This document shows, one piece after another, positions 1 through 64,000 of a stretch of 64,000 nt of DNA. The first letter of the stretch is position 1. Each line of letters begins with the position of its first letter. The position numbers and the translations under genes are program-made. This DNA comes from Aureimonas pseudogalii (GTDB lineage Bacteria > Pseudomonadota > Alphaproteobacteria > Rhizobiales > Rhizobiaceae): the NCBI RefSeq assembly GCF_014196835.1, contig NZ_JACIEK010000015.1, positions 1 to 64,000 on the forward strand. Direction: 5' to 3'. The notes below the pieces were generated by a model. It ran no database searches. It saw only the letters and a list, made by a program, of their open reading frames with translations, and was not told the DNA's origin.

Positions 1-330
1 AACCGGCCCTCAGTGATCTCGACCGACAAGAACCCGGCCTACAACGAGGCGATCGCCTCGTTGCGGCGAGAGGGGCGGCTCGCCGCGACCTGCCAGCACC
101 GGCAGGTGAAATATCTGAACAACCGCCTCGAGTCCGACCACGGCAAGCTGAAGCAGCGGATCCGCCCAGTGCGTGGCTTCCAGTCTCAGAAAACGGCGCA
201 CAACGCCATTCGGGGCTTCGAGACGATGCGGATGTTCCGGAAGGGGCAATTCCGCTCGATGGTCGACAGCCTGGCCGGTGGATCGGAGGCCCGCTTCATC
301 GGACGGCTGTTCCAGGTGTTCGTCGCCTGA
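1..330 (+). CDS. IS6-family transposase, C-terminal part
   Basis: The reading frame is open from base 1 and encodes the last ~110 residues of a DDE transposase. It contains the second catalytic Asp (STDKNPAYNEA) and the catalytic Glu (NNRLESDHGKLK). It differs from the complete copy at 4997-5743 at only about four residues in this stretch (S/L, R/Q, T/S, R/W), so the two are close but separately diverged. The start is outside the window. Confidence 0.92.
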   Translation, partial: NRPSVISTDKNPAYNEAIASLRREGRLAATCQHRQVKYLNNRLESDHGKLKQRIRPVRGFQSQKTAHNAIRGFETMRMFRKGQFRSMVDSLAGGSEARFIGRLFQVFVA

Positions 331-383
331 AAATGGAACAGAACGGGATCACTGCGACCTGATTGGCTATTCGCAACGGAGCC
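1..383 (+). mobile_element. IS6-family insertion sequence, left copy (cut by window edge)
   Basis: This is the right-hand part of an IS6-family element. The right inverted repeat ends at 383 (reverse strand GGCTCCGTTGCGAA), the same end as the complete copy at 4961-5796. The left part is outside the window, so it may be complete. Both copies lie in the same orientation about 4.6 kb apart, the layout of an IS6-type pseudo-compound transposon. The element interrupts the leftward giant-protein gene beginning at 384. Confidence 0.9.
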
Positions 384-3300
384 TCCGTGTCGATCTGGGT
401 GGATCGCGCGGAACCGTCGGCATTCCAGGTCGAGACGCCTTGACTGGTACGGGCCCCGTTGGCCGTCGTGGAGGTAACGGTCCGGTTGACGCTCCCGCTG
501 GCATCGACCGTCGTGACCTGGTTCGTCTTGAGCTCAAAGACCCCGTCGCCGTCGGCGTCGCGATGGACGATTTCCGTGTTGCCGTCCGCGCTGAGGGTTG
601 TAATGGTCCGGCTTCGAAGGGAGTTGTCACCATTGCTGGTCGAGCTTGTGGTGACGATGCTCCCGTCCGCCTTGCGCGCAATGACCTCGTCGACGATCAT
701 ATCCGTGTCGCCATCGCCGTCGAGATCGGAGACCGTCTTCTTGCCCGTGCCATCCGCCCGGTAGGTGGTCACCATCTGACCGATCTTGTGAGCGGTCGTC
801 GTCCCCATACCGGCGTATTCGGTCAGCGTTTCGGTTCGCGTGCCGTTGCCGGCAACCGTCGTCGCCACTGTCCGGGTAGCGTTAGCGCTGCCGTCGCCAT
901 CGAGATCCGCCCGGATGGTCTGGCTCAGGCCGTTCGCGCTCGTCGTCGTGGTCGAGCTAGCCCGCGTCGAGCCATCGGGGTTCAGTCCCTTGATCTCAAG
1001 CGTGAGGCTGCCGTCGCTTGCCTTCGTGCGGGTTTCGACGCTGTCGAAGGCCCCGGAGCCATCGGCGTCGCGACTGACGGTGACGACCTTCTTATCCGCG
1101 CTGGTCTTCGTGACCTCTCGACTTTCGAGGATCGTGCCCGATCCGTCGTAGAAGGACTGGGTCAGCGTCCGCTCTCCCGAGGACGCGACGCTCATCGTCT
1201 CGTTCAGGACGCTGTCGCGGACACCGTCTCCATCATCGTCGGTCGAGACCGTCCTGGTCAGGCCGTTCGCGCTGACGGTCGAGGTGACGGCTTCGGCCAT
1301 GCCCCCGTTTTCGTTGAAGGTGGTGTTGACGATGGTCGTCGAACCGTCGGCATTGGTGGAGACCGTCTGCTTCACGTTATGACCATCGGACGCATACGCA
1401 AGGACGACGTCCGCCGCCGCTCCCGTCGTGCCGTTGGTCCGGGTGAATGCGGTCGTGCCCTGTATGGCGGAACCATCCGACAGCCGCACCGTCTGGTTGT
1501 CGGTAACGAGACCGATCGACGTGATGCCCAATTCGGTCAACGTCTTGAGTGACGTGGTTCCGTTGCCGTTGGTCACCATGACCTTGAACAAGCCGAAATC
1601 CGTGTCGCCGGAATCAAGCTTGCCGTTGCGGTTGGTGTCGAAGGCGTTGCGCAAAGCCTCCATGTCGGACGTCGCCGTCGCGTCCCAGAACGTGAAGTCG
1701 ATCTCATGCGCTAGATCGATCCGTCCATCGTTGCCCGCGTCGCGCACCAGGATCCCGTCACCGGCGCCCGCCCAGGCTGTGCGATGCTTCGAACCGTCAC
1801 CAGCTAGGTCGAAGTACTGGTTTGAGCTGCGGAGATCGGAAATTTCGACGCCGTCACCGTCAAGGTCGAGCAGGATCGGCTTACTTCTGCTTGTATTCGC
1901 CGTGGAGTCTTCGGTGGCGTCGCTTCCGGGTACGAGACCGCCGCCTTGCCGGCTGGTCAGGCCGCTCCCCCCCGATGAGCCAGAGGAGTTGCCGCTGGAT
2001 CCTGTAGATCCCTCGTCTCTGAAAGTTGTCCCATTGTACTGCTGAGTAGCAGTCGAGTCTTCAAACGCACTGCTGCCTGGTACGATTCCCCGGTTTGGTG
2101 TGCTAACGATGCCGTTAGTGGAACCTACGCCAATTGCACCACCCTGCACCGGCGAAGGTCCAAGGCTAGGAAGAGAAGTAGCGGGGCCTTCGACTACGTG
2201 AACTTGCTGCCCGCTATAGATTCGATCGATATTTTCTACGCGGTTGACAGCGCCGATTGCTGTCGCAGTCGTACCATAGTTTGCCGCAATTTGCGAGAGT
2301 GTATCTCCGGGCTGCACTGTGTAATTCAATGACGCATTATGTACGCGCACGCCGTTGGCGACGTAGGTGTGAAAGCCTTCAACCTCAATGTTGTAACTCT
2401 GCCAACCATCGACGGCAACGGGAGCAATTGCTGCGTTCCCGGCCGCCACACTGTAGCATTCGGCCCGCTCGAACAAATGCGCACGGTCTTGAGAATAACT
2501 GATACTCTCAGCGTATACTTGTTTTATTTCTCCAGACGCCAGCACGACCGTCGCTTGGCCTTCGGCGATCATTGCCTCGATCGGCGGGAATTCACCGAAC
2601 TGATCGAGAAAATGATGCCCAGGCGTCGATACGAGTTCGCGCGCCTTACCCCCTTCGTCCCATGAAAGTCGCACCCACTCGGTCGTTACATTGTGGAAGA
2701 TCCGCATGATCCGTCGAGGATGAAGCGCACCCCGACCTTGATTGACAGTTGGATCAAAAGCGAGAACATGATCACCAATATTAAGTTGAGCTATTGGCCT
2801 AAATGAGTTATCGGCAATCTGAACAACTGTTGATCCCGGAAAACACATCGGATCGGTTGTATTCAAAGCGCGCATCTGGTCTAGTGCTTGACGCCCGTTC
2901 ACAACCTCAGTCTGTACAGCTCCTTGTCGGGTGACCGTGCCGTCCAGACCTTGAACAAATTGCTCTGTTCTGAGCGTGCTGGATTTTGAATATTCCCCTC
3001 CGACTACGTAACTTGCCTGTATACTTACTGTTCCGTCCGGGTTGGTGAAGCTATTCGTAACTGTTTGTGACGATCTAGCTTGATTTGACAGTCGAGATTG
3101 AATAGCTTGGCTATAGTTTGGTTCAGGCTTCGTAGATGTTGGGATTGTAGAAGCAGTAAAGTAAGCACCGAACTCTGCTAGATCGGTAACCCCTGCACCA
3201 GCTTGAATAGTTGTGGAAGCATCATTATTGAATGTAACAGAGCCTGTAAGCGGGCTAGCGGTGCCCGTTGGAACGCCAAAGCCTACCCCAGCGGTCTTCG

Positions 3301-3424
3301 TCCACCCCCACCCGGTGTCTGGGTCGTATGTAAATCCTGTTGTCGCACTGGTTGCAATTCCGGCCGAGCGTTGTGCCAAAACTCCCGCGCTAAACCCTCC
3401 TCTTGACGTAATGCCCGCGTACAC
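296..3424 (-). CDS. Hint/LysM repeat-rich giant secreted protein, broken at both ends
   Basis: This is probably a large exported or surface protein, now non-functional. In order it has a Gly/Thr-rich N-terminus, a Hint (intein-like autoprocessing) domain from C194 (CFPGSTV) through STPGHHF to H362-N363, a LysM domain (about 367-412, YTVQPGDTLSQIA), a low-complexity Gly/Ser linker, a PILLDLDGDGVE domain as in giant adhesin/RTX-like proteins, and many degenerate repeats with DxDGDG calcium-type motifs. The 3' end is fused to IS6 sequence: the residues after about 383 (APLRIANQ onward) are read from the IS, so the C-terminus is lost. The frame opens at a GTG at 3424, but a good AGGAGA site and ATG lie at 3495 in another frame (MPNNNTDQN then stop). 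The codons between 3466 and 3424 still look coding (ELIDEGGLYGQIG), so a one-base frameshift near 3470 has probably separated the real start. It is translated downstream of the small membrane protein gene, whose last codons contain the Shine-Dalgarno. Confidence 0.75.
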   Translation of the reverse strand: MYAGITSRGGFSAGVLAQRSAGIATSATTGFTYDPDTGWGWTKTAGVGFGVPTGTASPLTGSVTFNNDASTTIQAGAGVTDLAEFGAYFTASTIPTSTKPEPNYSQAIQSRLSNQARSSQTVTNSFTNPDGTVSIQASYVVGGEYSKSSTLRTEQFVQGLDGTVTRQGAVQTEVVNGRQALDQMRALNTTDPMCFPGSTVVQIADNSFRPIAQLNIGDHVLAFDPTVNQGRGALHPRRIMRIFHNVTTEWVRLSWDEGGKARELVSTPGHHFLDQFGEFPPIEAMIAEGQATVVLASGEIKQVYAESISYSQDRAHLFERAECYSVAAGNAAIAPVAVDGWQSYNIEVEGFHTYVANGVRVHNASLNYTVQPGDTLSQIAANYGTTATAIGAVNRVENIDRIYSGQQVHVVEGPATSLPSLGPSPVQGGAIGVGSTNGIVSTPNRGIVPGSSAFEDSTATQQYNGTTFRDEGSTGSSGNSSGSSGGSGLTSRQGGGLVPGSDATEDSTANTSRSKPILLDLDGDGVEISDLRSSNQYFDLAGDGSKHRTAWAGAGDGILVRDAGNDGRIDLAHEIDFTFWDATATSDMEALRNAFDTNRNGKLDSGDTDFGLFKVMVTNGNGTTSLKTLTELGITSIGLVTDNQTVRLSDGSAIQGTTAFTRTNGTTGAAADVVLAYASDGHNVKQTVSTNADGSTTIVNTTFNENGGMAEAVTSTVSANGLTRTVSTDDDGDGVRDSVLNETMSVASSGERTLTQSFYDGSGTILESREVTKTSADKKVVTVSRDADGSGAFDSVETRTKASDGSLTLEIKGLNPDGSTRASSTTTTSANGLSQTIRADLDGDGSANATRTVATTVAGNGTRTETLTEYAGMGTTTAHKIGQMVTTYRADGTGKKTVSDLDGDGDTDMIVDEVIARKADGSIVTTSSTSNGDNSLRSRTITTLSADGNTEIVHRDADGDGVFELKTNQVTTVDASGSVNRTVTSTTANGARTSQGVSTWNADGSARSTQIDTEAPLRIANQVAVIPFCSIFRRRTPGTAVR

Positions 3425-3497
3425 CCCTACGGTACCAATTTGCCCGTAGAGGCCGCCTTCGTCGATTAGTTCTGATCAGTATTGTTATTTGGCATTG

Positions 3498-3797
3498 TTA
3501 TCTCCTGTATATCTTTTCTCGGACGTCGCGCCAGATTATGTATTCAACACCAGTACCTTTGATGCCTTTTACAATGTTCTTTGATTCGTTTTTAATGAGC
3601 CAATCAATAAAAAAACTTAGAGATGCGCTAATTGGGCCGAACAAAAAGAATAATATTGTAATAATTCCGTATAAGCTGCAGTAAAACCTTACGTTTGACG
3701 GATAATTTGTGCTAATTATAGAAAATACGTATGGAATCGATGAGGATGCAATTATAAACAATGCGACTGAGAGTAGCGAAATTGTCCTAGGAATCAT
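3498..3797 (-). CDS. small two-helix membrane protein
   Basis: No family recognised. About 99 residues with two hydrophobic segments (near 3-23 and 35-58 from the chosen Met, MIPRTISLLSVALFIIASSS first) and a basic tail ending KIYRR. Longer frames start at 3884 or 3872, overlapping the acetyltransferase gene, but have poor ribosome sites. It is AT-rich compared with the rest of the window, as are its neighbours, which suggests transferred cargo. Its stop lies two bases before the original ATG of the giant protein at 3495, so the two were likely co-translated. A partner role (immunity or export of the giant protein) is possible from position only. Confidence 0.5.
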   Translation of the reverse strand: MIPRTISLLSVALFIIASSSIPYVFSIISTNYPSNVRFYCSLYGIITILFFLFGPISASLSFFIDWLIKNESKNIVKGIKGTGVEYIIWRDVREKIYRR

Positions 3798-3849
3798 AGT
3801 ATCACCGTTTGTATCATTCCGTGTTGGTGCTTCTTTGTAGATGATGAAT

Positions 3850-4422
3850 TCAGCTTTGGAATTTAATAACATAATTACCGCCATAGGGCTGTAACCCGAG
3901 GCGCTTCATGAACTTGTCTGTCTGGGCTGGATGGATACCTGAAGTGACGTGCACGTTCAGTTCGTGTGCTCCGTTGGCCTTTGCCCAATCGATGAACAAT
4001 CGCATCAGCTTGAGCGCAATACGCCCACCCAGTACGGTCCTGCGAAGCTTGCCTGAAACATAAATGAAATAGTTGGTCGCGATGGGACAACCCGTTCCGA
4101 GGAAATAGTCGCCGATCTCGGCACCCATGACCCCGACGATCTCACCCTTCCGCTCGACTATTACCCCAAGAGTTGTGTCCGGCCTAGTAAGCAGTCTCTC
4201 GTAGGCGCGCACGAACTTCGCTTCAGAGAACGGAATGTACCCATATCGGCTTTCAGCATGGAACTCGCGGCCGATCTCGATTGCCCGAAGGATGCCTTCA
4301 CGTGTCGTAATCCGTACGATCCGTAACTTCGACGTTAGCAGTCCATCTGCCTCCAACGTTTCACTGGAGGTTGCTGCTGTGCTTAAATCAACATGACCAA
4401 GAGTGGTTGTTGTACCATTCAT
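3850..4422 (-). CDS. GNAT-family acetyltransferase
   Basis: A predicted N-acetyltransferase of the GNAT fold, substrate unknown. The recognisable core includes a conserved N-terminal region (EIGREFHAESRYGYIPFSE), the strand EIVGVMGAEIGDYFLG, the acetyl-CoA loop region (KLRRTVLGGRIALKLMRLFIDWAKANGA) and a C-terminal strand/helix (FMKRLGLQPYGGNYVIKF). I chose the ATG at 4422 behind AAAGAAG. The frame is open to 4536, and the extra N-terminus contains a CKSCG pair that may or may not be translated. It heads a leftward cluster with the membrane protein and the giant secreted protein, inside the segment bounded by the two IS6 copies. Confidence 0.65.
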   Translation of the reverse strand: MNGTTTTLGHVDLSTAATSSETLEADGLLTSKLRIVRITTREGILRAIEIGREFHAESRYGYIPFSEAKFVRAYERLLTRPDTTLGVIVERKGEIVGVMGAEIGDYFLGTGCPIATNYFIYVSGKLRRTVLGGRIALKLMRLFIDWAKANGAHELNVHVTSGIHPAQTDKFMKRLGLQPYGGNYVIKFQS

Positions 4423-4536
4423 TGATGCTTCTTTATCTACAAGAGGGCTCATATTTTTAACGAAACCGCATGATTTGCACGAAATGTATTGAAATACATA
4501 CCGACCCCGTTTAGCGGTTGGTCGAATGGTCTCCAA

Positions 4537-4960
4537 GACCTCTTAAACATCAGTCCGTCTGCCCGACCTTTCATTATTCACTGGCTCTGACAAGAATTGC
4601 TCATATCTGCGACCTTCAGTGGCCTTATCATCAGGTCCAACGTTAGATTTTTCGTTCGAAAGCAGGCCATCGTGAGTCACCATCCGAGATCCCCTCATTC
4701 TGTGAATTAACGTGGCAAGAGGGTGCATTTCTTACCAAAAGCCAGATAAGATCAATTTTCGCAGTAACTTATATTTCGATATTTGGCTCAGTCAATTAAA
4801 ACAATGGCGATTGGAACTTATTTTGCTAATAATGCGTTATTATCACTCTTGCGATGAAACATATTATTTGTTCTACTTCGTATTTCGTGATAAAAGTTTA
4901 GCAGAATGGGTGGTACGAAGGCTGTGAAACTTCGCCACCGTGCCGTCGCGTGGATTGGAC
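4537..4960. other. AT-rich intergenic stretch left of IS6
   Basis: No convincing gene. A 61-codon leftward frame (4543-4728) is open but has no recognisable domain or strong ribosome site. The stretch is clearly more AT-rich than the plasmid backbone and ends exactly at the left end of the complete IS6 copy. Confidence 0.5.
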
Positions 4961-5796
4961 GGCTCTGTTGCAAAGATCCGAAAGCAGTGAAAGCCTGTGG
5001 CTCTGAAGACGGCGGACAGCGAGGGCTCGAGCATGAGTTTGGCGTTCAAGGGCCGGCACTTCGCCTCCGACATCATCCTGCTCTGCATGCGCTGGTACTG
5101 CCGCTACGCACTCAGCTACCGCGACCTCGAGGAGATGATGGCCGAGCGCGGCCTCTCCGTCGATCACACCACGATCTACCGTTGGGTCCAGCACGACGCC
5201 CCCGAGCTCGACCGACGCGTCCAGTGGTGCAGGAACCGCAACAGCGGCAGATGGTACGTCGACGAGACCTATTTGAAGGTCCGGGGTGAGTGGATGTACC
5301 TCTATCGCGCGATCGGTGACCGAGGTGAGACGCTCGATTTCCAACTGTCGCAGAAGCAGACAACGAAGGCGGCCAAACGCTTCCTCGTCAAGGCTTTGAA
5401 CCGGTCGCCGCATAACCGACCATTGGTGATTTCGACCGACAAGAACCCGGCCTACAACGAGGCGATCGCCTCGCTGCAGCGAGAGGGGCGACTCGCCGCG
5501 AGCTGTCAGCACCGACAGGTGAAATATCTGAACAACCGCCTGGAGTCCGACCACGGCAAGCTGAAGCAGCGGATCCGCCCCGTACGGGGCTTCCAGTCTC
5601 AGAAAACCGCCCACAACGCCATTCGGGGCTTCGAGACGATGCGGATGTTCTGGAAGGGGCAGTTCCGCTCGATGGTCGACAGCTTGGCCGGTGGATCGGA
5701 GGCCCGCTTCATCGGACGGCTGTTCCAGGTGTTCGTCGCCTGAAAATGGAACAGAACGGGATCATTGCGGCCCGATCGGCTATTCGCAACGGAGCC
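4961..5796 (+). mobile_element. complete IS6-family insertion sequence, 836 bp
   Basis: The terminal inverted repeats are GGCTCTGTTGCAAA at 4961 and its imperfect complement (GGCTCCGTTGCGAA on the reverse strand) ending at 5796, 12 of 14 matching. Length, ends and transposase are those of the IS6/IS26/IS6100 family. The eight bases outside the two ends (GATTGGAC and CCTAAATC) do not match, so there is no local target duplication. That is common when IS6 elements form cointegrates or pseudo-compound units with a second copy, here the one at 1-383. Confidence 0.93.
4997..5743 (+). CDS. IS6-family DDE transposase
   Basis: A 248-residue transposase that catalyses replicative (copy-in) transposition. 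It has an N-terminal helix-turn-helix region (SYRDLEEMMAERGLSVDHTTIYRWV) and the DDE triad: Asp in RWYVDETYLK, Asp in ISTDKNPAYNE, Glu in NNRLESDHGK, followed by the family's Lys/Arg residues. A GTG at 4997 is used here. An ATG at 5033 (MSLAFKGRHF) gives a more typical family N-terminus of about 236 residues and may be the true start. The frame fills the IS from just inside the left repeat. Confidence 0.93.
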   Translation: MALKTADSEGSSMSLAFKGRHFASDIILLCMRWYCRYALSYRDLEEMMAERGLSVDHTTIYRWVQHDAPELDRRVQWCRNRNSGRWYVDETYLKVRGEWMYLYRAIGDRGETLDFQLSQKQTTKAAKRFLVKALNRSPHNRPLVISTDKNPAYNEAIASLQREGRLAASCQHRQVKYLNNRLESDHGKLKQRIRPVRGFQSQKTAHNAIRGFETMRMFWKGQFRSMVDSLAGGSEARFIGRLFQVFVA

Positions 5797-5870
5797 CCTA
5801 AATCTACACGGAACCGCGCTGATTGGTTGCTTGCAGCGGTTGAACTCAGTCCAGCCCCACTTGAAGCCCG

Positions 5871-6470
5871 CTACGGCGTCACTTGATCCTGTGCCTTCGC
5901 CGCATCTCTCGCCCGCTGGATCGTCAGGCGACTGACGGCAAACTCGCGAGCAAGCGCGGAGATCGAAGCCCCCTCCCCCAGCCGATCGCGAACAACGCGC
6001 TTCTGCTCAGCCGACAGCTTGGCGGGGCGCCCCAGCACCCTGCCTTGCTCCTTCGCCCGGATCAGTCCGGCGTGCGTGCGCTCGATCAGGAGATCACGTT
6101 CGAACTCGGCGACCGCGTTGATGACGCTCATGGTCATCCGGCCCGTCGAACTCGTCAGATCGACGCCGCCCAGCGCCAGGCAGTGAACCTTGACGCCCAT
6201 CTCGGCAAGCAGCTCGACGGTGGCGCGGACGTCCATGGCGTTGCGCCCAAGGCGGTCCATCTTCGTGACGACGAGAATGTCCCCCTCCTCCATCCGATCG
6301 AGGAGCTTGCGGAAACCCTCTCGGTCTTTCGCCGCGAGCGAGCCGGACACGGTTTCGGAAACGACGCGACGGACCTGGACCTCGAAACCGGCCGCCCGGA
6401 TCTCGCCGATCTGGTTGTCGGTGGTCTGGCCGTTCGTGGAGACGCGAACGTAGGCAAAAAGGCGGGACAT
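5871..6470 (-). CDS. serine recombinase (resolvase/invertase family)
   Basis: A small serine site-specific recombinase of 199 residues. The N-terminal catalytic domain has the nucleophile serine in YVRVSTNGQTTDNQ, the DRLGRN motif and a long E-helix (GRMTMSVINAVAEFERDLLIERT). A C-terminal helix-turn-helix follows (GASISALAREFAVSRLTIQRAR). The size is that of Tn3-type resolvases. The upstream 260 bp contain a palindrome that could be part of its recombination site. It sits next to the IS6 element at the left border of a defence block whose right border carries a recombinase remnant (12736-12845). Confidence 0.9.
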   Translation of the reverse strand: MSRLFAYVRVSTNGQTTDNQIGEIRAAGFEVQVRRVVSETVSGSLAAKDREGFRKLLDRMEEGDILVVTKMDRLGRNAMDVRATVELLAEMGVKVHCLALGGVDLTSSTGRMTMSVINAVAEFERDLLIERTHAGLIRAKEQGRVLGRPAKLSAEQKRVVRDRLGEGASISALAREFAVSRLTIQRARDAAKAQDQVTP

Positions 6471-6508
6471 TCGGGCTCAAACCTGCTCGGAAACGTATCA
6501 AAACTATA

Positions 6509-6518
6509 GCGCATGCGC
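6509..6518. promoter_or_regulatory. palindrome GCGCATGCGC upstream of the recombinase
   Basis: A perfect 10-bp palindrome within TATAGCGCATGCGCGATA, about 40 bp upstream of the recombinase start and in the divergent gap before the AbrB-type antitoxin. It could be a crossover or binding site for the resolvase or an operator. The role is inferred from position only. Confidence 0.35.
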
Positions 6519-6734
6519 GATACACGCAGGAGCTATTTTTCGTGCAGGCTCAGCCGACCCTGCGCTAAACCGATCGTTTGAGTGCAGGTCACTCGGCTGC
6601 GGGAGGCCATGGTGCCTTCCCTTAACGTCTGGTGGGAGAACGCATCTGTTTCGTGCTATGCACCATTGCCCCGTTCTGGCATAGGGAATGTCATCCCGCT
6701 TTGCAGTCGCATAGCGTAGCTAAGGGTTCCGACC

Positions 6735-6983
6735 ATGCCGGCAGCCAAGGGCAAGATCGTCGAAGGCGGGCGGGTTATCCTGCCAGCGGCGTTTCGCAAG
6801 TCGATGGGGTTGCAGAAGGGCGACACCGTACTGATCGAACTGCACGGTGAGGAGGTTCGCATCCGCCCTGCCCGCTCTGCGTTGCGGCGTCTGCAGGAGA
6901 AGCTGCGTGACTATGCACCCGAATCGGGATCGGTGGCGGACGAGCTGATCGCCGAGCGGCGTCAGGAAGCGACGAAGGAGTAG
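6735..6983 (+). CDS. vapB: AbrB/VapB-type antitoxin
   Basis: An 82-residue DNA-binding antitoxin. The N-terminal swapped-hairpin AbrB fold is visible (GKIVEGGRVILPAAFRKSMGLQKGDTVLIELHGEEVRIRPA), with a charged C-terminal tail that would clamp the toxin. It is preceded by AAGGG and followed three bases later by the PIN-domain toxin gene. The pair therefore forms a standard VapBC operon in which the complex is expected to repress its own promoter. Confidence 0.88.
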   Translation: MPAAKGKIVEGGRVILPAAFRKSMGLQKGDTVLIELHGEEVRIRPARSALRRLQEKLRDYAPESGSVADELIAERRQEATKE

Positions 6984-6986
6984 CTG

Positions 6987-7373
6987 ATGGCCTGCGTCCT
7001 CGATGCGTCCGCCGTTCTCTGTCTGCTCTTTTCCGAGAAAGGGTCCGATAAGGTCGAAGCCCGGCTCGGTGACGCCAGCATGTCCGTCGTCAACTACACC
7101 GAGGTTCTCTCCAAGCTGATCGATCGTGGCCTGGGTGCAGACGAGGCGGTGCAGGATCTGTCCGATCTCGACATCGCGATCGTCCCCGTGGGTCAGGAGG
7201 TCGCCGAGGAGGCGGCCCGTCTGCGCTCCCTGTCGAAGGACGTCGGTCTTTCGCTGGGGGATCGGTTCTGCCTCGCACTCGCCAAGAACCTGGGCGCGCC
7301 AGCCCTCACGAACGATCGGGCCTGGAAGGAGATTGCAAAGGCCGCCGGCGTTAAGGTCGAGCTCGTGCGCTGA
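6987..7373 (+). CDS. vapC: PIN-domain ribonuclease toxin (VapC family)
   Basis: A 128-residue PIN-domain toxin expected to cleave RNA with Mg2+. The acidic residues are in place: D6 in CVLDASAVL, E in VNYTEVLSKL, D in LSLGDRFCLALA, and the terminal TNDRAW motif. A GGAG site precedes the ATG. It lies directly downstream of the AbrB-type antitoxin and probably helps stabilise this block of the plasmid. Confidence 0.88.
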   Translation: MACVLDASAVLCLLFSEKGSDKVEARLGDASMSVVNYTEVLSKLIDRGLGADEAVQDLSDLDIAIVPVGQEVAEEAARLRSLSKDVGLSLGDRFCLALAKNLGAPALTNDRAWKEIAKAAGVKVELVR

Positions 7374-7381
7374 ATCGGGTT

Positions 7382-8434
7382 ATGAGGACGGAGGAACACA
7401 AGCCAGTGGCCGGCGATCAGCCCTTCCTGACGGATCTCTTCGGTGTGCCCTCGCCCTCCCCACGCGCGCTTGCCGAGACCCGTCGGCCCACGCCTTCACG
7501 ACACATCGTGGGAAGTGCTCTGGCCCAAAGGAAAGCCTTGGAGCTGGACGCCTCCTTGGTCGAACGCCTGGAGGCGACCGGACGGTATCGTGTCCTTCGC
7601 AAGCTCGAGCCCCGCCCCGTCATGCCGGAGCTCTGGCCGCCGGCGGACCGTCAGCCGGGATCCTGGCCGCGGCTCGGCATCATCCTCGACACCGAGACGA
7701 CAGGTCTTGACCACGCCACGCATGACGTCATCGAGCTTGGCATGGTCGCCTTCACCTATGACGAGACCGGCGTGCGGGATGTCGTGGGTGTCTTCTCAGC
7801 CCTGCAGGAGCCCTCACACGCGATCAGTGCCGAGATCACCCGGATCACCGGCATCACGGGCGAGATGGTCGCCGGACAGCGGTTCGACCTCGATGCCATA
7901 CAGCGCTTCATTGAGGACGCCGATCTCTTGATCGCACATAACGCCCGTTTCGACCGGCCCTTCTGTGAAAAGCTCACACCGGGCTTTGACGTGAAGCCGT
8001 GGGCCTGCTCCGTGTCGGAGGTGGACTGGGTCGGGCTCGGGTTCGAGGGCACGAAGTTGGTGTATCTCGTGAGTCAGTGCGGCGCGTTTCACAACGGCCA
8101 CCGCGCCGTCGATGATTGCCATGCCCTCCTCGAGGTTCTTTCGCATCCGGCGCGAACGCAGGCACCGGCAGCCTTTCAGCAGTTGCTGGCGTCCTCGCTT
8201 CAGACGCGTTTGCGCATCCACGCCATCGGCTCGCCCTTCCACACCAAGGATGCCTTAAAGGCGCGTGGGTATCGCTGGAGTGACGGCACGGGCGGCAAGT
8301 CAAAATGCTGGTGGCGTGAGGTTGCGGAGGACGTCTACGACGACGAGGTCTGCTTCCTGGAAGAAGAGATCTATGCTGGCAGCATGAACGCCTATGTGGA
8401 GAGCCTGACAGCCTGCGAGCGATTCAAGGCGTAG
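7382..8434 (+). CDS. DnaQ-like 3'-5' exonuclease
   Basis: A 350-residue DEDDh exonuclease. A ~95-residue N-terminal extension of unknown role is followed by Exo I (IILDTETTGLD), Exo II (LLIAHNARFDRPF) and Exo III (HRAVDDCHALLEVL). A C-terminal module (FHTKDALKARGYRW ... KCWWREV) is often seen attached to such exonucleases. It probably acts on DNA or RNA ends in repair or defence. It starts eight bases after vapC and may share its transcript. The ribosome site is weak, so the exact start is uncertain. Confidence 0.85.
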   Translation: MRTEEHKPVAGDQPFLTDLFGVPSPSPRALAETRRPTPSRHIVGSALAQRKALELDASLVERLEATGRYRVLRKLEPRPVMPELWPPADRQPGSWPRLGIILDTETTGLDHATHDVIELGMVAFTYDETGVRDVVGVFSALQEPSHAISAEITRITGITGEMVAGQRFDLDAIQRFIEDADLLIAHNARFDRPFCEKLTPGFDVKPWACSVSEVDWVGLGFEGTKLVYLVSQCGAFHNGHRAVDDCHALLEVLSHPARTQAPAAFQQLLASSLQTRLRIHAIGSPFHTKDALKARGYRWSDGTGGKSKCWWREVAEDVYDDEVCFLEEEIYAGSMNAYVESLTACERFKA

Positions 8435-8809
8435 CTGTAGGGCGTCTTAGCGTAGATTGGGGGCACTCTTGAGCCCGCTCGACGTGGATCGGCGGGAAGT
8501 CAGCTTTGCGCCCATCTAAGCCGTCCAAGTTAATCCCGCGCGATCCTGAAACCTGCCGTTCGTGAACGAAGCCCCGAACGGCAGTCGAAACAACTGGCAT
8601 TGGGACGAAGCCGTCATTCCGAAACAGCTTGCTGAACGGCGGCTTTTGTCACCAGCGGACATTCGCGTACCCGGCCTGTGACGATCCCCTTCCGATGGAC
8701 ATCATCCTTGCCGGCTGTAGGTGCGATGATCCGCATCGACCTACGCCTCCGTACACTTGTCGGATGTATCGCCCCGCGCTTATAGTTTGACGGGATGTGA
8801 CAGCGGGGG
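8435..8809. other. intergenic region before the ABC-3C operon
   Basis: Nothing convincing is coded here on either strand. Open frames on the reverse strand look like chance high-GC frames. A promoter for the following three-gene operon is expected here, but I see no clear -35/-10 pair. Confidence 0.45.
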
Positions 8810-10018
8810 CTGTGCCAGTTAAGCCGAAAGCGCCGAGATCTGTCGTTAGAGACTGAAAACCTTGAGAACGACGAAGATGCCTGGCCATCGATCGATGACG
8901 CCCGCCCTTCCGAAGAAGGCGGCCCTATCGCGCGCAAGGGCTTCAACTATCAGGACGAGATCGCCGTCGGCTTCGTGCTGGAGATGTTGGACAACCCCCA
9001 GCTGGTGAAGATCCATTTTGAGACCCATGACGATCTGGTGCTCGTCTGGGCTAACGGCGCGCCGCCCCTAGTCGCTGAGTTTGTGCAGGTTAAAGGTGCC
9101 GAAGCGGACAAACTCTGGTCCGTCGCGGACCTTTGCCTGCGCAAGAAGCAGGCTGTCGGATCGTCGATCTTTGAGAAGTCTCTGGATCGCGACCAGCACG
9201 AAGAGACCGCGTGCTTCAGGATCGTCACCCTACGTCCGGTGGTTTCCGCTCTGACACCGCTAACCTACAAGCGGGGAAACGAAGCGCGGGCCATAGATTG
9301 CGACGAGATGGTCGCCCTTAAAGCGGACCTTGATGGAAGAATGCCCAACGTCGTGTCGAAACGGGGCAATGGGACCGGTTACTGGCTGGACAACTGCCAG
9401 TGGGACGCTCGCCACGACGAGGTGGCCGTCAAGACGCACAACAGGATGCGGCTCTTCGAGATCATGCAAGCCGCCGGAAGCCTACTTCTGCTAGAGCATA
9501 TCGACATCCTACTTGATGAGCTGCGCAAGCTGGTGAAGACGGCCGGCGATGCGAAGTGGAAGCCGGATAAGGCCAAGAAAATTCTCACCCGCAAGGCCTT
9601 CTTGACCATGTGGGACGCGTGCCTGGCCAAGCTGAAGGACGACGCCGCTCAGCCTTCGGGCGGCAAGCTAATCGAGAAGATGAGTAGCGCCTCCCTCACA
9701 GGAACGGTGGTAGCCATGGCCGTCGATATGCGGCTTGATTACGCCCGCTCCGTACGGACTTCGCGCTACATGCAGCCGGATGAAGCCAGTCAGCTTCAGG
9801 GGCGCGTCAAATCCGAGGTCCAGAACCTTAGTGCCAAACGCGCGGCCGGGACCCTCGATCTCGACGGTCCCGCCTTCCACGCGCTCTGCGTCGATCGGAT
9901 GGATGCGATCAACGCTTCCCTGCCGGCGGACCAAGGCGACCGGTCCGCCTTCCTCAAGGGCTGCATGTACGACATCGCTGACCGGTGTCTTTTGCGCTTC
10001 GATCGGACGGGGTTGTGA
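8810..10018 (+). CDS. DUF4297-type nuclease, effector of an ABC-three-component system
   Basis: A predicted dsDNA nuclease effector. The frame is open from 8801. The conserved N-terminal motif KGFNYQDEIAVGFVLEML, the acidic HFETHDDLVLVW and the PD-(D/E)xK-like core VAEFVQVKG identify the DUF4297 family. The remaining ~270 residues are helical and unrecognised. The start is unresolved: the only usable codons before the conserved motif are CTG at 8810 or 8840, while a GTG at 8797 in another frame (VTAGAVPVKPKAPRSVVRD) runs into a stop at about 8856. This could be a rare CTG start or a frameshift. The GTG at 8975 is inside the domain. Its TGA overlaps the GTG of the next gene. Confidence 0.72.
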   Translation: MCQLSRKRRDLSLETENLENDEDAWPSIDDARPSEEGGPIARKGFNYQDEIAVGFVLEMLDNPQLVKIHFETHDDLVLVWANGAPPLVAEFVQVKGAEADKLWSVADLCLRKKQAVGSSIFEKSLDRDQHEETACFRIVTLRPVVSALTPLTYKRGNEARAIDCDEMVALKADLDGRMPNVVSKRGNGTGYWLDNCQWDARHDEVAVKTHNRMRLFEIMQAAGSLLLLEHIDILLDELRKLVKTAGDAKWKPDKAKKILTRKAFLTMWDACLAKLKDDAAQPSGGKLIEKMSSASLTGTVVAMAVDMRLDYARSVRTSRYMQPDEASQLQGRVKSEVQNLSAKRAAGTLDLDGPAFHALCVDRMDAINASLPADQGDRSAFLKGCMYDIADRCLLRFDRTGL

Positions 10019-10578
10019 AGTCTCTGTCGCGCCTCGGAACTCGTCCCGCTAGCCTCCCGCTGGCAGCCGACGACATCCTCGAATTTCACGCCGCACGGTT
10101 GCTGCTGCTCATGCATGTCTGCGGGACGGCGGGCCGGATCGATGGTCTAACCAAGATGGCCAAGCTCGACTTCTTCACCCGCTACCCGGACTTCTTCGAT
10201 GCTGCGCGGGCGGCGACCGAACCCGATGCACAGTCCGCGCCCTTCGACCGTTCGGACGCCATCGAGTCCACGATGGTGCGGCATCACTACGGTCCTTGGG
10301 ACAAGCGCTATTATCAGGTCCTCGCCCATCTTGAGGCGCGACGATTGATCACCGTGTCGAAGGTCAAAAATTCCTACCAGATCGCGCTGTCAACCGAGGG
10401 CGCGGAAAAGGCCAAGGCTCTCGCCAAACGCCCGTCCTTCGCCACGCTCATTGAGCGCCAGAGGGCCGTAAAGAAGGTCTTTGGTGGCAAGTCAGGAACC
10501 TTCCTAAAAACACTCATCTACCAGCTTTTCGACGAAGAGGTCGGTAAACGGCCCCTAGGACAAGTCATCACCAAATGA
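10015..10578 (+). CDS. ABC-three-component system middle component
   Basis: A small helical protein of about 187 residues linking effector and ATPase in ABC-3C systems. Visible features are an N-terminal helical segment (ADDILEFHAARLLLLMHVC ... MAKLDFFTRYPDFF), a central GPWDKRYYQVLAHLEARRLITV winged-helix-like stretch and a basic C-terminus. I chose the GTG at 10015 because it overlaps the upstream stop (GTGA). The frame is open back to a GTG at 9985. Its own stop overlaps the ATG of the ATPase gene (ATGA), so all three genes are translationally coupled. The assignment rests mainly on gene order and size. Confidence 0.7.
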   Translation: MKSLSRLGTRPASLPLAADDILEFHAARLLLLMHVCGTAGRIDGLTKMAKLDFFTRYPDFFDAARAATEPDAQSAPFDRSDAIESTMVRHHYGPWDKRYYQVLAHLEARRLITVSKVKNSYQIALSTEGAEKAKALAKRPSFATLIERQRAVKKVFGGKSGTFLKTLIYQLFDEEVGKRPLGQVITK

Positions 10579-12488
10579 GCGCATCTTTCCTCTCAATCCG
10601 AACCCTGGAACGTCGGCTGGCGACCGGAAACGTTGAGTCGCTCACTTTTAAACCCGGCGTCAATGTCTTCGTCGGACGACCGAATACCGGTAAGACAAAG
10701 TGGCTGCAGACGCTCGATTTCCTGCTCGGCGACACCGGAGCCAACCCCTACGAGCAGAGCAACGAGGAAGGGCTCGCCGCGAAATATGATGCGGCCGCCG
10801 CGACGCTCTGCATCGCCGACGAGACGTTCCGGATCGAGCGCCGCTGGCGGGAGACCGGTGCCAAAGGGAAGGTCTTCGTCGACGACGAAGGCATGCTTGT
10901 GAGGGATTTCCAGCACTGGCTCATGGAGAAGCTGGGCATCCCGCTGCTGAACTTTCCCAGAGGCAACCCGATGTCCGGCCAGACTTGGCCGGAGCTCAGC
11001 TTCCGCACCCTGTTGCGGCACATCTTCCGCCAGCAGCGCTTCTGGAGCGGTCTCGTCGATCAACAGGCTGACACCGAGCAGCACGCCAGTCTGTTGCTCT
11101 TCCTCGGCCTAGCCGAACGCATCTACAGTGAGGACTACGGCAAGCTCGTGAATTTGAAGCTCAAGTCGATGCGGTTGAGAGCACGCCGTGAGCAGTATAG
11201 CGAGACCCTTAACGATCTAGCCAGCGGTCTCCTCGACTCGGAGGACGCCCCCCTTGGCGTGAATGAGGCCACCGTCACCGCTGCCATGAAACGGCTTCGG
11301 GACACTGTCGAGCGCCTGCATACCCGGAGGGGCGAAGTCCTGGCGGCGGCCAGCAACATCAGTCTTCCCGCATCCGATCGCTCGCGCGTCACCGAGCTTG
11401 GCCATGCGCGGGCTGCGGCACTCGAAGAGGTGACGGCGGCGCGCCAGAAGCGACAGGGAGCCGAGGACAGGCTGGCCGAGGTCCGGCGATACCGCGCGGA
11501 CCTCGCGGCCGAGATCGAACGAATGGGTCGGGTCGCCGACGCCAGCCAGTTGCTCGCCGATCTGAAAGTCACCCACTGCCCGGCCTGCGACCAAGGGATC
11601 ATCCCCTATCTTAAGCCTGACCACTGCTTCGTCTGCCACCAGCATTTGCCCGAGGAGCCGGAGATCTCCGGGCTCGGCGAGGTTCGGCTCCGCTTCGAGC
11701 AGGATCGGCTGAACGCCGAACTGCTCGAAGCGGAGGAGCTCATCTCCGTTCTTGAGCGCGACGTTGACAAACAGACAGAGGCTTCGCGGGCCGCCGATGA
11801 AAAGCTGCGAACAATTGAGGTCGAGCTCGCGCCCGCCCGTCGCGCCGTAGCTGCCGTCGCCCAAGCCGATGTGAGCGCGATTGATGTGGCTCTGGGCAAG
11901 GCGGCGGAGCGGCAACGCCAGATGGACCGGGTGGCCGCAGCGCTCGAGTTGGGCAAGAGCCTGACTGAACAGGTCCAGGCCCTCGAAGACGAGATCAATC
12001 CGCTTCAGGAGAAGGTTGACGAGGCCAACCGATCCGTCGACTTCAACGCCGCCGCTCAGAAACTCGAAGACGGGATGAACGCCTACCTCGCCGCCCTCAA
12101 TGCGCAGCGGCCGGAGACTTGGAAGCATAGCCCGGTTGAGGTCGATATCTCCAGGTCCACCAACAGCTTCCGGGTCGGGCGCAAGCGCTGGCAGAGCGCC
12201 CTCGGCGGCACGGACTCCCTCTACTTCCTAATGGCCTACCAGTACGGGCTGCTCTCGCTAAGCCCCGTCCCCGGCATGCACTACCCGGGACTGTCCATCA
12301 TCGACGTTCCGGGCGAGTTCTCAGGCGAAGAGGTCAAGGACAGCGAGAACTTCATTGTGCAGCCCTTCATCGACCTCCTCGCCGAGGAGGCGTTCGAGGG
12401 CGCTCAGTTGATCATCACGGGTGCCTCTTTCGAGGGTCTCAAGGGCGTCCACGTTCAGAAGCAGACCCACGTTCACGTGGCACGATAA
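10575..12488 (+). CDS. Rad50/SMC-like ABC ATPase of an ABC-three-component system
   Basis: A 637-residue SMC/Rad50-type ATPase. Walker A is GRPNTGKT near the N-terminus. A long coiled coil from about 195 to 520 is interrupted by a CPAC...CFVC zinc-hook-like segment. The C-terminal half carries a signature-like stretch (ALGGTDSLYFLMAYQYGLL), Walker B (GLSIIDVPGEF) and a final H-loop region. The Walker B ends DVPGE rather than DEP, a feature that may set this family apart from true Rad50. It is the last gene of the three-gene operon and is expected to sense DNA or phage components and license the DUF4297 nuclease. Confidence 0.85.
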   Translation: MSASFLSIRTLERRLATGNVESLTFKPGVNVFVGRPNTGKTKWLQTLDFLLGDTGANPYEQSNEEGLAAKYDAAAATLCIADETFRIERRWRETGAKGKVFVDDEGMLVRDFQHWLMEKLGIPLLNFPRGNPMSGQTWPELSFRTLLRHIFRQQRFWSGLVDQQADTEQHASLLLFLGLAERIYSEDYGKLVNLKLKSMRLRARREQYSETLNDLASGLLDSEDAPLGVNEATVTAAMKRLRDTVERLHTRRGEVLAAASNISLPASDRSRVTELGHARAAALEEVTAARQKRQGAEDRLAEVRRYRADLAAEIERMGRVADASQLLADLKVTHCPACDQGIIPYLKPDHCFVCHQHLPEEPEISGLGEVRLRFEQDRLNAELLEAEELISVLERDVDKQTEASRAADEKLRTIEVELAPARRAVAAVAQADVSAIDVALGKAAERQRQMDRVAAALELGKSLTEQVQALEDEINPLQEKVDEANRSVDFNAAAQKLEDGMNAYLAALNAQRPETWKHSPVEVDISRSTNSFRVGRKRWQSALGGTDSLYFLMAYQYGLLSLSPVPGMHYPGLSIIDVPGEFSGEEVKDSENFIVQPFIDLLAEEAFEGAQLIITGASFEGLKGVHVQKQTHVHVAR

Positions 12489-12938
12489 AAAGTCCGACTG
12501 ACAAGGGGCGGGCTTATAACTTCTGTACGGAAGCTCGAGGCTTTTAAGCTGATAGCCGCCGAAGAAAAAGCGAAAGGCCTACTTTGATCGGAAGCTGCCG
12601 CTTGCCAGCAGTGTTCAACGACGGCTGCTTTCTCCTGTCGAGCTTCCGATAGCAGACGGACCGCTTTCGGCCCTGAGCGTCTTAACGAATGAGTATCCAG
12701 CACCGTTCGTCCGGCAGCACCCTCCTGATCGGCCATTTGGGCCAAGCGCTTAATGGATGATCTGGATTTGACGATGATGACGATCGCGCGTCGGGTCGGC
12801 GTATCCAGAGCCACGCTCTATCGCCGGCTGAACGCCAAGAAGTAACTTCGCGGCGCTCAGCGTTCATATGCTTGCGAGTCGGTCATGAATGGAAGGATGC
12901 GGAACTCATCGAGCCCGCCCCTCCCCTCGCTTTAGGTA
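12489..12938. other. intergenic region with a recombinase remnant
   Basis: No intact gene. The only recognisable coding trace is the C-terminal piece of a serine recombinase (12736-12845, annotated separately). The rest has no supported frame on either strand. Confidence 0.5.
12736..12845 (+). pseudogene. remnant of a serine recombinase C-terminus
   Basis: About 35 codons ending at the TAA of 12843 encode a resolvase-type helix-turn-helix (MMTIARRVGVSRATLYRRL). The frame is closed upstream by a stop and no catalytic domain is present. It is a different family member from the intact recombinase at 5871-6470. Together they bracket the VapBC/exonuclease/ABC-3C block. Confidence 0.65.
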
Positions 12939-13565
12939 TCAGCGCAGCGTGCTGGGCCGTTCCAATGCACAAGGCTCATCCCACTGTCCTTCCGGGCGGA
13001 TCGTTCGAACAGGGTCGTTCCCGATGCGGACCGCATCCGAGAAGGGTTCGACGTCCTCTTCCATCTCGATCAGAGACCAGCTCGCCAGTTCGAAGGTCTC
13101 GCCTTCATTGCGGATTTTGAAGCCAAAGTGTAGCCAGAAGTCCAGAACGTCCTCGCTCGCATGGCCGTAGAGCTTGGTGTAGCCCTTCGCGCGGCACAGA
13201 TCGACCGCGGCCCGGACGAGTTCGAATGCGATGCGTGACGTTCGAAACTCCTTTCGAACCGCAAGGCGCTCCATCTTGGCGAACTCACCGAAGAAGCGGA
13301 TGCGGATGCAGCCGGCGGGTTCATGCTTCTTGCTGTAAAGCAGATGCGTCGCGGCGAAATCGTTGCCGTCGAACTGCTGGGCGTAGGCAAAAGCTTTCTC
13401 GCCCATGTAGACCGCTGCGCGAACCACAGCCATCTTGAGGAAGTCGTCCATCCCGTGAACGATCACCAGCCCGGTGCCGTCAGCATTGAGCCCTCGTTCA
13501 TACCGACGCTTCTCATTGCGCCGATCGGAGCTGTTGGACTCGTTCGCGTTTTCAGAGGCAGCCAT
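12939..13565 (-). CDS. GNAT-family acetyltransferase
   Basis: A predicted acetyltransferase of 208 residues. After a polar N-terminus (~45 residues) come the GNAT strands: ATHLLYSKKHEPAGCIRIRFF, the acetyl-CoA-binding loop region MERLAVRKEFRTSRIAFELVRAAVDLCRAKG and YGHASEDVLDFWLHFGFKIR. I chose the ATG at 13565 because of the AGGAGAG site just upstream. The frame is open to 13658. It resembles autoinducer-synthase-like GNATs in having the acceptor region before the FGFK loop, but no signal synthase motif is clear. Substrate unknown. Confidence 0.75.
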   Translation of the reverse strand: MAASENANESNSSDRRNEKRRYERGLNADGTGLVIVHGMDDFLKMAVVRAAVYMGEKAFAYAQQFDGNDFAATHLLYSKKHEPAGCIRIRFFGEFAKMERLAVRKEFRTSRIAFELVRAAVDLCRAKGYTKLYGHASEDVLDFWLHFGFKIRNEGETFELASWSLIEMEEDVEPFSDAVRIGNDPVRTIRPEGQWDEPCALERPSTLR

Positions 13566-13692
13566 TTCTCTCTCCTGTGTGACAACACCGGAGAGGCATC
13601 GATCTCTTTCTCGACCATGCCCGCTGGCGAGCACGAATAAGCGTCCATGGTCCCACAAGGGGTCATCGAGGACGGTCCCTCATGGGACAGGC

Positions 13693-14019
13693 TTATGCAG
13701 TTCCCTGTTGGCAGCGCCACCCGTGCAGGATGTCCAGAGCTGCGCTGATGCAGACGTATGGACCGGACCCTGCTTGGAGGTCGGATCTGGCTCGCGAAAG
13801 TGCGGCGGTGAGTTCATCGCGGGTGAAGTGCGTATCAGGATCGATCGCCGGAGCTTCTGGAGCGATCTCGTTGATGGCGAACTCGATGTATGTCGCAGCT
13901 TCTGGCGAATGAGCGTGGGTCGATTGGACGAAGCTGGCTAGGTAAGACGCCAAGCTCACCCTTTCGAATAGGTCGGGAAATGGCTGTTTGTGCAAGCAGA
14001 TGACAGACGTATACAACAT
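13693..14019 (-). CDS. hypothetical protein, second of a two-gene unit
   Basis: Not recognised. 108 residues, hydrophilic, with no signal peptide or membrane helix. The segment AATYIEFAINEIAPEAPAIDPDTHFTRDELTAALSRARSDL is probably helical. The ATG at 14019 lies two bases after the stop of the upstream gene, so the pair is likely cotranslated. It may be part of a small regulatory pair, but nothing in the sequence shows the role. Confidence 0.5.
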   Translation of the reverse strand: MLYTSVICLHKQPFPDLFERVSLASYLASFVQSTHAHSPEAATYIEFAINEIAPEAPAIDPDTHFTRDELTAALSRARSDLQAGSGPYVCISAALDILHGWRCQQGTA

Positions 14020-14021
14020 GG

Positions 14022-14282
14022 TCAGTGACGGTCTGTCTTGGCGCCGCTTGCGCGTTCGATGACGGAGAGACGCAGTTTGATTTGAAGGAGGTCGTCCAAG
14101 CCGCAGCCGTCAGTCCTGGCACCGGCTTGCGGGTCTCGTCCCTGCCACTGTATGGCGAGCTCCACGAGGGAGAGGTCGATCAGCTTTGTTGCGAACGGTA
14201 TGGAGAGCGAGCTTGCCAGCTCGCGACCACGAGCTAGGATTCGAGCCAGTTCCGTCAACTGGCGCTCCTCCTCGAACGTCAC
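14022..14282 (-). CDS. hypothetical small helical protein
   Basis: Not recognised. 86 residues from a GTG start, mostly helical and charged (FEEERQLTELARILARGRELASSLSIPFATKLIDLSLVELA), with a variable tail. It is followed directly by the 108-residue gene and lies divergent from the LysR-type regulator, which could control it. Confidence 0.5.
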   Translation of the reverse strand: MTFEEERQLTELARILARGRELASSLSIPFATKLIDLSLVELAIQWQGRDPQAGARTDGCGLDDLLQIKLRLSVIERASGAKTDRH

Positions 14283-14370
14283 AGCGGGACGGTCTCGAAT
14301 AAAGCGGCCACGAGAGTGGATCGTGGAGGAATCGCTGTTGTGAACAGATCCATCGTGTTCTCTTCGGTGA

Positions 14371-15489
14371 TTGCCGAAATTTGATGGCTACACAGGCGCG
14401 CACGTTCGCGCTGCACCTAGTTCAGACACGGGGGCGTTCGGAATTTTGATACACCTTCCCCACAACGTCGATTGGGATGGGATCAAGGTTCTGATCGCCA
14501 TCGCCGATCGTCAGAGTTTCCGTCAGGCCGCTCTCGATCTTGGTCGAAGCGTCAACACGTTGCGCGGGATCATCGATCGGCTCGAGGATCAGCTCGGGTT
14601 CGCCATTTTTCACCGCCATGCCGAGGGCATCCGGCTGACGTCTGAAGGTCGACGCATTCTTGGATCTGCGCGCCATGTGGCGCAGTCCATGTCGGACCTC
14701 ATGCAAGTGGCCCAATCGGCGACGGACACGGCGAAGGGATCAGTCCGACTGGCCGTTACGGAAGGGATCGGCACCTTCTGGATCATTCCTCAACTGGTGG
14801 ACTTTTTGTCGGGGCCTGGGCGCGACATCCAGGTCACGCTGCAATGCGCCTTGAGTGCGGTGGACGTTTTGCGCCTGGAAGCGGACATTTCCATTCAGAC
14901 GAGGGAGCCGACGTCGTTGGACGTTGGGAAGCACCGTCTGGGATGGGTTCACATGACGCTGTTTGCCGGGCGCTCCTATGTGGAGCGGCATGGTCTTCCC
15001 AAGACCCTTGCAGACCTGGCGCACCACAAGATCATCGAGCAGGACATGGGCCTGTTCCCAGGCTATGGCCTCGACCAGGTGTTTTCACGGGAAGCTTCTG
15101 AGAAGATGGTGTCCCTTCGCACCAACTTTGCGAGCGCGCATTATTGGGCGGTCGCCAAGGGCGCTGGGATCGGGCTTTTGCCAAATTATGCTGTGGCGAT
15201 CGGCGGTGATCTCGTGCCCATAGACATCGGCATGAGGATCTCGGTTGAGCTTTGGCTTGCTGTCCATCCGGAGTTGGTCAAAACGGAGCGTCACCAGACA
15301 GTTGTTGAGTGGCTGAACCAGTGCTTCTCGTCAGAGACGTACCCGTGGTTTGGTGAGCGGTTCATGGACCCTACGGAGATCCAAGTTTTCCTCAAAGGGT
15401 CCTCCCGCCTTCGAACCTACTTCACGGGGTTCACTCCAGTCGGTTCGGTAGAGGCGAGACGGCGTCTGGCCAACCAGGGAAACCCTTAG
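14371..15489 (+). CDS. LysR-family transcriptional regulator
   Basis: A LysR-type regulator of up to 372 residues. The winged helix is clear (DWDGIKVLIAIADRQSFRQAALDLGRSVNTLRGIIDRLEDQLGFAIFHR), followed by the linker helix and a periplasmic-binding-fold effector domain (SVRLAVTEGIGTFWIIPQLVDFL ... GAGIGLLPNY). No ATG precedes the domain. TTG codons at 14371 and 14446 are the candidates, and the later one gives a family-typical N-terminus. It is divergent from the two small genes to its left. A long palindrome starts nine bases after its stop. Confidence 0.85.
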   Translation: MPKFDGYTGAHVRAAPSSDTGAFGILIHLPHNVDWDGIKVLIAIADRQSFRQAALDLGRSVNTLRGIIDRLEDQLGFAIFHRHAEGIRLTSEGRRILGSARHVAQSMSDLMQVAQSATDTAKGSVRLAVTEGIGTFWIIPQLVDFLSGPGRDIQVTLQCALSAVDVLRLEADISIQTREPTSLDVGKHRLGWVHMTLFAGRSYVERHGLPKTLADLAHHKIIEQDMGLFPGYGLDQVFSREASEKMVSLRTNFASAHYWAVAKGAGIGLLPNYAVAIGGDLVPIDIGMRISVELWLAVHPELVKTERHQTVVEWLNQCFSSETYPWFGERFMDPTEIQVFLKGSSRLRTYFTGFTPVGSVEARRRLANQGNP

Positions 15490-15497
15490 CGGGAGCC

Positions 15498-15535
15498 AGG
15501 TACCCGTTGGTATCCATGGATACCAACGGGTACCT
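15498..15535. repeat. perfect 38-bp palindrome
   Basis: The left half AGGTACCCGTTGGTATCCA (15498-15516) is the exact reverse complement of 15517-15535. There is no unpaired centre, and it is not followed by a U-tract, so it is not a standard terminator. It opens the 290-bp non-coding region in front of the parA-like gene and is a good candidate for a partition or recombination site. Confidence 0.85.
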
Positions 15536-15540
15536 TTCTG

Positions 15541-15780
15541 TAGCCTAGACTATGGTATCCTACCTTACGGTAGGCTATGGTACGATAGGATAGGATAGGA
15601 TAGGATAGGATAGGATAGGATAGGATAGGATAGGATAGGATAGGATAACTTATGATACGGTAAGGTAAGTTATTTTTGAGTACGGTAAGATATGGTTAGA
15701 TACCTTAACCAAGGCTGGGGTAAGGTACGGTACTCTAAGGTAGCAAAGGCTATCCACGGGTACGGCGGACTACCCGCAGC
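15541..15780. repeat. TAGGA tandem array in a GGTA-rich non-coding region (candidate centromere or origin)
   Basis: Twelve perfect tandem copies of the pentamer TAGGA run from 15586 to 15645. Around them are many degenerate GGTA/TACC motifs (TATGGTA, TACGGTA, AAGGTA) and small inverted repeats such as CCTACC-TTAC-GGTAGG at 15559. The region has no coding potential, is AT-richer than its surroundings and lies immediately upstream of the parA-like gene. That is where a parS-like site, iterons or a VirC1 target would be expected. Confidence 0.75.
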
Positions 15781-15825
15781 TAGTCACCAGTCAAACGCCA
15801 CAACGTTGAGAAAACAGAGGCACCA

Positions 15826-16518
15826 ATGCCGGTCATAACGTTCGCAAACTCCAAGGGTGGTTCAGGCAAGACGACATCGGCGCTGCTGCTGGCGTGCGAG
15901 TTGGCGACTGAGCGGCCAGTGACCATCATCGACGCAGATCCTCGTCGTCCCATCACAAAATGGGCGACTCTCCCTGGGAAGCCGGAACGGCTGACTGTGA
16001 TTTCCAACGAGTCGGAGAAAACCATCCTCGAAGAGATCGAGGAGGCAAGCGCGGTGTCGACCTTTGTGATCGTGGACCTGGAGGGCACGGCATCGCGCCT
16101 CATGAGCTATGCGATCTCGCAGTCTGATTTGGTGATCGTCCCCATGAAGGAACAGACGCAGGACGCCACGGCCGCCGTAGACGTCGTGCGAGAAATCCAT
16201 CGAGACATGAAAGCAGCTCGCCGGAAAATCCCGTACTCAATCCTTTTCACGCAGTCCAAGGTCGTAGCGAAATCACGCACGGCTCGGTTCGTCGCAAGCC
16301 AGTTTCGCGAGAACCCCGATTTTCACGTCTTTCAGACAGAAATCTTCGATCGAGATGCGTTCTCGGCGCTGTTCTCGGTGGGGGGGACCGTGAGGACGCT
16401 CAGCAAGGACACGGTGCGGACCACCGAGGAGGCCGTAAAAAACGTGCAGAGCTACACCCACGAGGTCGTCAAACGGTTGAAGGACGCCATGGGTATCAAA
16501 AACGCGGATGCAGCCTAA
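15826..16518 (+). CDS. ParA/VirC1-family ATPase
   Basis: A 230-residue deviant-Walker ATPase. Motif A is NSKGGSGKTTS (signature Lys K10 and K15), followed by DADPRRPITKW and the switch VIVDLEGTASRLMSYAI. Length and these motifs fit the VirC1 branch of ParA proteins, which in Agrobacterium loads the relaxosome at the cell pole, so the role may be partition or recruitment of transfer DNA. The stop TAA overlaps the ATG of the small partner gene. The repeat region 15498-15780 upstream is the likely DNA target. Confidence 0.87.
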   Translation: MPVITFANSKGGSGKTTSALLLACELATERPVTIIDADPRRPITKWATLPGKPERLTVISNESEKTILEEIEEASAVSTFVIVDLEGTASRLMSYAISQSDLVIVPMKEQTQDATAAVDVVREIHRDMKAARRKIPYSILFTQSKVVAKSRTARFVASQFRENPDFHVFQTEIFDRDAFSALFSVGGTVRTLSKDTVRTTEEAVKNVQSYTHEVVKRLKDAMGIKNADAA

Positions 16519-16811
16519 TGAGTGAGAACGCCAACCAAGGTCGAAGGTCGCTGGATATGGACTTGGGCGCATTCGATCGTCCGGACGTGTCACCGGCCAA
16601 GGCTCCCAGCTCGTCGGATGAACAGCGGCGCCGCGTGAACCAGGTTTCGCAATTTCCCAGCCGTGAGCCGGACGCAAAGGGAGATCAGATCAACCTGAAA
16701 CTCTCATCCGAGGAGAAGGCACGCTTCAAGCGCATGGCTAAGAAGGAGCGTTACAACCACGGTGAGTTTCTCACTGTCCTGATGGACGCTTACGAGAAGA
16801 GCCAGTCGTAG
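16518..16811 (+). CDS. small DNA-binding partner of the ParA/VirC1-like protein
   Basis: 97 residues. The first ~55 are polar and probably disordered. The C-terminal 40 (DQINLKLSSEEKARFKRMAKKERYNHGEFLTVLMDAYEK) look like a ribbon-helix-helix fold, as in ParG/VirC2-type partners. It overlaps the end of the ATPase gene (TAATGA), so the two are coupled. It probably binds the repeats upstream of parA and regulates the operon. The assignment is from size, fold and position. Confidence 0.7.
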   Translation: MSENANQGRRSLDMDLGAFDRPDVSPAKAPSSSDEQRRRVNQVSQFPSREPDAKGDQINLKLSSEEKARFKRMAKKERYNHGEFLTVLMDAYEKSQS

Positions 16812-16819
16812 GGAGCTTG

Positions 16820-17392
16820 ATGACGGCCGTGAGGAAAGCGATCGTCGGGGCCATCGTCGCTGTCGTTGGATCTGTGCCGGCGCTGGCTGATCCCAACATC
16901 GTATCGCGCATCGAGACATACCCTATCGAAGGCAGGGATGCCGACGAGTTGAGGATGGCAATCATCGAAGCTTCCCGCGCGCTGGGCAACGGCGCCCACG
17001 GGGCAGCTTCGGCGACGTTTAGGTTCACGCCGCAGCTCAGCTACCTTGAAGTGCGTGAAGGCTGTGTCCTGGATCGCGTCAGCGTACGCCTGGATGCAAC
17101 TGTGACGCTTCCCGAGTGGGTTTCATCGAGGGGGGCTGACGAGGCGACTGTCGGGGCCTGGCGGCGCTTCGCGCGGTATGTGAAGGCACATGAAGCTCGG
17201 CACGAGGCGATCGCAGCCGAGTACCGGCAGATCATGGTGCAGGAGCTTGAGGCGATCGGCGCATCGAGCGACTGCCCGGCTTTGGGCCGGGAAATCGTTG
17301 CGGTGGTTGCCGATGTTGAGCGGATGCACGACCAGGCACAGGTCGCTTTCGACCGCGACGAGCGTGATCGATCTTCGCTACTCGGCCGGTGA
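16820..17392 (+). CDS. secreted DUF922-like putative zinc protease
   Basis: 190 residues. An N-terminal signal peptide (AIVGAIVAVVGSVPALA) is followed by a domain with the motif YVKAHEARHEAIAAEY, where HEARH matches the HExxH-like zinc site of the DUF922 family of secreted Zn-dependent proteins. It could trim periplasmic or cell-wall proteins during assembly of the transfer channel. The start is the ATG at 16820 behind GGAGC. It may share the parA transcript (nine bases after the partner gene) and ends in a strong terminator that overlaps the convergent icmT gene. Confidence 0.72.
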   Translation: MTAVRKAIVGAIVAVVGSVPALADPNIVSRIETYPIEGRDADELRMAIIEASRALGNGAHGAASATFRFTPQLSYLEVREGCVLDRVSVRLDATVTLPEWVSSRGADEATVGAWRRFARYVKAHEARHEAIAAEYRQIMVQELEAIGASSDCPALGREIVAVVADVERMHDQAQVAFDRDERDRSSLLGR

Positions 17393-17785
17393 AGGGGAGG
17401 GGAGGGGGGCTTCGGCCCCCTTCTTCACCTTCACCGGAGCGGGCTGTGGCAGTTTGCGCGTACCGCGATCGCCGAGAATGGGATGGTCCTCGAAACCGAA
17501 ATCGATAGCGTGACGGTAGCGTGACAAGGGCCGTGCGGGTCTGATCGGCCCCGCAAGGCGAGCTCGGATGCCCCGGATCGAGGACGAAAAGCGGTAGCCA
17601 TACCGCTCCATCGCCCAAAACAGGAGGATCCCAATGAAGAGGAGAAGGGCGGTCCAAACTCGCAGATGCAGGAACAGGAGCACCACAAAGAAGATCAGCC
17701 TCGCGTCGAAGATCGCAAGGCGTGGGTTCTTCATCGTGTAACGCCATTCGATCGGCTTTCCGAACAGGCCGTCGTCCTTCTCCAT
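17378..17785 (-). CDS. icmT: IcmT/TraK-like membrane protein of the type IVB transfer system
   Basis: 135 residues. The IcmT signature is near the N-terminus: IEWRYTMKNPRLAIFDARLIFFVVLLFLHLRVWTALLLFIGILLFW, two closely spaced membrane helices preceded by the W-R...DAR motif. A proline- and charge-rich tail of about 70 residues is longer than in Legionella IcmT (about 86 residues in total). In the Dot/Icm family IcmT is an inner-membrane component needed for pore function. It is the last gene of the leftward dsb-dotI-dotH-dotG-icmT operon, two bases after dotG. Confidence 0.82.
   Translation of the reverse strand: MEKDDGLFGKPIEWRYTMKNPRLAIFDARLIFFVVLLFLHLRVWTALLLFIGILLFWAMERYGYRFSSSIRGIRARLAGPIRPARPLSRYRHAIDFGFEDHPILGDRGTRKLPQPAPVKVKKGAEAPLPSPSPAE
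17405..17425 (+). terminator. rho-independent-like terminator after the DUF922 gene
   Basis: GGGGGC-TTCG-GCCCCC followed by TTCTT, 12 bases after the stop codon. It lies within the last codons of the convergent icmT gene. Confidence 0.7.
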
Positions 17786-17787
17786 GC

Positions 17788-19374
17788 TCAGAACCGCCGG
17801 ACGTTTTCGGTGAAGAGGACGCCGATCAGCTTGCCGGAGTTGAGGCGGACGATGGGTCCGCGCGGTCCCATGTCTTCGATCTCGTTGGCGAGCTGGTCGC
17901 CGACTTCGCCAGCACCGGCGTAGAGCCCTTCCTCAAGCCGTGGCTTCGGCCGTCCGATCCCGGCGCCGGTCAGACCGAGAGGAACGATCGTCTGCTCAGT
18001 TTGCGAAAGGGTTCGTCCGATCCCGCTGAGGAAGGCGCCAGCGAGCTTTGGAGCATATCGCTGGAGAAGGCGGGCATCGTATTCGGACTTGACCGCCAGC
18101 GTGCCCTTGGCGGCGTCGATGGCATAAGCCTCGGCGTCGAGGTTCGTGCCGTCGGGCAGAATGACGCGATCGAACTGAACCACCATGGCCGTCGTTTCGC
18201 GGTTCTCTTGGAACGAACCGAGCAAGCGAGAGCCCTTGAGGGGGCCGCGCATGACCTTCGCGACGACGGGACCGGGTGTATCGGTGTCGGACCCGTTGAC
18301 GATCACGGCATAGGTGATGGAGCCGGCGGTGGCGTAGTAGTCGCCGTTGAAGACCTGTGTGCCCGAACCGTAGTGCTGCCCGGTGTTGACCTGGAGGCGA
18401 GGCTCGTCCTCGCTTGGCGCAACCGAAAGGTACGGCAGGGACGTGCCGAGGTCGGCCTGATAGCTCGTGTCCTGGGGAATGGTCTCAACCGGCGAGGCAT
18501 TGGGCCTCCGCGACGCCTGACGCTCGCGCCGCTGGCGCTGGCGCTGGCGCTGGCGCTGGCGCTGGGGCTGCTCGCGAAGGGTTTCCCGATCGCGGCTGTC
18601 AACGTAGTCGCCGACCTCGAGCTGGTCGCCGCGCGTGGAGGCGCTGCTAGGTGAGACGCTTTGTGGCGATCCCGGTGCGCGAACCTGAACGCCGGTGGGA
18701 CGGCCCTTCGGGTCTTCGTAGAGTTCCTGGTCGATGACGACGGTCTTGACGGACTTGCCGGCCTGCCAAGAGCCGGAGAGCCCGGTGCCCTGTGTACCCA
18801 TGCGCTTAGCCATGGCGTCGATGCTGGCCCAATCCGTTTGCGGCGGGGGAGGCGCTTGGGTAGGTGCTGCGGCTACGAGCCGGTCGCGATAGACGATCTT
18901 CTCCTTCTCCACGACGACGCGCTGGTTTGCCGGGGGTAGCTTTGGCGCGACAACCGGTATCGGCTCCTTGGGAGGATCGATCGGACGGGTCGGTTCGTCG
19001 GGTGTAGCAAGGAAGCTCTGGCCAGTCGTCAGCGCTGCTTGCTGGGAGCCCTGCTGGTTGGAGTTCGCAAGCGACTGGCGGTAGTTCTCCGAGTTGGCGA
19101 GCTGCTGTCCAGCGGGCGTCGTGTCGATGTTCTGCGGCACGGCAACCATGCGGGAAGACGCCTCGTCGCCTCCACGGGAGAAAACCACGTAGACGGCGCC
19201 GGCTAGAAGAGCGGCCATGCCGACACCGGCAACGACCGGCGCCTTGCTGCGGCGCGGTTTAGCACGATTGATCGTGCTGGAGGTGGTGTTGCCGGGCTTC
19301 GGATCCGGGTTCACGACCTTCGCGTCTTCGCCGGCTGCGTCTTCGCCGTCGATCCGGGCGTTCTCGTCGCTCAT
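17788..19374 (-). CDS. dotG: DotG/IcmE-like channel protein (VirB10-like C-terminus)
   Basis: 528 residues. A cytoplasmic N-terminus is followed by one membrane helix (about 44-65, VVAGVGMAALLAGAVYVVF), a long proline/glutamine-rich periplasmic linker, and a C-terminal TrbI/VirB10-like domain (about 340-528, YATAGSITYAVIVNGSDTD onward) that in Dot/Icm systems joins inner and outer membranes. The linker is shorter than in Legionella DotG, which carries many pentapeptide repeats. It contains an Arg-Gln run (RQRQRQRQ) encoded by six GCTGGC hexamers. The ATG at 19374 overlaps the dotH stop (ATGA). A longer open frame to 19542 is not needed. Confidence 0.88.
   Translation of the reverse strand: MSDENARIDGEDAAGEDAKVVNPDPKPGNTTSSTINRAKPRRSKAPVVAGVGMAALLAGAVYVVFSRGGDEASSRMVAVPQNIDTTPAGQQLANSENYRQSLANSNQQGSQQAALTTGQSFLATPDEPTRPIDPPKEPIPVVAPKLPPANQRVVVEKEKIVYRDRLVAAAPTQAPPPPQTDWASIDAMAKRMGTQGTGLSGSWQAGKSVKTVVIDQELYEDPKGRPTGVQVRAPGSPQSVSPSSASTRGDQLEVGDYVDSRDRETLREQPQRQRQRQRQRQRRERQASRRPNASPVETIPQDTSYQADLGTSLPYLSVAPSEDEPRLQVNTGQHYGSGTQVFNGDYYATAGSITYAVIVNGSDTDTPGPVVAKVMRGPLKGSRLLGSFQENRETTAMVVQFDRVILPDGTNLDAEAYAIDAAKGTLAVKSEYDARLLQRYAPKLAGAFLSGIGRTLSQTEQTIVPLGLTGAGIGRPKPRLEEGLYAGAGEVGDQLANEIEDMGPRGPIVRLNSGKLIGVLFTENVRRF
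18531..18566. repeat. hexanucleotide tandem repeat inside dotG
   Basis: Six tandem GCTGGC-type units (the last GCTGGG) encode an Arg-Gln repeat in the periplasmic linker of DotG. Changes in copy number would keep the frame and alter the linker length. Confidence 0.8.
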
Positions 19375-20435
19375 TGGGTGATCCTGACCTTTGTGACTTG
19401 GCCGTTGCGGGAGATCAGCGCGACGGGGGCGGGGCGAAGACGATAGGCTTTGATGCCACCCGGCCCTGCGAGGGTCGCGGACCACGACGGAGCCATGAGG
19501 GTCTGGTTGGTTCGGATGTAGAGGTTGCCGTTGAAGTGCCACGCGGCGACGTCGCTGTCGTCGGTGGACAGCTTGCGAGCGGTCTTGGGAATATCCGAGC
19601 CTTGAACGAAGGCCATCATCAGCTCGTCCGAAGCGGTTTGCTTGGGCTCGCGCGTCTGGACGGCTGGAATGATGGCGTTCGGGCCGCGGCCACCAACGGA
19701 CAGATCGAGACGGTAGTGCGAACGCGCCTCGTTCGTCTCAAGGTCGATGACGAGAGGCTGATCTTCCTGCACGAGTGAAACAGCGAGGTTGGAGTAGCCG
19801 TGGGCGACCAGCGGCGCGACCGCGAGCTGGTTGGAGCCCTCCTGCATCGCGTAGACCTGGAAGGCGTCTTCGCGGCCGACGACGAAGCTGGCGATCGGCC
19901 AGGGCGCCCCGGTCTGGTCGAAGAAGGAGACGATCGACACTGTGCCGGGTGAGGTTTCAAGCTGCGGGGTCGGGCCGCGCGTGTCGAGGGAGACGCGAAG
20001 GGATTGCGTTAGCGCTTCAGGGCGAACGCCGTTGGGCGGAGCCGCTGCGGCCCGCTGGCTCTCGTTGAGCCGACGACGGTAGTCGCGGATCATGTCGGGG
20101 TTCAGCGGGAACTGCTCGCGGAGCGACTGGCCGTAGGCTGTGATCTCTTCCGGCGACAAGGGTCGATCGAGGTCATTGAGGCTGTTCAAGAGGCGGCGCG
20201 ACTGCGGAGCGGAGGTCTGGCCTTGCGGCAGGGTCATTTCCTGCTGCGAGGACTGCGCTCTGGTGTTGGGCGGAGCCGCTGCACCCTCATCTGCGACGGC
20301 CCCATCATCCGTTTCATCACCAGCTTCCTGGTTTTGAAGCACAGGCTCCATCATCACGGGCGACGACGATTGTGCGAATGCGGCCGTCGCCATGAACGTT
20401 GCGAAAAGCGTGGGGATCACGGTCGTGCGCGCCAT
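19371..20435 (-). CDS. dotH: DotH/IcmK-like outer-membrane-complex protein
   Basis: 354 residues with an N-terminal signal peptide (MARTTVIPTLFATFMATAAFA). A Gln/Pro-rich linker follows, then the IcmK/TraN domain (SLDTRGPTPQLETSPGTVSIVSFFD, then NLYIRTNQTLMAPSWSATL). In Dot/Icm systems DotH forms the outer-membrane ring with DotC and DotD. I use the ATG at 20435 because the signal peptide begins there. An open frame reaches 20480. The start follows the dotI stop by one base, and its own stop overlaps the dotG start. Confidence 0.88.
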   Translation of the reverse strand: MARTTVIPTLFATFMATAAFAQSSSPVMMEPVLQNQEAGDETDDGAVADEGAAAPPNTRAQSSQQEMTLPQGQTSAPQSRRLLNSLNDLDRPLSPEEITAYGQSLREQFPLNPDMIRDYRRRLNESQRAAAAPPNGVRPEALTQSLRVSLDTRGPTPQLETSPGTVSIVSFFDQTGAPWPIASFVVGREDAFQVYAMQEGSNQLAVAPLVAHGYSNLAVSLVQEDQPLVIDLETNEARSHYRLDLSVGGRGPNAIIPAVQTREPKQTASDELMMAFVQGSDIPKTARKLSTDDSDVAAWHFNGNLYIRTNQTLMAPSWSATLAGPGGIKAYRLRPAPVALISRNGQVTKVRITQ

Positions 20436-20436
20436 G

Positions 20437-21078
20437 CTAACCGCCTGCTGCTGCATTGAACTGCGAAATGGCGATGCCATAGGGCGTCTCGTAGGTTGGA
20501 AGGCGGGTCAAGCGAACCGTGACCATGTTGGACTGGCCCGAGACTTCGGATGCGGACTGGTAGGTGATGCGGATCGGCATCTGGACGATCCACTCGTACG
20601 AACCGCTGGCATTTGTACCTTGCCTGACGATAACGGGCGTTTGGGGCACCGTCGCAAACGAGTTGAAGCGACCGTTCCGAACGAGGTCGAGGGCCTTGGA
20701 TTTAGAGACAGCATCCACGAACGAGTTCCAGCCGTCAGGTTGGCTGAAGAACTGCTGCGACTCCTGAAACTGAGCGCGGTAGTTGTCGAACGAGTAGGTC
20801 AGCGAGTTCGAAACGGCCCTAACCGCGAAGTTGAGGACGTCAGCCGAGGACATATGAGGTCGATCGAGCGGCGTCAGCGGCTGGATCTGGCCGTTGCTCG
20901 TGGTCGCGAAGTAGCGTGGCTCCGGGCGCGTCAGGGCGAGGTAGACGGCGGAGCCAACACCAACGCAGGCGACGCCAGTCGCGACGGCGGCGTAGATCGC
21001 CATGATCTTGTAGGCAGACTTGTAGGTGCTGGCCCGCATCAGGACGGACTCAGCATTTCCGTAATTGGTGGCGCTCAT
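20437..21078 (-). CDS. dotI: DotI/IcmL-like inner-membrane protein
   Basis: 213 residues. A short N-terminal cytoplasmic part is followed by one membrane helix (about 25-50, IMAIYAAVATGVACVGVGSAVYLAL) and a periplasmic VirB8-like domain with the IcmL/TraM pattern (LTPLDRPHMSSADVLNFAVRAV ... YEWIVQMPIRITYQS). DotI scaffolds the inner-membrane part of type IVB channels. The start overlaps the stop of the upstream Dsb-like gene (ATGA). Confidence 0.9.
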   Translation of the reverse strand: MSATNYGNAESVLMRASTYKSAYKIMAIYAAVATGVACVGVGSAVYLALTRPEPRYFATTSNGQIQPLTPLDRPHMSSADVLNFAVRAVSNSLTYSFDNYRAQFQESQQFFSQPDGWNSFVDAVSKSKALDLVRNGRFNSFATVPQTPVIVRQGTNASGSYEWIVQMPIRITYQSASEVSGQSNMVTVRLTRLPTYETPYGIAISQFNAAAGG

Positions 21079-22112
21079 TGCTGTGATGCCTGGGCCGCGA
21101 CCTGTGCCGTCCCGCGCGCCGGGTGGGCGGATTTCAGCATGGCGTCCTTAACCTCGCCGAACTCGACCTTACCGCCCTCGGCGGTGGTGTAGATCCAGAA
21201 CGGCACGCCCTGGACGCCGTTGGCGCGGATCCATTCGACGTTGCGCTGCAAGCCGCGAACGATCTCCGGACTGATGTCTGTTGGCGCCAGCACCTTCAGG
21301 CTGCTGGGCGTCGAGGTGGTTTTCGAGAGCTCGTGACTCATGAAGTCGGCGGCGGGGGTCTTGCTCTGGAGCATCGATGCCGCCTCGTACACCGCCTGTT
21401 GGCTGCGGATCGGCGCAAGGATGACGCGAAGGTCGATGTCGCCCGCCTGAACCTTCTGTGCCAGCGTGTCGACGGCGACGGCACAATGCGGACAGGTCGG
21501 ATCGGCGACGAAGTAGATCGCGGGGGCCCCTGGCTTTGGCGTGCCTGCGCTGAACCAGACGCTGAAGTCGGTAGCCTGCTGGAACAGCTCGTCGAACGTT
21601 TGTGCCCTAGCCATCGTCAGAGGGGGCGGGGTCGCTCCCGCAGAGGTCGGAGCCGCCTGAGCAACCGGGGAGGTCGCTGGCGCGACCGGTGCTGCCTCCA
21701 AGACGACTGGTGGTACGACGGGGACAGGTGAAAGGGCGGCTTGCGGCAAGGAAAGCGCAGCCTGCTGCGATGTCGTGGGCGGCGCCACGCTGCTCTGCAA
21801 GGGAGGCAGGTTAGGGGCGGCTGAGGCCGCAAGGCCGGAAATGGCGAGAAGGGCACTCGACAGGTCCTGTCCGCCTGGACCGATCACGTCGCCGATGACC
21901 GTGAAGCCTTCGGTGGTCGTCACCGCAATGCGTTGCGAGCTCCCGTCCGTGACCACCCACGACTGCATCGAGCCCAAGGGGATCGCTGGGCGAACATTTT
22001 GGTATCGCTTCAAATTTTCTGGAATGGAGGAAGCCGGTCCATAGCCGTCTTGCGCCAGCGCGAAGGGTGTAGCTGCCACGCTACACGCGAGGGCCAGGAG
22101 TAACCGTACCAT
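21075..22112 (-). CDS. secreted thioredoxin-fold protein (DsbC/DsbG-like) of the transfer operon
   Basis: 345 residues. A signal peptide (MVRLLLALACSVAATPFALA) is followed by an N-terminal domain of about 100 residues, a Pro/Ala/Val-rich linker (115-165), and a C-terminal thioredoxin fold with the redox motif CPHC in FVADPTCPHCAV. DsbC-like isomerases shuffle disulfides in the periplasm. IncI and IncP-like transfer regions often carry one, probably to fold pilus or channel proteins. It is the first gene of the leftward dot operon and is divergent from the dotF-like gene. The promoter region 22113-22235 contains a motif shared with the dotDCB operon. Confidence 0.82.
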   Translation of the reverse strand: MVRLLLALACSVAATPFALAQDGYGPASSIPENLKRYQNVRPAIPLGSMQSWVVTDGSSQRIAVTTTEGFTVIGDVIGPGGQDLSSALLAISGLAASAAPNLPPLQSSVAPPTTSQQAALSLPQAALSPVPVVPPVVLEAAPVAPATSPVAQAAPTSAGATPPPLTMARAQTFDELFQQATDFSVWFSAGTPKPGAPAIYFVADPTCPHCAVAVDTLAQKVQAGDIDLRVILAPIRSQQAVYEAASMLQSKTPAADFMSHELSKTTSTPSSLKVLAPTDISPEIVRGLQRNVEWIRANGVQGVPFWIYTTAEGGKVEFGEVKDAMLKSAHPARGTAQVAAQASQQ

Positions 22113-22144
22113 TCGGAGAATGCCCCATGCACGAGGAGATGTGT

Positions 22145-22155
22145 TAACGATTATT
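22145..22155 (+). promoter_or_regulatory. TAACGATTATT motif in the divergent dot promoter region
   Basis: TAACGATTATT lies 33 bp upstream of the dsbC-like start, between the two divergent transfer operons. The identical 11-mer occurs at 36956-36966, in the same orientation relative to the leftward dotD operon. It is a candidate shared operator or promoter element. Confidence 0.5.
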
Positions 22156-22235
22156 CGGGTGCCTGGCAGGGCGCGTGCATAGCCGATAACTGACGTCTAC
22201 ACCAAAAATATAACGCATTGCAATCGGGGCATTTA

Positions 22236-22871
22236 ATGGAAGTTCAAAGCGTTTCGCGCTGGGATGCAACTCCCATTAAGAGTAAAAACAAATTTAAGGT
22301 TGCAATCGCAATTTCTGTCTGCGCAATCGCCTTCTTGATTGCAACGAATGCGTATCTCATATCCACTTTGAATTACGATAAACAGACAAACAATACTTTA
22401 GATTTTGCAAATAGTTCTGAAGATGAAAGGTCTTCCCTCAGCCGATCTGTGCCGGAATCAGATGCGAAATTAGTCGAAAATGTGGCACAGCTCGTCATAC
22501 GCGTTAAGGCTTTAGAGAGCGACAACCAGCGTTTGAGTGCGGAATTAAACAATCTTGTAGATCACGACGGCGTGATCGAACGCTTGGTTACGCACATTCG
22601 CGCGCTCCATGCTCAGAGCGAGGCAACCCGCCGGGACGTCGTGGACGCCATGGTAGGCCCGTTGCCCGGCAGCGATCCCGCTTTTGATATGCCAGGGAGC
22701 GATCCCGCACTTCCAGTGGAAGCGACGGACCCTCCCTTCTTGAGCAAGGCTAAGCACACGATCGTCACGCCTGTGGCGGCGAAGGTCGAGGTCCAGAAAG
22801 AAGCTGTGCCCAAACCCCGAGGCAAAGCCAAGCCGGTCGTACTCGAGGCAGACGAAGGCGCGACGAACTAA
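22236..22871 (+). CDS. single-pass membrane protein, DotF/IcmG (TraP)-like by position
   Basis: 211 residues. A cytoplasmic N-terminus is followed by one membrane helix (about 22-45, FKVAIAISVCAIAFLIATNAYLI), a coiled-coil periplasmic segment (VENVAQLVIRVKALESDNQRLSAELNNLVD) and a Pro/Lys-rich tail. This topology and the place just before icmC/icmD match DotF/IcmG or TraP, but I see no firm sequence motif. I chose the ATG at 22236 (behind CGGGGC) over an earlier frame start at 22218. The 5' half is noticeably more AT-rich than its neighbours. Its stop overlaps the next ATG. Confidence 0.6.
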   Translation: MEVQSVSRWDATPIKSKNKFKVAIAISVCAIAFLIATNAYLISTLNYDKQTNNTLDFANSSEDERSSLSRSVPESDAKLVENVAQLVIRVKALESDNQRLSAELNNLVDHDGVIERLVTHIRALHAQSEATRRDVVDAMVGPLPGSDPAFDMPGSDPALPVEATDPPFLSKAKHTIVTPVAAKVEVQKEAVPKPRGKAKPVVLEADEGATN

Positions 22872-23413
22872 TGCAGGGTTTCGCCGCTTTCATTCAGCGC
22901 GTCAGCGATCTCGTCCCGCCTCTTCAGGCGTTGGCGGTGGCGTTCTGTTTCATCGCCGGCACCATCTTCCTGATCCGCGGCATCCTCGTCGCTGCGCAGC
23001 ACGGTGACACACCGAGCCGCTACGCTTCTGGAGCCCACTCCAAAAACGCCGTGATCGCCCATCTGGTGATCGGCGCATTCCTTCTGGCGCTTCCTTCGGT
23101 CGTCGGCGCCTCGCTGGAGACGCTGTTCATGACCTCCACGGCCGCACAGCCGACGGAGATCTTCGCTTACGCGCCTGAAGCCATGCAGACGATGACGAAC
23201 GAGAACGCTCGGACCATCGTCATCGCGCTTCTGCGCATCGTCCAAATCATCGGCCTGATCGGATTGATCCGGGGCCTTTTTCTTCTCAACGCAGCGCCGG
23301 TTCACCCAGGCTCCGGTCTCGTTGGCAAGGGCATCACGCATGTCATCGGTGGCACGCTCGCCATCAACATCGTGGTGTTCGTCGGAATGATCGAAAGCCT
23401 GGTCGTAGGGTAA
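22871..23413 (+). CDS. icmC: IcmC/DotE (TraQ)-like membrane protein
   Basis: 180 residues with four membrane helices (about 17-40, 62-84, 113-138, 153-178) and the family pattern LVPPLQALAVAFCFIAGTIFLIRGILVAAQHG at the N-terminus. IcmC/DotE/TraQ proteins are small integral components of type IVB channels, related to the IcmD family encoded next. The ATG overlaps the stop of the upstream gene. The icmC-icmD-icmB order is that of IncI traQ-traR-traU. Confidence 0.78.
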   Translation: MQGFAAFIQRVSDLVPPLQALAVAFCFIAGTIFLIRGILVAAQHGDTPSRYASGAHSKNAVIAHLVIGAFLLALPSVVGASLETLFMTSTAAQPTEIFAYAPEAMQTMTNENARTIVIALLRIVQIIGLIGLIRGLFLLNAAPVHPGSGLVGKGITHVIGGTLAINIVVFVGMIESLVVG

Positions 23414-23420
23414 GGGTCTC

Positions 23421-23795
23421 ATGAAGAAGCTTCACGTTCTCGCCGCCAGCGTCGCCATGATCGCGTTCGCTGGCACCGCCAACGCACAGGAAGCCGGTTT
23501 CGGCGGCACGATGCAGACCGTTCGCACGGGCTTCCTCGGCCCAATGGGTGATCTGCTCTTGGCAATCGCCTTCATCGCGGGTGTCATCAGCGCGATCGTC
23601 GCCATCACCGTTCTCTGGAAGAACAGCCGCAACAACCACGATCCCAACGCTTCGCCGATCGCGGCGTTCAAGTGGGGCGCAGCCGCTGCGGCCCTTCTCG
23701 CTCTGCCGGTCTTCATGGGCCTGTCGGTCGACACGTTCTTCGGTGACGGCGGCACGCGCTCGGCGATCGACGGCACTCTCCGCGCGGTCGAGTAG
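23421..23795 (+). CDS. icmD: IcmD/DotP (TraR)-like membrane protein
   Basis: 124 residues. A cleavable-looking signal (MKKLHVLAASVAMIAFAGTANA) is followed by two membrane helices (about 44-66, LGPMGDLLLAIAFIAGVISAIVAI, and 82-104). Size and topology are those of IcmD/DotP/TraR, VirB2/VirB3-sized channel proteins of type IVB systems. AAGGG precedes the ATG. It sits between icmC and the icmB ATPase. Confidence 0.78.
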   Translation: MKKLHVLAASVAMIAFAGTANAQEAGFGGTMQTVRTGFLGPMGDLLLAIAFIAGVISAIVAITVLWKNSRNNHDPNASPIAAFKWGAAAAALLALPVFMGLSVDTFFGDGGTRSAIDGTLRAVE

Positions 23796-23800
23796 TCCCC

Positions 23801-26800
23801 TTGTCGCTGCTTGAAGGGTTCGCAGGCTTCCTGAGCCGTTCGGTCTTCCGCAAGTCGCTGGACGGCTACTGCCGTCTGGTGTCGACCGAGAACGAAACGA
23901 CGTTCGTCTCCGACGACGGAAGCCTTGCGAGCCTCTTCGAGCTCGACGGGTTCAGGTCTTTGCCTGGGCCGCTGGAGATCTCCGAGTCCGTCGAACGGCT
24001 TCGGGTCGCGCTGAGTGCTTATCTCGCGCGGCCCGGTCATTCGATCGAGTTCTTTTTCGCGCAATCGCCTGAACTCGGGCACGAAGAGATTGCGAGGGCG
24101 ATCCGCCAAACCCGGCGGAACGCACAGGACACAGGCCTCGATCTCGAGGATATTCTGGAGGAGCGCCTTGCGCTGCTCCCGCTACGGCTCTCCGGCGAGC
24201 GCTGCTACCTGACGCTCTGGTCGCGTCCCTCCCTGATGACACGCACCGAGAATAAGGAAGCCGGCGCTGCCGTCTCCAAACGCCTTCAGGGCTCACCCTC
24301 GACCCGGGAGGGGCAGTTTCCCAGCCTTGCCCTGGACAGCCTTCTGACGCGCCACATGAGTGTCTGTGACGCTCTGGTGCGAGAGTTTTCGACCCAAGGG
24401 ATCGTGCTGGCGCCTTTGACGTCGCATGAAGCTCTTTCCGTCATGCGCGGGGTGCAGAACCCTGCATTTCTACCCAACGGAAAGACGTGGAAGGGAACGC
24501 TTCCCGGCGACTACGTGCGCGCTCGGCTTCCTTCCAACGAACGTGAACTGACCAAGGGCGACATCTCCAACATCGTCTGGCCGATCATTGCTCGCCAGGT
24601 GATGACCGAACATGGCGAGGTCCTCGATCAATCGACGGTGCGCCTCGGCGACTACGTGTTCTCTGGCTTTGACATCGTGGTCGGCCCAGAGGTCGTGGTC
24701 GAGTTCAACCAGCTCATCCGCAGCGTTCTCGAAGGCGAGGAGCGCACGTCCTGGCGCTGCTCGATGGTCGTGGATGCCGGCGGCTTTCAGGGCCAAGTCT
24801 TCAAGCAGCAATACGTCAACCTCTTCGCGTGGACGGCGCCGATCTCGAACATGCGGATCAAGAACGCCTTCGAGCGCCTTCGCCGCATCGATGGCGCGGG
24901 CGATACGGTGGTGCGCTGGCGCGTCTCCTTTGCCGTCTGGTGCGACAAGGGCGACGAGACGAAGCTTCGTCGCCATGTGGCGATGCTGAGGCGCACGGTG
25001 GAGCGCTGGGGCAACTGCCAGACGGATGCGCTAACCGGCGATCCCATGGAATGCGTCATGTCCTCGGCCGTCGGCATTTCGGCCGCCTCCACGGCGCCGG
25101 CTGCCTCGGCATCTTTCGCGGAGGCGCTTGCCATGGCTCCGATCGCCCGACCCGCGAGCCCGTGGTCACGCGGCGCGGTCCTGCTTCGCACAAAGGACGG
25201 CAAGCTCTGGCCCTACCAGCCGGGCTCGGCCCAACAGCTTTCATGGGTCGATGTCATCGTCGGCACGCCGGGATCGGGCAAGTCGGTTCTCCTGAACACG
25301 ATCAATCTCGCGGTCGCGCTGAGCCGCCAGTCAGGTCGATCCGACGACAACAACGGTCTCTTGCCGCGCATCTCGATCATCGACATCGGCCCGTCGAGCT
25401 CGGGCTTGATCCTCATGATCCGCGATGCCCTGCCGGTGGAGCGGCGGCACGAGGCGGTCTATCACCGCCTTAAGATGGACGGATCGAACGCGCTCAACCC
25501 GTTCGATACGCAGCTTTGCCTTCGCTTCCCGCTCGCCCATGAGCGCGCCTTCCTCGTCAACCTCATCTCCCTGATCTGCACGCCCGACGGCGAGGAGAAG
25601 GCGTATGACGGCATGGCGCAGGTCGCGGCGGCCGCGATCGACGCGGCCTACCTGCATTTCTCCGACGAAGGGGCCAAGAAGTTCGGCTGGACCGAAAGCC
25701 ACGAGGTCGACGCGGCTCTGAAGGCGCTTTCCTTTGAAAGCGACAAGCAGACGACGTGGTGGGAGGTCTGCGACTTCCTGGCCGCGAAGGGGAAGCTACA
25801 TCCGGCTGCGCTGGCGCAGCGCCTTGCGGTGCCGACGCTCTCCGATCTCGTCCTCATGGCGAACGAAGAGACCGTCGCGGAACAGTTCCGCGATATGCGG
25901 ACCCCGACCGGAGAGACCGTCATGCGCTCTTTCCAGCGCATGGTGACATCGGCAGCGCGTGACTTCCCGATCCTGGCACAGCCCACGCGCTTCGATCTTT
26001 CGAACGCGCGCATCATCTCGCTGGATCTGGCGGACGTCGTGACGACTTCCGGGCCGCAGGCCAAGCGTCAGGCCGCCATCATGTATATGGTCGCGCGTCA
26101 GGCCACGACCGCCGACTTCTGGCTCGATGCCGACGAGATCCGCGGCAAGACGCTGCACGGCGACTTTGCCGAAGGCGCCCGTGCGCTGCATCTTCGCCGC
26201 GTGGAGAACAACCGCCAGATGGCGAAGATGCTGTCGGTGGACGAGTACCATCTGACTGGCGGGCTCGGCATTCGCGATCAGATCGTTCAGGACACGCGCG
26301 TCGGCCGTAAGAACGGCGTCCAGATCATACTGGCCTCGCAGCTTCTGGAGGACTTCGACTCGGCCATTCAGGAACTGGCCTCGACGTTCTGGTTCTGCAA
26401 CGTCCCGACCGAGAAGAGCCGCGACCGGATCTGCCGGGACTACAATCTCGGTCCCTCGATCAAGGATGTCATGCGCGGCTTGACCGGCCCGAGGGGCGAC
26501 GGCGCCCCGGTCCTGGCAATGATGAAGCTGCGCAGCGGCACCTATGTTCAAGAGCTGGTGAACCAGCCTGGGCCGAACGAACTGTGGGCGCTGTCCACCA
26601 CGGCCGAGGACGCGGCGCTGCGTCGGATGCTCTACGAGCGTCTCGGCTCCAAGCCGGCGCGGGCGATCCTTGCCAAGCGTTTCCCCAGCGGCTCGGCGCG
26701 GGGAACGCTGGAGCGCCGCCTTTCCGATCTGGAAGACCAGGGCACGGCGATCGATAATCGCGCGCGCGAGAACGTCGTCCAGCAGCTTGCAGATGATTTG

Positions 26801-26821
26801 GTGCGTGAGGTTTCGCGATGA
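23801..26821 (+). CDS. icmB: IcmB/DotO (TraU)-like conjugation ATPase
   Basis: 1006 residues, the large VirB4-like ATPase that energises the type IVB channel. The N-terminal third is family-typical (EGFAGFLSRSVFRKSLDGYC ... DDGSLASLFELDGF). Walker A is GTPGSGKS at 488-495, and an acidic DEYH motif lies at about 814-817 (LSVDEYHLTGG). The start is a TTG at 23801, five bases after the icmD stop with no clear Shine-Dalgarno, so translation is probably coupled. No better start precedes the conserved N-terminus. The stop overlaps the next ATG (ATGA). Confidence 0.9.
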   Translation: MSLLEGFAGFLSRSVFRKSLDGYCRLVSTENETTFVSDDGSLASLFELDGFRSLPGPLEISESVERLRVALSAYLARPGHSIEFFFAQSPELGHEEIARAIRQTRRNAQDTGLDLEDILEERLALLPLRLSGERCYLTLWSRPSLMTRTENKEAGAAVSKRLQGSPSTREGQFPSLALDSLLTRHMSVCDALVREFSTQGIVLAPLTSHEALSVMRGVQNPAFLPNGKTWKGTLPGDYVRARLPSNERELTKGDISNIVWPIIARQVMTEHGEVLDQSTVRLGDYVFSGFDIVVGPEVVVEFNQLIRSVLEGEERTSWRCSMVVDAGGFQGQVFKQQYVNLFAWTAPISNMRIKNAFERLRRIDGAGDTVVRWRVSFAVWCDKGDETKLRRHVAMLRRTVERWGNCQTDALTGDPMECVMSSAVGISAASTAPAASASFAEALAMAPIARPASPWSRGAVLLRTKDGKLWPYQPGSAQQLSWVDVIVGTPGSGKSVLLNTINLAVALSRQSGRSDDNNGLLPRISIIDIGPSSSGLILMIRDALPVERRHEAVYHRLKMDGSNALNPFDTQLCLRFPLAHERAFLVNLISLICTPDGEEKAYDGMAQVAAAAIDAAYLHFSDEGAKKFGWTESHEVDAALKALSFESDKQTTWWEVCDFLAAKGKLHPAALAQRLAVPTLSDLVLMANEETVAEQFRDMRTPTGETVMRSFQRMVTSAARDFPILAQPTRFDLSNARIISLDLADVVTTSGPQAKRQAAIMYMVARQATTADFWLDADEIRGKTLHGDFAEGARALHLRRVENNRQMAKMLSVDEYHLTGGLGIRDQIVQDTRVGRKNGVQIILASQLLEDFDSAIQELASTFWFCNVPTEKSRDRICRDYNLGPSIKDVMRGLTGPRGDGAPVLAMMKLRSGTYVQELVNQPGPNELWALSTTAEDAALRRMLYERLGSKPARAILAKRFPSGSARGTLERRLSDLEDQGTAIDNRARENVVQQLADDLVREVSR

Positions 26822-27702
26822 AGGTTCGGGGGATCGCAGGAGCGATCATGGCGTCGATGCTCGTGTCGACGTCGGCGTGGGCGCAAGCGGGCGTCGCCTT
26901 GGAAAAGGTGACGTTCGACAAGGAAAATCAGGAGGCCACCAACATCGCACGAGCGATGTATCAGCCGGAGTTCGGCTACGTCTCCGCGCAACGCATCTGG
27001 CTGCGAGACCCTGCGGAGGGGGCGATCGACCAGATCGCCGTGAAGATCGGGCAGGGCGTCTCGTGCAGCGAGGATTGCCACGTCGCGGTCCTTTATCACA
27101 CGGACGGGGAATGGGCCGAGCTGTGGCGGGGCGAGGGCAAGACCTTCGAGCTTGGCCAGATCAACGAGATCACCGGTTTGAAGTCGATCTTCGCCGACAA
27201 CCGCGAATGGTCCTGGGGCGGAGCGAAGTATGAGCCGAGCCTCTATGGCGGCTATCCACCAAGGCGTCCCGCCAACGAAGCCGAGATGCGTTTGGCGACG
27301 GACTGGATCAAGGCGAACTACGCGGACGAGCTTCACAACATCGACGCGCCGCAGATCACGGCGCTCGATGTGAACCTGATGACCGGCGACGAGAAGCTCA
27401 TCTTCATCTTCGACCTGACCATCTGCGGGAACGATGCCTGTCCGGTTCTCGCGGTCGACAACGGTAAGGTCCTTCAGCAGTTTTCGGCGATCGGGCCTGA
27501 TGCCGGCATCGCCGATGGGCGCACCGACCAGAACGGCTACCGCCTCATAGAGATCCAGACCGATCAGGACGTGTCTGTGGTGAGCCCGTCCACCGGCGAG
27601 GTCGTCCAACACATTCTGGCGCAGGACGTCATCCCGGCCGGGGCAAAGCGCGTGATTGCCGAAGCCCCCGCTGCAACTCAGGTGCCGGAGCTGCCGCAAT
27701 GA
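26818..27702 (+). CDS. secreted protein of the type IVB operon, unknown (TraV position)
   Basis: 294 residues with a signal peptide (GIAGAIMASMLVSTSAWA). The mature protein has two cysteine pairs (SCSEDCHVAV and ICGNDACPV) and no membrane helix. I do not recognise a family. It lies between icmB and the transglycosylase, with four-base overlaps on both sides, so it belongs to the same transfer operon. In IncI plasmids traV follows traU, but the similarity here is only positional. The paired cysteines would be natural clients of the DsbC-like protein encoded in the divergent operon. Confidence 0.7.
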   Translation: MKVRGIAGAIMASMLVSTSAWAQAGVALEKVTFDKENQEATNIARAMYQPEFGYVSAQRIWLRDPAEGAIDQIAVKIGQGVSCSEDCHVAVLYHTDGEWAELWRGEGKTFELGQINEITGLKSIFADNREWSWGGAKYEPSLYGGYPPRRPANEAEMRLATDWIKANYADELHNIDAPQITALDVNLMTGDEKLIFIFDLTICGNDACPVLAVDNGKVLQQFSAIGPDAGIADGRTDQNGYRLIEIQTDQDVSVVSPSTGEVVQHILAQDVIPAGAKRVIAEAPAATQVPELPQ

Positions 27703-28475
27703 AGATCCTTCGCACGACCCTTCTCGCTGCTGCGCTGCTCGGAACGACAGCACTCGGCTTTGCCAGCACGCAATACGTGAACAATGTCACGGGTGCCGAG
27801 TCGGGGGGCAACTACGCCATTTTCAACACGTCCGGCACGACGCGGGCGATGGGGCGGTATCAGTTCCTCCCCAGAACGTTCGCAGGGCTGGGCTACATGA
27901 AGCACACCGGCGGCCCGGTCAGGGAATGGTCGAGCTACACGTTCACTGACGAAGCTCGCTCTGCTGGTGTGAACAGCTTGAACGACCTTCGCTACTCGGA
28001 AGCTGGCCACCGTCTTCAGGACGCCGGCATGACGCGGTTCACGAACCGGAACCTCAACAGTTTCAGCTCGACGACGCGCGGCGCGATCGGCTCGACCGTA
28101 GCGGGGCGTCCTGTCACGACGGATGGCCTCTTGTCAGCGGGGCACTTCCTGGGATCCGGCGGGCTGAACCAGTGGGCTGCGTCCGGCTTCAGCGTCTCCG
28201 GTTTGCCCGCGAAAGTCGTAGCCGCCAATGGCGGAAGCGCGGCGAAGCTCAACGAATACCTTCTGAACCGCATGGGCAAACACGCCGGGGAAACCTGGGT
28301 GGGCGGCGAGTCCGTCGAGTGGGCAGGCGGCACAGGCGACACCACCAGCTATGCTCAGGACGGCATGTACGACGCCACGGAAGGCTTTCCAGGCTTCGGG
28401 TCCAAGCGTCAGGTCGTGATCCAGGAAACCCTACCCTTCCAGGGTCAACGCAAGTCGCTTGGAGGCGGCGCATGA
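27699..28475 (+). CDS. secreted lytic-transglycosylase-like protein
   Basis: 258 residues. A signal peptide (MKILRTTLLAAALLGTTALGFA) is followed by a lysozyme-like core: catalytic-type Glu in VTGAESGGNYAIFN, then RAMGRYQFLPRTF, resembling the ES...GxxQ pattern of goose-type or VirB1-type transglycosylases. It would open peptidoglycan locally so the channel can cross the wall. It is coupled to its neighbours by ATGA overlaps. The C-terminal 60 residues are unassigned. Confidence 0.72.
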   Translation: MKILRTTLLAAALLGTTALGFASTQYVNNVTGAESGGNYAIFNTSGTTRAMGRYQFLPRTFAGLGYMKHTGGPVREWSSYTFTDEARSAGVNSLNDLRYSEAGHRLQDAGMTRFTNRNLNSFSSTTRGAIGSTVAGRPVTTDGLLSAGHFLGSGGLNQWAASGFSVSGLPAKVVAANGGSAAKLNEYLLNRMGKHAGETWVGGESVEWAGGTGDTTSYAQDGMYDATEGFPGFGSKRQVVIQETLPFQGQRKSLGGGA

Positions 28476-29044
28476 TGATGCTCCGGACACTGACGATCGC
28501 CGCGATCGTCGCGCTTCCCATCGCCTCCGTACATGCGCAGGATGCCGTTTCCCAGCTCTTCAAAAGCGGGCAGGGCGGCTGTGATAGCGGCGTTGCATCG
28601 AAGTTGACGGAGGCAATCCGCGCGGGGATCAATACAGAGGTCAAGCGCGCGGAAGCGGCTTTGAAGATGCCTGCCGGCATCTCGGGCCTCGGGTGCCTGG
28701 ACGATCTCTTTTCGATCAACCTCGACACGATGATCTCGCTTCCGAACCTTCAGGGCCTCCTGAAGAATGCGATCTCGAACGCCGAGAGTCAGATTTGCTC
28801 GATGGCTCAGGAGCAATGGGCGAAGGTCACGGAGCCGCTCACGGCCGCCTTGCAGCTTCCAAGTTTCGACCGGCTCGGCATCCCCGGCTTCAACGGTTCG
28901 ACCGTGCAGATCGAGTTCACCACTCCGCAGTCAGGCTTCGGTTCGCAGGGCGGGGCACCGAGCTTCTACGAACGCGAGGATCTAGGTGAGGGAACGCAGC
29001 TCCGAGACGAGTACAAGCGTATTTACGGGGGGAACGGACAATGA
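28472..29044 (+). CDS. secreted protein of the type IVB operon, unknown
   Basis: 190 residues with a signal peptide (MLRTLTIAAIVALPIASVHA). Four cysteines (one each in GGCDSG and GLGCLDD, one in SQICSMAQ) are separated by amphipathic helices. The C-terminal third is Gly/Ser/Phe-rich. No family recognised. VirB5-like pilus-tip proteins share the size and helical build, but that is only a resemblance. It is coupled to both neighbours by four-base overlaps. Confidence 0.65.
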   Translation: MMMLRTLTIAAIVALPIASVHAQDAVSQLFKSGQGGCDSGVASKLTEAIRAGINTEVKRAEAALKMPAGISGLGCLDDLFSINLDTMISLPNLQGLLKNAISNAESQICSMAQEQWAKVTEPLTAALQLPSFDRLGIPGFNGSTVQIEFTTPQSGFGSQGGAPSFYEREDLGEGTQLRDEYKRIYGGNGQ

Positions 29045-30186
29045 AGCGGCTTGTCGTTCTGGCGGCGCTGGTCGCCTCGTCCACGTCTATGTTCGCCATC
29101 GTCCCATCGGCCTACGCGGTGTGTGACGGTTGTGTTGTCAGCGCCGTGAACAACATGAACGCCAATGTGAGCGCCCAAATTCAGGGAACGACGCAGGCGG
29201 TTATCGCCGCTCAAACGGCGATTGTGACCGCGCTGGGTCAAAGCACGGCACAGCTTTCGGGCTACGAGACCCGCACGGCGCGCTCGCAGCAGCGCGTCGA
29301 AGACGCCGCGCAACAGATCGAGACCATGCGCCAGCGCGACCTCGCGCGCGCGAAAGCCGAAGGCGGTCGATACGATCCTGCGGCATCGGCGTGTACGGAT
29401 CTATCGGGCATCATCCAGTTCGGTGGTGGTGGGGGCGGATCGCAGGGCGTCGGCGGCAACGATCTCGTCAACTCTTCGAGAAACTGGAGCCGTGGCAACG
29501 GCCCTGCTGGTCTACCTGTCACGCAAGGCGGGCTTGCCGTTGCGCAAGTGATCGTTGCGGACCGGGAAGAGCTCCAGGGTCTCGGGGGTTATCTCGATCC
29601 GACAACGGATCTTCGTCTCATGCTCGAAGGCCAAACCCTCGACACGACGGACGAGAAAGTCGCGAAGGCGTCAGCCCGTCTGGTGAACAACGTGGTCGAT
29701 CCCACGCCGGCGAGACCGTTGACGGATGGCGAGAAGAGGACACCGCAGGGCAAGGCGCAACTCGCAGCTCGGCAGATCGATGAAGCCCGGCGATCAGCAG
29801 CTCATTCGGTCTTTTCCTACCTTGGCGATCTCGCAGCGCCGACAGGGAGTAGCGGCTTGGTCGATTGGGCCAAGCGAGCTGCGCCTGCTTCCTACTCCAA
29901 CACGATTGGCGATGCGGTCTCGAACCAACAGGTCATCGACATCTTCGTGCAATCTCGGTTCGCAAACCCGGACTGGCACCAGCAGCTTGCGACGATGGCG
30001 CCAGAGGCCGTTTCGCGTGAAATCGCGTTGACCAATGCGCTCAACCTTCATGTGAACTGGATGATGTTCCAGCTTATGAAGCGTGAGGCGGCGGTCAGCG
30101 CCACGCATCTGGCCACCGAACTCGACAACCGCGATACATCCGGCACCGCCATCACGACGCGCTTCGAAAGCGCTGCGGCGCAATAG
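29041..30186 (+). CDS. secreted protein of the type IVB operon, possibly TraW/IcmX-like
   Basis: 381 residues. A signal peptide (MKRLVVLAALVASSTSMFA) and a CDGCVVSAVNNMNANVSAQIQ start are followed by a coiled-coil-prone segment (about 70-110), a Gly-rich patch (GGGGGG) and a helical C-terminal half (NPDWHQQLATMAPEAVSREIALTNALNLHVNWMMFQLMKR). The C-terminal pattern and the place upstream of dotA suggest the TraW/IcmX group, at low confidence. It overlaps the upstream gene by four bases and ends one base before the next ATG. Confidence 0.6.
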   Translation: MKRLVVLAALVASSTSMFAIVPSAYAVCDGCVVSAVNNMNANVSAQIQGTTQAVIAAQTAIVTALGQSTAQLSGYETRTARSQQRVEDAAQQIETMRQRDLARAKAEGGRYDPAASACTDLSGIIQFGGGGGGSQGVGGNDLVNSSRNWSRGNGPAGLPVTQGGLAVAQVIVADREELQGLGGYLDPTTDLRLMLEGQTLDTTDEKVAKASARLVNNVVDPTPARPLTDGEKRTPQGKAQLAARQIDEARRSAAHSVFSYLGDLAAPTGSSGLVDWAKRAAPASYSNTIGDAVSNQQVIDIFVQSRFANPDWHQQLATMAPEAVSREIALTNALNLHVNWMMFQLMKREAAVSATHLATELDNRDTSGTAITTRFESAAAQ

Positions 30187-30187
30187 G

Positions 30188-30679
30188 ATGGCCGACAAGT
30201 ACCAAAGAAGACGCTGGCGGTTCTTTCGAGCGCCAGGTGTCGACCTCGCGTCAAAGGTTGCAAAAGAAGGGTTGGACGGGGCAGCCGAAGGGCTGTCCTC
30301 AATGCGTCCGAGAGGCTTCAACCGACGTGGGTTCTTCGGGCGCGACCCGGACGGTGGGATCCAGCGTTTTCGGGACCATTCCTACTCCCTGAGCGATGAC
30401 CAGATCGAGGCCGCCTTGTTCAATTGGGAGCGCGATCGAGGCATTTTTGTCGTGGTCTGCGTCGGATTGCTTGCAGCGATCCCATTGGCCGCTCTCTACG
30501 ACGTCCTGACGATTCCGTTCGGTGTAGGTCTCGTCGCCGGCGCAGCCTTCATGGCTGTCAAAGCTTTGGTGGCGGATTTCCGCGCTTGGCAGATCCAGCA
30601 AGGTCGGTTTGGAGCGCCTGTCGAGTACCTGAATCACCGCTTGCCCCGGAACATGCAGATCATGGAGAAGGAGCGGTGA
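30188..30679 (+). CDS. small membrane protein before dotA (TraX position)
   Basis: 163 residues. A basic N-terminus (YQRRRWRFFRAPG) precedes an amphipathic stretch, then two membrane helices (about 80-103 and 107-127, GIFVVVCVGLLAAIPLAALYDV...), and a cytoplasmic tail ending RLPRNMQIMEKER. No family motif is certain. The order icmB...TraW-like-this-dotA parallels traU-V-W-X-Y of IncI plasmids. Its stop overlaps the dotA ATG (TGATG). Confidence 0.62.
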   Translation: MADKYQRRRWRFFRAPGVDLASKVAKEGLDGAAEGLSSMRPRGFNRRGFFGRDPDGGIQRFRDHSYSLSDDQIEAALFNWERDRGIFVVVCVGLLAAIPLAALYDVLTIPFGVGLVAGAAFMAVKALVADFRAWQIQQGRFGAPVEYLNHRLPRNMQIMEKER

Positions 30680-32907
30680 TGAACCGGCTTTCCGCTGCGC
30701 TCGTCTTGTTGCTGTTGTCGGCATCGGCCGCGACCGCGGCTGAAATTAGTCTGGTCGACATTTTCCGTGGCCAGGGCGATCCGCAGACGAACGAGTACCT
30801 GAACATGGTGTTCGGGCCTCTGTTCCCCGTTGTCGGCGAGATGGGGGGCCAGTCTGCGACGCTCGTGTCGCGTCTGATTGCAAACTTCAACGTGATCTTC
30901 TTCGCGATCGGCCTCTTGCTTCTCGTCTACAACATTATCGTGGGCGTCACGGAAACGGCCCACGACGGCTCGGTCCTGGGGCAGCGCCATTCTTCGCTAT
31001 GGTCGCCTATCCGGATGATCGTCGCCGCCGCGTGCCTCATCCCGCTTCCGACTGGCTACAACGGCGCGCAACACGCCATCGCCTATGTCGTGAACGCTGG
31101 CACGGCGACGGCATCGTTCTTTTGGGACGAGACGGTCGACATCATCGTTCAGGACAGACTTCCCGTCGCAGCACCGGACTATGCGTCTCTTGATGCGCAG
31201 TTCCTGCAAGCGGTGTGGCGCATGGAGCTTTGCACGGCCGCATACAACGAAGAGGTCGTTAAAGGCGGGGATCTGCCTGCGATGACGGGAAGTTGGTCAG
31301 GACAAGTACCCGATACCTACCAATATTCCATCCCAGACCGGATCGCGGCCTGTGGAAAGATCAGCCTGCCGTCGGCTCCTGCTGGCTTCGAACGGGTCGC
31401 CTCGGCGGCTGGCGCGTCCTATGAAACTTGGCATAGCGGCATGAAGGACGCCATCGACGCGACCCTCGACGATTTTACACCCATTGCCAAACTTGTCGCG
31501 GCCGCTGCAAGCAAGCGCGAAGCGCTACCGGAACCGCGACGGCTTGGTCTCGATATGCGCGCATGGCGTGTCCGTCATCGAGCGGTAACGAACGCGCTGG
31601 TGACGACACTGGAAGAACGAGCGCAGCAGGCGACAAAGGAGTCGCTGGTCAAGACGGGTACGGAGGTCTCGAACGAGCAACTTGCCGCCAATATGAAAAA
31701 CGGCGGATGGACGCAGGCAGGCTTCTACTACGCAATCGTCTCACGGTTCTCGGCCGATGCGTCAGCCGTGCAGCAGATGATGCCGATTGCTTCGCCCGGT
31801 GACGCGATCGGCGCAAGTAGCAACCCTAATGGATCAACGTTCCAAGCCGTTCGATCACAAGTGGGTGGGTGGCTAGGATGGAACCGTGACGAAGATGCGC
31901 GAGATTTTCTAGCTGAGGTTCTGAACACGTATAATATCACAGTGAACTGGTGGAACGAGTCTGTTGCTCGATCCAACATTCAGGCGTTTACTAACGAGCG
32001 CCAAGCGTATGCGGACACAGCGGGCGAGTTGTCCAGTTGGATGCCATCGCCCAACGGTGTCTTCGATGCCTTCCAGTATCTCGATCCTGCAAACGGCTAC
32101 AATCAGGATCCCCTTCTGGCCCTAATGACTGTCGGCCGTGTGTTGGCCGTAGCCGCCGGCGCCACGATCGTTCTTCTGGCTGTCGCCGCTGCTTTCCCGC
32201 TTGTAGGGGGCGGATCGGTGTTCATTGGGACCGTACTGGGCTGGGTGTTGAGTGGAACAGCCTTCATGGGAGTGTTCATCTCCTACATCCTGCCTTTGGT
32301 TCCATCCGTCATTTGGGTGATCTCGATCGGAGCCTTTCTGCTTCTGGTGGTCGAGGCAATCTTTGCCGGCCCCTTATGGGCTATTGCTCACCTTTCCATG
32401 GACCGGAACGGCGGCATGGCTGGGCCGAACGCGCGCCGTGGGTATGTCATGCTCCTGGCTCTATTCCTTACGCCTGCGCTAATGCTGATGGGCTTTCTTG
32501 CCGGCATGGCGATTTTCCGTGTGCTGGGTACCCTCGTGAACGGGGGCTTCTATTACGCCATGACCGCGGCGCAATCGTTGAGCGCAGACAGCAACTTCGC
32601 CATCATGTCGGTGTTCGGCATCTTTGCGGCGCTCATCATGATGACGTTCCTCTACCTTATCCTTCTCGAACGCTCGTTCAGCTTGGCGGCCGAGTTGCCG
32701 AGCCGCGTGTTGCGTTGGTTCGACAATGTTGCAGTCGATCTCGACGACGGAACCGCAAACCGCGCGCGCATCGCGGCAGCGGGCGGCGGTGCGACCGCAG
32801 CCGGAGGCATGAAAGCCCTGGGAGCACAGTCCAACAGATCGATTGACGACCACGAGAAGCGGGTCCGCCCTGTTCTGCCGAGGAGGCAGCTGAAGAAGAA
32901 GGATTAG
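30679..32907 (+). CDS. dotA: DotA/TraY-like polytopic membrane protein
   Basis: 742 residues. A signal-like N-terminus (MNRLSAALVLLLLSASAATA) is followed by the diagnostic DotA/TraY segment (MVFGPLFPVVG ... ANFNVIFFAIGLLLLVYNIIVGVTETAHDGSVLG and SLWSPIRMIVAAACLIPLP), a large central periplasmic region (about 120-460) and a cluster of hydrophobic helices (about 470-690). In Dot/Icm systems DotA is an inner-membrane, partly exported component, and TraY is essential for IncI transfer and exclusion. A strong terminator six bases after the stop closes the operon. The start chosen overlaps the previous stop. Confidence 0.9.
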   Translation: MNRLSAALVLLLLSASAATAAEISLVDIFRGQGDPQTNEYLNMVFGPLFPVVGEMGGQSATLVSRLIANFNVIFFAIGLLLLVYNIIVGVTETAHDGSVLGQRHSSLWSPIRMIVAAACLIPLPTGYNGAQHAIAYVVNAGTATASFFWDETVDIIVQDRLPVAAPDYASLDAQFLQAVWRMELCTAAYNEEVVKGGDLPAMTGSWSGQVPDTYQYSIPDRIAACGKISLPSAPAGFERVASAAGASYETWHSGMKDAIDATLDDFTPIAKLVAAAASKREALPEPRRLGLDMRAWRVRHRAVTNALVTTLEERAQQATKESLVKTGTEVSNEQLAANMKNGGWTQAGFYYAIVSRFSADASAVQQMMPIASPGDAIGASSNPNGSTFQAVRSQVGGWLGWNRDEDARDFLAEVLNTYNITVNWWNESVARSNIQAFTNERQAYADTAGELSSWMPSPNGVFDAFQYLDPANGYNQDPLLALMTVGRVLAVAAGATIVLLAVAAAFPLVGGGSVFIGTVLGWVLSGTAFMGVFISYILPLVPSVIWVISIGAFLLLVVEAIFAGPLWAIAHLSMDRNGGMAGPNARRGYVMLLALFLTPALMLMGFLAGMAIFRVLGTLVNGGFYYAMTAAQSLSADSNFAIMSVFGIFAALIMMTFLYLILLERSFSLAAELPSRVLRWFDNVAVDLDDGTANRARIAAAGGGATAAGGMKALGAQSNRSIDDHEKRVRPVLPRRQLKKKD

Positions 32908-32912
32908 CGGAC

Positions 32913-32942
32913 AAAAAAAGGGGACTTCAAGCCCCCTTTTTT
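32913..32942. terminator. bidirectional terminator between dotA and the convergent membrane gene
   Basis: AAAAAAAGGGG-loop-CCCCCTTTTTT with an A-tract on one side and a T-tract on the other can stop transcription from both strands. It lies between the convergent stops at 32907 and 32956. Confidence 0.85.
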
Positions 32943-32955
32943 CATCCATCGTCCT

Positions 32956-33282
32956 TCACCAGTGGGTGGTGAGGTATCGATATTTCAGAAACCGGCAAAT
33001 CAAGAAGCTCAACAACCAACTTGCCACGATCAGGGCGAATATTGCGATCTGGTCATCGCTGAACCCATTAAAGCGACCATCCATCATTCCAGAAAACCCG
33101 ATGAAGATTGCTAGAGCAGGCAGCAATCCGAACCCTACAAAAACCAAGGTGATTGCAGCAGGAAGGAAGGCGACGATCCAGATGGCCCCGAATACCAGGA
33201 CCCGGAGCCTGTATTCAAAAGCGCTGAGATGCGTGCAGGGACCTCTATGGGGCAACGCCCATCGGATCAGGAATGTTGGCAT
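32956..33282 (-). CDS. small membrane protein, unknown
   Basis: 108 residues with three membrane helices (about 26-48, 50-70 and 78-100, e.g. RVLVFGAIWIVAFLPAAITLVFVGFGLLP). The ATG at 33282 has GGAGGG at proper spacing, whereas the upstream ATG at 33294 has none. No recognised family. It faces dotA and ends at the shared terminator. Entry exclusion or a small channel component are possible roles, without direct evidence. Confidence 0.6.
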   Translation of the reverse strand: MPTFLIRWALPHRGPCTHLSAFEYRLRVLVFGAIWIVAFLPAAITLVFVGFGLLPALAIFIGFSGMMDGRFNGFSDDQIAIFALIVASWLLSFLICRFLKYRYLTTHW

Positions 33283-33382
33283 GTTGCCCTCCATTGAGGT
33301 GGATCAGACGACAAAGACCGCAACTGCCGTGGATTAGAACGAAACCAGAACTATAACGTTCCTCTCTTAGATGCAACCTGCG

Positions 33383-34261
33383 CTAAAGTTTTGGCTCCAT
33401 GATATTAGACAGGGGGGCAGTATGAGCGGTCTTCACAGCCGCATCCAACGCCGCGTTGTCAAGATCCACTCGTCGCTGATCGACTGCGATGACGACCCGT
33501 GGACTTGTGTCCGCTCGATCTCCTGGATAGGCGACGATGCCTCCGACACAGCCGTCGGTCTCGATTTTGCGAGCCGCATCGAACGCGTACGGCAGGGACG
33601 ATTTTTTGAAGACCTCGAACTCCGACGCGCGCAGGCACATGGGCATGGGTCCAAACGTGTAATTGTGTCTGTTAGGGATCTCGTACCCAGCCCGGTCGTT
33701 AGTCCGGTCATAGGCTTCAGGCATACGGTCGAACACGACACGTCCGTCAGGGCCGAAGACCCACAGCGATCTGTTGTCACGCTTGTAGACGCCGGACGTT
33801 GCTCCGTACTTCTTTTCGAGGAGCGTCATGAAGCCCTGTGGTGAGATCGGCGTGTCGCTTGGGGGCCGGTACGTGTTGCTGATCCGTACAGCGCGGTTAG
33901 CGACGAAGGGGGACCCGAACGTCACCTCCAGAACGTTCTCTGCCTTGATCGGCGCCCCGTAGCTTCTAGGAGGCAACTTGGTTGTGAGCTGGTAGACATA
34001 CTGGACGTCGAAGCTGGCGCCGGTGTCCGGGTTCACCTCGCGAATGGTGCGCTTTTCCTCAGAAAGCTCACCATCGTAGGCAGCGCGCACGTCGTCCGGT
34101 GTCATGCCGAGCTTGATGCCGAGAACGTCCAGCACCGCTCCTTCTGGGAAACCTGCCATCGGCGGATCGTCATTGACCGGCACGATCGTCCCGGCCGACG
34201 CGGAGGCAACGATTGCGAGGAGGGAGAAGCCGCAGAGGGCCAGGCGACGGAAGCTTCGCAT
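33383..34261 (-). CDS. secreted protein at the end of the dotDCB operon, unknown
   Basis: 292 residues with a signal peptide (MRSFRRLALCGFSLLAIVASASA). The mature protein starts with a LGIKLGMTPDDVRAAYDG motif, a short repeat-like element seen in various bacterial exported proteins, and has a cysteine in PMPMCLRASEFEVF and one in TDGCVGG. No enzymatic motif. The ATG at 34261 has GGAAC upstream and lies 10 bases after dotB, so it is in the dotDCB operon. Confidence 0.65.
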   Translation of the reverse strand: MRSFRRLALCGFSLLAIVASASAGTIVPVNDDPPMAGFPEGAVLDVLGIKLGMTPDDVRAAYDGELSEEKRTIREVNPDTGASFDVQYVYQLTTKLPPRSYGAPIKAENVLEVTFGSPFVANRAVRISNTYRPPSDTPISPQGFMTLLEKKYGATSGVYKRDNRSLWVFGPDGRVVFDRMPEAYDRTNDRAGYEIPNRHNYTFGPMPMCLRASEFEVFKKSSLPYAFDAARKIETDGCVGGIVAYPGDRADTSPRVVIAVDQRRVDLDNAALDAAVKTAHTAPLSNIMEPKL

Positions 34262-34271
34262 GTCCGTTCCT

Positions 34272-35489
34272 TCAGGCGCTGGCGCGTTGGGCGCGTGGGA
34301 TAAAGCGTCGAGCTTCTTGATCGGTGATCCGGCCTTCATTGACCAGATCCTGCGCCGATCGCCATAGCGGTTTGGCGAGGACGCCCTCGGGCGGGCGGTC
34401 CATGAGATCCGAGACGATGCTGGTCCAGGCTGTCACCGGCGTCGACGTAAAGCGGTCGCGAACGTCGTCGTCGAACCGAAGGTATTCTCGCACTGCCACG
34501 CGACCGCGAGCATCGCCAGTGCGGATCAAGTGCTGGACGATGACAAGTTGGAGCGAGGTTATGAGATCGAAGGCGCGGCCTTCGCGCTCCTCGGGCGGGA
34601 AGACGGAGGCCATACGGCGGAGCGCCTCGGCCACGCTGCCGGCATGGGTGGTGGTGTTCACGAGGTGGCCCGTCAGGCACGCCTCGATCGAGGCGGCCAT
34701 AGTTTCACGATCGCGGGACTCGCCGACGTTGATGATCTGCGGCGCGCGGCGCATGGCAGAGCGGATGCCGTCGGCAAAGGTCGGGAGGTTTCGACCCTCG
34801 CCGATCTCGCTCTGACCGATCAGCGACGCCATGTCGGCGTTCTCGTCCAGAATGTCGGCGTAGGTGAACTCGATAGGCGCCTGGAAGTCGGCGATCTTGA
34901 TGCCGCGCTTGGCTTCAAGGTGCATCCTGGTGATCGCCGCCATGGTGGTGGACTTGCCCTGTCCGGTGGCGCCGGCGATGACGACGATGCCCGAACGGTG
35001 ATCGAGCTGGTCGCGAAGTTCTAGCTCGAGCGAAACGCTGTCGAGGGTCGGGGTCTTGTTGGGCAGGCCGCGAAGGGTGATCTCGATCGCGTTCGTGCCG
35101 TCGCGCATGATGGGTGTGGCGTTGACGCGGTATCCCTGGCGCGTGCGACGATCCACACGGACCTCGAAGCGAAAATCCAGAGCTCTCCCCTGTCGGAGGA
35201 TGGAAGCCGCGTCAGTGCCCTTCCAGAGTCGCGAGAGAATGGCCACGACTTCGGCCGACGAGATGTGCTTCTTGGCGCCGAAGTACCATCCGCCGTTAAT
35301 CTGGACCCGCGGCCTGGCATCGCTCTGCAAGGTGATGTCGGACGCGCCCCGTTCGACCGCGCCGACGGTGAAGGCATCGAACAACTCCTCCCCGCCGGCG
35401 TCGTATCGACCGGGCTCCGGATCGAGGACCGCCACATAGGCGGCCTCGGGATCGAAGGGGGTCGTGTCGAACAGCCGTTTGTCGATCAT
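34272..35489 (-). CDS. dotB: DotB (TraJ)-like secretion ATPase
   Basis: 405 residues of the PilT/VirB11-like hexameric ATPase family. Walker A is GATGQGKST (173-181), with an Asp-box-like segment (IKIADFQAPIEFTY), the INVGESRDRETM motif and the His box (GHLVNTTTHAGS). DotB cycles onto the DotO/IcmB ATPase and powers transfer. The ATG at 35489 overlaps the dotC stop (ATGA). An apparent long N-terminal extension of the open frame to 36464 is dotC read in another frame. Confidence 0.92.
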   Translation of the reverse strand: MIDKRLFDTTPFDPEAAYVAVLDPEPGRYDAGGEELFDAFTVGAVERGASDITLQSDARPRVQINGGWYFGAKKHISSAEVVAILSRLWKGTDAASILRQGRALDFRFEVRVDRRTRQGYRVNATPIMRDGTNAIEITLRGLPNKTPTLDSVSLELELRDQLDHRSGIVVIAGATGQGKSTTMAAITRMHLEAKRGIKIADFQAPIEFTYADILDENADMASLIGQSEIGEGRNLPTFADGIRSAMRRAPQIINVGESRDRETMAASIEACLTGHLVNTTTHAGSVAEALRRMASVFPPEEREGRAFDLITSLQLVIVQHLIRTGDARGRVAVREYLRFDDDVRDRFTSTPVTAWTSIVSDLMDRPPEGVLAKPLWRSAQDLVNEGRITDQEARRFIPRAQRASA

Positions 35490-36415
35490 GGGCTTTCGAA
35501 TTTGCGGGTGACGGGCTTCCACTGCTTGGGATCGCGCACGAAGGTCGCGGCATCGACGATGCGGACCGTGCGCTCGCCGATGAACAGTTCGTTTGGCGCG
35601 GACGAGGCGCGTCGCTGGTCCCAGCGAACGGCCAGTTCCTTGATAAGACCGGCGTCGACCAGGCGGCGGTACTCGACCATGCCGAGATAGTCGCGGCGTA
35701 GATCGTTCATCGCAGCCTTCAGGGCGTCGTCGGCCATGCCCTCGCCGACTTTCCATCCCTCGGCGAGGTAGGCGTCGAAGATTTTGCGCTCGTCGTCGTC
35801 CTGGGGCAGGAACTCGATGTCCGGCTCGTTGGGCTGTTCGAGGGCCATTACGAGGTAGTCGCGCCAGGTGGGGACGACGCCAACGAGGCGGCCGGGCTGT
35901 TCGATCCGGTAATACTCGTCGGCCGCCACGCTCTGCGTGCCGGTGTCGTTGATCTGGAGCGCGGACGTGCCGCGTGTCACGATCGGCGGGATGACGAACC
36001 CGGCTTCCTTGGGCGTGACGTAGACGACGCGGTTGAAGTTGAAGGCTTCCGAAAGGCGACCGCTCTCGACCTCGAGCTGGCGCATGATGTCGTAGGCGCG
36101 GCGATAGTAGCCTGCCTGCGAGGCATAGGCGGTCGCGGCGTCGCGCAGAACCTCGTGCCGGATCTTCTCCACCTCGGTCGTCGCGTATTTGCCCGACCGG
36201 GCACGCTTGGAAAACGAGGCGTAGTCGAGAGGAGCTGGGCCCTTGGCCAGGAGGTCGTTGTTGCCGGCAAGGGGAAGGGGACCGCCGGTATGGGCCGGAA
36301 CGTTGATCTGAATGTCGTCGGCAAGCGTCTTCTCGCTGCCGCCGACTTTGGTGGTCTGGCAGCCGGCGAGCATCGTGGACGCAGCGAGCATGGCGAGGAT
36401 GACGCGCGCTCTCAT
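35486..36415 (-). CDS. dotC: DotC (TraI)-like outer-membrane lipoprotein
   Basis: 309 residues. The lipobox MLAGC gives the lipidated Cys at about position 19. The DotC/TraI domain is evident (LRDAATAYASQAGYYRRAYDIMRQLEVESGRLSEAFNF, PKEAGFVIPPIVTRG, PTWRDYLVMALEQPN). With DotD it anchors DotH in the outer membrane. The start overlaps the dotD stop and the stop overlaps dotB. Confidence 0.92.
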   Translation of the reverse strand: MRARVILAMLAASTMLAGCQTTKVGGSEKTLADDIQINVPAHTGGPLPLAGNNDLLAKGPAPLDYASFSKRARSGKYATTEVEKIRHEVLRDAATAYASQAGYYRRAYDIMRQLEVESGRLSEAFNFNRVVYVTPKEAGFVIPPIVTRGTSALQINDTGTQSVAADEYYRIEQPGRLVGVVPTWRDYLVMALEQPNEPDIEFLPQDDDERKIFDAYLAEGWKVGEGMADDALKAAMNDLRRDYLGMVEYRRLVDAGLIKELAVRWDQRRASSAPNELFIGERTVRIVDAATFVRDPKQWKPVTRKFESP

Positions 36416-36912
36416 AGGGTGACGTCATCCTGATGCGGGACGGGGCTCGACTCGGGCCGCACATAGCGGATGGTCATGACCCGGTTGTTCTGGTCGATGG
36501 TAAGGGTGGCCCGGGTGCGCGCCTGTGCGAAGCCCTCGCGGAGAAAGCCGATCGCCGTCAGATCGGCTTGGTTGACGGCGACGACGATAGGGGCGCCGGG
36601 CTTCTCCCCGGAGGTCGCGACGCGAAAACCCGTCAGCTTCGCGATGCGCTGGGTGAGGTCCTCGACCGTGCCGTTCCATCGGCTATCGACCAGACGGAAC
36701 AGCTCCTCGCTCGGATAGTTCGGGACGAGCTGGACGGCGTTGGCGTTGTAGCCAGCGAGCGCCCCGTAGCGCGAGGCGTATTCCTTCTGGTCCTCGGTGA
36801 ACGAGGTCTGCTGAGCGATGTAGCCGGAAATCCCCGTCAGATCAGGTGGGGGCGCTTTTGCGCATCCCGCGACGGGAAGGCAGAGCGCAACGATGATGCC
36901 GATTCCCCGCAC
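36412..36912 (-). CDS. dotD: DotD (TraH)-like outer-membrane lipoprotein
   Basis: 166 residues from a GTG with AGGGGGAG upstream. Lipobox LPVAGC. The C-terminal half has the DotD N0-like/secretin-type fold (LFRLVDSRWNGTVEDLTQRIAKLTGFRV). It is the first gene of the leftward dotD-dotC-dotB operon. The region upstream carries the same TAACGATTATT motif as the promoter of the other dot operon. Confidence 0.87.
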   Translation of the reverse strand: MRGIGIIVALCLPVAGCAKAPPPDLTGISGYIAQQTSFTEDQKEYASRYGALAGYNANAVQLVPNYPSEELFRLVDSRWNGTVEDLTQRIAKLTGFRVATSGEKPGAPIVVAVNQADLTAIGFLREGFAQARTRATLTIDQNNRVMTIRYVRPESSPVPHQDDVTL

Positions 36913-36955
36913 GATCGGGCTCCCCCTGAATTAACGATGTCGGTTCTGCATACTC

Positions 36956-36966
36956 TAACGATTATT
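36956..36966 (+). promoter_or_regulatory. TAACGATTATT motif upstream of dotD
   Basis: An exact copy of the 11-mer at 22145-22155, 44 bp upstream of the dotD start. A partial copy, TTAACGAT, lies at 36931. It suggests common control of the two leftward transfer operons. Confidence 0.5.
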
Positions 36967-37040
36967 TTCCTCAATGAGCTGGCGTAGATCGCGTGTGGCT
37001 GTTGCAGTGGAGTCACATGGCTAATCCGTGCAAACCCCAG

Positions 37041-38723
37041 CTAGGCGCCGGGGCCTATATCGATCCCGCGCGATGTGTTGATCTCGATGGTGGCTTCGCG
37101 AATGATTGAGCGTTGCGTGGTCATGGACGCTTCTCGAACCGCAGTGTCGACGGTCGCGACGGTGGCAACGATGCCCGCTCTCTTCTCGTCGGATAGGCCA
37201 GGGATCCGATCAACCGCGTCGGGGACGCTCATGCGGGCATTCACCGCTTGGCGCCACTCCTTCACCTCGGAGAACGCCTCCTGTCCCATCGCGCTCACGG
37301 CGAGTTCGTGAGCCGGTTCCTTGTCCGTCCGCTTCATGGCTGAAGCCTGGGCGAGGTCCTGCACGACGCCGATGGCCGCGGGAGACAAGGTGGGAAGGGG
37401 CGTTGCCATCTCATCCCGCCAAGCGATCTCGGTTTGGCGGATTGCCGGCTCCACGCGCTCTGCGGCCTCGATCGTGTTACGCATGGAGGCCGTGAACAAG
37501 GGTACACGCTCCAATGCGAGTTGCCGCTCTGGATCGGGGTTCCCGAACAGAGTCTTGCCTCCTGCCATGGCGCCAAAGGACTGTGGCGACGCTTCGACGT
37601 TGGCTAGGATCGCGGCGGCCTGTGAAGGGTTCGAGGCGATCGCCTCCTGAACCTTTGCCACTACGCTTTCCGGCTCCTTCCAGGCATGTCCGGCATGGAG
37701 CGTGGCGTCCTGCAGAAACATCGTGACGCTGGGGTGTGTGGCGACAACCTGCGAAACGGTCTGCTCAACCGTCTGCGGCCACTGCGTGATGGCGGGCATG
37801 AACGAGGCGGTGACGGCGATCGCGGTTGTGGCGATCACGGGCACTTCAAAGCTGGAAGTGACCGGGACGGTCACGGTGCCGTCGGCTTCGATCGTAGGAG
37901 GTATGTCTTTCTTGGGTACGACGACGAGCCCGACTTCGGTGATGATGGTTGGGAAGGGGCTATCCTCCGCCAAGATGGTGCCGACGACGATTTCGCCCGA
38001 CCGGGCGGTTCTCACAATGAACTCGTCGGGTTTGACGTCCTGAGCCGCGAGGTCTCCGATAGCGATCCGAAGGGCTTCCCGACGGCCGGGATCGACGGCA
38101 TCCTCTATGAGGTGGCGCATTGCCGGTGCTTTCGGATCATTGAAGGTCTCGACAGACGCTTCGATCATCCGCGTCTTCGTGATGACCGAGAAATCGACTT
38201 CATGTCCGACATGGGCGCCAAGCGCCTGGATGAAGGCTTCCTGCGTGCGGCCGTTGCCTTCACGGAACGGATGGACGTAGTTGAGCTCGCCCAGCACTTC
38301 GCCAGCGTTTGCGGAGAAGGTCTCGATCGAGGACCCTTTCAAGGCTTCGATGTTTCGGATGGGATCAAGGGCAGCGTTCAACCCCATCTCGATGCGCGAA
38401 CCGGGCAGAAATGCCTGTCCGGCCTTTGACATCGATCCGATCGGCTCGACACGCTCTCCATCGATCACAGGACGCTGGTTGCGCGTCTGCCCCGCCCATT
38501 CGTAGACATCTTGGAAGATATGGTGGTGGATGGCCTTCAGGTGATCGGCGTCGAAAGAACCCCGCGGGCCACGACCTTCGCTCAGTTCGATCTGTCGAAG
38601 ATCCGTCAGGGCATATTCGGCTACGCGAAGCTCGGCACCTGATCGGATTTCAAACTTGTTTCGCAGGACGTCGTGCCGATCGGCGTCGTCACCCTCGTTG
38701 GGATAGGTGTAGGAACCGGCCAT
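37041..38723 (-). CDS. Fic-BID fusion protein (interbacterial effector-like)
   Basis: 560 residues. The N-terminal Fic domain (about 1-230) has the family helices and the active-site loop HPFREGNGRTQE at 151-162, which keeps the catalytic His but has Glu where the family normally has the second Arg (HxFx(D/E)GNGRxxR). A middle OB-like region (about 235-300) follows. The C-terminal ~260 residues match the end of the TraA relaxase encoded upstream: shared PTLSPxA, MKRxDxEPAHExA, VPDAVxRIP and EINTS. This is the arrangement of Bartonella Bep/VbhT proteins, where the BID domain is the secretion signal read by the VirD4-type coupling protein. Fic enzymes modify target proteins, usually by AMP transfer. 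It starts five bases after a VbhA-like antitoxin and is expected to be sent into recipients with the DNA. Confidence 0.85.
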   Translation of the reverse strand: MAGSYTYPNEGDDADRHDVLRNKFEIRSGAELRVAEYALTDLRQIELSEGRGPRGSFDADHLKAIHHHIFQDVYEWAGQTRNQRPVIDGERVEPIGSMSKAGQAFLPGSRIEMGLNAALDPIRNIEALKGSSIETFSANAGEVLGELNYVHPFREGNGRTQEAFIQALGAHVGHEVDFSVITKTRMIEASVETFNDPKAPAMRHLIEDAVDPGRREALRIAIGDLAAQDVKPDEFIVRTARSGEIVVGTILAEDSPFPTIITEVGLVVVPKKDIPPTIEADGTVTVPVTSSFEVPVIATTAIAVTASFMPAITQWPQTVEQTVSQVVATHPSVTMFLQDATLHAGHAWKEPESVVAKVQEAIASNPSQAAAILANVEASPQSFGAMAGGKTLFGNPDPERQLALERVPLFTASMRNTIEAAERVEPAIRQTEIAWRDEMATPLPTLSPAAIGVVQDLAQASAMKRTDKEPAHELAVSAMGQEAFSEVKEWRQAVNARMSVPDAVDRIPGLSDEKRAGIVATVATVDTAVREASMTTQRSIIREATIEINTSRGIDIGPGA

Positions 38724-38728
38724 GGCGA

Positions 38729-38935
38729 TCAGGCCGGACGAAAGCGAGCAAGGGTCTGCTCGCGTAGTTCATCCATGGTGATCTCGCCGTTGGCATAACG
38801 AGCCTTGCCGTCCTCGAGCACCTGGTCGTGAACGTAGCCCTGACGTCGATTGGCAGCTCGCGCTTGGTCGATGGCCTTCAGCCGGCGAGCTCGCTCGGCT
38901 TCGCTAATGGCTGGGTTGAGCCGATCGGCTGTCAT
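38729..38935 (-). CDS. vbhA: VbhA-like antitoxin of the Fic protein
   Basis: 68 residues of the VbhA/FicA type: three helices and the terminal YANGEITMDELREQTLARF pattern typical of the family. The inhibitory motif (S/T)xxxE(G/N) aligns with A28-N-R-R-Q32-G33, so the key glutamate is a glutamine and the serine an alanine. AAGGAG precedes the ATG. It lies between traA and fic in one leftward unit. The altered motif matches the altered Fic loop of its partner. Confidence 0.8.
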   Translation of the reverse strand: MTADRLNPAISEAERARRLKAIDQARAANRRQGYVHDQVLEDGKARYANGEITMDELREQTLARFRPA

Positions 38936-39067
38936 GGTCGTACTCCTTCTTCCAATTCGAACGCTTGCCCAATTCAGCGGCCTCGGTTCGGTGGGGCTCT
39001 ACTGCATCGAAGTCGATGCCCCGACACTCCCTGTCTCTCACTCTCGATCCAAAGGATTCAGGGCAAT

Positions 39068-42000
39068 CTAGATGCTGATGTCGGGAGAGGTGTTGATGGT
39101 GATGCTCCGTTCACGCTCGATTTCGATCCGCTGCGTGTTCCTGGCTTCCTTCAACGCGACGTCGACCGTGGCGGCAGTCGTCTGGATCTCGCTCGCCTTC
39201 TGCGTGCTGATCTCGGGGATGCGGTTCACCGCATCCGGCACCGCGAGGCGTTGATCCAGTTCCTTGCGCCATGCCGTCACCTCGGCGAGGACCTGACGGT
39301 TGCTGATCGCCTTCAAAGCGATCTCATGGGCAGGTTCTCGGTCGGGCCGCTTCATGCCGTTGGCAAGAACGAGGGCTTCGACGACCTTCGCAGCTTCAGG
39401 CGATAGGGTCGGCATAGGCTTCGCCATGAGGTCTCGCCACTGCGTCTCCGCAGCCATGATGCCGGGCCGAAGAAGGTCGACCGTTTCCCTCACGTTGTTG
39501 ATCGAGCGGGAGAATACGATGGCCATATCGACGGCCTTTTGACGTGTCGCGTCGGGTCGCATCAGAAGGGTTCGACCACCATTGAGCTCACCATATTGCT
39601 GGGGGTTGCTCGCCACCGCATCGAGGACGATACGGCGTTCTGCAAAGTGCGCCGGCAGCGCCGCCTGGACCAAGCCCAAGGCGGCGTCCGGATCGCGCCA
39701 AATGATGCTGGCCTGCTTTCGCGCGACGTCCAAAAAGCCAGTGACTTCGGGGTGAGCTTCGAGCGTTCGCGTGACGGCCTGCTCGATCGAAACGGGCCAA
39801 CGCGTCACAGCCGAGATGAACGGTTGAGGCGCCTCGACCGCTTCGACGATGCGGACCGTATCCGTCGCGCCGGTATCGATCGGACGGACTGGCTGGATCG
39901 CTGCCGCGACGGACCTCTCATACTCCTTGAGTGTCGTCGCCTCGATACGATCATGACGGTAGCTCGCGTCGATCGAGCGCACGGTTTCCAGAAGACCGAG
40001 TTCCCAGGCCGCGCGCGAGACGGCATGGATCTCGATCCAGTTCTCATGCAGAGCGCGCCTTGTTCCATCAGCCAGATGGTCAAGGCGAGTGTCTTGGAGA
40101 ACCGCCTGGGCGTCGCGGCCGATCGCGACCACGAGTGTCGGGGGAACGATCGCGGCCACACGCTCGGCATAGCTCGTAAGCTGCGTTGAGGTTCGCATCA
40201 GCGTCAGTTCGTTCTCGGCCGATCGGAAGGCAGAGCGACGCGCCAGACCTTCGTGGTTCATGGCGGCCGAATGCTGCTGCACATGATCGAGACGGTGGAT
40301 GGCGCTGACGAGTTCCGGAGACGGCGCGATCTTGGGATCAGGTGCCTGGTCTGGACGAAGCAGGGTCTCGGGAACGAGGATCCGTTGACCGGCTTCTGGC
40401 GAACGAGCGCGGGCCAAAACCTCGGCGGCGAACTGGCGAACGGAATGAAGGACGTCGGCCGGATCGGGAAGACCACGCTCTTCCAGGAACGCCCTGAAGC
40501 GCCCTATGAGGCTTTCTGGAACGGGGGAGATCGCCCGCTCAGCCTCGAGAGCCTTTCGCGCTTCCATGTAGTCCTGCGTCGTCCGATAATCGATCGACGT
40601 GTCTTTCAGCTTATCGGTCGCAAGACGCTCCATTGCCTCAGTGACGGTCGCGAGCTTGGGGGCGCCGGGACGAGTGAAGGACTCCAACGGAACGTGCATC
40701 GTCACCTCCTCGCGGTGCCGCGAAAGTGCAACGTAGGTGAGCTGCGCATCCATCATTCCGCCGGCAACGATATGCACGCGATCGTGCGTCGAACCCTGCG
40801 ATTTGTGGATGGTCGTGGCGTAGCCATGATCGATGTTGATGTACCCGCCGGGGGCGACCGGGACGGCTTGCTTGCGCTCTGGTACCGCGACGAACATCGT
40901 GCCGTTCTCGAACCGATCGACAGTTCCGATGCTGCCGTTTCGGATCGAGAGTTGCCGGTCGTTGTCGAGGAAGATGACGCGATCACCAACGGCGAACTCG
41001 CGTTGTCCGCGAGCCGTCATCATCGTGCGCTCGTCAGCAAGACCACCCTCGGCCTGAATAGCTGCGCGAGCGAGCTGATTGAGGACGCGAACGTCGACAT
41101 TGGTATGGGCCAACATGACGACGTCGACATTGGCGCGCCAGTCGATATGCCAACCTTCGATCGCTGCCGTAAGGGCGTCGGCTCTCCGATCGTGAGGTCG
41201 GAAGGTATCGTTTCCGTGGTAGATGTTGAGCGCGGACTTGGCATCGCCGGCGCCGAAGTGAACGCTGGCTTCGGCATGGTCCGAACGCTCCTGGCGACGA
41301 ACTTCGGTGAGTTCGACGTAGCCGACTTCATTCGCGATCGAGCGGAAGGCAGCGCCCGCTTCGATCGGCTGAAGCTGGCGAGCATCACCGACGAGGATGA
41401 CCTTGGCGCCGAACTTGTCGAGCTCCGCCACGACGCGCGCCATTTGCGCCGATGCGACCATGCCGGCTTCATCGATCACGAACACGCTGCCGGGCGCGAG
41501 ACGGTCGTAGCCCTTGCTCCAGGCATTCTCCCAAGACGCCAGAGTGCGGCTTTCGATGCCGGAGGAAACTTGCAGGTTGTCGGCAGCCTTACCGGCCAAA
41601 GCGGCACCGACGACGGTCGCGCCTTCGGCGGTATAGACCTCGTTCACTGCCCGCAGGACGGTCGACTTGCCAGCGCCGGCAATGCCGACCATAGACGAAA
41701 GCCCGGTTTCAAGGGTTAGACGATCGACGGCCGAGCGCTGCTCGGCCGTATAGGCAAATCCTTGAGTTTCCTGCGCGAGTCCAATGGCGATTTCCTTGCG
41801 CTCGGGATCGACGGCAAACGACACATCGGCGGAACGTCGTTCGACGGACGCTATCATGGCCGCTTCGCGTTCCAGCACGATCGTCGTCGTGAAGCGTTCA
41901 CGCTGAACGATGCGGTCCGTCTCGGGATCGTGGATCTGCGCCTGGATCGTTACGAGCTCAGGAAGCGCACCGACGCGACGATGAAGCGAGGCAAAGTCGT

Positions 42001-42934
42001 CGCCTTCACCGGCATAACGATGAATGAAACGAGCGACATCACGGGTGTCGAACGTCGACTGTTCGCGGGTGATTTGCTCGAGAACGAGTGACGGATTGGC
42101 GACGAGCGCCTGGAAGTTTCTCGAGCGAGCTGCAAGGTCGGCTTGGACGTGGATATCAGGTTCGCGAACGGCGCCGATATGGTGGACAATACCGTGGTGC
42201 GTCGTCGGCTCGATGTCGATGATGCCGCGATCCCTGAACGAACGATGATCGACTGAAATATCAAGACCGGCTTCGGCGAGAGCGACGTTGACGGCGCCCG
42301 CCCAAGCTTCACGGTTGGCGTAGAGCTCACGCTTCGATCCGGCCCACTTCGTGTAGGCGATCGCACCCCTATCCGAACGGATCGCGATGCCCTCGGCGTC
42401 GAGTTGAGCGATCGTCTTCGGGCCGAACCCGATCTCTGTTAGGGGGCGCACGGTGGCCATGATATGGGCGTGCGGATTATGCAGGCGGTCCTCGGGCGCA
42501 TGGTAGGCCCAATCCACGACCTTGCCCTTCTCGGTGTAGTTCACCCGGACGAAATCGCGGATCAGTTCGATGTTCTGCGCCTCGGTCAGCTCGCGAGGAA
42601 GCGCGACGATCAGGTCTGTCGCGTAGAGAGCATCGCCGCGCTTCTCACCCGTTTCGACCGTGTTCCAGAGGGCTTGGGATGCCGTGACGGCTGAGGCTCC
42701 AACGAGATGGGCCGTCTCGGGATCGGTGAAGCCAAGTTTTTGGCGGATCCAGTCAGGTGCGTCGGATGGAATTGCGAGTTCGGAGTGGACGCCACCCTGC
42801 TTGCCGGAGAAATCGTTGATGATCCCGGTCAGTTCGCAGGTCATCACGACGGCATGGCGGTACGCAGCGGCCGCGACGGCCGATCGTCCGCTCCCTCCTG
42901 TGACCGCAGATTGGCGAAAGCTATAGATCGCCAC
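39068..42934 (-). CDS. traA: TraA-type MobQ relaxase-helicase with C-terminal BID domain
   Basis: 1288 residues. The MobA/MobL relaxase domain (about 1-240) starts MAIYSFRQSAVTGGSGRSAVAAAAYR and has the metal-binding HNPHAHI (152-158). The RecD-like helicase follows with Walker A GIAGAGKST (417-425), VFVIDEAGMVAS and YATTIHKSQGST. The last ~200 residues (from about 1085, AVTRWPVSIEQAVTRTLEAHPEV) form a BID-like translocation domain shared with the Fic protein downstream. TraA nicks oriT, unwinds the plasmid and pilots the strand through the channel. A GTG start at 42934 is used, just downstream (on this strand) of the oriT-like sequence. The antitoxin and fic genes follow on the same strand. 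Confidence 0.93.
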   Translation of the reverse strand: MAIYSFRQSAVTGGSGRSAVAAAAYRHAVVMTCELTGIINDFSGKQGGVHSELAIPSDAPDWIRQKLGFTDPETAHLVGASAVTASQALWNTVETGEKRGDALYATDLIVALPRELTEAQNIELIRDFVRVNYTEKGKVVDWAYHAPEDRLHNPHAHIMATVRPLTEIGFGPKTIAQLDAEGIAIRSDRGAIAYTKWAGSKRELYANREAWAGAVNVALAEAGLDISVDHRSFRDRGIIDIEPTTHHGIVHHIGAVREPDIHVQADLAARSRNFQALVANPSLVLEQITREQSTFDTRDVARFIHRYAGEGDDFASLHRRVGALPELVTIQAQIHDPETDRIVQRERFTTTIVLEREAAMIASVERRSADVSFAVDPERKEIAIGLAQETQGFAYTAEQRSAVDRLTLETGLSSMVGIAGAGKSTVLRAVNEVYTAEGATVVGAALAGKAADNLQVSSGIESRTLASWENAWSKGYDRLAPGSVFVIDEAGMVASAQMARVVAELDKFGAKVILVGDARQLQPIEAGAAFRSIANEVGYVELTEVRRQERSDHAEASVHFGAGDAKSALNIYHGNDTFRPHDRRADALTAAIEGWHIDWRANVDVVMLAHTNVDVRVLNQLARAAIQAEGGLADERTMMTARGQREFAVGDRVIFLDNDRQLSIRNGSIGTVDRFENGTMFVAVPERKQAVPVAPGGYINIDHGYATTIHKSQGSTHDRVHIVAGGMMDAQLTYVALSRHREEVTMHVPLESFTRPGAPKLATVTEAMERLATDKLKDTSIDYRTTQDYMEARKALEAERAISPVPESLIGRFRAFLEERGLPDPADVLHSVRQFAAEVLARARSPEAGQRILVPETLLRPDQAPDPKIAPSPELVSAIHRLDHVQQHSAAMNHEGLARRSAFRSAENELTLMRTSTQLTSYAERVAAIVPPTLVVAIGRDAQAVLQDTRLDHLADGTRRALHENWIEIHAVSRAAWELGLLETVRSIDASYRHDRIEATTLKEYERSVAAAIQPVRPIDTGATDTVRIVEAVEAPQPFISAVTRWPVSIEQAVTRTLEAHPEVTGFLDVARKQASIIWRDPDAALGLVQAALPAHFAERRIVLDAVASNPQQYGELNGGRTLLMRPDATRQKAVDMAIVFSRSINNVRETVDLLRPGIMAAETQWRDLMAKPMPTLSPEAAKVVEALVLANGMKRPDREPAHEIALKAISNRQVLAEVTAWRKELDQRLAVPDAVNRIPEISTQKASEIQTTAATVDVALKEARNTQRIEIERERSITINTSPDISI

Positions 42935-42990
42935 CAGACCATTCCGACCAATCGTCGCTCGGCAGCGACACTAGGAGGGTCCTATCGCCT

Positions 42991-43022
42991 CTGTTGCGAA
43001 ACGCAACAGCTAAGTGCGCAGA
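42991..43022 (+). other. oriT: oriT: MobQ/RSF1010-type hairpin and nic-like site
   Basis: CTGTTGCG-AAA-CGCAACAG (42991-43009) is followed by CTAAGTGCG|CAGA. The RSF1010/R1162 origin has the same build: an inverted repeat followed by a (G)TAAATGCG|CCCT nic. The predicted cleavage lies between 43018 and 43019 on the + strand. The position between traA and traCDG is where Ti and Sym plasmids have oriT. The relaxase here is MobQ, as required. If correct, + strand DNA to the right of 43019 enters the recipient first. Confidence 0.72.
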
Positions 43023-43260
43023 CTGCCAAAACAGCCTGATGCTCGTGCGGTCGCTATGCGACCACATCTTCGAGCAGGGTCGCTTCGCTCCCGATGGCCA
43101 GCATGGGAGTGAGTGGGACGGCAGGTTGCGTACGCATGGCCTGGAGACAGATCACCGCCGTCGACCACGGTCATGAGAAAAACTTGGCATCGGTGCTGGC
43201 TTATGATGGATGGGAACGTGCCGAGTAGAACGCATTCGAACACGAAAGGGGACAAGTAAG

Positions 43261-43530
43261 ATGGCCAGACCCAAAGCGAACAACGAAGGGTCGCAATCGC
43301 GATCGGCCGTTCTGAGAAAACAGATGGATGATCTGAAGGCTGAGCTTCGACAAGTCGAAGTCGCCGAGGAAGCAGCCTTTGGAAAGATGGCGCGTAAGGC
43401 GGGCCTCTTCGAGCTGAATGTTCCTGACAAGGATCTGCGTGAGGCGGTCGCGTCGATGGTCGCGACGTTTCGCGGAAACGCGGGTCAGAAAGACGACACC
43501 GCTAAGAGACCGCAAACGGAAACTCCTTGA
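43261..43530 (+). CDS. traC: TraC-like accessory conjugation protein
   Basis: 89 residues. A basic N-terminus (MARPKANNEGSQSRSAVLRKQ) precedes a coiled-coil stretch (MDDLKAELRQVEVAEEAAFGKMARKAGLFELNV), matching the small TraC proteins of rhizobial plasmids that help the relaxosome. I chose the ATG at 43261. The open frame begins at a non-typical codon at 43210. It is the first gene of traC-traD-traG and is transcribed away from oriT. Confidence 0.8.
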   Translation: MARPKANNEGSQSRSAVLRKQMDDLKAELRQVEVAEEAAFGKMARKAGLFELNVPDKDLREAVASMVATFRGNAGQKDDTAKRPQTETP

Positions 43531-43543
43531 AGGGATAGCGGCG

Positions 43544-43768
43544 ATGCAAAGGGCTCTACGAAGAGCGGAAGCATGGCCCGCGGCAGACGCTCGACGCAAA
43601 GACGCTCATGAGAAGATCGGCCTTGGAGGTTTGGTGGTGAAAGCCGGACTGCGAGAAGCGGATAAGGCGTTCATCCTGGGCGTCCTCGTGGATGCCGCAT
43701 CGCGTATGTCGGACGGCGAGTATCGAGCTCGTATGACGGATCTCGGCAGAAGGAATTTCGGGCAATGA
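43544..43768 (+). CDS. traD: TraD-like accessory conjugation protein
   Basis: 74 residues. The rhizobial TraD core DAHEKIGLGGLVVKAGLREADKAFILGVLVDAA is clear. GAAGGGA precedes the ATG at 43544. The stop overlaps the TraG start (ATGA), so the two are coupled. In Ti-type plasmids TraD is a small relaxosome or coupling-protein helper of unclear mechanism. Confidence 0.82.
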   Translation: MQRALRRAEAWPAADARRKDAHEKIGLGGLVVKAGLREADKAFILGVLVDAASRMSDGEYRARMTDLGRRNFGQ

Positions 43769-45474
43769 TACGCAGGGAACCGGTGCCAACCGTATGGTGG
43801 GCATTCGCAGCGTTGGGGGTCGGGTTTGTCGGAACGGTCATAGCATGGGGATGGCTGTTCGCAGGCAAGTCCTGGATGGTGAGTTCAGGACAGATCATGT
43901 ACCTGAGCCCATCGAATGCGACCTACTGCCTTTGGCCATGGGACGTTCTCGACTGCCGCCGAATGTTCAGCCTGAACGGCTACGCCAACATGCGGAAAAT
44001 CACATCCTATCAATCAATCACGTTCGCGCCTCTGCTCACAGGCTTGACTGTCTTCAGTGTCGGTTTCTGGCAGCGCTGGCTTCGCCAGAAGGAAAGAATC
44101 ATCCTCGCGGGCCCGACCGTCTCCGATTTCAAGGGCCTCGTCGCGGCCAGCAAAGCCGAGCTGGGCAATGGCGGTCTGCCTATGTACGGCGAGTGGTCCC
44201 TTGGGGACCGGCGTGCTTTGAATGGGATGATCGTTTTTGGTGCCCAGGGTAGCGGCAAAACCAACCTGTTACGCCACCTGCTCCAGTCCGTGACGGACGC
44301 CGGTGATCGCAAGATCGTCTACGGGTACAAGTCGCACGTATATGCGCTGATGCCATGCGAGCTTGCAACAGCACAGGACACTGGCGGCGAGGGTGCCCTC
44401 ATCAACCCAGCGGACAAGCGTTCATGGGCTTGGGACATTTCAAGCGATTGTCGAACGCGGGCCGACTGCATCAACCTTGCAAAGCACCTTATCAAGAATC
44501 CAGAGTACGAGTACTTTGAGAAAGCGGGCCAAGGTGTCGCCGCCGTCGTCATCATCATGCTTCATACGCTCAAGCCGGGCGTTTGGACATGGCGGGATTT
44601 ATTCGACGCGTTCACGGCTCCGAAGGAGCAACTCGCAGAGTGGGCGAGTGAGTACCATCCGACCTCATTGATCTATATCGAGGTCGACGATCGCCAGTGG
44701 AACAGCACGCGCACCGGCATCCAGAACGCGATCAATAATTTCGAACTCCTGGCCATCGCCTGGGGAGATCAGAAGGGTAAGAAGCTTTTCTCGATTCATC
44801 GGTTCATGCAGGGGACTGGGCTCCCCAAGACCGTCGTGCTCGGTCATAGCGGACGCTTCGACGAGCTATCGGGTTCATGGATCGCGGCGTTCTTCACGAT
44901 CGCGGCAAAGTCGGTTTTCCACGAGAACTTCAAGCAGCCGGATGGACAGCGCACATGGTTCTTCCTCGACGAGTTTGCGCGTCTGGCGAAGATCGACGGT
45001 ATCGAAGAGCTGGTGAGCGCAGGGCGCGAGCGCGGTGCGCCTGTGGTCCTTGGCTTGCAGGATTTCCACGCAGTCGAGAAGGTGTACGGTCCCGAGGCGT
45101 TCAAGACGTGGATGTCTTCGATCCAGACGAAGGTCATCTGTCGAACGGAGCCTGGAGAGACTGCATCCTGGCTGATGCGTATTCTCGGATCGACGCGGAT
45201 CAAGGAACTCAGAACCAAGCCTTCGCAGAATGGGGGCACGACGCGAGAATGGCATGAGTACGAGGACAACGCCCTGCGTGACTCTGAAATGTCCTCAGAG
45301 CTTTTTTTGGTCGAGAACGTTGGGACTTGGGTCGTAGTCCTTGGCTACGGCCGGGATATGTATCGCGTCCTAGTCCCGTTTGTCGACCGCACCGAATTGC
45401 GCGAAGGGTATGTCGAAGCGGAATGGATCAAGGAGAAGCCGGCACCCAAGCCCATTCCGGAGGCGGCTGAATAG
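43765..45474 (+). CDS. traG: TraG/VirD4-type coupling protein
   Basis: 569 residues, somewhat shorter than Ti-type TraG (about 640). Two N-terminal membrane helices (about 10-33 and 81-105) are followed by Walker A GAQGSGKT (159-166) and Walker B TWFFLDEFARL (D402-E403). It links the relaxosome to the channel and is the expected reader of the BID signals on TraA and the Fic protein. No separate DotL/DotM-type coupling pair is present in the window, so this protein probably serves the type IVB channel. A terminator follows the stop. Confidence 0.9.
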   Translation: MIRREPVPTVWWAFAALGVGFVGTVIAWGWLFAGKSWMVSSGQIMYLSPSNATYCLWPWDVLDCRRMFSLNGYANMRKITSYQSITFAPLLTGLTVFSVGFWQRWLRQKERIILAGPTVSDFKGLVAASKAELGNGGLPMYGEWSLGDRRALNGMIVFGAQGSGKTNLLRHLLQSVTDAGDRKIVYGYKSHVYALMPCELATAQDTGGEGALINPADKRSWAWDISSDCRTRADCINLAKHLIKNPEYEYFEKAGQGVAAVVIIMLHTLKPGVWTWRDLFDAFTAPKEQLAEWASEYHPTSLIYIEVDDRQWNSTRTGIQNAINNFELLAIAWGDQKGKKLFSIHRFMQGTGLPKTVVLGHSGRFDELSGSWIAAFFTIAAKSVFHENFKQPDGQRTWFFLDEFARLAKIDGIEELVSAGRERGAPVVLGLQDFHAVEKVYGPEAFKTWMSSIQTKVICRTEPGETASWLMRILGSTRIKELRTKPSQNGGTTREWHEYEDNALRDSEMSSELFLVENVGTWVVVLGYGRDMYRVLVPFVDRTELREGYVEAEWIKEKPAPKPIPEAAE

Positions 45475-45506
45475 TCGTCTCACGGAGCGAACGCATTAAG
45501 ATGCAA

Positions 45507-45530
45507 CGGCCGCGCAAGCGGCCGTTTTTT
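45507..45530 (+). terminator. rho-independent terminator after traG
   Basis: CGGCCGC-GCAA-GCGGCCG followed by six Ts, 33 bases after the traG stop. Confidence 0.9.
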
Positions 45531-45653
45531 GTGCCCAACAGGCGCGCTTGTCCAGCGCGACCGGCGGTATCGGGCATGCGCTTTTGTGCGCCGGCACAGG
45601 TTCGCCTTTCGGTGAACCGTCCTGCCCTTGGAAACGGCTATGGGTGGCGTGAG

Positions 45654-46490
45654 CTAGGTCGAGAAGGGGCTGAAATTTCGCCCTTCTTCGGTCACGAGCC
45701 TTTCACGACCCGCAAAGCGGGTCGTGTCCGTTACTCCTATAAGAGAGTATATTGGGGTTTGGTTTTTGGGTGACATTCGTGTCCTACCCTGGAATCCAGG
45801 GATCACGCCCGCGAAGGGCCGAAGGAGCGCTCCCGGCGTTTCTGCAAGCCACCGGGCGAGGCCCTTGGCGGACTCGAAGAATGGCGCTGCGAGCTCAGTG
45901 ACGATGATCGTCAGGCCGATGTGCATCCCGTTGCGGTTCGTGCGGACCTTCGTCTCGATGTAGCCCCAACGAACGAGGTCGGTGAGGTAGCGCCTGATGG
46001 TGCGCGTTGAACGCGCCATGATGTTGCCAGCGGTGCCTGTTGTGATGGTCGTCTCTCGCCCTTTGCCGCAACGTGCGCGCAGCACCTGCAAGAACGCCTT
46101 GGCGTTTGGCGTCAGGCGATCATCGCGTGCAGCGGTGGTCGCCATAGCGGGTGCGTACTGACGGCTCTCGTTGGGGCTGGGACGCAGCGAACGAGGGCAG
46201 GATGCCTTCGGCTTCCTTGGCGCATTGGGTTCGCGTGGAGGCGTGCCGACGAGCCGCTGAGGCGATGTCGGTGGAGCGCCGATCGCGGCCGATCGGCGTG
46301 TCGCCTCGGCGAGCGAGATCAGTCCGGCGGAACGGTCGCGCCAGATCGCCGCCCGCGCCAGGAAATCAGGGTGCGGAGGGGCGATCTGTTGCGCGTCGGA
46401 CGCGAACAGGTCGGGCGTTGATACCGCGCTCTGTGTCCAGGCGTGGCTCAGCGTTCGCACGCTCGGGGACGTGCGGGATCGTTCTGCCAA
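45654..46490 (-). CDS. winged-helix DNA-binding protein (possible replication or copy-control protein)
   Basis: 278 residues from a TTG start with GAGG upstream. The N-terminal ~120 residues are Pro/Arg/Ser-rich. A winged helix follows (LTPNAKAFLQVLRARCGKGRETTITTGTAGNIMARSTRTIRRYLTDLVRWGYIE). The C-terminus is variable, and its codons include a perfect CACGACCCGC-AAA-GCGGGTCGTG hairpin (45704-45726). It is convergent with traG. Its leader region contains nested inverted repeats that look like a counter-transcript (46551-46643), which makes a replication initiator plausible. Without a recognised Rep motif this stays an inference. Confidence 0.6.
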   Translation of the reverse strand: MAERSRTSPSVRTLSHAWTQSAVSTPDLFASDAQQIAPPHPDFLARAAIWRDRSAGLISLAEATRRSAAIGAPPTSPQRLVGTPPREPNAPRKPKASCPRSLRPSPNESRQYAPAMATTAARDDRLTPNAKAFLQVLRARCGKGRETTITTGTAGNIMARSTRTIRRYLTDLVRWGYIETKVRTNRNGMHIGLTIIVTELAAPFFESAKGLARWLAETPGALLRPFAGVIPGFQGRTRMSPKNQTPIYSLIGVTDTTRFAGRERLVTEEGRNFSPFST

Positions 46491-46550
46491 GGAACCTCAC
46501 TCTGCGCAGATGGCAAAGCTTTCCCGTGGCGAGTTCATCGCATTTTCGAT

Positions 46551-46643
46551 TGACGATTTTGGCGTGAGGCTGTAGGGTTCAAGCGCTTACTTTGAAGGTC
46601 CTACAGCCCCGTCGCGATGATCTCGCGGTGGGGCTTTGTCTTA
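46551..46643 (+). ncRNA. candidate antisense RNA in the leader of the winged-helix gene
   Basis: On the + strand, a TTGACG box at 46554 is followed at about 17 bp by TAGGGT. Downstream lies GGCTGTAGG (46568-46576), paired with CCTACAGCC (46600-46608), overlapping a second GC hairpin CCCCGTCGCGA...TCGCGGTGGGG that ends in CTTTGTCTT. The arrangement (short transcript, terminator hairpin, opposite the leader of a DNA-binding plasmid gene) is like counter-transcribed copy-control RNAs. No transcript has been shown. Confidence 0.4.
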
Positions 46644-46901
46644 TGCGCGATCTCTCGTGTTGGGATTGTCGTTCAGGGGTGAAGCCGAAGGCGCCCCCCC
46701 GGTGTTCTGCTCGACACGGAGCCGCTCGAGCAACGCCTGAAGGGCGGTGCTTTGGCTGGCGTAACCGTGCTGGATCTGAAAACGCCGCAGGATCTGCATA
46801 TGTTCTTCGCGAACGAAGAACTGGCGGCCGCGTTCGCCCGCGGCTTTCCGGCGTTCGACATGCTCGAGGACGCGCTGCGTGGTATCGCTACGCTGGGGCA
46901 A
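46641..46901 (-). CDS. ribbon-helix-helix-like regulatory protein
   Basis: 86 residues from a TTG start with GGGAG at good spacing. The central part (QFFVREEHMQILRRFQIQHGYASQSTALQALLERLRVE) fits a ribbon-helix-helix DNA-binding fold as in CopG or MobC-like proteins. It is upstream of the winged-helix gene on the same strand and may regulate it. The palindrome CGTTTAA-G-TTAAACG 20 bp upstream of its start is a likely operator. Confidence 0.6.
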   Translation of the reverse strand: MPQRSDTTQRVLEHVERRKAAGERGRQFFVREEHMQILRRFQIQHGYASQSTALQALLERLRVEQNTGGAPSASPLNDNPNTRDRA

Positions 46902-46920
46902 ATTCTGAAACTCCCCTTCT

Positions 46921-46935
46921 CGTTTAAGTTAAACG
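46921..46935. promoter_or_regulatory. palindromic operator candidate CGTTTAAGTTAAACG
   Basis: A perfect odd palindrome (7-bp arms around one G) 20-34 bp upstream of the ribbon-helix-helix gene. It is a natural candidate for autoregulation by that protein. Confidence 0.45.
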
Positions 46936-47262
46936 CCCTGATTCTGAGCGATCGATTAACCAACTTAGACACGTAAAATCGGAGTGCGTGAAGGGGAACA
47001 GTCGTTTTTTGGGTGCTGGCAGGCAATCGAATCGGCAGAACTAGGCGCAATTATCGACGATGACGACTGATTGGGGTAGTGCGGAATCAATCTTACGGGT
47101 CGAACGTAGCCTATTAAAAGAGGCTGCATTTATCTTCCTTCAAAGCCCTATAAGACAATGATTTCAACGCTCTATGAGCGTTGGGCGGTTTAAGCGAAGC
47201 TTTTGCGAAGCAGGAGCGAGCGATCAGCGCCGGTTGCAGCCGGCGAGCATCGTAAAACGATG
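46936..47262. other. AT-richer intergenic region, possible origin of replication
   Basis: No gene on either strand. It contains a perfect AACGCTC-TAT-GAGCGTT inverted repeat at 47166-47182 and a GCGAAGC direct repeat near 47200. It lies between a DNA-binding gene pair and ssb. The composition and neighbours suit a replication origin, but I see no clear iterons or DnaA boxes. Confidence 0.35.
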
Positions 47263-47285
47263 AAAAAGCGAGCCCGGAGGCTCGC
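47263..47285 (-). terminator. rho-independent terminator after ssb
   Basis: On the reverse strand GCGAGCC-TCCG-GGCTCGC is followed by TTTTT, 12 bases after the ssb stop. Confidence 0.88.
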
Positions 47286-47296
47286 TGTTTTCGTCT

Positions 47297-47602
47297 TCAG
47301 AGCTTGTTGAAGAGGTTCGCGACCACATCCACGGTGTACTGGCGGGCATCGCCCTCGCCGTAGGAGGTCTGTGCGACTCGGGCCTCGACGTAGACCGTAT
47401 CGCCCTTTGCGATGTTCTCTTCGATCCACTTGCGCTGGTTTTCCTCGAAAACCGTGACCGGAACCCAGTCGGTGCGCTCCCGGCGCTGACCATCTTCACC
47501 GGTCCAGGAGCGGTTGGTGGCGATCGAGACCTTGATGCAGCCGTTGAAGACGTTGATGGAGCCGACGTTGCCGAGAATGGTGAGGCGGTTGACCGAGCGC
47601 AT
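47297..47602 (-). CDS. ssb: single-stranded DNA-binding protein
   Basis: 101 residues, an OB fold without the long acidic tail of chromosomal SSB. Typical pattern: MRSVNRLTILGNVGSINVFNGCIKVSIATNRSW ... RTDWVPVTVFEENQRKWIEENIAKGDTVYVEARV. Plasmid SSBs coat incoming single strands and blunt the SOS response. AGGAG precedes the ATG at 47602. The longer open frame upstream (to 47743) is not needed. A structured element lies 60-117 bp upstream, and the gene is read in the direction that an incoming + strand would template. Confidence 0.9.
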   Translation of the reverse strand: MRSVNRLTILGNVGSINVFNGCIKVSIATNRSWTGEDGQRRERTDWVPVTVFEENQRKWIEENIAKGDTVYVEARVAQTSYGEGDARQYTVDVVANLFNKL

Positions 47603-48177
47603 GGGGTTCTCCTGTGGTGCGCGTTTCGATGCCCTCGCCAGCCCGCGCCTGGCGTCGCGCGAGCAACCTGAATTGCGGAGGGTCCGCCCCGCAGGGGTGG
47701 AAACCGTCATTCGGGTTGCGCGCATAGCGACCCAAGCGGGCAAGAACGGGCATCTTCGGAAACGGGCATCAGGGAGGCCCTTGGTCGGGTTCGTGGTAGC
47801 CTCTCTTCGGGCTCACATCGGCCTGGTACGTCGTTTGCCTGCATGGTGCCTCCAAGTCCCTGCGCGGGCCGCGGCGGGATGTCAGCGATGCTTACATGGG
47901 GTCCGGTCGCGGTTTTCGAGTTCGCGCCGTGGCGGAATGAAGGGGCCGGGAAGGGCCAGGGCTGATTGTGGCCAGCCGCTCAGGTGGCGGGTCGTGACGA
48001 TGGGTGACCGCTTCGCTGGGATGTGGTTGCTCGGCCGTCATAGGCTGGATCGAAATGTGCGGCCTTCGGATTGCTGATCGTTGGCGCCGGCTGTGACCGG
48101 CGCACTGAAGGGCTCGCGGGGGCGAGACCTTAAGCGGCCCGAACCGGTCGATCCGGTCGGGTCGCTGTGCGGCCAAT
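47603..48177. other. long non-coding region upstream of ssb with a stem structure
   Basis: No supported gene in about 570 bp. An 11-bp stem, GCAACCTGAAT (47663-47673) with ATTCGGGTTGC (47709-47719), encloses inner hairpins such as TGCGG...CCGCA. It may hold the ssb promoter, in double-stranded or single-stranded form. The remaining part up to 48177 shows nothing I can name. Confidence 0.45.
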
Positions 48178-48206
48178 AGAAAGAAGCGGGCGAAGCCCGC
48201 TCCTTT
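48178..48206 (-). terminator. terminator hairpin after the 166-residue gene
   Basis: On the reverse strand GCGGGC-TTC-GCCCGC with flanking AGAAAGGA / TTCTTTCT pairing follows directly after the stop of the gene at 48207-48707. Confidence 0.7.
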
Positions 48207-48707
48207 CTAATCGTCGCGGCCGACAGGGACGAACCGGATCTCCTGAGCGGTGATGTTGATGCCGGTCTCTTCGTAGAGGTTCTCCAGAACGTCGTAGAGA
48301 CGATCCAGCTCGGGGAGCGGGATGCGGGTGGTGATCGGCATGTTGTCGTTGAGCGGGAGCCAGCGCCCGAAGGGCGCGATGCGGAACTCGTCCGTGGCAT
48401 TGTCGATGACCAGATGGTCGCCGAGGTGGACGGGTGCGTCGTTGAACGCTGCCATGTCGAAGGCGAGGGTGGCTTCCATGAGGTCATCGGAGATCGCCTC
48501 GCGTGCGGCGTCGTTCTTGGCCTCGTCGAAGGCGCGCTGTGCCTTGACGACGGTGGAAATGGTGTTGGTGATCGTCTGCAACTGCTCGATCGCCCTCGTA
48601 TGGTAGTCGCGTGCGACGGGATGATGCGTGAACATCAGCGAGGTGGAGATGAACCGGCTGGCGAAGGCCACGGTGTCGCGCAGCTTTTCGTAATCGTTCA
48701 AGGTCAT
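48207..48707 (-). CDS. hypothetical plasmid protein, 166 residues
   Basis: Not recognised. A soluble protein. The first ~100 residues are helical (EQLQTITNTISTVVKAQRAFDEAKNDAAREAISDDLMEATLAFDM). The rest looks like a small mixed domain (VIDNATDEFRIAPFGRWLPLNDNMPITTRIPLPELDRLYDVLENL). AAGGAG precedes the ATG. It is monocistronic, with its own terminator, and 95 bp upstream begins a copy of the covarying hairpin element (48792-48851). Confidence 0.7.
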   Translation of the reverse strand: MTLNDYEKLRDTVAFASRFISTSLMFTHHPVARDYHTRAIEQLQTITNTISTVVKAQRAFDEAKNDAAREAISDDLMEATLAFDMAAFNDAPVHLGDHLVIDNATDEFRIAPFGRWLPLNDNMPITTRIPLPELDRLYDVLENLYEETGINITAQEIRFVPVGRDD

Positions 48708-48791
48708 GTCGTAACTCCTTCATTTGGATGACGGAGTTCGCCCACACTGTAGTCCTGAGTGGTCAAGGACCGCGCGCGCGGCCGCCAGCGG

Positions 48792-48851
48792 CGGCGAGCG
48801 GGGGTGCCGATTTTCTCGATGCGCAGCGTCGTGAAAATTGGGGGGACCGCG
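48792..48851. promoter_or_regulatory. covarying hairpin element, copy A
   Basis: Nested stems: CCGATTTTC paired with GAAAATTGG around an apical CGATGC-GCA-GCGTCG hairpin. Conserved G-rich strands GGGGGTG and GGGGGGA flank the middle stem, and an outer GCGG/CCGC pairing encloses all. The same architecture with compensating base changes occurs at 57262-57321 and 58266-58310. It lies upstream of the leftward 166-residue gene. Confidence 0.7.
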
Positions 48852-49147
48852 ATGTCCTTGAGGACGGAGGGACGGGTGTAGAATACCCGAAGTCAGAGAG
48901 AGATAGCCCCGACCCCGAAGGGGGCGGGACCGCATGGATGGCGCCCGGTGTTTCCGGTGGGCTGAGGTTTGGCCTCGAGCTGGCGCGCATGTCGAAGCCT
49001 TCGTCTCTCCCGGCTTTTTGGGGCCGAGCCCGCGAAGCGGGAGAGGCTTGGCGAGGCAAAGCCGAGCGCGTGAGATGGGGTAATCGGTCGCCGCCGCTTT
49101 CCAACGTCGCTAGGCTTCCGGTGTTCTCATTCAACACGGAGCCGAAC
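48852..49147. other. non-coding left flank of IS110, candidate bridge-RNA region
   Basis: There is no gene before the transposase ATG at 49148. IS110-group elements encode a structured bridge RNA in the non-coding segment next to the transposase gene. This stretch contains several GC hairpins (for example CCCGCGAAGCGGG near 49030), but I cannot fix the left end of the element. Confidence 0.4.
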
Positions 49148-50188
49148 ATGCGCAAGGTGGTGGGTCTCGACGTTTCTCTCGAAAAGACGGCGGTTTGCGT
49201 CCTCGATCGCGACGGCACCCTGGTTTGGCAGGGCAAGGTGGGCAGCGAGCCCGGCCCGCTCATCGACAAGCTGAACCTCTGGAAGGCCGATCTCGATCTC
49301 GTCGGTCTCGAAGCATGTCCGCTGTCGGAATGGCTGCACCATCATCTGACAGACGCTGGGTTCCCGGTGGTCTGCGTCGAGACGCGCCATGCAGAGCGCT
49401 TCCTGTCGACCCGGCCCGTGAAGACCGATCGCAACGATGCGCGGGGGCTCGCCGAGATGATGCGCGTCGGGCACTACCGGGCCGTTCATGTGAAGTCGAT
49501 CGAGGCGCAGATGGTGCGAACCGTCCTCCAGGCGCGCCGCCAGATCGTCGCCGCGCTGATGCAGATCCAGGGTACGATCCGCGGCTTGCTACGAATGCAC
49601 GGTCTGAAGATGGGTGAGGTCCACCGGTGCAAGTTCGGCGATCGCGTTCGCGAGCTCGTCGCTGAGAAGCCTATGCTGGGAGCCGCCATCGATCCGCTCC
49701 TCCGTTCGGCCGAGGTCATGGCGACGGAGCGCAAAGCGATCGACCGACGCCTCGAACAGGCAGCACGTCGCGACGACGTGTGCCTTCGGCTGATGACCAT
49801 TCCCGGCGTAGGCCCGATCACCAGCCTGGCGTTCCGCGCCACAGTCGATGATCCGGCACGGTTCAGCGCGTCGAAGAGCGTCGGCGCTCTGATGGGCCTG
49901 ACGCCTCGCGTCTACCAGTCCGGCGAAACGGATCGATCCGGACACATCTCGAAGGCGGGCGACGACATGATGCGTCACCTTCTCTACGAGGCAGCCTCGG
50001 CGCTGATGACGCGCGTGCGCAAGCCGTCGAAGCTGAAGGCATGGGGCGTGGCGGTCGCGCGACGACGCGGCGCGAAACGCGCCCGTGTCGCGGTGGCCCG
50101 CAAGCTCGCGGTGATCATGCATCGAATGTGGATCGCCGGGACAAGGTTTGAGACCGGGGTGGAGGCGAAGACGCCGGCGGCCGCATAA
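49148..50188 (+). CDS. IS110-family transposase
   Basis: 346 residues. The N-terminal DEDD (RuvC-like) domain starts VVGLDVSLEKTAVCVLD, with the second acidic site in LVGLEACPLSEWL and DRNDARGLAEMM. The C-terminal Transposase_20 domain has the helix-hairpin-helix (LMTIPGVGPITSLAFRATV), and the conserved Ser region follows (GLTPRVYQSGETDRSGHISKAGD). It directs RNA-guided insertion without a classical DDE chemistry. The ATG at 49148 gives the canonical N-terminus. The frame upstream is chance. Confidence 0.95.
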   Translation: MRKVVGLDVSLEKTAVCVLDRDGTLVWQGKVGSEPGPLIDKLNLWKADLDLVGLEACPLSEWLHHHLTDAGFPVVCVETRHAERFLSTRPVKTDRNDARGLAEMMRVGHYRAVHVKSIEAQMVRTVLQARRQIVAALMQIQGTIRGLLRMHGLKMGEVHRCKFGDRVRELVAEKPMLGAAIDPLLRSAEVMATERKAIDRRLEQAARRDDVCLRLMTIPGVGPITSLAFRATVDDPARFSASKSVGALMGLTPRVYQSGETDRSGHISKAGDDMMRHLLYEAASALMTRVRKPSKLKAWGVAVARRRGAKRARVAVARKLAVIMHRMWIAGTRFETGVEAKTPAAA

Positions 50189-50575
50189 GAGCAGCGGCAC
50201 CAGCCTTCTAGCCACCATCCTGTCAGACCCGATCCTGGACGACGGGGACGGTCAGTCCGTCACGATCCCGGCGACGTCTCTTCCGAGATAAGCGCGCGCT
50301 GTGAGATTGGACGACCGAAGCCCCTCGAACCCCATCATGGGGCGGCCTGACGGCCAGACCCCGTACAGAAGCACGATCCAGGAACGTGGCCCATAAAGGG
50401 AAGCGACCCGCAGCCGAATGGCTTGCGGCGGCGATCGGACGCGCCTACCGGCAAGTTTCGACCCTTGTGAGACGTTGGACGCCTTCATAGACTGCTCGAA
50501 AGCAGACGCTTGGAAGCCTGTAAGCCAACGCCAAACCGTGTGGGTTTGATATTGTACCAATCTACTATTCTGAAC
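50189..50575. other. right flank of IS110 and intergenic DNA
   Basis: No gene supported. The right end of the IS110 element should lie in the first ~100 bases. At 50323-50345 there is a CGAACCCCATCATGGGGCGG stretch (CCCCAT/ATGGGG) related to the short repeats scattered through the following cargo. Confidence 0.4.
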
Positions 50576-50887
50576 ATGGCCTACGTCGGAGGTTACATTC
50601 TGATCCCATTCTTGGCGGCGCTTGTGACAAAGTATCAGTTCAAGCAGCGTAAGGTGTGGCACATCGCCTTTTTGTCGTACTTGGCCATTCCAATCGTCAA
50701 TTTCGCCATCTACGCCTCGGTTCCAGAAGAAATGATCACCAATTCGCTGACACATTATCGTGGGAACGAATGGATTCCGCCCAGTGATCATATCATCGAC
50801 GTCGCGTTTTTCGTTGTGATGATGGCAGTTCCTGTGACGCTGGCAACTCTCCAGGTGCGAATGTCGAAGTCCTGTAAGGAGGTCTAG
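50576..50887 (+). CDS. small membrane protein, unknown
   Basis: 103 residues from the ATG at 50576 with three hydrophobic segments (MAYVGGYILIPFLAALV, VWHIAFLSYLAIPIVNFAIYA, IIDVAFFVVMMAVPVTLATL). A TTG at 50510 would add 22 residues. The composition is less GC-rich than the neighbours. No family recognised. It lies at the left of the chromosome-like cargo after IS110. Confidence 0.5.
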   Translation: MAYVGGYILIPFLAALVTKYQFKQRKVWHIAFLSYLAIPIVNFAIYASVPEEMITNSLTHYRGNEWIPPSDHIIDVAFFVVMMAVPVTLATLQVRMSKSCKEV

Positions 50888-51206
50888 CGTCTGTTTGTCC
50901 TTTGGGACTGTGCCTAACCGGACGGTCGTCTTTCCACCCATCTTTCGCGTTGGCAGACGGTCAGCTTTCGACCCCATCATGACGTAGGATGGCATCGCCA
51001 GACCTACCAAGAGCAGTCGTTCCGCGAAGCCGCGTTGACACGTATGCCCGACCGCTGACAAGTTCGGGACTGGCAGGTGCCGCCAGCCGCTCGCATCCAC
51101 ATGGATATGGTGAAGGCACCGAGATATGACCGTCACCGGATAGTCCGCCCGGCAATGGATCGGCAATGCGAGCCCCGACGACCCGTTGCCGGCGCGAGGA
51201 CCTGTC
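50888..51206. other. intergenic region with dispersed repeats
   Basis: No gene. 50919-50982 carries one copy of a short repeat (CGGACGG...CTTTCCACCCA...GTTGGCAGACGG followed by TTTCGACCCCATCATGACG). Related copies occur at 52939 and 54852, and partial ones near 50317 and 51793. Confidence 0.5.
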
Positions 51207-51740
51207 ATGCCGACAATCGACCAAGCCAAGTCAATGGCCAAGCGGCTGCGATCCGCATTGGCTACTAAGGAGATCGACGTCTCCCACGCCACCAGCCTCG
51301 AACTCGTCGCAGTGGAGCTCGGGTACCGCGACTGGAACACCGCCTCGGCGGTTCTCGAGCCCGAGCGACTAGGTCCGGTTTTGTTCGAGCAGGCGATCCC
51401 GATCCTGCGCATTTTCGACGTTCCGAAGGCACGGGAGTTCTATTGCGGTTTTCTCGGCTTCGGCGTGACGATGGAGCACCGCCACGAGCCGGGGCTGCCC
51501 CTCTACATGGCGATCGAACGGGCAGGCCTTGAGCTTCATCTCAGCGAGCACCACGGCGATGCCAGTCCTGGCTCCACGGCTTTCGTTTGGACCAGGGGCA
51601 TCCAGGCCTACCATGCCGAATTGACTGGCAAAGCGTATGGATACGGACGTCCTGCGATCGAGCGATTGCCCTGGGGCGACCAGCTCCAGGTCCATGACCC
51701 GTTCGGAAACCGCGTCAGGTTCTGCGAACGGCGAACGTAG
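51207..51740 (+). CDS. glyoxalase/bleomycin-resistance-like protein with an N-terminal extension
   Basis: 177 residues from the ATG at 51207 behind GAGG. The first ~55 residues (TIDQAKSMAKRLRSALATKEIDVSHATSLELVAVELGYRDWNTASAVL) form a helical domain often fused to this glyoxalase superfamily type. The rest is a VOC fold (AIPILRIFDVPKAREFYCGFLGFGVTMEHR ... LELHLSEHHGDA ... VHDPFGNRVRFCE), as in bleomycin-binding proteins. The metal-type His/Glu positions are partly present, so it may bind a ligand rather than catalyse. Confidence 0.85.
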   Translation: MPTIDQAKSMAKRLRSALATKEIDVSHATSLELVAVELGYRDWNTASAVLEPERLGPVLFEQAIPILRIFDVPKAREFYCGFLGFGVTMEHRHEPGLPLYMAIERAGLELHLSEHHGDASPGSTAFVWTRGIQAYHAELTGKAYGYGRPAIERLPWGDQLQVHDPFGNRVRFCERRT

Positions 51741-51854
51741 GTCTGCGAAAGTCGATAGCGGCGCGTTCGAAAGGTAACTGCGATCGTCCGCCCGCTCTCG
51801 ACCCCATAAAGACATGCGATGGCCGATATCCACCACTTGGAAGCGGACGTTCCT

Positions 51855-52871
51855 TTAGGCGGCTTCCCTGAGCAAGCCTTCAGCGAAGGTCTGTCCGCGC
51901 TCACAAAGAACCCGATGGCTAGCCGCATCAATGTTCGAACCACAGACCACGAGCGCCACTCGCTTTCCAGCTAAACGAGCGCGAAGCGGACCAAGCGCGC
52001 CAGCCAACGCGGCAGCGGCTGCGGGCTCTACGGCTAAACGGGCTTGCTCTTGCATGACGACGAGGGCCGCGCAGATTTCATCATCAGAAACCGTAACCAC
52101 GTCATCGACATAATGAGCGATCAGCGACAGGCTGAACGGGAGCGACATCGGTGGAGCGAGGCTGTCGGCAATCGTATCCGTTCGGTCGAGTGAAACCGGT
52201 CCGCTCGCGGCGAGACCCCGTGAGACCGCATCGGCGCCTAGCGGTTCTACCCCGTAAACCGCACACTTCGGGTTCACTAGTTTCACAGCCGCGGCAACGC
52301 CGCTGATCAGGCCCCCGCCGCCGACCGCGACGACGACTGCATCAAGCTCGTGGACGTCTTCCATGACCTCAAGACCCACGCCCGCGGTTCCCAAAGTGGT
52401 GTTCATTCCCTCGAACGGGTGGATGAACGAAAGGCCTTCCTCGCGCACTAGCCGTTCGGCTTCGGAGAAGGTCGCCGCGCCTGGTGGCATCAGGACGACC
52501 TCTGCTCCTTCGTCTCGAGCCTGTCTGATGCGAAAGGGGTTGGCCGTAGACTGCATGACGACCTTCGCATTCACGCCCTGTTGCCGAGCGGCCCATGCCA
52601 CCGCGATAGCATGGTTGCCGGCACTCGCTGCCGTCACGCCGTGTCGCCTTTCCTCTGATGTCAGCGACTGCATGACCGAAAGAGCCCCGCGAGCCTTGAA
52701 CGTACCCGTATGCTGGAAGGCCTCAAGCTTCAGATAGAGCCTTGCATGATCAAGCGTTCGCTGCAGCGAAGGCGACACTAATTCCACGGACGGCGTACGA
52801 AGGATCGAGGTTGAAAGATCTCGATGCCGCGACCGGATCTGAGTGAGTGATATGTCTTGCGGATTGGCCAT
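51855..52871 (-). CDS. PLP-dependent threonine/serine dehydratase-like enzyme
   Basis: 338 residues of fold type II. The PLP lysine is in AFQHTGTFKARGA, the phosphate loop in AVGGGGLISG and the Asn in TAASAGNHAIAVAWAA. It would deaminate threonine or serine to 2-oxo acids, or act as a hydroxyaspartate dehydratase or racemase. There is no ACT domain, unlike biosynthetic IlvA. ATG at 52871 behind GGTGGAAAG. It appears to be chromosomal-type metabolic cargo, with no operon partner. Confidence 0.85.
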   Translation of the reverse strand: MANPQDISLTQIRSRHRDLSTSILRTPSVELVSPSLQRTLDHARLYLKLEAFQHTGTFKARGALSVMQSLTSEERRHGVTAASAGNHAIAVAWAARQQGVNAKVVMQSTANPFRIRQARDEGAEVVLMPPGAATFSEAERLVREEGLSFIHPFEGMNTTLGTAGVGLEVMEDVHELDAVVVAVGGGGLISGVAAAVKLVNPKCAVYGVEPLGADAVSRGLAASGPVSLDRTDTIADSLAPPMSLPFSLSLIAHYVDDVVTVSDDEICAALVVMQEQARLAVEPAAAAALAGALGPLRARLAGKRVALVVCGSNIDAASHRVLCERGQTFAEGLLREAA

Positions 52872-53003
52872 AGGGCTTTCCACCTTCCTCAGGCTCCAAG
52901 CGTGCAATGGCAGTTTGGCTCAATTTTCGTCCGAAAGCTGCCAGTCTCTTTTCCACCCAGTGACGTCTTTCCACTAAGGCAGCCCAGTCCGTGCCGCATC
53001 CGT

Positions 53004-53450
53004 TCACCGGGTTGCAGCGACGAGGCCGAAGACAGCAGCCGCCAGCGCTAGAACGATGCGGACCCAGTGCACGGCGAGCCAGGCATCGAGCTGGCCCGGA
53101 ACATCATCGACCGCGATGGCGCCCTGGTTGAACGTTGCATTGATCGGGAAGAAGTAGGCGACTGTCAGACCGAGAAGTACGGCGATGCATCCCAGTGCGG
53201 CAAGCCACAGATTGCGGATGCTGGCATCCCCCCATGACAAGACGATTGAACCGACGAGACCGAAGATCGTCGGCCCGACCACAAGCGGGATCGTGCGGAC
53301 GATGAGGCCACTGTTCGCCGCGAACCATGTGAGAAAGTCAGCGGGAGGTAAGCTCCGCCAGAAGGGGCCGAGGATCAGGGCGATCGCGAGCATCACGCCT
53401 GCAAAGGCGGCCGAACCGACGACGGCGAGGATCTGAAACGGGAGGATCAT
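53004..53450 (-). CDS. DUF1772/anthrone-oxygenase-like membrane protein
   Basis: 148 residues, four membrane helices (about 5-27, 45-70, 80-102, 125-146). The DUF1772 pattern is seen in LPPADFLTWFAANS and AYFFPINATFNQGA. Members are small membrane proteins linked to anthrone-oxygenase-like or unknown redox functions. It is divergent from the MarR gene, which probably represses it through the palindromes at 53476-53517. I use the ATG at 53450, preceded by GGAAGG. Confidence 0.8.
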   Translation of the reverse strand: MILPFQILAVVGSAAFAGVMLAIALILGPFWRSLPPADFLTWFAANSGLIVRTIPLVVGPTIFGLVGSIVLSWGDASIRNLWLAALGCIAVLLGLTVAYFFPINATFNQGAIAVDDVPGQLDAWLAVHWVRIVLALAAAVFGLVAATR

Positions 53451-53475
53451 GGAGCCACCTTCCAATGGATCGAGA

Positions 53476-53517
53476 TTGACACTATGATGTCAACCTACAT
53501 TTCGACATCATGATGTC
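53476..53517. promoter_or_regulatory. two palindromic operators for the MarR-type regulator
   Basis: TTGACACTATGATGTCAA (53476-53493, imperfect) and GACATCATGATGTC (53504-53517, perfect) lie between the divergent DUF1772 and marR genes, with the shared half-site TGATGTCA. Such paired sites are typical MarR operators. Confidence 0.75.
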
Positions 53518-53541
53518 AAATTGAAAAGCCGAGTTTCATCG

Positions 53542-54018
53542 ATGCCCGACAGATCTCATTCCGCTGAGGCGTTGACGGAACTCGTCTTGACGCTCTTCCG
53601 CGTTAATAACGCGACGCTGGTTTGGGGTGATAGACTGGTCCAGCCATTCGGGCTGACGAGTGCGCGTTGGCAGATTATGGGCGCCATCGCCTATGCCGAA
53701 CGGCCCCGGACCGTGGCTTGGCTTGCCCGCGACCTCGGCGCTAATAGGCAGAACGTCCAGCGGATCGTGAACGAGCTGGAGAAGGACGGGCTGGCAGGCT
53801 TCGTACCTAACCCTCACCACAAGCGGGCGCAGCTCGTGGTTCTGACCCCGTCGGGGAGGCAGGCTTACGAAAGAGCAGTCGAGGTCTGGTACCCCGCCGC
53901 CGACGAGCTGGCGAAGGAGCTCAAAAAGGAGGACTTGGCGACAGCCCTGCACGTCCTCAATACCCTCCGTGGCAAGCTGGGCGCGGGCAACGACGGGGAG
54001 GACGAGGCGGTTATTTAA
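53542..54018 (+). CDS. MarR-family transcriptional regulator
   Basis: 158 residues from the ATG at 53542 (a TTG at 53521 would add seven). The winged helix is clear: LTSARWQIMGAIAYAERPRTVAWLARDLGANRQNVQRIVNELEKDGLAGFVPNPHHKRAQLVVLTPSG. Dimer helices lie at both ends. It probably represses itself and the divergent DUF1772 gene via the TGATGTCA palindromes. Confidence 0.88.
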   Translation: MPDRSHSAEALTELVLTLFRVNNATLVWGDRLVQPFGLTSARWQIMGAIAYAERPRTVAWLARDLGANRQNVQRIVNELEKDGLAGFVPNPHHKRAQLVVLTPSGRQAYERAVEVWYPAADELAKELKKEDLATALHVLNTLRGKLGAGNDGEDEAVI

Positions 54019-54223
54019 CCGGCGACGATCAGGAAGGTGAACCGACGTCCGTTTCGCCTGAGAGTTCGGAGCCCGGAGAATGCGACGGGATCGTTGCGAC
54101 ATCCGGTGGCAGAAGCCGTTAGCCAATCGTGTGACTCCGACCCGCAAGGACGATCACAGCTTTGGGCGGGTTCGCCCAAAGCTGCCGCTTTTAGATGTGG
54201 GTATGCGCCTTGACGGACTCAGC

Positions 54224-54646
54224 CTAGATGCCGAAGGTCACGAGGCCACGATCATCGATCGTCCATGCCGGGTTCCAAGCGATCTCCCATGCATAGCCAT
54301 CTGGATCGGCGACATAGCCGCGAAAGCCGCCATGGGGTGGCGCGTCGGCCTTGCGCAGAAGCGTTCCTCCCGCCCCGACGAGACGCTGCACGACCAGGTC
54401 GACATCAGCCTGGTCGGCAACGTTGTGAGCGAGGGCGAACGCCCCGGGAGCCGGCTGGCTCGGACGCTGTATATCCTCGTCAAGACCCGGATTTGCCCAA
54501 GTTCCCAGCACGAAGCCGTTCATCTGGTAGAAGGCGATATCGTCGTTCTCGAAGACCGGAGCCCAACCGAAGCCGTCGGCATAGAACTGCCGAGATCGTG
54601 CAAGCGAAGCAACGCCGAGAGTGATGACCGAAATCTGTTGCTGCAT
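54224..54646 (-). CDS. VOC-family (glyoxalase-like) protein
   Basis: 140 residues, a two-repeat VOC fold (ISVITLGVASLARSRQFYADGFGW ... DIAFYQMNGFVLGTW ... GGFRGYVADPDGYAWEIAWNP). Conserved Glu in EIAWNP. Substrate unknown. Single gene within the cargo after IS110. Confidence 0.87.
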   Translation of the reverse strand: MQQQISVITLGVASLARSRQFYADGFGWAPVFENDDIAFYQMNGFVLGTWANPGLDEDIQRPSQPAPGAFALAHNVADQADVDLVVQRLVGAGGTLLRKADAPPHGGFRGYVADPDGYAWEIAWNPAWTIDDRGLVTFGI

Positions 54647-55038
54647 GTTCCAAGCCCCATGGTTCGCCCGAGCGTGGTCGCTTCGGACGTTCGAGGTCTT
54701 GGGCCGTCACCATAGCGACGGAAGGACCCGCTTTCGCGGGGGCCGGGCCAACCGCACCGACCTAACCTGTTTCAGACGTTGAGGGTGCTGCACGCTTTTG
54801 CGGCTGCCATCAAGCGGTCGAATGTCAGCTCGACGGGCATGACGTCCAAGAGCGGACGGACCTCTTTCCACCCATTTTCCCCATTGGCGGACGTCGCCAG
54901 ATTGGCGCTTGACGATCAAGGACCGATTACAGAAGTGATCGTGACCCGAAGGGACGAGACCCCTTCGGGGGCTCGGGTCGCGCAGCGACTAGAGCCCGGC
55001 CCGAAGGGTCACGCCCGGACCTTGCTGCGCTGGCTGAA
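54647..55038. other. non-coding region with a cargo repeat and a structured element
   Basis: No gene. 54852-54893 is a copy of the dispersed TTTCCACCCA repeat, the last before backbone sequence resumes. 54940-55013 is the first copy of the 74-bp structured element annotated separately. Confidence 0.5.
54940..55013. repeat. 74-bp structured repeat, copy 1
   Basis: Outer stem CGTGACCC/GGGTCACG encloses a CCCTTCGGGG hairpin and a second hairpin, GGGCTCgGGTCGC-GCA-GCGACtaGAGCCC. The second copy at 59715-59787 differs only by one substitution and one deleted C. Each copy lies 25-40 bp beyond the stop codon of a leftward gene (55039 and 59826). Confidence 0.8.
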
Positions 55039-55455
55039 TCACTGCGAGAAAGCTGCGGCGACGACGATCTTCTGGATCGCCTTCTCTTCCCGGGCCGACA
55101 GCTTGAGGGCCTTTTCTGCCCGATCGTAGCGAACGGTGGCTTTGGGCAGGGTCATGTACTCCACGGGCTCCCAGCCCATGCGTTTGCTGGCGGTGTTGTC
55201 GAGGTGGTAGCCGCTGATGTCGATGGCACCGCACTCGGCGAGCTTGCGAGGTGAGGGTTTGGCCCGGAATGCCTTCCAGCAATCCTGACTGGCGCCGTTG
55301 AGGCCGCCCATGCCGGACTGCTCATAGGTTTTCTGGAAGATGGCGACACCTCGCTGTGCGCCTTTGCGGGCCTCGGAGAGGCTATCGGCTTCTGCGGTTT
55401 GGACGCCGACGAGGGTTGCTGCTGCGAGGATGACCAAGAGGGTGTTTTTGCGCAT
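55039..55455 (-). CDS. secreted hypothetical protein
   Basis: 138 residues with a signal peptide (MRKNTLLVILAAATLVGVQTAEA). The mature part is helical with two cysteines (SQDCWKAF and AECGAID) and a basic C-terminal helix (YDRAEKALKLSAREEKAIQKIVV). No family recognised. The open frame continues upstream to 55785, but the signal peptide fixes the start at 55455. A structured repeat follows its stop. Confidence 0.65.
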   Translation of the reverse strand: MRKNTLLVILAAATLVGVQTAEADSLSEARKGAQRGVAIFQKTYEQSGMGGLNGASQDCWKAFRAKPSPRKLAECGAIDISGYHLDNTASKRMGWEPVEYMTLPKATVRYDRAEKALKLSAREEKAIQKIVVAAAFSQ

Positions 55456-55604
55456 GGACGATTTCCGCGATGGCTGAATTGGCAAACGACTGTCGGTGGC
55501 CAATGGTATCGCGGATCCCAGCGGAGTGTGGAGCTTTGCTCTGGGTGAGCGCGCATAAAAAGGGGGGCGCAAGGCCCCCTTGGGATGCTGGTGTCGAAGA
55601 GGTG

Positions 55605-56024
55605 TTAGTCGAAACGCTCGATCTTGGCAGACCCGGATGCCATCAACGGTTTCATGGCGGCGGCGATCTTGGCGAGGAAACCTTTGCTGAAGGAGCCTCG
55701 GACCTCGACGTTTGGGTTGTAGTAGTAGGATCGCTCGGCAATGTCGTAATTGTATTCCGACACGAGGATCCACGCCTGTTTCCATTCTCGTAGACCGGCA
55801 CGTCGTATCTCGAGCAATGGGATTTCGAGGGCGGTCTGGTCCGATCGTGGCGGTTCGCCAGAGATGGCCAGCAGCACGAGGTTCGTGACGTTACGGCCCG
55901 GAATGGCGAGGAGAAGGCAAACCGGGCGCTCGGACTTTCGGCCCTCGGTCTCGCCTCGATCCCGCTGCCATCCGAATAGATAGGAATAGGGGATGATCGA
56001 CCCTGACTTGGGAACGTCAGTCAT
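55605..56024 (-). CDS. PemK/MazF-like toxin
   Basis: 139 residues. The pattern GSIIPYSYLFGWQRDRGETEGRKSERPVCLLLAI ... VLLAISGEPP ... EIRRAGLREWKQAWILVSEYNYD fits a divergent PemK/MazF-type barrel, normally an mRNA endonuclease. It overlaps the upstream Phd/PemI-like antitoxin by eight bases. Catalytic residues are not certain in this branch. Confidence 0.7.
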   Translation of the reverse strand: MTDVPKSGSIIPYSYLFGWQRDRGETEGRKSERPVCLLLAIPGRNVTNLVLLAISGEPPRSDQTALEIPLLEIRRAGLREWKQAWILVSEYNYDIAERSYYYNPNVEVRGSFSKGFLAKIAAAMKPLMASGSAKIERFD

Positions 56025-56274
56025 GGGACTCGTTCCCTTCCGCGATCAATCGATCCAGTTCGGGGAGGATCATGGCAGCGAGGTCAGGCGGTGTTTCTCC
56101 AGCGCCGTAGACCATCCGCGGGTCGGACTGCGCTTTCATCGCCGCGAAATCATCGTAGGTCATGAGGACGTAGCGCGGCTTGCGGTGTTGAGTGATGGCG
56201 ACGGGCTGGCGATCAGCGGCCATGGTCACGGTTTTGATGTCGCGAAGCAGTTCGACGGTTGAGAACTTCTGCAT
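56017..56274 (-). CDS. Phd/YefM-like antitoxin
   Basis: 85 residues from the ATG at 56274 with AAGGAGG just upstream. N-terminal DNA-binding domain MQKFSTVELLRDIKTVTMAADRQPVAITQHRKPRYVLMTYDDF is typical of Phd/YefM. The C-terminal helix binds the toxin. It forms an operon with the PemK-like gene and should repress its own promoter. Confidence 0.82.
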   Translation of the reverse strand: MQKFSTVELLRDIKTVTMAADRQPVAITQHRKPRYVLMTYDDFAAMKAQSDPRMVYGAGETPPDLAAMILPELDRLIAEGNESHD

Positions 56275-56417
56275 GAACGCCTCCTTTGGATAAGTCGTAA
56301 TATACAAACATTCCGATTTTTCATCAAGCGGAGCGCGCTTGGTTTGGTCGAGTCTGGCGATTTCGCATCACAATGTTCCCGGCGCTTGGTTAGGTTCGAG
56401 ACATTGCGCCGACGGTG

Positions 56418-56439
56418 GTTGGAGGCGACAGCCTCCAAC
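56418..56439 (-). terminator. hairpin after the antirestriction gene
   Basis: GTTGGAGGC-GACA-GCCTCCAAC, 30 bases after the stop of the leftward ardB-like gene. There is no clear U-tract, so it may slow or protect the transcript rather than fully terminate. Confidence 0.5.
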
Positions 56440-56468
56440 TTGGTCGGGCGTTTCGTGTTGGGCGGGGC

Positions 56469-56903
56469 CTAGTCGATGGCGCGAAAGATCGTGCGGGCCT
56501 CGGGGTGATCGAGGGCGAACTCCCGCAGGCGGTGGAAGGCATCCGCCATGAGGTCGGTGGGGTCGTCGAAGGACAGGCTGGAGAAGGCGAGAAGGCAGGC
56601 GATGATGCCGGCGGCGTCGGTTGACACGATGCCTTCGAAGCCGTTGCCGTGCCACTGGATACCGATCCGGCCCTCGCCGTCATGGCGCATGTAGAGCGGC
56701 TTGCCGTCGAGCTCGAGGAAGTCCCATAGGCCGCCGCGATACTCGGGGCTGAGCTGACCCATGACGTTGTAGATGGTAGCCTCGCCGGCGACCATGCGGC
56801 GGGGTCCGAAGAGTGCGGGCAGAAAGGTCATGCGCCGGCTGTCGGCCACGATGCTGGCGGCCTGCGGACGGTTCGGGATGGCGGTGGCGGTCGCTTCGGA
56901 CAT
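56469..56903 (-). CDS. ArdB/KlcA-type antirestriction protein
   Basis: 144 residues. Pattern RRMTFLPALFGPRRMVAGEATIYNVMGQLSPEYRGGLWDFLELDGKPLYM, then STDAAGIIACLLAFSSLSF, characteristic of ArdB/KlcA, which blocks type I restriction of incoming plasmid DNA. GGAG precedes the ATG. A 47-residue gene lies upstream on the same strand, and a copy of the covarying hairpin precedes that unit. Antirestriction genes typically sit in leading regions, as proposed for this side of oriT. Confidence 0.87.
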   Translation of the reverse strand: MSEATATAIPNRPQAASIVADSRRMTFLPALFGPRRMVAGEATIYNVMGQLSPEYRGGLWDFLELDGKPLYMRHDGEGRIGIQWHGNGFEGIVSTDAAGIIACLLAFSSLSFDDPTDLMADAFHRLREFALDHPEARTIFRAID

Positions 56904-57032
56904 GGGGATCTCCAGAAGGTGTGAGGATCGGCCCGACGTCTCTCTCTGGTCTGACGGGCTCGCCCGTCACGCCCTTCCTCGAACTCTGGTGGCGGCTGCG
57001 GCTGTCGGCCAGTGACGACACGAGAAGGAGGC

Positions 57033-57176
57033 TTACGCCTCCGCCTCCTTCGCCGCGGCCTCGGCGAGGAGCTTCTCGAGGTTGCGGAGGGTCTCGGCGC
57101 GCTCGCGCTTGGTGAGGAGGCAATGCGCCAGCTCGGCGCGGTGTTCAGCGATGTCGAAGTAGATGTCGTAGGTCAT
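57033..57176 (-). CDS. 47-residue helical protein, paralogue of the gene at 58042
   Basis: Sequence begins MTYDIYFDIAEHRAELAHCLL and continues TKRERAETL. It is highly charged and predicted all-helical with an Ala/Glu/Lys-rich tail. It has a strong ribosome site (AAGGAG). Its paralogue at 58042-58179 shares the (T/I)YDI..(D/E)IAE.RAELA.C.LTKRER pattern, the leader (CCTGACCC..TTC.CCCTTACCCGTG) and the hairpin upstream, so the whole module is duplicated. Function unknown. It lies 130 bp upstream of the ardB-like gene. Confidence 0.7.
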   Translation of the reverse strand: MTYDIYFDIAEHRAELAHCLLTKRERAETLRNLEKLLAEAAAKEAEA

Positions 57177-57261
57177 TGTGCTGCTCCTTCGTTGATGACG
57201 AAGGAAGGGCACGGGTAAGGGTGAAGAGGGTCAGGGATCGCGGCACGCGACCGGCGGAGTC

Positions 57262-57321
57262 GGCGATGGGGGAGCCGATTTTCTCGTCGCGAAGCGGCGT
57301 GAAAATTGGGGGAACCATCGT
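57262..57321. promoter_or_regulatory. covarying hairpin element, copy B
   Basis: Outer stem CGATGG (57262-57267) pairs with CCATCG; the middle stem is CCGATTTTC/GAAAATTGG; the apical hairpin is CGTCGC-GAA-GCGGCG. The conserved G-rich strands GGGAG and GGGGA sit between outer and middle stems. It lies 86 bp upstream of the leftward 47-residue gene. A TTGACG...TATCAT promoter-like pair pointing right begins just beyond it (57324). Confidence 0.75.
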
Positions 57322-57323
57322 CC

Positions 57324-57416
57324 TTGACGATCGAGACCGTCCCGTATCATGGGCAGTCATCAGGGAGGAAAGGGTAGGTATGGCGCTGGTTGGCAACCCG
57401 CGCCGCCTCGCGGCGC
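57324..57416 (+). promoter_or_regulatory. rightward promoter, ribosome site and hairpin, copy 1
   Basis: TTGACG and TATCAT (spacing about 15) are followed by GGAGGAAAGG, an ATG at 57380 and the hairpin GCGCCGC-CTC-GCGGCGC (57400-57416). The stretch is repeated at 58315-58406. The encoded start MALVGNPRRLAAPQG is almost the same in the second copy (TTG start, ALVGTPRRLAAPRG), while the downstream codons differ. The unit may be a leader peptide with an attenuator-like hairpin. Confidence 0.5.
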
Positions 57417-57443
57417 CGCAGGGGACTGCAACGACCGAGAGCT

Positions 57444-57890
57444 TCAGGCGGCCGCGGCCTGATCTGCCTGATCGACCAGCGCCTGTTCACTTTTTCGCTT
57501 CTCGAAAGTGGTCTTGATCGATGTCCAATCGATCATCGCGGTCATTCTGTCGGCTTTGCTGACGGGCTCGACCGGGTTGCCATCGATGTCGTGACGCATG
57601 GCGTCCGGCTGGGCGACGGCGAACAGATAGGACCGGCTGCGAACGTATTTTCGGATCGCGCGACTGACGTCGGACCACTTGGCGTCGGGCTTCATGCGCG
57701 CCTTGATCTCGGCGCCGATCCCGATCGCGAAGGGTCGCATGATCCCGTCGGTGCTGTCTGGCAGAACCGCAATCGGCGCGATCAGGAACAGGTTGATGGT
57801 TTTGGCGACTTCGACGTTGTGAGCGGTGGCGTTGATCGGACCACGCTTCTTGGTCCAGAGAGCGGGGGGCTTGGGGGCCGTGTCGGTCAT
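57444..57890 (-). CDS. ProQ/FinO-domain RNA chaperone
   Basis: 148 residues. The FinO/ProQ domain spans about 30-120: INATAHNVEVAKTINLFLIAPIAVLPD..GIMRPFAIGIGAEIKARMKPDAKWSDVSRAIRKYVRSRSYLFAVAQPDAMRHDIDGNP. FinO-type proteins bind stem-loop RNAs with U-tails and stabilise antisense RNAs. A plasmid copy could control transfer through an antisense RNA. I use the ATG at 57890 behind GAGGACG. A structured stretch (57906-57965) lies directly upstream. Confidence 0.88.
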   Translation of the reverse strand: MTDTAPKPPALWTKKRGPINATAHNVEVAKTINLFLIAPIAVLPDSTDGIMRPFAIGIGAEIKARMKPDAKWSDVSRAIRKYVRSRSYLFAVAQPDAMRHDIDGNPVEPVSKADRMTAMIDWTSIKTTFEKRKSEQALVDQADQAAAA

Positions 57891-57905
57891 CGCGTCCTCG
57901 AATAT

Positions 57906-57965
57906 GGATTGCGGTCCCGCAGACCAGCACTGGTCGCCGCCGGCGTATGCCGCTTGTATCAATCC
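57906..57965. promoter_or_regulatory. multi-stem structured region upstream of the proQ/finO gene
   Basis: GGATTG (57906) pairs with CAATCC (ending 57965) around two hairpins, GACCAG-CA-CTGGTC and CCGGC-GTAT-GCCG. It begins 16 bp before the gene. It may be a leader RNA bound by the protein itself or a single-strand promoter. This reading is an inference. Confidence 0.4.
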
Positions 57966-58041
57966 GCGGCGCGCAAGTCAGCGCGGTCCTGTGCCCGTGG
58001 CGGGCATTTTAAGATAGGGACGGCCGACAAGGAAAGGAGGC

Positions 58042-58179
58042 TCACGCCTCCGCCTCCTTCGCCTCGACTTCGAGGACGGCGAGGCGCTTCAGGCTCTCCC
58101 AGCGCTCGCGCTTGGTGAGGAAGCAGGAAGCCAGCTCGGCGCGCAGTTCAGCGATTTCGGCGAAGATGTCGTAGATCAT
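58042..58179 (-). CDS. 45-residue helical protein, paralogue of the gene at 57033
   Basis: Starts MIYDIFAEIAELRAELASCF and continues LTKRERWESLKRL. Charged, all-helical, ending in KEAEA like its paralogue. Strong AAGGAG site at the ATG 58179. It is about 60% identical to the 47-residue protein over the first 27 residues and is preceded by the same kind of leader and hairpin (copy C). Function unknown. It lies upstream of proQ/finO on the same strand. Confidence 0.7.
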   Translation of the reverse strand: MIYDIFAEIAELRAELASCFLTKRERWESLKRLAVLEVEAKEAEA

Positions 58180-58265
58180 GGGAAGCTCCTTCGTTGGATA
58201 GGAGATCCGGCCACGGGTAAGGGCGAAGGGGGTCAGGGATCGCCGTGAGGCGACCGGCGGCGCCG

Positions 58266-58310
58266 GCGATGGGGGAGCCGAAATGCGCAGCATTTTGGGG
58301 GGACCATCGT
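58266..58310. promoter_or_regulatory. covarying hairpin element, copy C
   Basis: Outer stem CGATGG/CCATCG as in copy B. The middle stem has changed on both sides to CCGAAATGC/GCATTTTGG with a GCA loop, and the apical hairpin is absent. The G-rich strands GGGAG and GGGGGGA are kept. It lies 87 bp upstream of the leftward 45-residue gene. Confidence 0.75.
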
Positions 58311-58314
58311 CCTT

Positions 58315-58406
58315 GACGCCCGAGGCCGTCCCGTATGATGCCGCCTATTCAGGGAGGGAAAGGTCCAGCTTGGCGCTGGTCGGCACCCCGCGCCGCCTTG
58401 CGGCGC
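58315..58406 (+). promoter_or_regulatory. rightward promoter, ribosome site and hairpin, copy 2
   Basis: TTGACG and TATGAT, then GGGAGGGAAAGG, a TTG at 58370 and the hairpin GCGCCGC-CTT-GCGGCGC (58390-58406). Compare 57324-57416. Only the first ~15 codons and the hairpin are conserved. Confidence 0.45.
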
Positions 58407-58420
58407 CAAGAGGGGCTGGC

Positions 58421-58792
58421 TTAACGGCCGCCCTGGAACAGGAAGGTGAAGCGATAGGGCATGGACTCACGGGCACCATTCCGCGCTGTCCTATCGGGGC
58501 TCGCTCTAGTCAGGGTCAGTTGACCGTCGGCGACCGGAACGGGTGCTCCGAGCGTCAGGTCCAGAACCTTTTCCCATCCGCCGCCGATCACCGTGACACG
58601 CACGATCAGCCGTCCAGCATGGACGCATTGGACGTCGACGGGGCAACGGCTGTCCTCAACGACGCGATCGGGACGCACGCGCGGGCCATCGGCATAGGCC
58701 GTTTGGCCCAAGCCAACGGGCCCTTCGATCGGCTGGGCCAGAGCGACGTTGGTGAGGCAGCATAGAGCTGAAGCTGTGAGAGATAGGTTCAC
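58421..58792 (-). CDS. secreted hypothetical protein
   Basis: 123 residues from a GTG. Signal peptide (NLSLTASALCCLTNVALA). The mature domain has a cysteine pair in the motif DSRCPVDVQCVHAGRLIVRVTV and a DGQLTLTRASPD strand. This pattern recurs in small exported alphaproteobacterial proteins of unknown role. It starts next to an intercistronic hairpin (58837-58862) after the membrane-protein gene upstream. Confidence 0.7.
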   Translation of the reverse strand: MNLSLTASALCCLTNVALAQPIEGPVGLGQTAYADGPRVRPDRVVEDSRCPVDVQCVHAGRLIVRVTVIGGGWEKVLDLTLGAPVPVADGQLTLTRASPDRTARNGARESMPYRFTFLFQGGR

Positions 58793-58836
58793 GCCGATGT
58801 CCGTGGCGGCGGTCGAGGAAGGCCGCTGGGCGAGGT

Positions 58837-58862
58837 GACAAGCCCGCCGAAGCGGGCTTGTC
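58837..58862 (-). terminator. perfect hairpin after the coiled-coil membrane protein gene
   Basis: GACAAGCCCGC-CGAA-GCGGGCTTGTC, directly after the stop of the leftward gene at 58865. No U-tract. Probably a 3'-end structure. Confidence 0.55.
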
Positions 58863-58864
58863 GT

Positions 58865-59167
58865 TCAGCCGAGACGGCTGACGGCGATGATGATGCCGAC
58901 GCCGGCAGCCACGATGGTCGCGATCCAGACGGTTTGCCGGGTGATGGCAGCCTGAATGTCGGCGTTGGCCTTATGCAGGTCGGCACCGAGCTTGTGCATG
59001 TCGGCACTGCTTTTGGCGATGATGCGGTCAACGTTCTCGGTGGATGCCATGTCTTTCTCCGCCTCGTCGTAAGCCTCACCAAACGCCTTGGCGAGGGGGC
59101 TGGCCTTGTCTGCTGCGATTCCGGCTTCGACCAGAGCGTCAGCGATCTTGAGCCGGTCGATCTTCAT
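58865..59167 (-). CDS. coiled-coil protein with C-terminal membrane anchor
   Basis: 100 residues. An amphipathic N-terminus (KIDRLKIADALVEAGIAADKASPLAKAFGEAYDEAEKD) is followed by a coiled coil (about 45-75) and one membrane helix (about 78-97, TVWIATIVAAGVGIIIAV). The build resembles DUF1640/CCDC90-type small proteins. AGGAGA precedes the ATG. Role unknown. Confidence 0.7.
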   Translation of the reverse strand: MKIDRLKIADALVEAGIAADKASPLAKAFGEAYDEAEKDMASTENVDRIIAKSSADMHKLGADLHKANADIQAAITRQTVWIATIVAAGVGIIIAVSRLG

Positions 59168-59493
59168 GGCTGTCTCCTTTCCAATCTAGGGGTTGAACCT
59201 TGCGGAGCCAATCCCCGCAGACACCCGACCAGCCGTTGCGGAGCCGAGCAGCATCCTCGTCAGAGGACCGGAACGCAGTGGAGGACTGCCCATCGGGCAG
59301 TTGCGCGAGGGTTCGTTGCGGCTAGGGTCGTCTGCTTCATGGGATGGCTCGGCCGAGGTCGGCGACGATGTGGAGGGGCGCCAGTGAGACCGGCTCACCG
59401 CGCTAGGCTCTGGATCGGATCGAGCGGCGGACGATGGGCCTTGCCACCCGTCGCGGCGTGGGATGGATAGGCGATCGCAGGACGGGAGCGTGC

Positions 59494-59697
59494 ATGGCCG
59501 CTGGCAAGGTGAAACCGGAGCTCGTTGGAAGGCTGCGATACGCGGCGGAGACGGCGCCGCCGGAGGTCTCGGCCCTGCTGCTGGAAGCGGCGGAGGAGGT
59601 CGTGGATCTGCGTCGACGGGTTGGAGACGCGGAAGAGGTGGATGCGACCGACGAGGAGTTGGAGCTTCTGATGATGCGAGCGGTTGGAAGCGCCTGA
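59494..59697 (+). CDS. small acidic hypothetical protein
   Basis: 67 residues from the ATG at 59494 (open frame begins at 59434). Helical and acidic: VKPELVGRLRYAAETAPPEVSALLLEAAEEVVDLRRRVGDAEEVDATDEELELL. No family recognised. Rightward, between two leftward genes. Confidence 0.5.
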   Translation: MAAGKVKPELVGRLRYAAETAPPEVSALLLEAAEEVVDLRRRVGDAEEVDATDEELELLMMRAVGSA

Positions 59698-59714
59698 TTG
59701 CCTGCGTGAGGGAT

Positions 59715-59787
59715 CGTGACCCGGAGGGACGAGACCCTTCGGGGGCTCGGGTCGCGCAGCGACTAGAGCCCGGCCCGAAGGGTCACG
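59715..59787. repeat. 74-bp structured repeat, copy 2
   Basis: Nearly identical to 54940-55013 (one substitution, one deleted C), with the same outer stem CGTGACCC/GGGTCACG and inner hairpins. It lies 38 bp beyond the stop of the leftward gene at 59826. A further partial match (GGGGTCGCGCAGCG) is cut by the right window edge at 63984. Confidence 0.8.
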
Positions 59788-59825
59788 CCCTGATCATGCC
59801 GGGTCGGGTCGAGCGGGATGTGGTC

Positions 59826-60380
59826 CTAGAGGATGCTGAGGATCACGACGGCCACGGTCAGCACGCCGATCGCGCCGATCATGCCGAAGGTCTGGATACG
59901 GGTCCGGGCTTTCGTGGTTCGAACCATGGACTCGAACTCGGCGATCTGCATCTTGGCGCTTGCGAGGACACGCTGGCTTTCGGCATGGTCCCTCATCATC
60001 GTGTCCGAGGGGGCGTTCGGTCGGCTTTTGATGGCGGTCAGGATTTCCGCTTTGTCCTGCGGGTTGTGGATCATGTCCTCCAACTCCTCTAGGCCCCTTT
60101 TCAAGATTTGAAGGGGCCTTTCGACACCAACAGGATCGCCGTTCAACCGAATGAGATTGTCGAGAAGGGCGATCTGGTCGGCAACATCGATGGTTGCCTT
60201 CACGTAGGCCATGCGATCGCGTTTGTAGTCCTGTAGACCAACCTCGATGGCGTGGCTCATCTGGGCGATGGTCGAGAGGATGTCCGAACCGTTGGTGGCC
60301 GATGGATTGCTCAAAGTGGTCTCAGCGAGCGCGGTGTCTGAATGGCCGAGGTAGTATGAAACGATGGTGGTAGGGCGCAA
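59826..60380 (-). CDS. hypothetical tail-anchored protein
   Basis: 184 residues from a TTG. A long helical cytoplasmic part (VGLQDYKRDRMAYVKATIDVADQIALLDNLIRL ... ESQRVLASAKMQIAEFESMVRTTKART) ends in one membrane helix (about 163-183, TFGMIGAIGVLTVAVVILSI). No family recognised. A GCCTCAC/GTGAGGC stem (60381-60413) sits directly upstream. Confidence 0.6.
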   Translation of the reverse strand: MRPTTIVSYYLGHSDTALAETTLSNPSATNGSDILSTIAQMSHAIEVGLQDYKRDRMAYVKATIDVADQIALLDNLIRLNGDPVGVERPLQILKRGLEELEDMIHNPQDKAEILTAIKSRPNAPSDTMMRDHAESQRVLASAKMQIAEFESMVRTTKARTRIQTFGMIGAIGVLTVAVVILSIL

Positions 60381-60623
60381 GCCTCACGTCTGCGCGTGAG
60401 CGCCAGGTGAGGCTAGGGGTTGCCACTAGGCGAACGGTCTTACGCGTTCAATCGCCGGGGCCGTGACCTACTCTGATCCCCCGTGGATGACAGCGAGATG
60501 CAGGATCATGACGGCGATCTGATCGGCAACCCTATCGGTGGGTCGAATGCTACGGACACGAGCATCGACGCGAACATCACGACAGCGCTGGACGATCGCC
60601 GAGCGAGCTGCACATCCATTGGC

Positions 60624-61286
60624 ATGTGCAACCTTTACAGCCTGACCAAGGGTCAATCGGCCATTCTGGAATTCACCCGTGCGGCGGTGGATCGAACGGG
60701 CAACCTGCCCCCGTTACCGGACATCTTCCCCGACACCGCGGCGCCGATCGTCAGAATGAGCGAGGGCGAGCGCGAACTGACGATGGCGCGCTGGGGCATG
60801 CCATCGCCCGCGTTCGCGCTGAAGGGCAAGAAGGTGGATGGTGGCGTCACGAACATCCGCAACACCAAGAGCCCACACTGGCGGCGCTGGCTGGGTCCCG
60901 AGCATCGTTGCCTCGTGCCGATGACGAGCTTGAGCGAGTACGACACGGTGGAGGGCAAGAAGGTGCCGGCGTGGTTCGCGGCGAGCGACGATCGACCATT
61001 GATGGTGTTCGCGGGGATCTGGACGAACTGGACGTCGACGCGAAAGGTGAAGGAGGGGGAGGTGAGTGCCGATCTCTACGGCTTCCTGACGACGGAGCCG
61101 AATGCGGTTGTTGCACCGATCCATCCCAAGGCCATGCCGGTGATCCTGACGACGGCTGAAGAGATGGAGATCTGGCTGGAGGCGCCGTGGGCCGAGGCTG
61201 CGGCGTTGCAGCGTCCCTTGCCGGACGATGGCCTCTGCATCGTGGCGAAGGGGGCGAGACGGGATGGCGCTGATGATGGACGGTGA
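60624..61286 (+). CDS. SRAP-domain protein (YedK/HMCES family)
   Basis: 220 residues. Starts MCNLYS, so Cys2 becomes the catalytic N-terminal residue that crosslinks abasic sites in single-stranded DNA. Family motifs: [12 protein letters not shown] (usual NxRxE region), [22 protein letters not shown] and [11 protein letters not shown] with the conserved His. I use the ATG at 60624 because the Cys must follow Met. The frame upstream to 60483 is chance. Such a protein would protect incoming single-stranded DNA. Confidence 0.9.
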
Positions 61287-61716
61287 GGAAGTCTACCGGG
61301 CCAGGTTGGCGGAGTGTCTTGCGGCGGCCGAGGCGACGACGTTGCCACAGGTGAAGGAGCGTCATCTGACGGCGGCTGCGTCCTGGCAGACGCTTTTGGA
61401 TACGGTGATGGAACGCAAGGCCAACGTCGCCGCTCTTCAAAGATCGAGGATGCGGCATCAGGCGGAGGACACTGCGTTGAGCGAGACCGAATACGAAATT
61501 CCCGATACCGCGGTGGATGCGATCGAAGATGGGACGCCGGTGATGAAGGCGTTCCGTCAGTCAACGGGACGATCGCAGCACGATGTCGCCGTGGAGGCCG
61601 GCATCACCGAGGACCGGCTTGCGGAGATTGAGCAAGGATCGACGGCACATGCCGACGAACTGGCGAGGATTTCCAATGCGCTCGGAGTTCCGGCAGACCT
61701 GCTGGTAGACGAGTAG
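61264..61716 (+). CDS. XRE-family helix-turn-helix protein
   Basis: 150 residues from the ATG at 61264, overlapping the SRAP gene by 23 bases (further ATGs at 61276 and 61279). A helical N-terminal part ([36 protein letters not shown]) is followed by a C-terminal XRE HTH ([55 protein letters not shown]). It probably regulates the srap operon. Confidence 0.78.
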
Positions 61717-61786
61717 TTCAGTCCAGCCTTCGCCAATGCGGCCAGCTTAGCAGTGGATACGAGGGCGTCAGCCCTCCCGCCCCGCG

Positions 61787-61959
61787 TCAGCGGGGCTTCT
61801 TCCCGTACTCGATGCTGGCCTCGACCTCGGCCACGAGGGGGATAGCGACTTTACGCGAAAGGTGAACTTGCCGTTGTTGGCAAGGCTCCGAGTGATCCGG
61901 CTGAGGAAGGCGCGGAGGCGTCGGCCGGTGCGGGCAAGGAAGTTGATTGTGGTCTTCAT
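61787..61959 (-). pseudogene. small gene broken by a frameshift
   Basis: From the ATG at 61959 the frame encodes KTTINFLARTGRRLRAFLSR and NNGKFTFRVK, then falls out of frame. In the next frame VAIPLVAEVEASIEYGKKPR runs to a stop at 61787. Joined across one base near 61858 it would be about 58 residues. Either a real frameshift mutation or a base-call error. Confidence 0.5.
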
Positions 61960-62244
61960 GGGTCTGCTCGTTTGGGTTCTGCGTTGTTCGCAGGGATTGA
62001 CCAGCGGAGCGGACTGGCGCTGGAACCCGAAGGGCCGCAGCGCAGCGGAGGGCACGGGCGTGGCTGAGATTTGGTGCCGAAGGCACGTGCGCGAGGAGGC
62101 CGTCAGGCCGGGGAAATTTCTAGCTCGACCGTGTTGGAGGGGTCGGGCCGCTCTGCAAAATCCCGGTAGCGAACGATGCTGAGCCCGAAGAGCTGGCCTG
62201 GGCGCAACGGTTATTCGGCGGCACTGGTCGGTGCCGGAGTTCCG
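61960..62244. other. intergenic region
   Basis: No gene supported. High-GC with several chance open frames. Confidence 0.4.
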
Positions 62245-62628
62245 ATGGTGAAGTGCCAGTGCCATGGGCGAAGAGACGTCCGCCAGAACGGGGCCTTGAA
62301 CGAACGTGACATCGACGACGCGCTGGCGGATGCGGAGGACGCCGTGACGTCCGATCGGAGCCGCGTCGACGATCTGAGCCCTGCGCAGCTCGATGCGATC
62401 GCGTTCCCGCTGCGCTACCTTCGGCTTGCGAACAAGCTTGGTGCGGAGGGATCATATCCGGGCTTTGCCGAGCTGACGGCCCAGGTCGGGCGGGAAAAGC
62501 CGCAGCGAGCGGATTTAGCCGCGATGGAGAAAGAGGACATCGAGGCATCGGAAGCTGAAGACGTCCGACGCCTCGAGGCGGAGGATGCGTCTCAGGCTGC
62601 GATGCTGGGTTCGTCGCCAAACTTGTAG
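62245..62628 (+). CDS. hypothetical acidic protein
   Basis: 127 residues from the ATG at 62245 behind GGAG. Helical with a strongly acidic C-terminus (AAMEKEDIEASEAEDVRRLEAEDASQ). A longer frame begins at 62176. No family recognised. Its 3' end overlaps the convergent gene by 37 bases. Confidence 0.5.
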   Translation: MVKCQCHGRRDVRQNGALNERDIDDALADAEDAVTSDRSRVDDLSPAQLDAIAFPLRYLRLANKLGAEGSYPGFAELTAQVGREKPQRADLAAMEKEDIEASEAEDVRRLEAEDASQAAMLGSSPNL

Positions 62629-62939
62629 TTGACCAAGCTCAGCGCGGTCGCGATGACGGAAGCGCGCTGGCGTGGTTCTACGTCGAATAGGAAAATCCTG
62701 GCCCTGTCATCCACGAGGCCGGAAGCGTCGAAGTCCTCGCGGGGCTTCTGAAGCTGCTCCATCAGATCGGCGACGGTCCAATCACGTCCGCGTCCGACCG
62801 AAAGCGTCAGGATCGCCTGCGCCAGCAGTTCCACAGCGCATTTGACGAAGAAGTTTTGTTCCTCGTGGGGAGCCGGTATCGAGGCCGCGACGGCTCGTGC
62901 TGCCGGAAGATCCTGGGCGTAGGGCAAAGGTGCTGGCAT
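62592..62939 (-). CDS. hypothetical protein, 115 residues
   Basis: Helical soluble protein (NFFVKCAVELLAQAILTLSVGRGRDWTVADLMEQLQKPREDFDASGLVDD ... RASVIATALSLVNYKF). No family recognised. Leftward; its start faces the following three-gene cluster. Confidence 0.5.
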   Translation of the reverse strand: MPAPLPYAQDLPAARAVAASIPAPHEEQNFFVKCAVELLAQAILTLSVGRGRDWTVADLMEQLQKPREDFDASGLVDDRARIFLFDVEPRQRASVIATALSLVNYKFGDEPSIAA

Positions 62940-63059
62940 GATCCGTTCTACCTTTCGTGACCGATCGGGATGCCATTTGGGTTGAAAGCCAGCTAAGGAG
63001 CAAGACGAAATTCTGGAGAGTGAGGTCCAGTCTCCTGCGCCGATCGAGGCTGCGTCGGC

Positions 63060-63245
63060 TCAGTAGCCGAGGAAGGCCAGAAGGTCGCCGGCATCGATGG
63101 CGTCGATTTCCTTGCCGGTGAACTCGTAGAACTCGCCGATCGTGGCGTCATGCAAGTCCATGATACGTTGCGCCGCTGGCAGATCGAGGATGATGGCGTC
63201 CTCGGTCCCGCGCAGCTCGAATGCGTCGTCGGCAGTGAAGCGCAT
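63060..63245 (-). CDS. small acidic hypothetical protein
   Basis: 61 residues from the ATG at 63245 with GGGAG upstream (MRFTADDAFELRGTEDAIIL ... GEFYEFTGKEIDAIDAGDLLAFLGY). Starts two bases after the upstream gene's stop, so the two are likely cotranslated. No family recognised. Confidence 0.55.
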   Translation of the reverse strand: MRFTADDAFELRGTEDAIILDLPAAQRIMDLHDATIGEFYEFTGKEIDAIDAGDLLAFLGY

Positions 63246-63246
63246 A

Positions 63247-63585
63247 TCAGGGCTCCCGGTCGTTGGTGGCGGCTTCGTCGCGGTGGATGATGATATATTG
63301 CGCGATGGCCAGGACGTTTTCCATCTCGCCTCGTGGAGCATCGAAGAACCGTTCGACCAAGGGACCACCTCGCAGGAGATCGCGATCGAAGCGGTGTTTG
63401 TGGAGGGTGGTTTCGGTGAGGAGGTCGCGTTCCGTCCAGCCTTCGGGCTTTCGGCGTGAGAGGTTGGCGATGCTGATTGCGACGAGCTCGGCCGCCAGGG
63501 GCTCGATGGATGTGAGCGAGGCGTCCCAGGTGGAAACGATGGATCTTGCATCGAGGAGCGCCGTGGCGCTCGGCAGATCGACCAA
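63247..63585 (-). CDS. hypothetical protein, 112 residues
   Basis: Helical protein (ATALLDARSIVSTWDASLTSIEPLAAELVAISIANLSRRKPEGWTERDLLTETTLHKHRFD). It resembles the 115-residue protein at 62592 in length, helical layout and the W-T-x-x-D-L segment (GWTERDLL versus DWTVADLM), so the two may be distant paralogues. Middle gene of a leftward trio. Confidence 0.55.
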   Translation of the reverse strand: MVDLPSATALLDARSIVSTWDASLTSIEPLAAELVAISIANLSRRKPEGWTERDLLTETTLHKHRFDRDLLRGGPLVERFFDAPRGEMENVLAIAQYIIIHRDEAATNDREP

Positions 63586-63619
63586 GCTGTCTCCTTGGGG
63601 TGAGCGCGGACGGCGAGGG

Positions 63620-63910
63620 CTACCGTTCGAGCCCCTTGGAATAGTCCGCCTTTGACTGCCCGAGGCGATAGAGCCGGCTGTCGCAGCGTGCCCAGGTAGG
63701 CGGACTGGCTGTGTCGATTTCCATCACAGGCGAGGAGTTGGCGAAGGCCATGTCCTCGAACTTGGGATGGCCGATCATGAAGCCGAACAACTGGTGACGG
63801 CCGAAGAACTCCTCGTACCGCATAGGGCGAAGTTCCCATAAGTGGACGATCGGCGCTGCCGCCAGCTCGTCAGCCGCGGGGGGCGGCCCGATCACCTTCT
63901 CCATGGTCAT
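63620..63910 (-). CDS. hypothetical protein, 96 residues
   Basis: Mixed alpha/beta protein (IVHLWELRPMRYEEFFGRHQLFGFMIGHPKFEDMAFANSSPVMEID ... CDSRLYRLGQSKADY). No family recognised, although the pattern looks like a compact globular domain. First gene of the leftward trio. Start at the ATG 63910 or the ATG two codons later. Confidence 0.5.
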   Translation of the reverse strand: MTMEKVIGPPPAADELAAAPIVHLWELRPMRYEEFFGRHQLFGFMIGHPKFEDMAFANSSPVMEIDTASPPTWARCDSRLYRLGQSKADYSKGLER

Positions 63911-64000
63911 GGCTGAGAACCCGCCGTGACCACCTGGGACGGCCTTCCGGGCTTCCGGGGGCGATAGTGAGCCTGCATGAGGATGGGGTCGCGCAGCGCG

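Follow-up and report, generated by a model that had tools for sequence, protein, structure and literature searches.

Candidate single-strand promoters of a new Frpo-like family in the leading regions of alphaproteobacterial plasmids

Within the window analysed here, a stretch of 64,000 nucleotides from Aureimonas pseudogalii, lie three copies of a folded element that are best read as members of a new Frpo-like family of single-strand promoters, in which the -10 box would be presented already melted. Judged from sequence, each would act as a promoter of the leading genes during the single-stranded state of the plasmid and at no other time, a reading to which we assign a probability of about 0.8. 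That the elements constitute a separate, class-wide family of ssDNA-only promoters, offering RNA polymerase an opened fork that is duplex to -12 and single-stranded from -11, is a somewhat better than even bet. A first-pass annotation had noticed nested hairpins here and proposed a family of ssDNA promoters; the sequence evidence supports that proposal, promoter activity itself being what we infer from it. The observation is confirmed as real and as larger than described, the cloverleaf stems P1-P3, the flank stem P0 and the -35/-10 boxes having been absent from that description.

A conserved cloverleaf predicted on one strand

On the + strand, each of the three elements is predicted to fold into a four-way cloverleaf consisting of a closing stem, P1 (GTCARGGA/TCCTTGA), and the hairpins P2, P3 and P4 (Table 1). 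P4, with its conserved purine internal loop, is the nested hairpin noticed earlier; the G-rich strands that the three copies were said to have in common are present, as are the middle stem and the outer stem that change on both sides between copies. The flanks outside the cloverleaf form an additional stem, P0, and the 3' arm contains the -35 and -10 boxes. Elements 1, 2 and 3 score 106.4, 107 and 88.2 bits against model R1, of which each copy is itself part, with fold z values of -4.26 (DNA fold), -2.53 and -2.54. Two features of element 1 count against the promoter reading, namely the weakness of its P0 and, in the minimum-energy fold, competition from a small hairpin formed around its -10 box.

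Table 1. Elements, predicted transfer origin and genes in the window
Feature	Position	Strand	Remarks
Relaxase TraA	39068..42934	-	MobA/MobL plus RecD-type helicase; Pfam PF03389, PF13604
Predicted oriT nic	42991..43019	+	Inverted repeat CTGTTGCG/CGCAACAG, then CTAAGTGCG^C
TraC-like protein	43210..43530	+	Pfam PF07820
Coupling protein (TraG/TrwB type)	43765..45474	+	Pfam PF10412
Single-strand binding protein	47297..47602	-	Pfam PF00436 on ORF 47297-47743; start codon picked by eye
Gene behind element 1, 166 aa	48207..48707	-	Without Pfam or PHROGs family
Element 1, predicted cloverleaf	48762..48862	+	P1 5' arm 48762-48769, 3' arm 48855-48861; P0 48744-48747 with 48876-48879 (by eye)
Element 1, putative boxes	48858..48884	+	-35 TTGAGG 48858-48863, spacer 15, -10 TAGAAT 48879-48884
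ArdB-type antirestriction protein	56469..56903	-	Same-strand next gene after small gene of element 2; Pfam PF03230
Small gene behind element 2, 47 aa	57033..57176	-	
Element 2, predicted cloverleaf	57230..57328	+	P1 57230-57237 with 57321-57328; P4 is the 57262 hairpin of the first-pass annotation; P0 57211-57215 with 57341-57345, last pair at the -12 base; leftward RNA predicted to start near 57199
Element 2, putative boxes	57324..57350	+	-35 TTGACG 57324-57329, spacer 15, -10 TATCAT 57345-57350
ProQ/FinO-family protein	57444..57896	-	Same-strand next gene after small gene of element 3; Pfam PF04352
Small gene behind element 3, 45 aa	58042..58179	-	
Element 3, predicted cloverleaf	58232..58317	+	P1 58232-58239 with 58310-58317; P0 58213-58217 with 58330-58334; RNA predicted to start near 58201
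Element 3, putative boxes	58313..58339	+	-35 TTGACG 58313-58318, spacer 15, -10 TATGAT 58334-58339

In the 5.0 Mb genome no element matches were found beyond these three copies, whereas searches with three query stretches found DNA relatives in 309, 366 and 514 plasmid records; the relatives comprise hundreds of alphaproteobacterial plasmid records together with some apparently integrated elements. The hosts include rhizobia, agrobacteria, sphingomonads, acetic acid bacteria and Paracoccus, and the elements occur with three relaxase types. Because the three copies are the sole matches in their genome, have relatives in hundreds of plasmid records and covary on both sides of their stems, their resemblance is not a matter of chance. 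A pattern scan matched at least 119 stretches, of which 80 loci were taken for analysis, and the same kind of scan gave 0 matches in viral contigs; phage records yielded a single weak match (35 query bases, E 0.01). From 142 rows of matches we dropped 4 that scored under 50 bits and 16 that belong to eight loci overlapping within two genomes (L009, L010, L020, L021 and L023-L026), and the 122 remaining rows gave 112 distinct cores, 111 of which have at least 60 nt on both sides, among the matches listed. Elements at less than 75% flank identity make up a set of 57 representatives; many loci have a common backbone and are not independent of one another. When 12 plasmid records were searched whole (about 2.2 Mb, stricter filters), the covariance search proposed earlier gave 18 matches, on one strand per record, every one at an already known site and none elsewhere.

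The covariation first seen among three copies extends to a wider alignment. In an alignment of 90 distinct rows, which was fitted to the model and so leans towards structure, two-sided change occurs in one row or more at 18 of 30 stem pairs, giving 148 such cells against a mean of 30.5 in shuffled controls (0 of 500 shuffles as high). The first 11 rows, aligned with MAFFT, have 5 pairs and 14 cells with two-sided change (3.1 and 4.3 when shuffled). In 44 of the 90 rows the outermost pair of P1 does not form. For P0, own flanks pair with a mean of -15.5 kcal/mol, swapped flanks with -10.95 (p ~1e-12, 57 representatives), and in 31 of the 57 the own-flank pairing ranks with the top 10% of swaps. 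Some flank duplexes hinted at a further helix outside the bubble, which was absent from the average profile and was dropped.

In all 111 distinct elements the fold predicted for the T-strand is better than that of its complement, the folds being those of DNA without SSB. This bears on the possibility, also raised at first, of an RNA or protein-bound element, that is, a structured 5' leader regulator or an operator common to the leading genes. The conserved purine loop of P4 and a structure kept with covariation would suit such an element, and a plasmid protein might assist by binding the loop of P4; the leftward transcript, being the complement, is nevertheless the strand predicted to fold worse in every case, the window has no Rfam match at gathering level, and the -10/-35 geometry is left unaccounted for, so that as an explanation of the elements this is the least probable of those considered. 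An RNA element in the leftward transcript is weakened because the + strand folds better throughout, and a riboswitch for one gene is weakened because the genes behind the elements belong to many unrelated families; by strand and by this variety of genes a leader RNA or riboswitch was ruled out. A known structured RNA family was rejected on a gathering scan of the window with Rfam 15 (0 matches), and with E values up to 10 allowed, the stretch 57150-58450 yielded three matches, at chance level only.

Predicted promoter boxes and the position of the fork

In all 57 representatives the TTGA of the P1 3' arm is followed at 14-21 nt by a -10-type ANNNT box, where shuffling gives 16.7 (maximum 28 in 500 shuffles). 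In the full set the box is present in 111 of 111 elements; read the opposite way, the left arm has one in only 13 of 57. The discriminator region favours G at -6 (27/57), -5 (41/57) and -4 (34/57) and A at -3 (32/57). The element boxes were not listed by a consensus promoter scan of 47000-59000, since that scan required at least 9 of 12 matches and a spacer of 16-18. The optimum spacer between -35 and -10 is near 17, and the 15-nt spacer of 16 of the 57 representatives, all three window copies included, counts against the promoter reading.

RNA polymerase opens promoters at -11, and the end of P0 falls beside this position. P0 can be anchored in 40-44 of the 57 representatives, depending on the rule; with the anchor pair at -16 to -21 (n=42), -13 is paired in 35 copies where swapped left flanks predict 18.1, -12 in 37 where they predict 28.0, and -11 in 6, the expectation being 6.0. 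Alternative anchors agree, with -11 paired in 5 of 40 under another rule, and over all 57 the mean pairing probability drops from 0.54 at -12 to 0.15 at -11. Low pairing at -11 is not by itself evidence of selection, because the A at -11 is fixed by the choice of box and the count equals the swapped expectation; what is informative is that -13 and -12 pair more often than expected. Pairing at -8 is somewhat above expectation (18/40 against 11.3, or 15/42 against 10.3), which counts against the promoter reading.

These positions suggest how the element could work. On entering the recipient, the T-strand would fold into the cloverleaf P1-P4 while its flanks close P0, the 3' side of the fold serving as non-template strand. 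The -35 box (TTGAC/G) would then lie partly within the P1 duplex and partly at its foot, with the spacer running through P0 and the -10 box (YANNNT) starting at the end of P0, leaving A-11 and what follows unpaired beforehand. We infer that host RNA polymerase holoenzyme binds this ready upstream fork junction in the recipient and, reading that strand's own 5' flank as its template, would make RNA leftward into the leading gene, a direction that would follow from the geometry of the predicted fold. Synthesis of the complementary strand would abolish the fold and with it the promoter; folding would take the place of melting, ordinarily the step of control, with the genes on at entry and silent once the second strand is made. 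About +6 to +11 in the 3' flank there is a conserved purine-rich stretch to which the proposed model gives no role. Other structured stretches of leading regions, namely sphingomonad elements in loci L007 and L033 and a conserved region upstream of ardC, have no similar -35/-10 layout by eye.

Leading genes and transfer genes around the elements

The first-pass annotation had placed a leftward gene some 85-95 bp from each hairpin, and from its coordinates the start codons at 48707, 57176 and 58179 are indeed 85-87 nt away. More generally, a leftward ORF of at least 30 aa with Shine-Dalgarno and ATG starts 48-65 nt from the element in 105 of 111 cases, whether no preference is made among starts 25-160 nt away or the start nearest 53 nt is preferred. 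In the rightward control an ORF start lies at 48-65 nt in 1 of 111 and at any counted distance in 20. The predicted 5' leader is 20-37 nt long, with a Shine-Dalgarno site, in 40 of 42 placeable copies.

In dsDNA the 3' arm is also a plausible rightward promoter, which counts against the single-strand reading. An ordinary promoter of this kind (TTGAC-N15-18-YANNNT on the + strand) would make an antisense or small RNA, with the cloverleaf as an upstream regulator site; its -35, -10 and discriminator do read correctly on the + strand, and WGR genes lie 268, 207 and 414 nt rightward in L028, L032 and L004. We regard it as unlikely, since it accounts neither for the pairing of the left flank with the spacer up to -12 nor for the leftward start codons, the rightward ORF starts are scarce and unclustered, and the next gene to the right is convergent in L005 (three elements), L007 (two), L027, L033 and L034. 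The constant gene distance also bears on whether the elements are single-strand initiation sites, at which RNA polymerase or primase makes a short second-strand primer and the nearby gene is incidental. Frpo is reported both to prime and to transcribe (PMC7736820, PMC7690428), and the fold is specific to the T-strand; priming, however, needs neither a constant distance to the Shine-Dalgarno and ATG of unrelated genes nor repeated copies before separate genes, which leaves a purely priming site very unlikely. Priming and promoter roles are mutually compatible, and by analogy with Frpo, which reportedly does so, a single-strand promoter of this kind may also prime second-strand synthesis.

Six Ti-type plasmids have, between traA and traC, an oriT layout similar to that of the window (L030 and L031 by eye, the others by script pattern). 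Nick position and polarity at the predicted oriT are taken to be those of RSF1010-type sites; on this polarity the + strand to the right of nic is taken as the T-strand, and the leading region is predicted to lie to the right. An SSB gene, such as the one found there, is typical of leading regions. The expected enrichment just inside leading regions is borne out: the relaxase gene lies to the left of the element on the minus strand, in the same polarity, in all 30 of the 100 loci that show one, and the coupling protein lies to the left in 35 of 35. The 70 loci that show no relaxase, most of them only 8 kb, are not placeable by it. Against the promoter reading counts that, of the records containing a relative, 107 of 309, 69 of 366 and 134 of 514 have the type non-mobilizable; one Ti plasmid so typed nevertheless has traA, and no relaxase was seen annotated near the element in L006, L027 and L029, also so typed.

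Relation to known single-strand promoters

Like Frpo1 and Frpo2 of F and ssi2 and ssi3 of ColIb-P9, the elements have a fold favoured on the T-strand, carry sigma70-type -35 and -10 boxes presented by that fold, lie upstream of leading genes within the leading region and occur in more than one copy per leading region (PMC9849209, PMC11541004, PMC7736820, PMC7690428). In a review (PMC7690428) the F element is reported to be a stem-loop of 328 bp whose -10 and -35 boxes are double-stranded, an account followed here because a simple scan of Frpo1 and Frpo2 could not place -35/-10 boxes on the 3' arm. The present elements, in contrast, are cloverleaves of about 100 nt with a purine loop and P0, their -10 box is predicted to be unpaired beyond -12, and their hosts are alphaproteobacteria. 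Membership of the Frpo family by sequence was rejected: model R1 reached at best 15.1 bits on 17.5 kb of the F leading region with filters off, and BLAST of element 2 against 20,395 E. coli records gave 0 matches, a comparison that covers the F leading region and these E. coli records.

RNA polymerase also starts on folded ssDNA at the M13 complementary-strand origin and at plasmid sso, where it makes primers. By description, the elements would be like these in such a start, and are unlike them in standing at a fixed distance from start codons. The ssi have themselves been likened to sso (PMC7690428).

Conserved across alphaproteobacteria and unmatched in the F leading region, the elements are best read as a new Frpo-like family. 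In the papers cited here, single-strand promoters have been demonstrated for F and ColIb-P9 (PMC9849209, PMC11541004, PMC7736820, PMC7690428), and a 2024 survey extends them by similarity to these two and, in a few islands, by consensus boxes. If the reading is correct, early expression from the entering strand would be a much more general feature of conjugation, with a precise physical model in the form of a naturally pre-melted promoter. On Ti, symbiotic and catabolic plasmids the element would also mark unknown genes for establishment and anti-defence, and it would point directly to uncharacterised leading genes that probably aid plasmid establishment. In the window, the genes next in line are those for ArdB antirestriction and ProQ/FinO proteins, with SSB at a greater distance.

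A predicted cloverleaf fold and its preferred strand

The three nested hairpins flagged by the first-pass annotation, at 48792, 57262, and 58266, proved to be copies of one + strand element. In the predicted single-stranded DNA (ssDNA) fold, each copy is a cloverleaf. Its closing stem, P1, pairs GTCARGGA to TCCTTGA; the other arms are two hairpins, P2 and P3, plus a long one, P4. The nested stems described earlier are the outer and middle stems of P4, separated by a purine internal loop. Fold energies of the three copies lie 2.5-4.3 standard deviations below those of dinucleotide shuffles. Directly right of element 1 is an IS110-family transposase ORF (48728-50188; PF02371, PF01548), whose open frame spans the element and whose transposase domains start at about residue 145.

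Features of the window and of loci collected from other plasmids and genomes (L numbers)
Feature	Location	Strand	Remarks
Element 1	48762-48862	+	cloverleaf, folded as ssDNA
Element 2	57230-57328	+	cloverleaf, folded as ssDNA
Element 3	58232-58317	+	cloverleaf, folded as ssDNA
ArdB antirestriction protein	window		next same-strand gene behind element 2
ProQ/FinO-family protein	57444-57896		leading region; same strand, next behind element 3
SSB	window		same strand, farther from element 1
Predicted nick	42991-43019		flanked by leftward traA and rightward traC; inverted repeat followed by CTAAGTGCG^C
MobA/MobL relaxase	window		Pfam
TrwC relaxase	L083		Pfam
MobA/VirD2-like Relaxase	L033		Pfam
ardC-upstream conserved region	L005 38150-38510; L028 33890-34240; L030 28475-28825; L031 29480-29875; L027 22120-22480

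Eleven copies went into a covariance model of the element, R1: the three window elements plus eight found on four plasmids. The + strand, which bears GTCARGGA...TCCTTGA, was predicted to be more stable than its complement in all 111 distinct flanked copies, by a mean of 11.3 kcal/mol among 57 representatives. It is predicted to fold better because G-T pairs at fixed sites (60 of 90 rows in P1, 67 of 90 in P4) would be A-C on the other strand. In an alignment fitted to the model, 18 of the 30 stem pairs carry two-sided changes in one or more rows, amounting to 148 cells (30.5 in shuffles), and this signal is lost when the partner is slid by 1-3 columns. Within P1, such changes occur in rare copies, at four of the eight pairs.

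Candidate promoter boxes, the predicted flank stem, and the genes behind them

The element search ignored the right flank, where promoter boxes were then examined. An ANNNT box 14-21 nt past a -35-like hexamer was present in all 57 representatives (shuffles: mean 16.7, maximum 28), compared with 13 of 57 when the left arm was read in the reverse direction; ANNNT occurs in the right flank of all 111 distinct copies. The best-box spacing was 17 nt in 23 representatives, 15 in 16, 18 in eight, 16 in four, and 19 and 20 in three each, and the bases after the box favour G-6 (27/57), G-5 (41/57), G-4 (34/57), and A-3 (32/57). Base-specific contacts at A-11, T-7, and G-6 are described for the open complex in two reports (PMC4593229, PMC3753650).

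The two flanks of a given copy pair better with each other than with the flanks of other copies, forming a predicted stem, P0. Mean pairing probability in the right flank drops from 0.54 at -12 to 0.15 at -11 (57 representatives). Among 42 copies anchored by a pair at -16 to -21, -13 was paired in 35, -12 in 37, and -11 in six, while swapping the left letters among copies gave expectations of 18.1, 28.0, and 6.0; the pairing excess therefore extends to -12 and stops there. Nearer or farther anchors (40-44 copies) gave the same picture. This is where the double-stranded part of an open promoter gives way to single strands. RNA polymerase would meet a promoter opened in advance and read the 5' flank as template; in 40 of the 42 copies where a start could be placed, the RNA would then begin 20-37 nt before the leftward ATG. 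Window elements 2 and 3 have a predicted P0 stem of ACGGG with CCCGT; that of element 1 is weak, with a competing hairpin.

Leftward ORFs of at least 30 aa, with starts searched 25-160 nt from the element, begin with a Shine-Dalgarno sequence and ATG at 48-65 nt in 105 of 111 copies. The same boxes may also form a rightward promoter in double-stranded DNA; rightward ORF starts were found at 48-65 nt in one of 111 copies and at any distance searched in 20. Rightward WGR-domain genes do lie 207-414 nt right of the element in three loci (L028 20379, L032 20306, L004 12551), and these could be the target of the boxes in a double-stranded phase. As to the leftward genes, the proteins behind the element fall by eye into about a dozen unrelated small families, and ten that were tested had no Pfam or PHROGs match. 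A purine run, GTCAGAGAGAGA or CTGAGCAGA, lies 3' of the -10 on the T-strand (the transferred strand), at 48890-48900 in the window and, in right flanks generally, at roughly +6 to +11 counted from the -10; its conservation falls outside what the promoter model explains.

In its way of working, the element may be likened to Frpo, the single-strand promoter of plasmid F, reported as required for early leading-gene expression (PMC9849209). It does not belong with Frpo by sequence, its architecture differs, and its -10 is predicted to be open rather than paired. A 2024 survey of leading regions used five known Frpo/ssi sequences as queries and, in four islands, looked for consensus boxes; the words Alphaproteobacteria, Rhizobium, and Agrobacterium are absent from its main text (PMC11541004). 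Among the open-access articles listed by our literature searches, none was seen to describe such an element. Its fold, strand, boxes, fork, and promoter role are all predictions from sequence.

Distribution and position in leading regions

Only the three window copies were found in the genome itself (5.0 Mb, 53 contigs). BLAST with three query stretches returned relatives in 309, 366, and 514 of 72,556 plasmid records, mostly from Rhizobium, Agrobacterium, and Sinorhizobium, with others in Sphingobium, Methylobacterium, Paracoccus, Roseibium, Xanthobacter, and further genera. A strict P1 plus P2 pattern matched at least 119 stretches in 84,980 species genomes; of the 80 that were retrieved, all are alphaproteobacterial by title except one MAG labelled Verrucomicrobiales. 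Under stricter filters, with scoring limited to 9 or 13 candidates in each genome, R1 matched 10 of 297 genomes from the order and, at phylum level, 14 of 398, the genome under study being counted; none of the 14 falls outside the class. A scan of 2.9 million viral contigs with the pattern gave nothing, nor did a BLAST search of E. coli genomes with element 2. Run end to end on 12 plasmid records, R1 gave 18 matches, all on the same strand within a record and none away from already known sites.

Similar nick layout and polarity are found in pAoF64/95, a Ti plasmid, and in Ancylobacter, Xanthobacter, Roseibium, and Sinorhizobium plasmids. From the predicted nick position and the polarity that we assume for it, the + strand is taken as the T-strand, which would place elements 1, 2, and 3 some 5.7, 14.2, and 15.2 kb inside the leading region, the part that enters the recipient first. 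One hundred loci were oriented with the element on +, and relaxases were sought by tblastn with TraA, MOBF, or MOBP queries. A relaxase was seen in 30, in every case left of the element and encoded on the minus strand, and a coupling protein in 35, always to the left; the best ArdC match lay right of the element in 26 of 28 loci, and that of DUF736 in 44 of 46. These loci are not independent, because many of the plasmids have a common backbone, and the spread is better measured by the three relaxase types and the several orders represented. Against leading-region placement, 107 of 309, 69 of 366, and 134 of 514 records are typed non-mobilizable; traA is annotated on at least one plasmid that such typing misses. 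Three of the copies located on contigs about 1-3 Mb long were viewed: two (L083, L095) have a relaxase and coupling protein nearby, and the third (L081) a SLOG-family gene resembling that of other leading regions, surroundings that would fit integrated conjugative elements.

Other conserved stretches were seen in these leading regions. Sphingomonad plasmids carry a second G-rich folded element (L007 8949-9043 and 10999-11080; L033 23494-23587) upstream of leftward leading genes; R1 scores it at only 16-21 bits, no -35/-10 layout like that of the cloverleaf element was seen by eye, and it is likewise predicted to be more stable on the T-strand. The other stretch, an intergenic region roughly 300 nt long, precedes ardC and contains inverted pieces, among them CCCGTCACGG/CCGGGACGGG; it is possibly another leading-region element.
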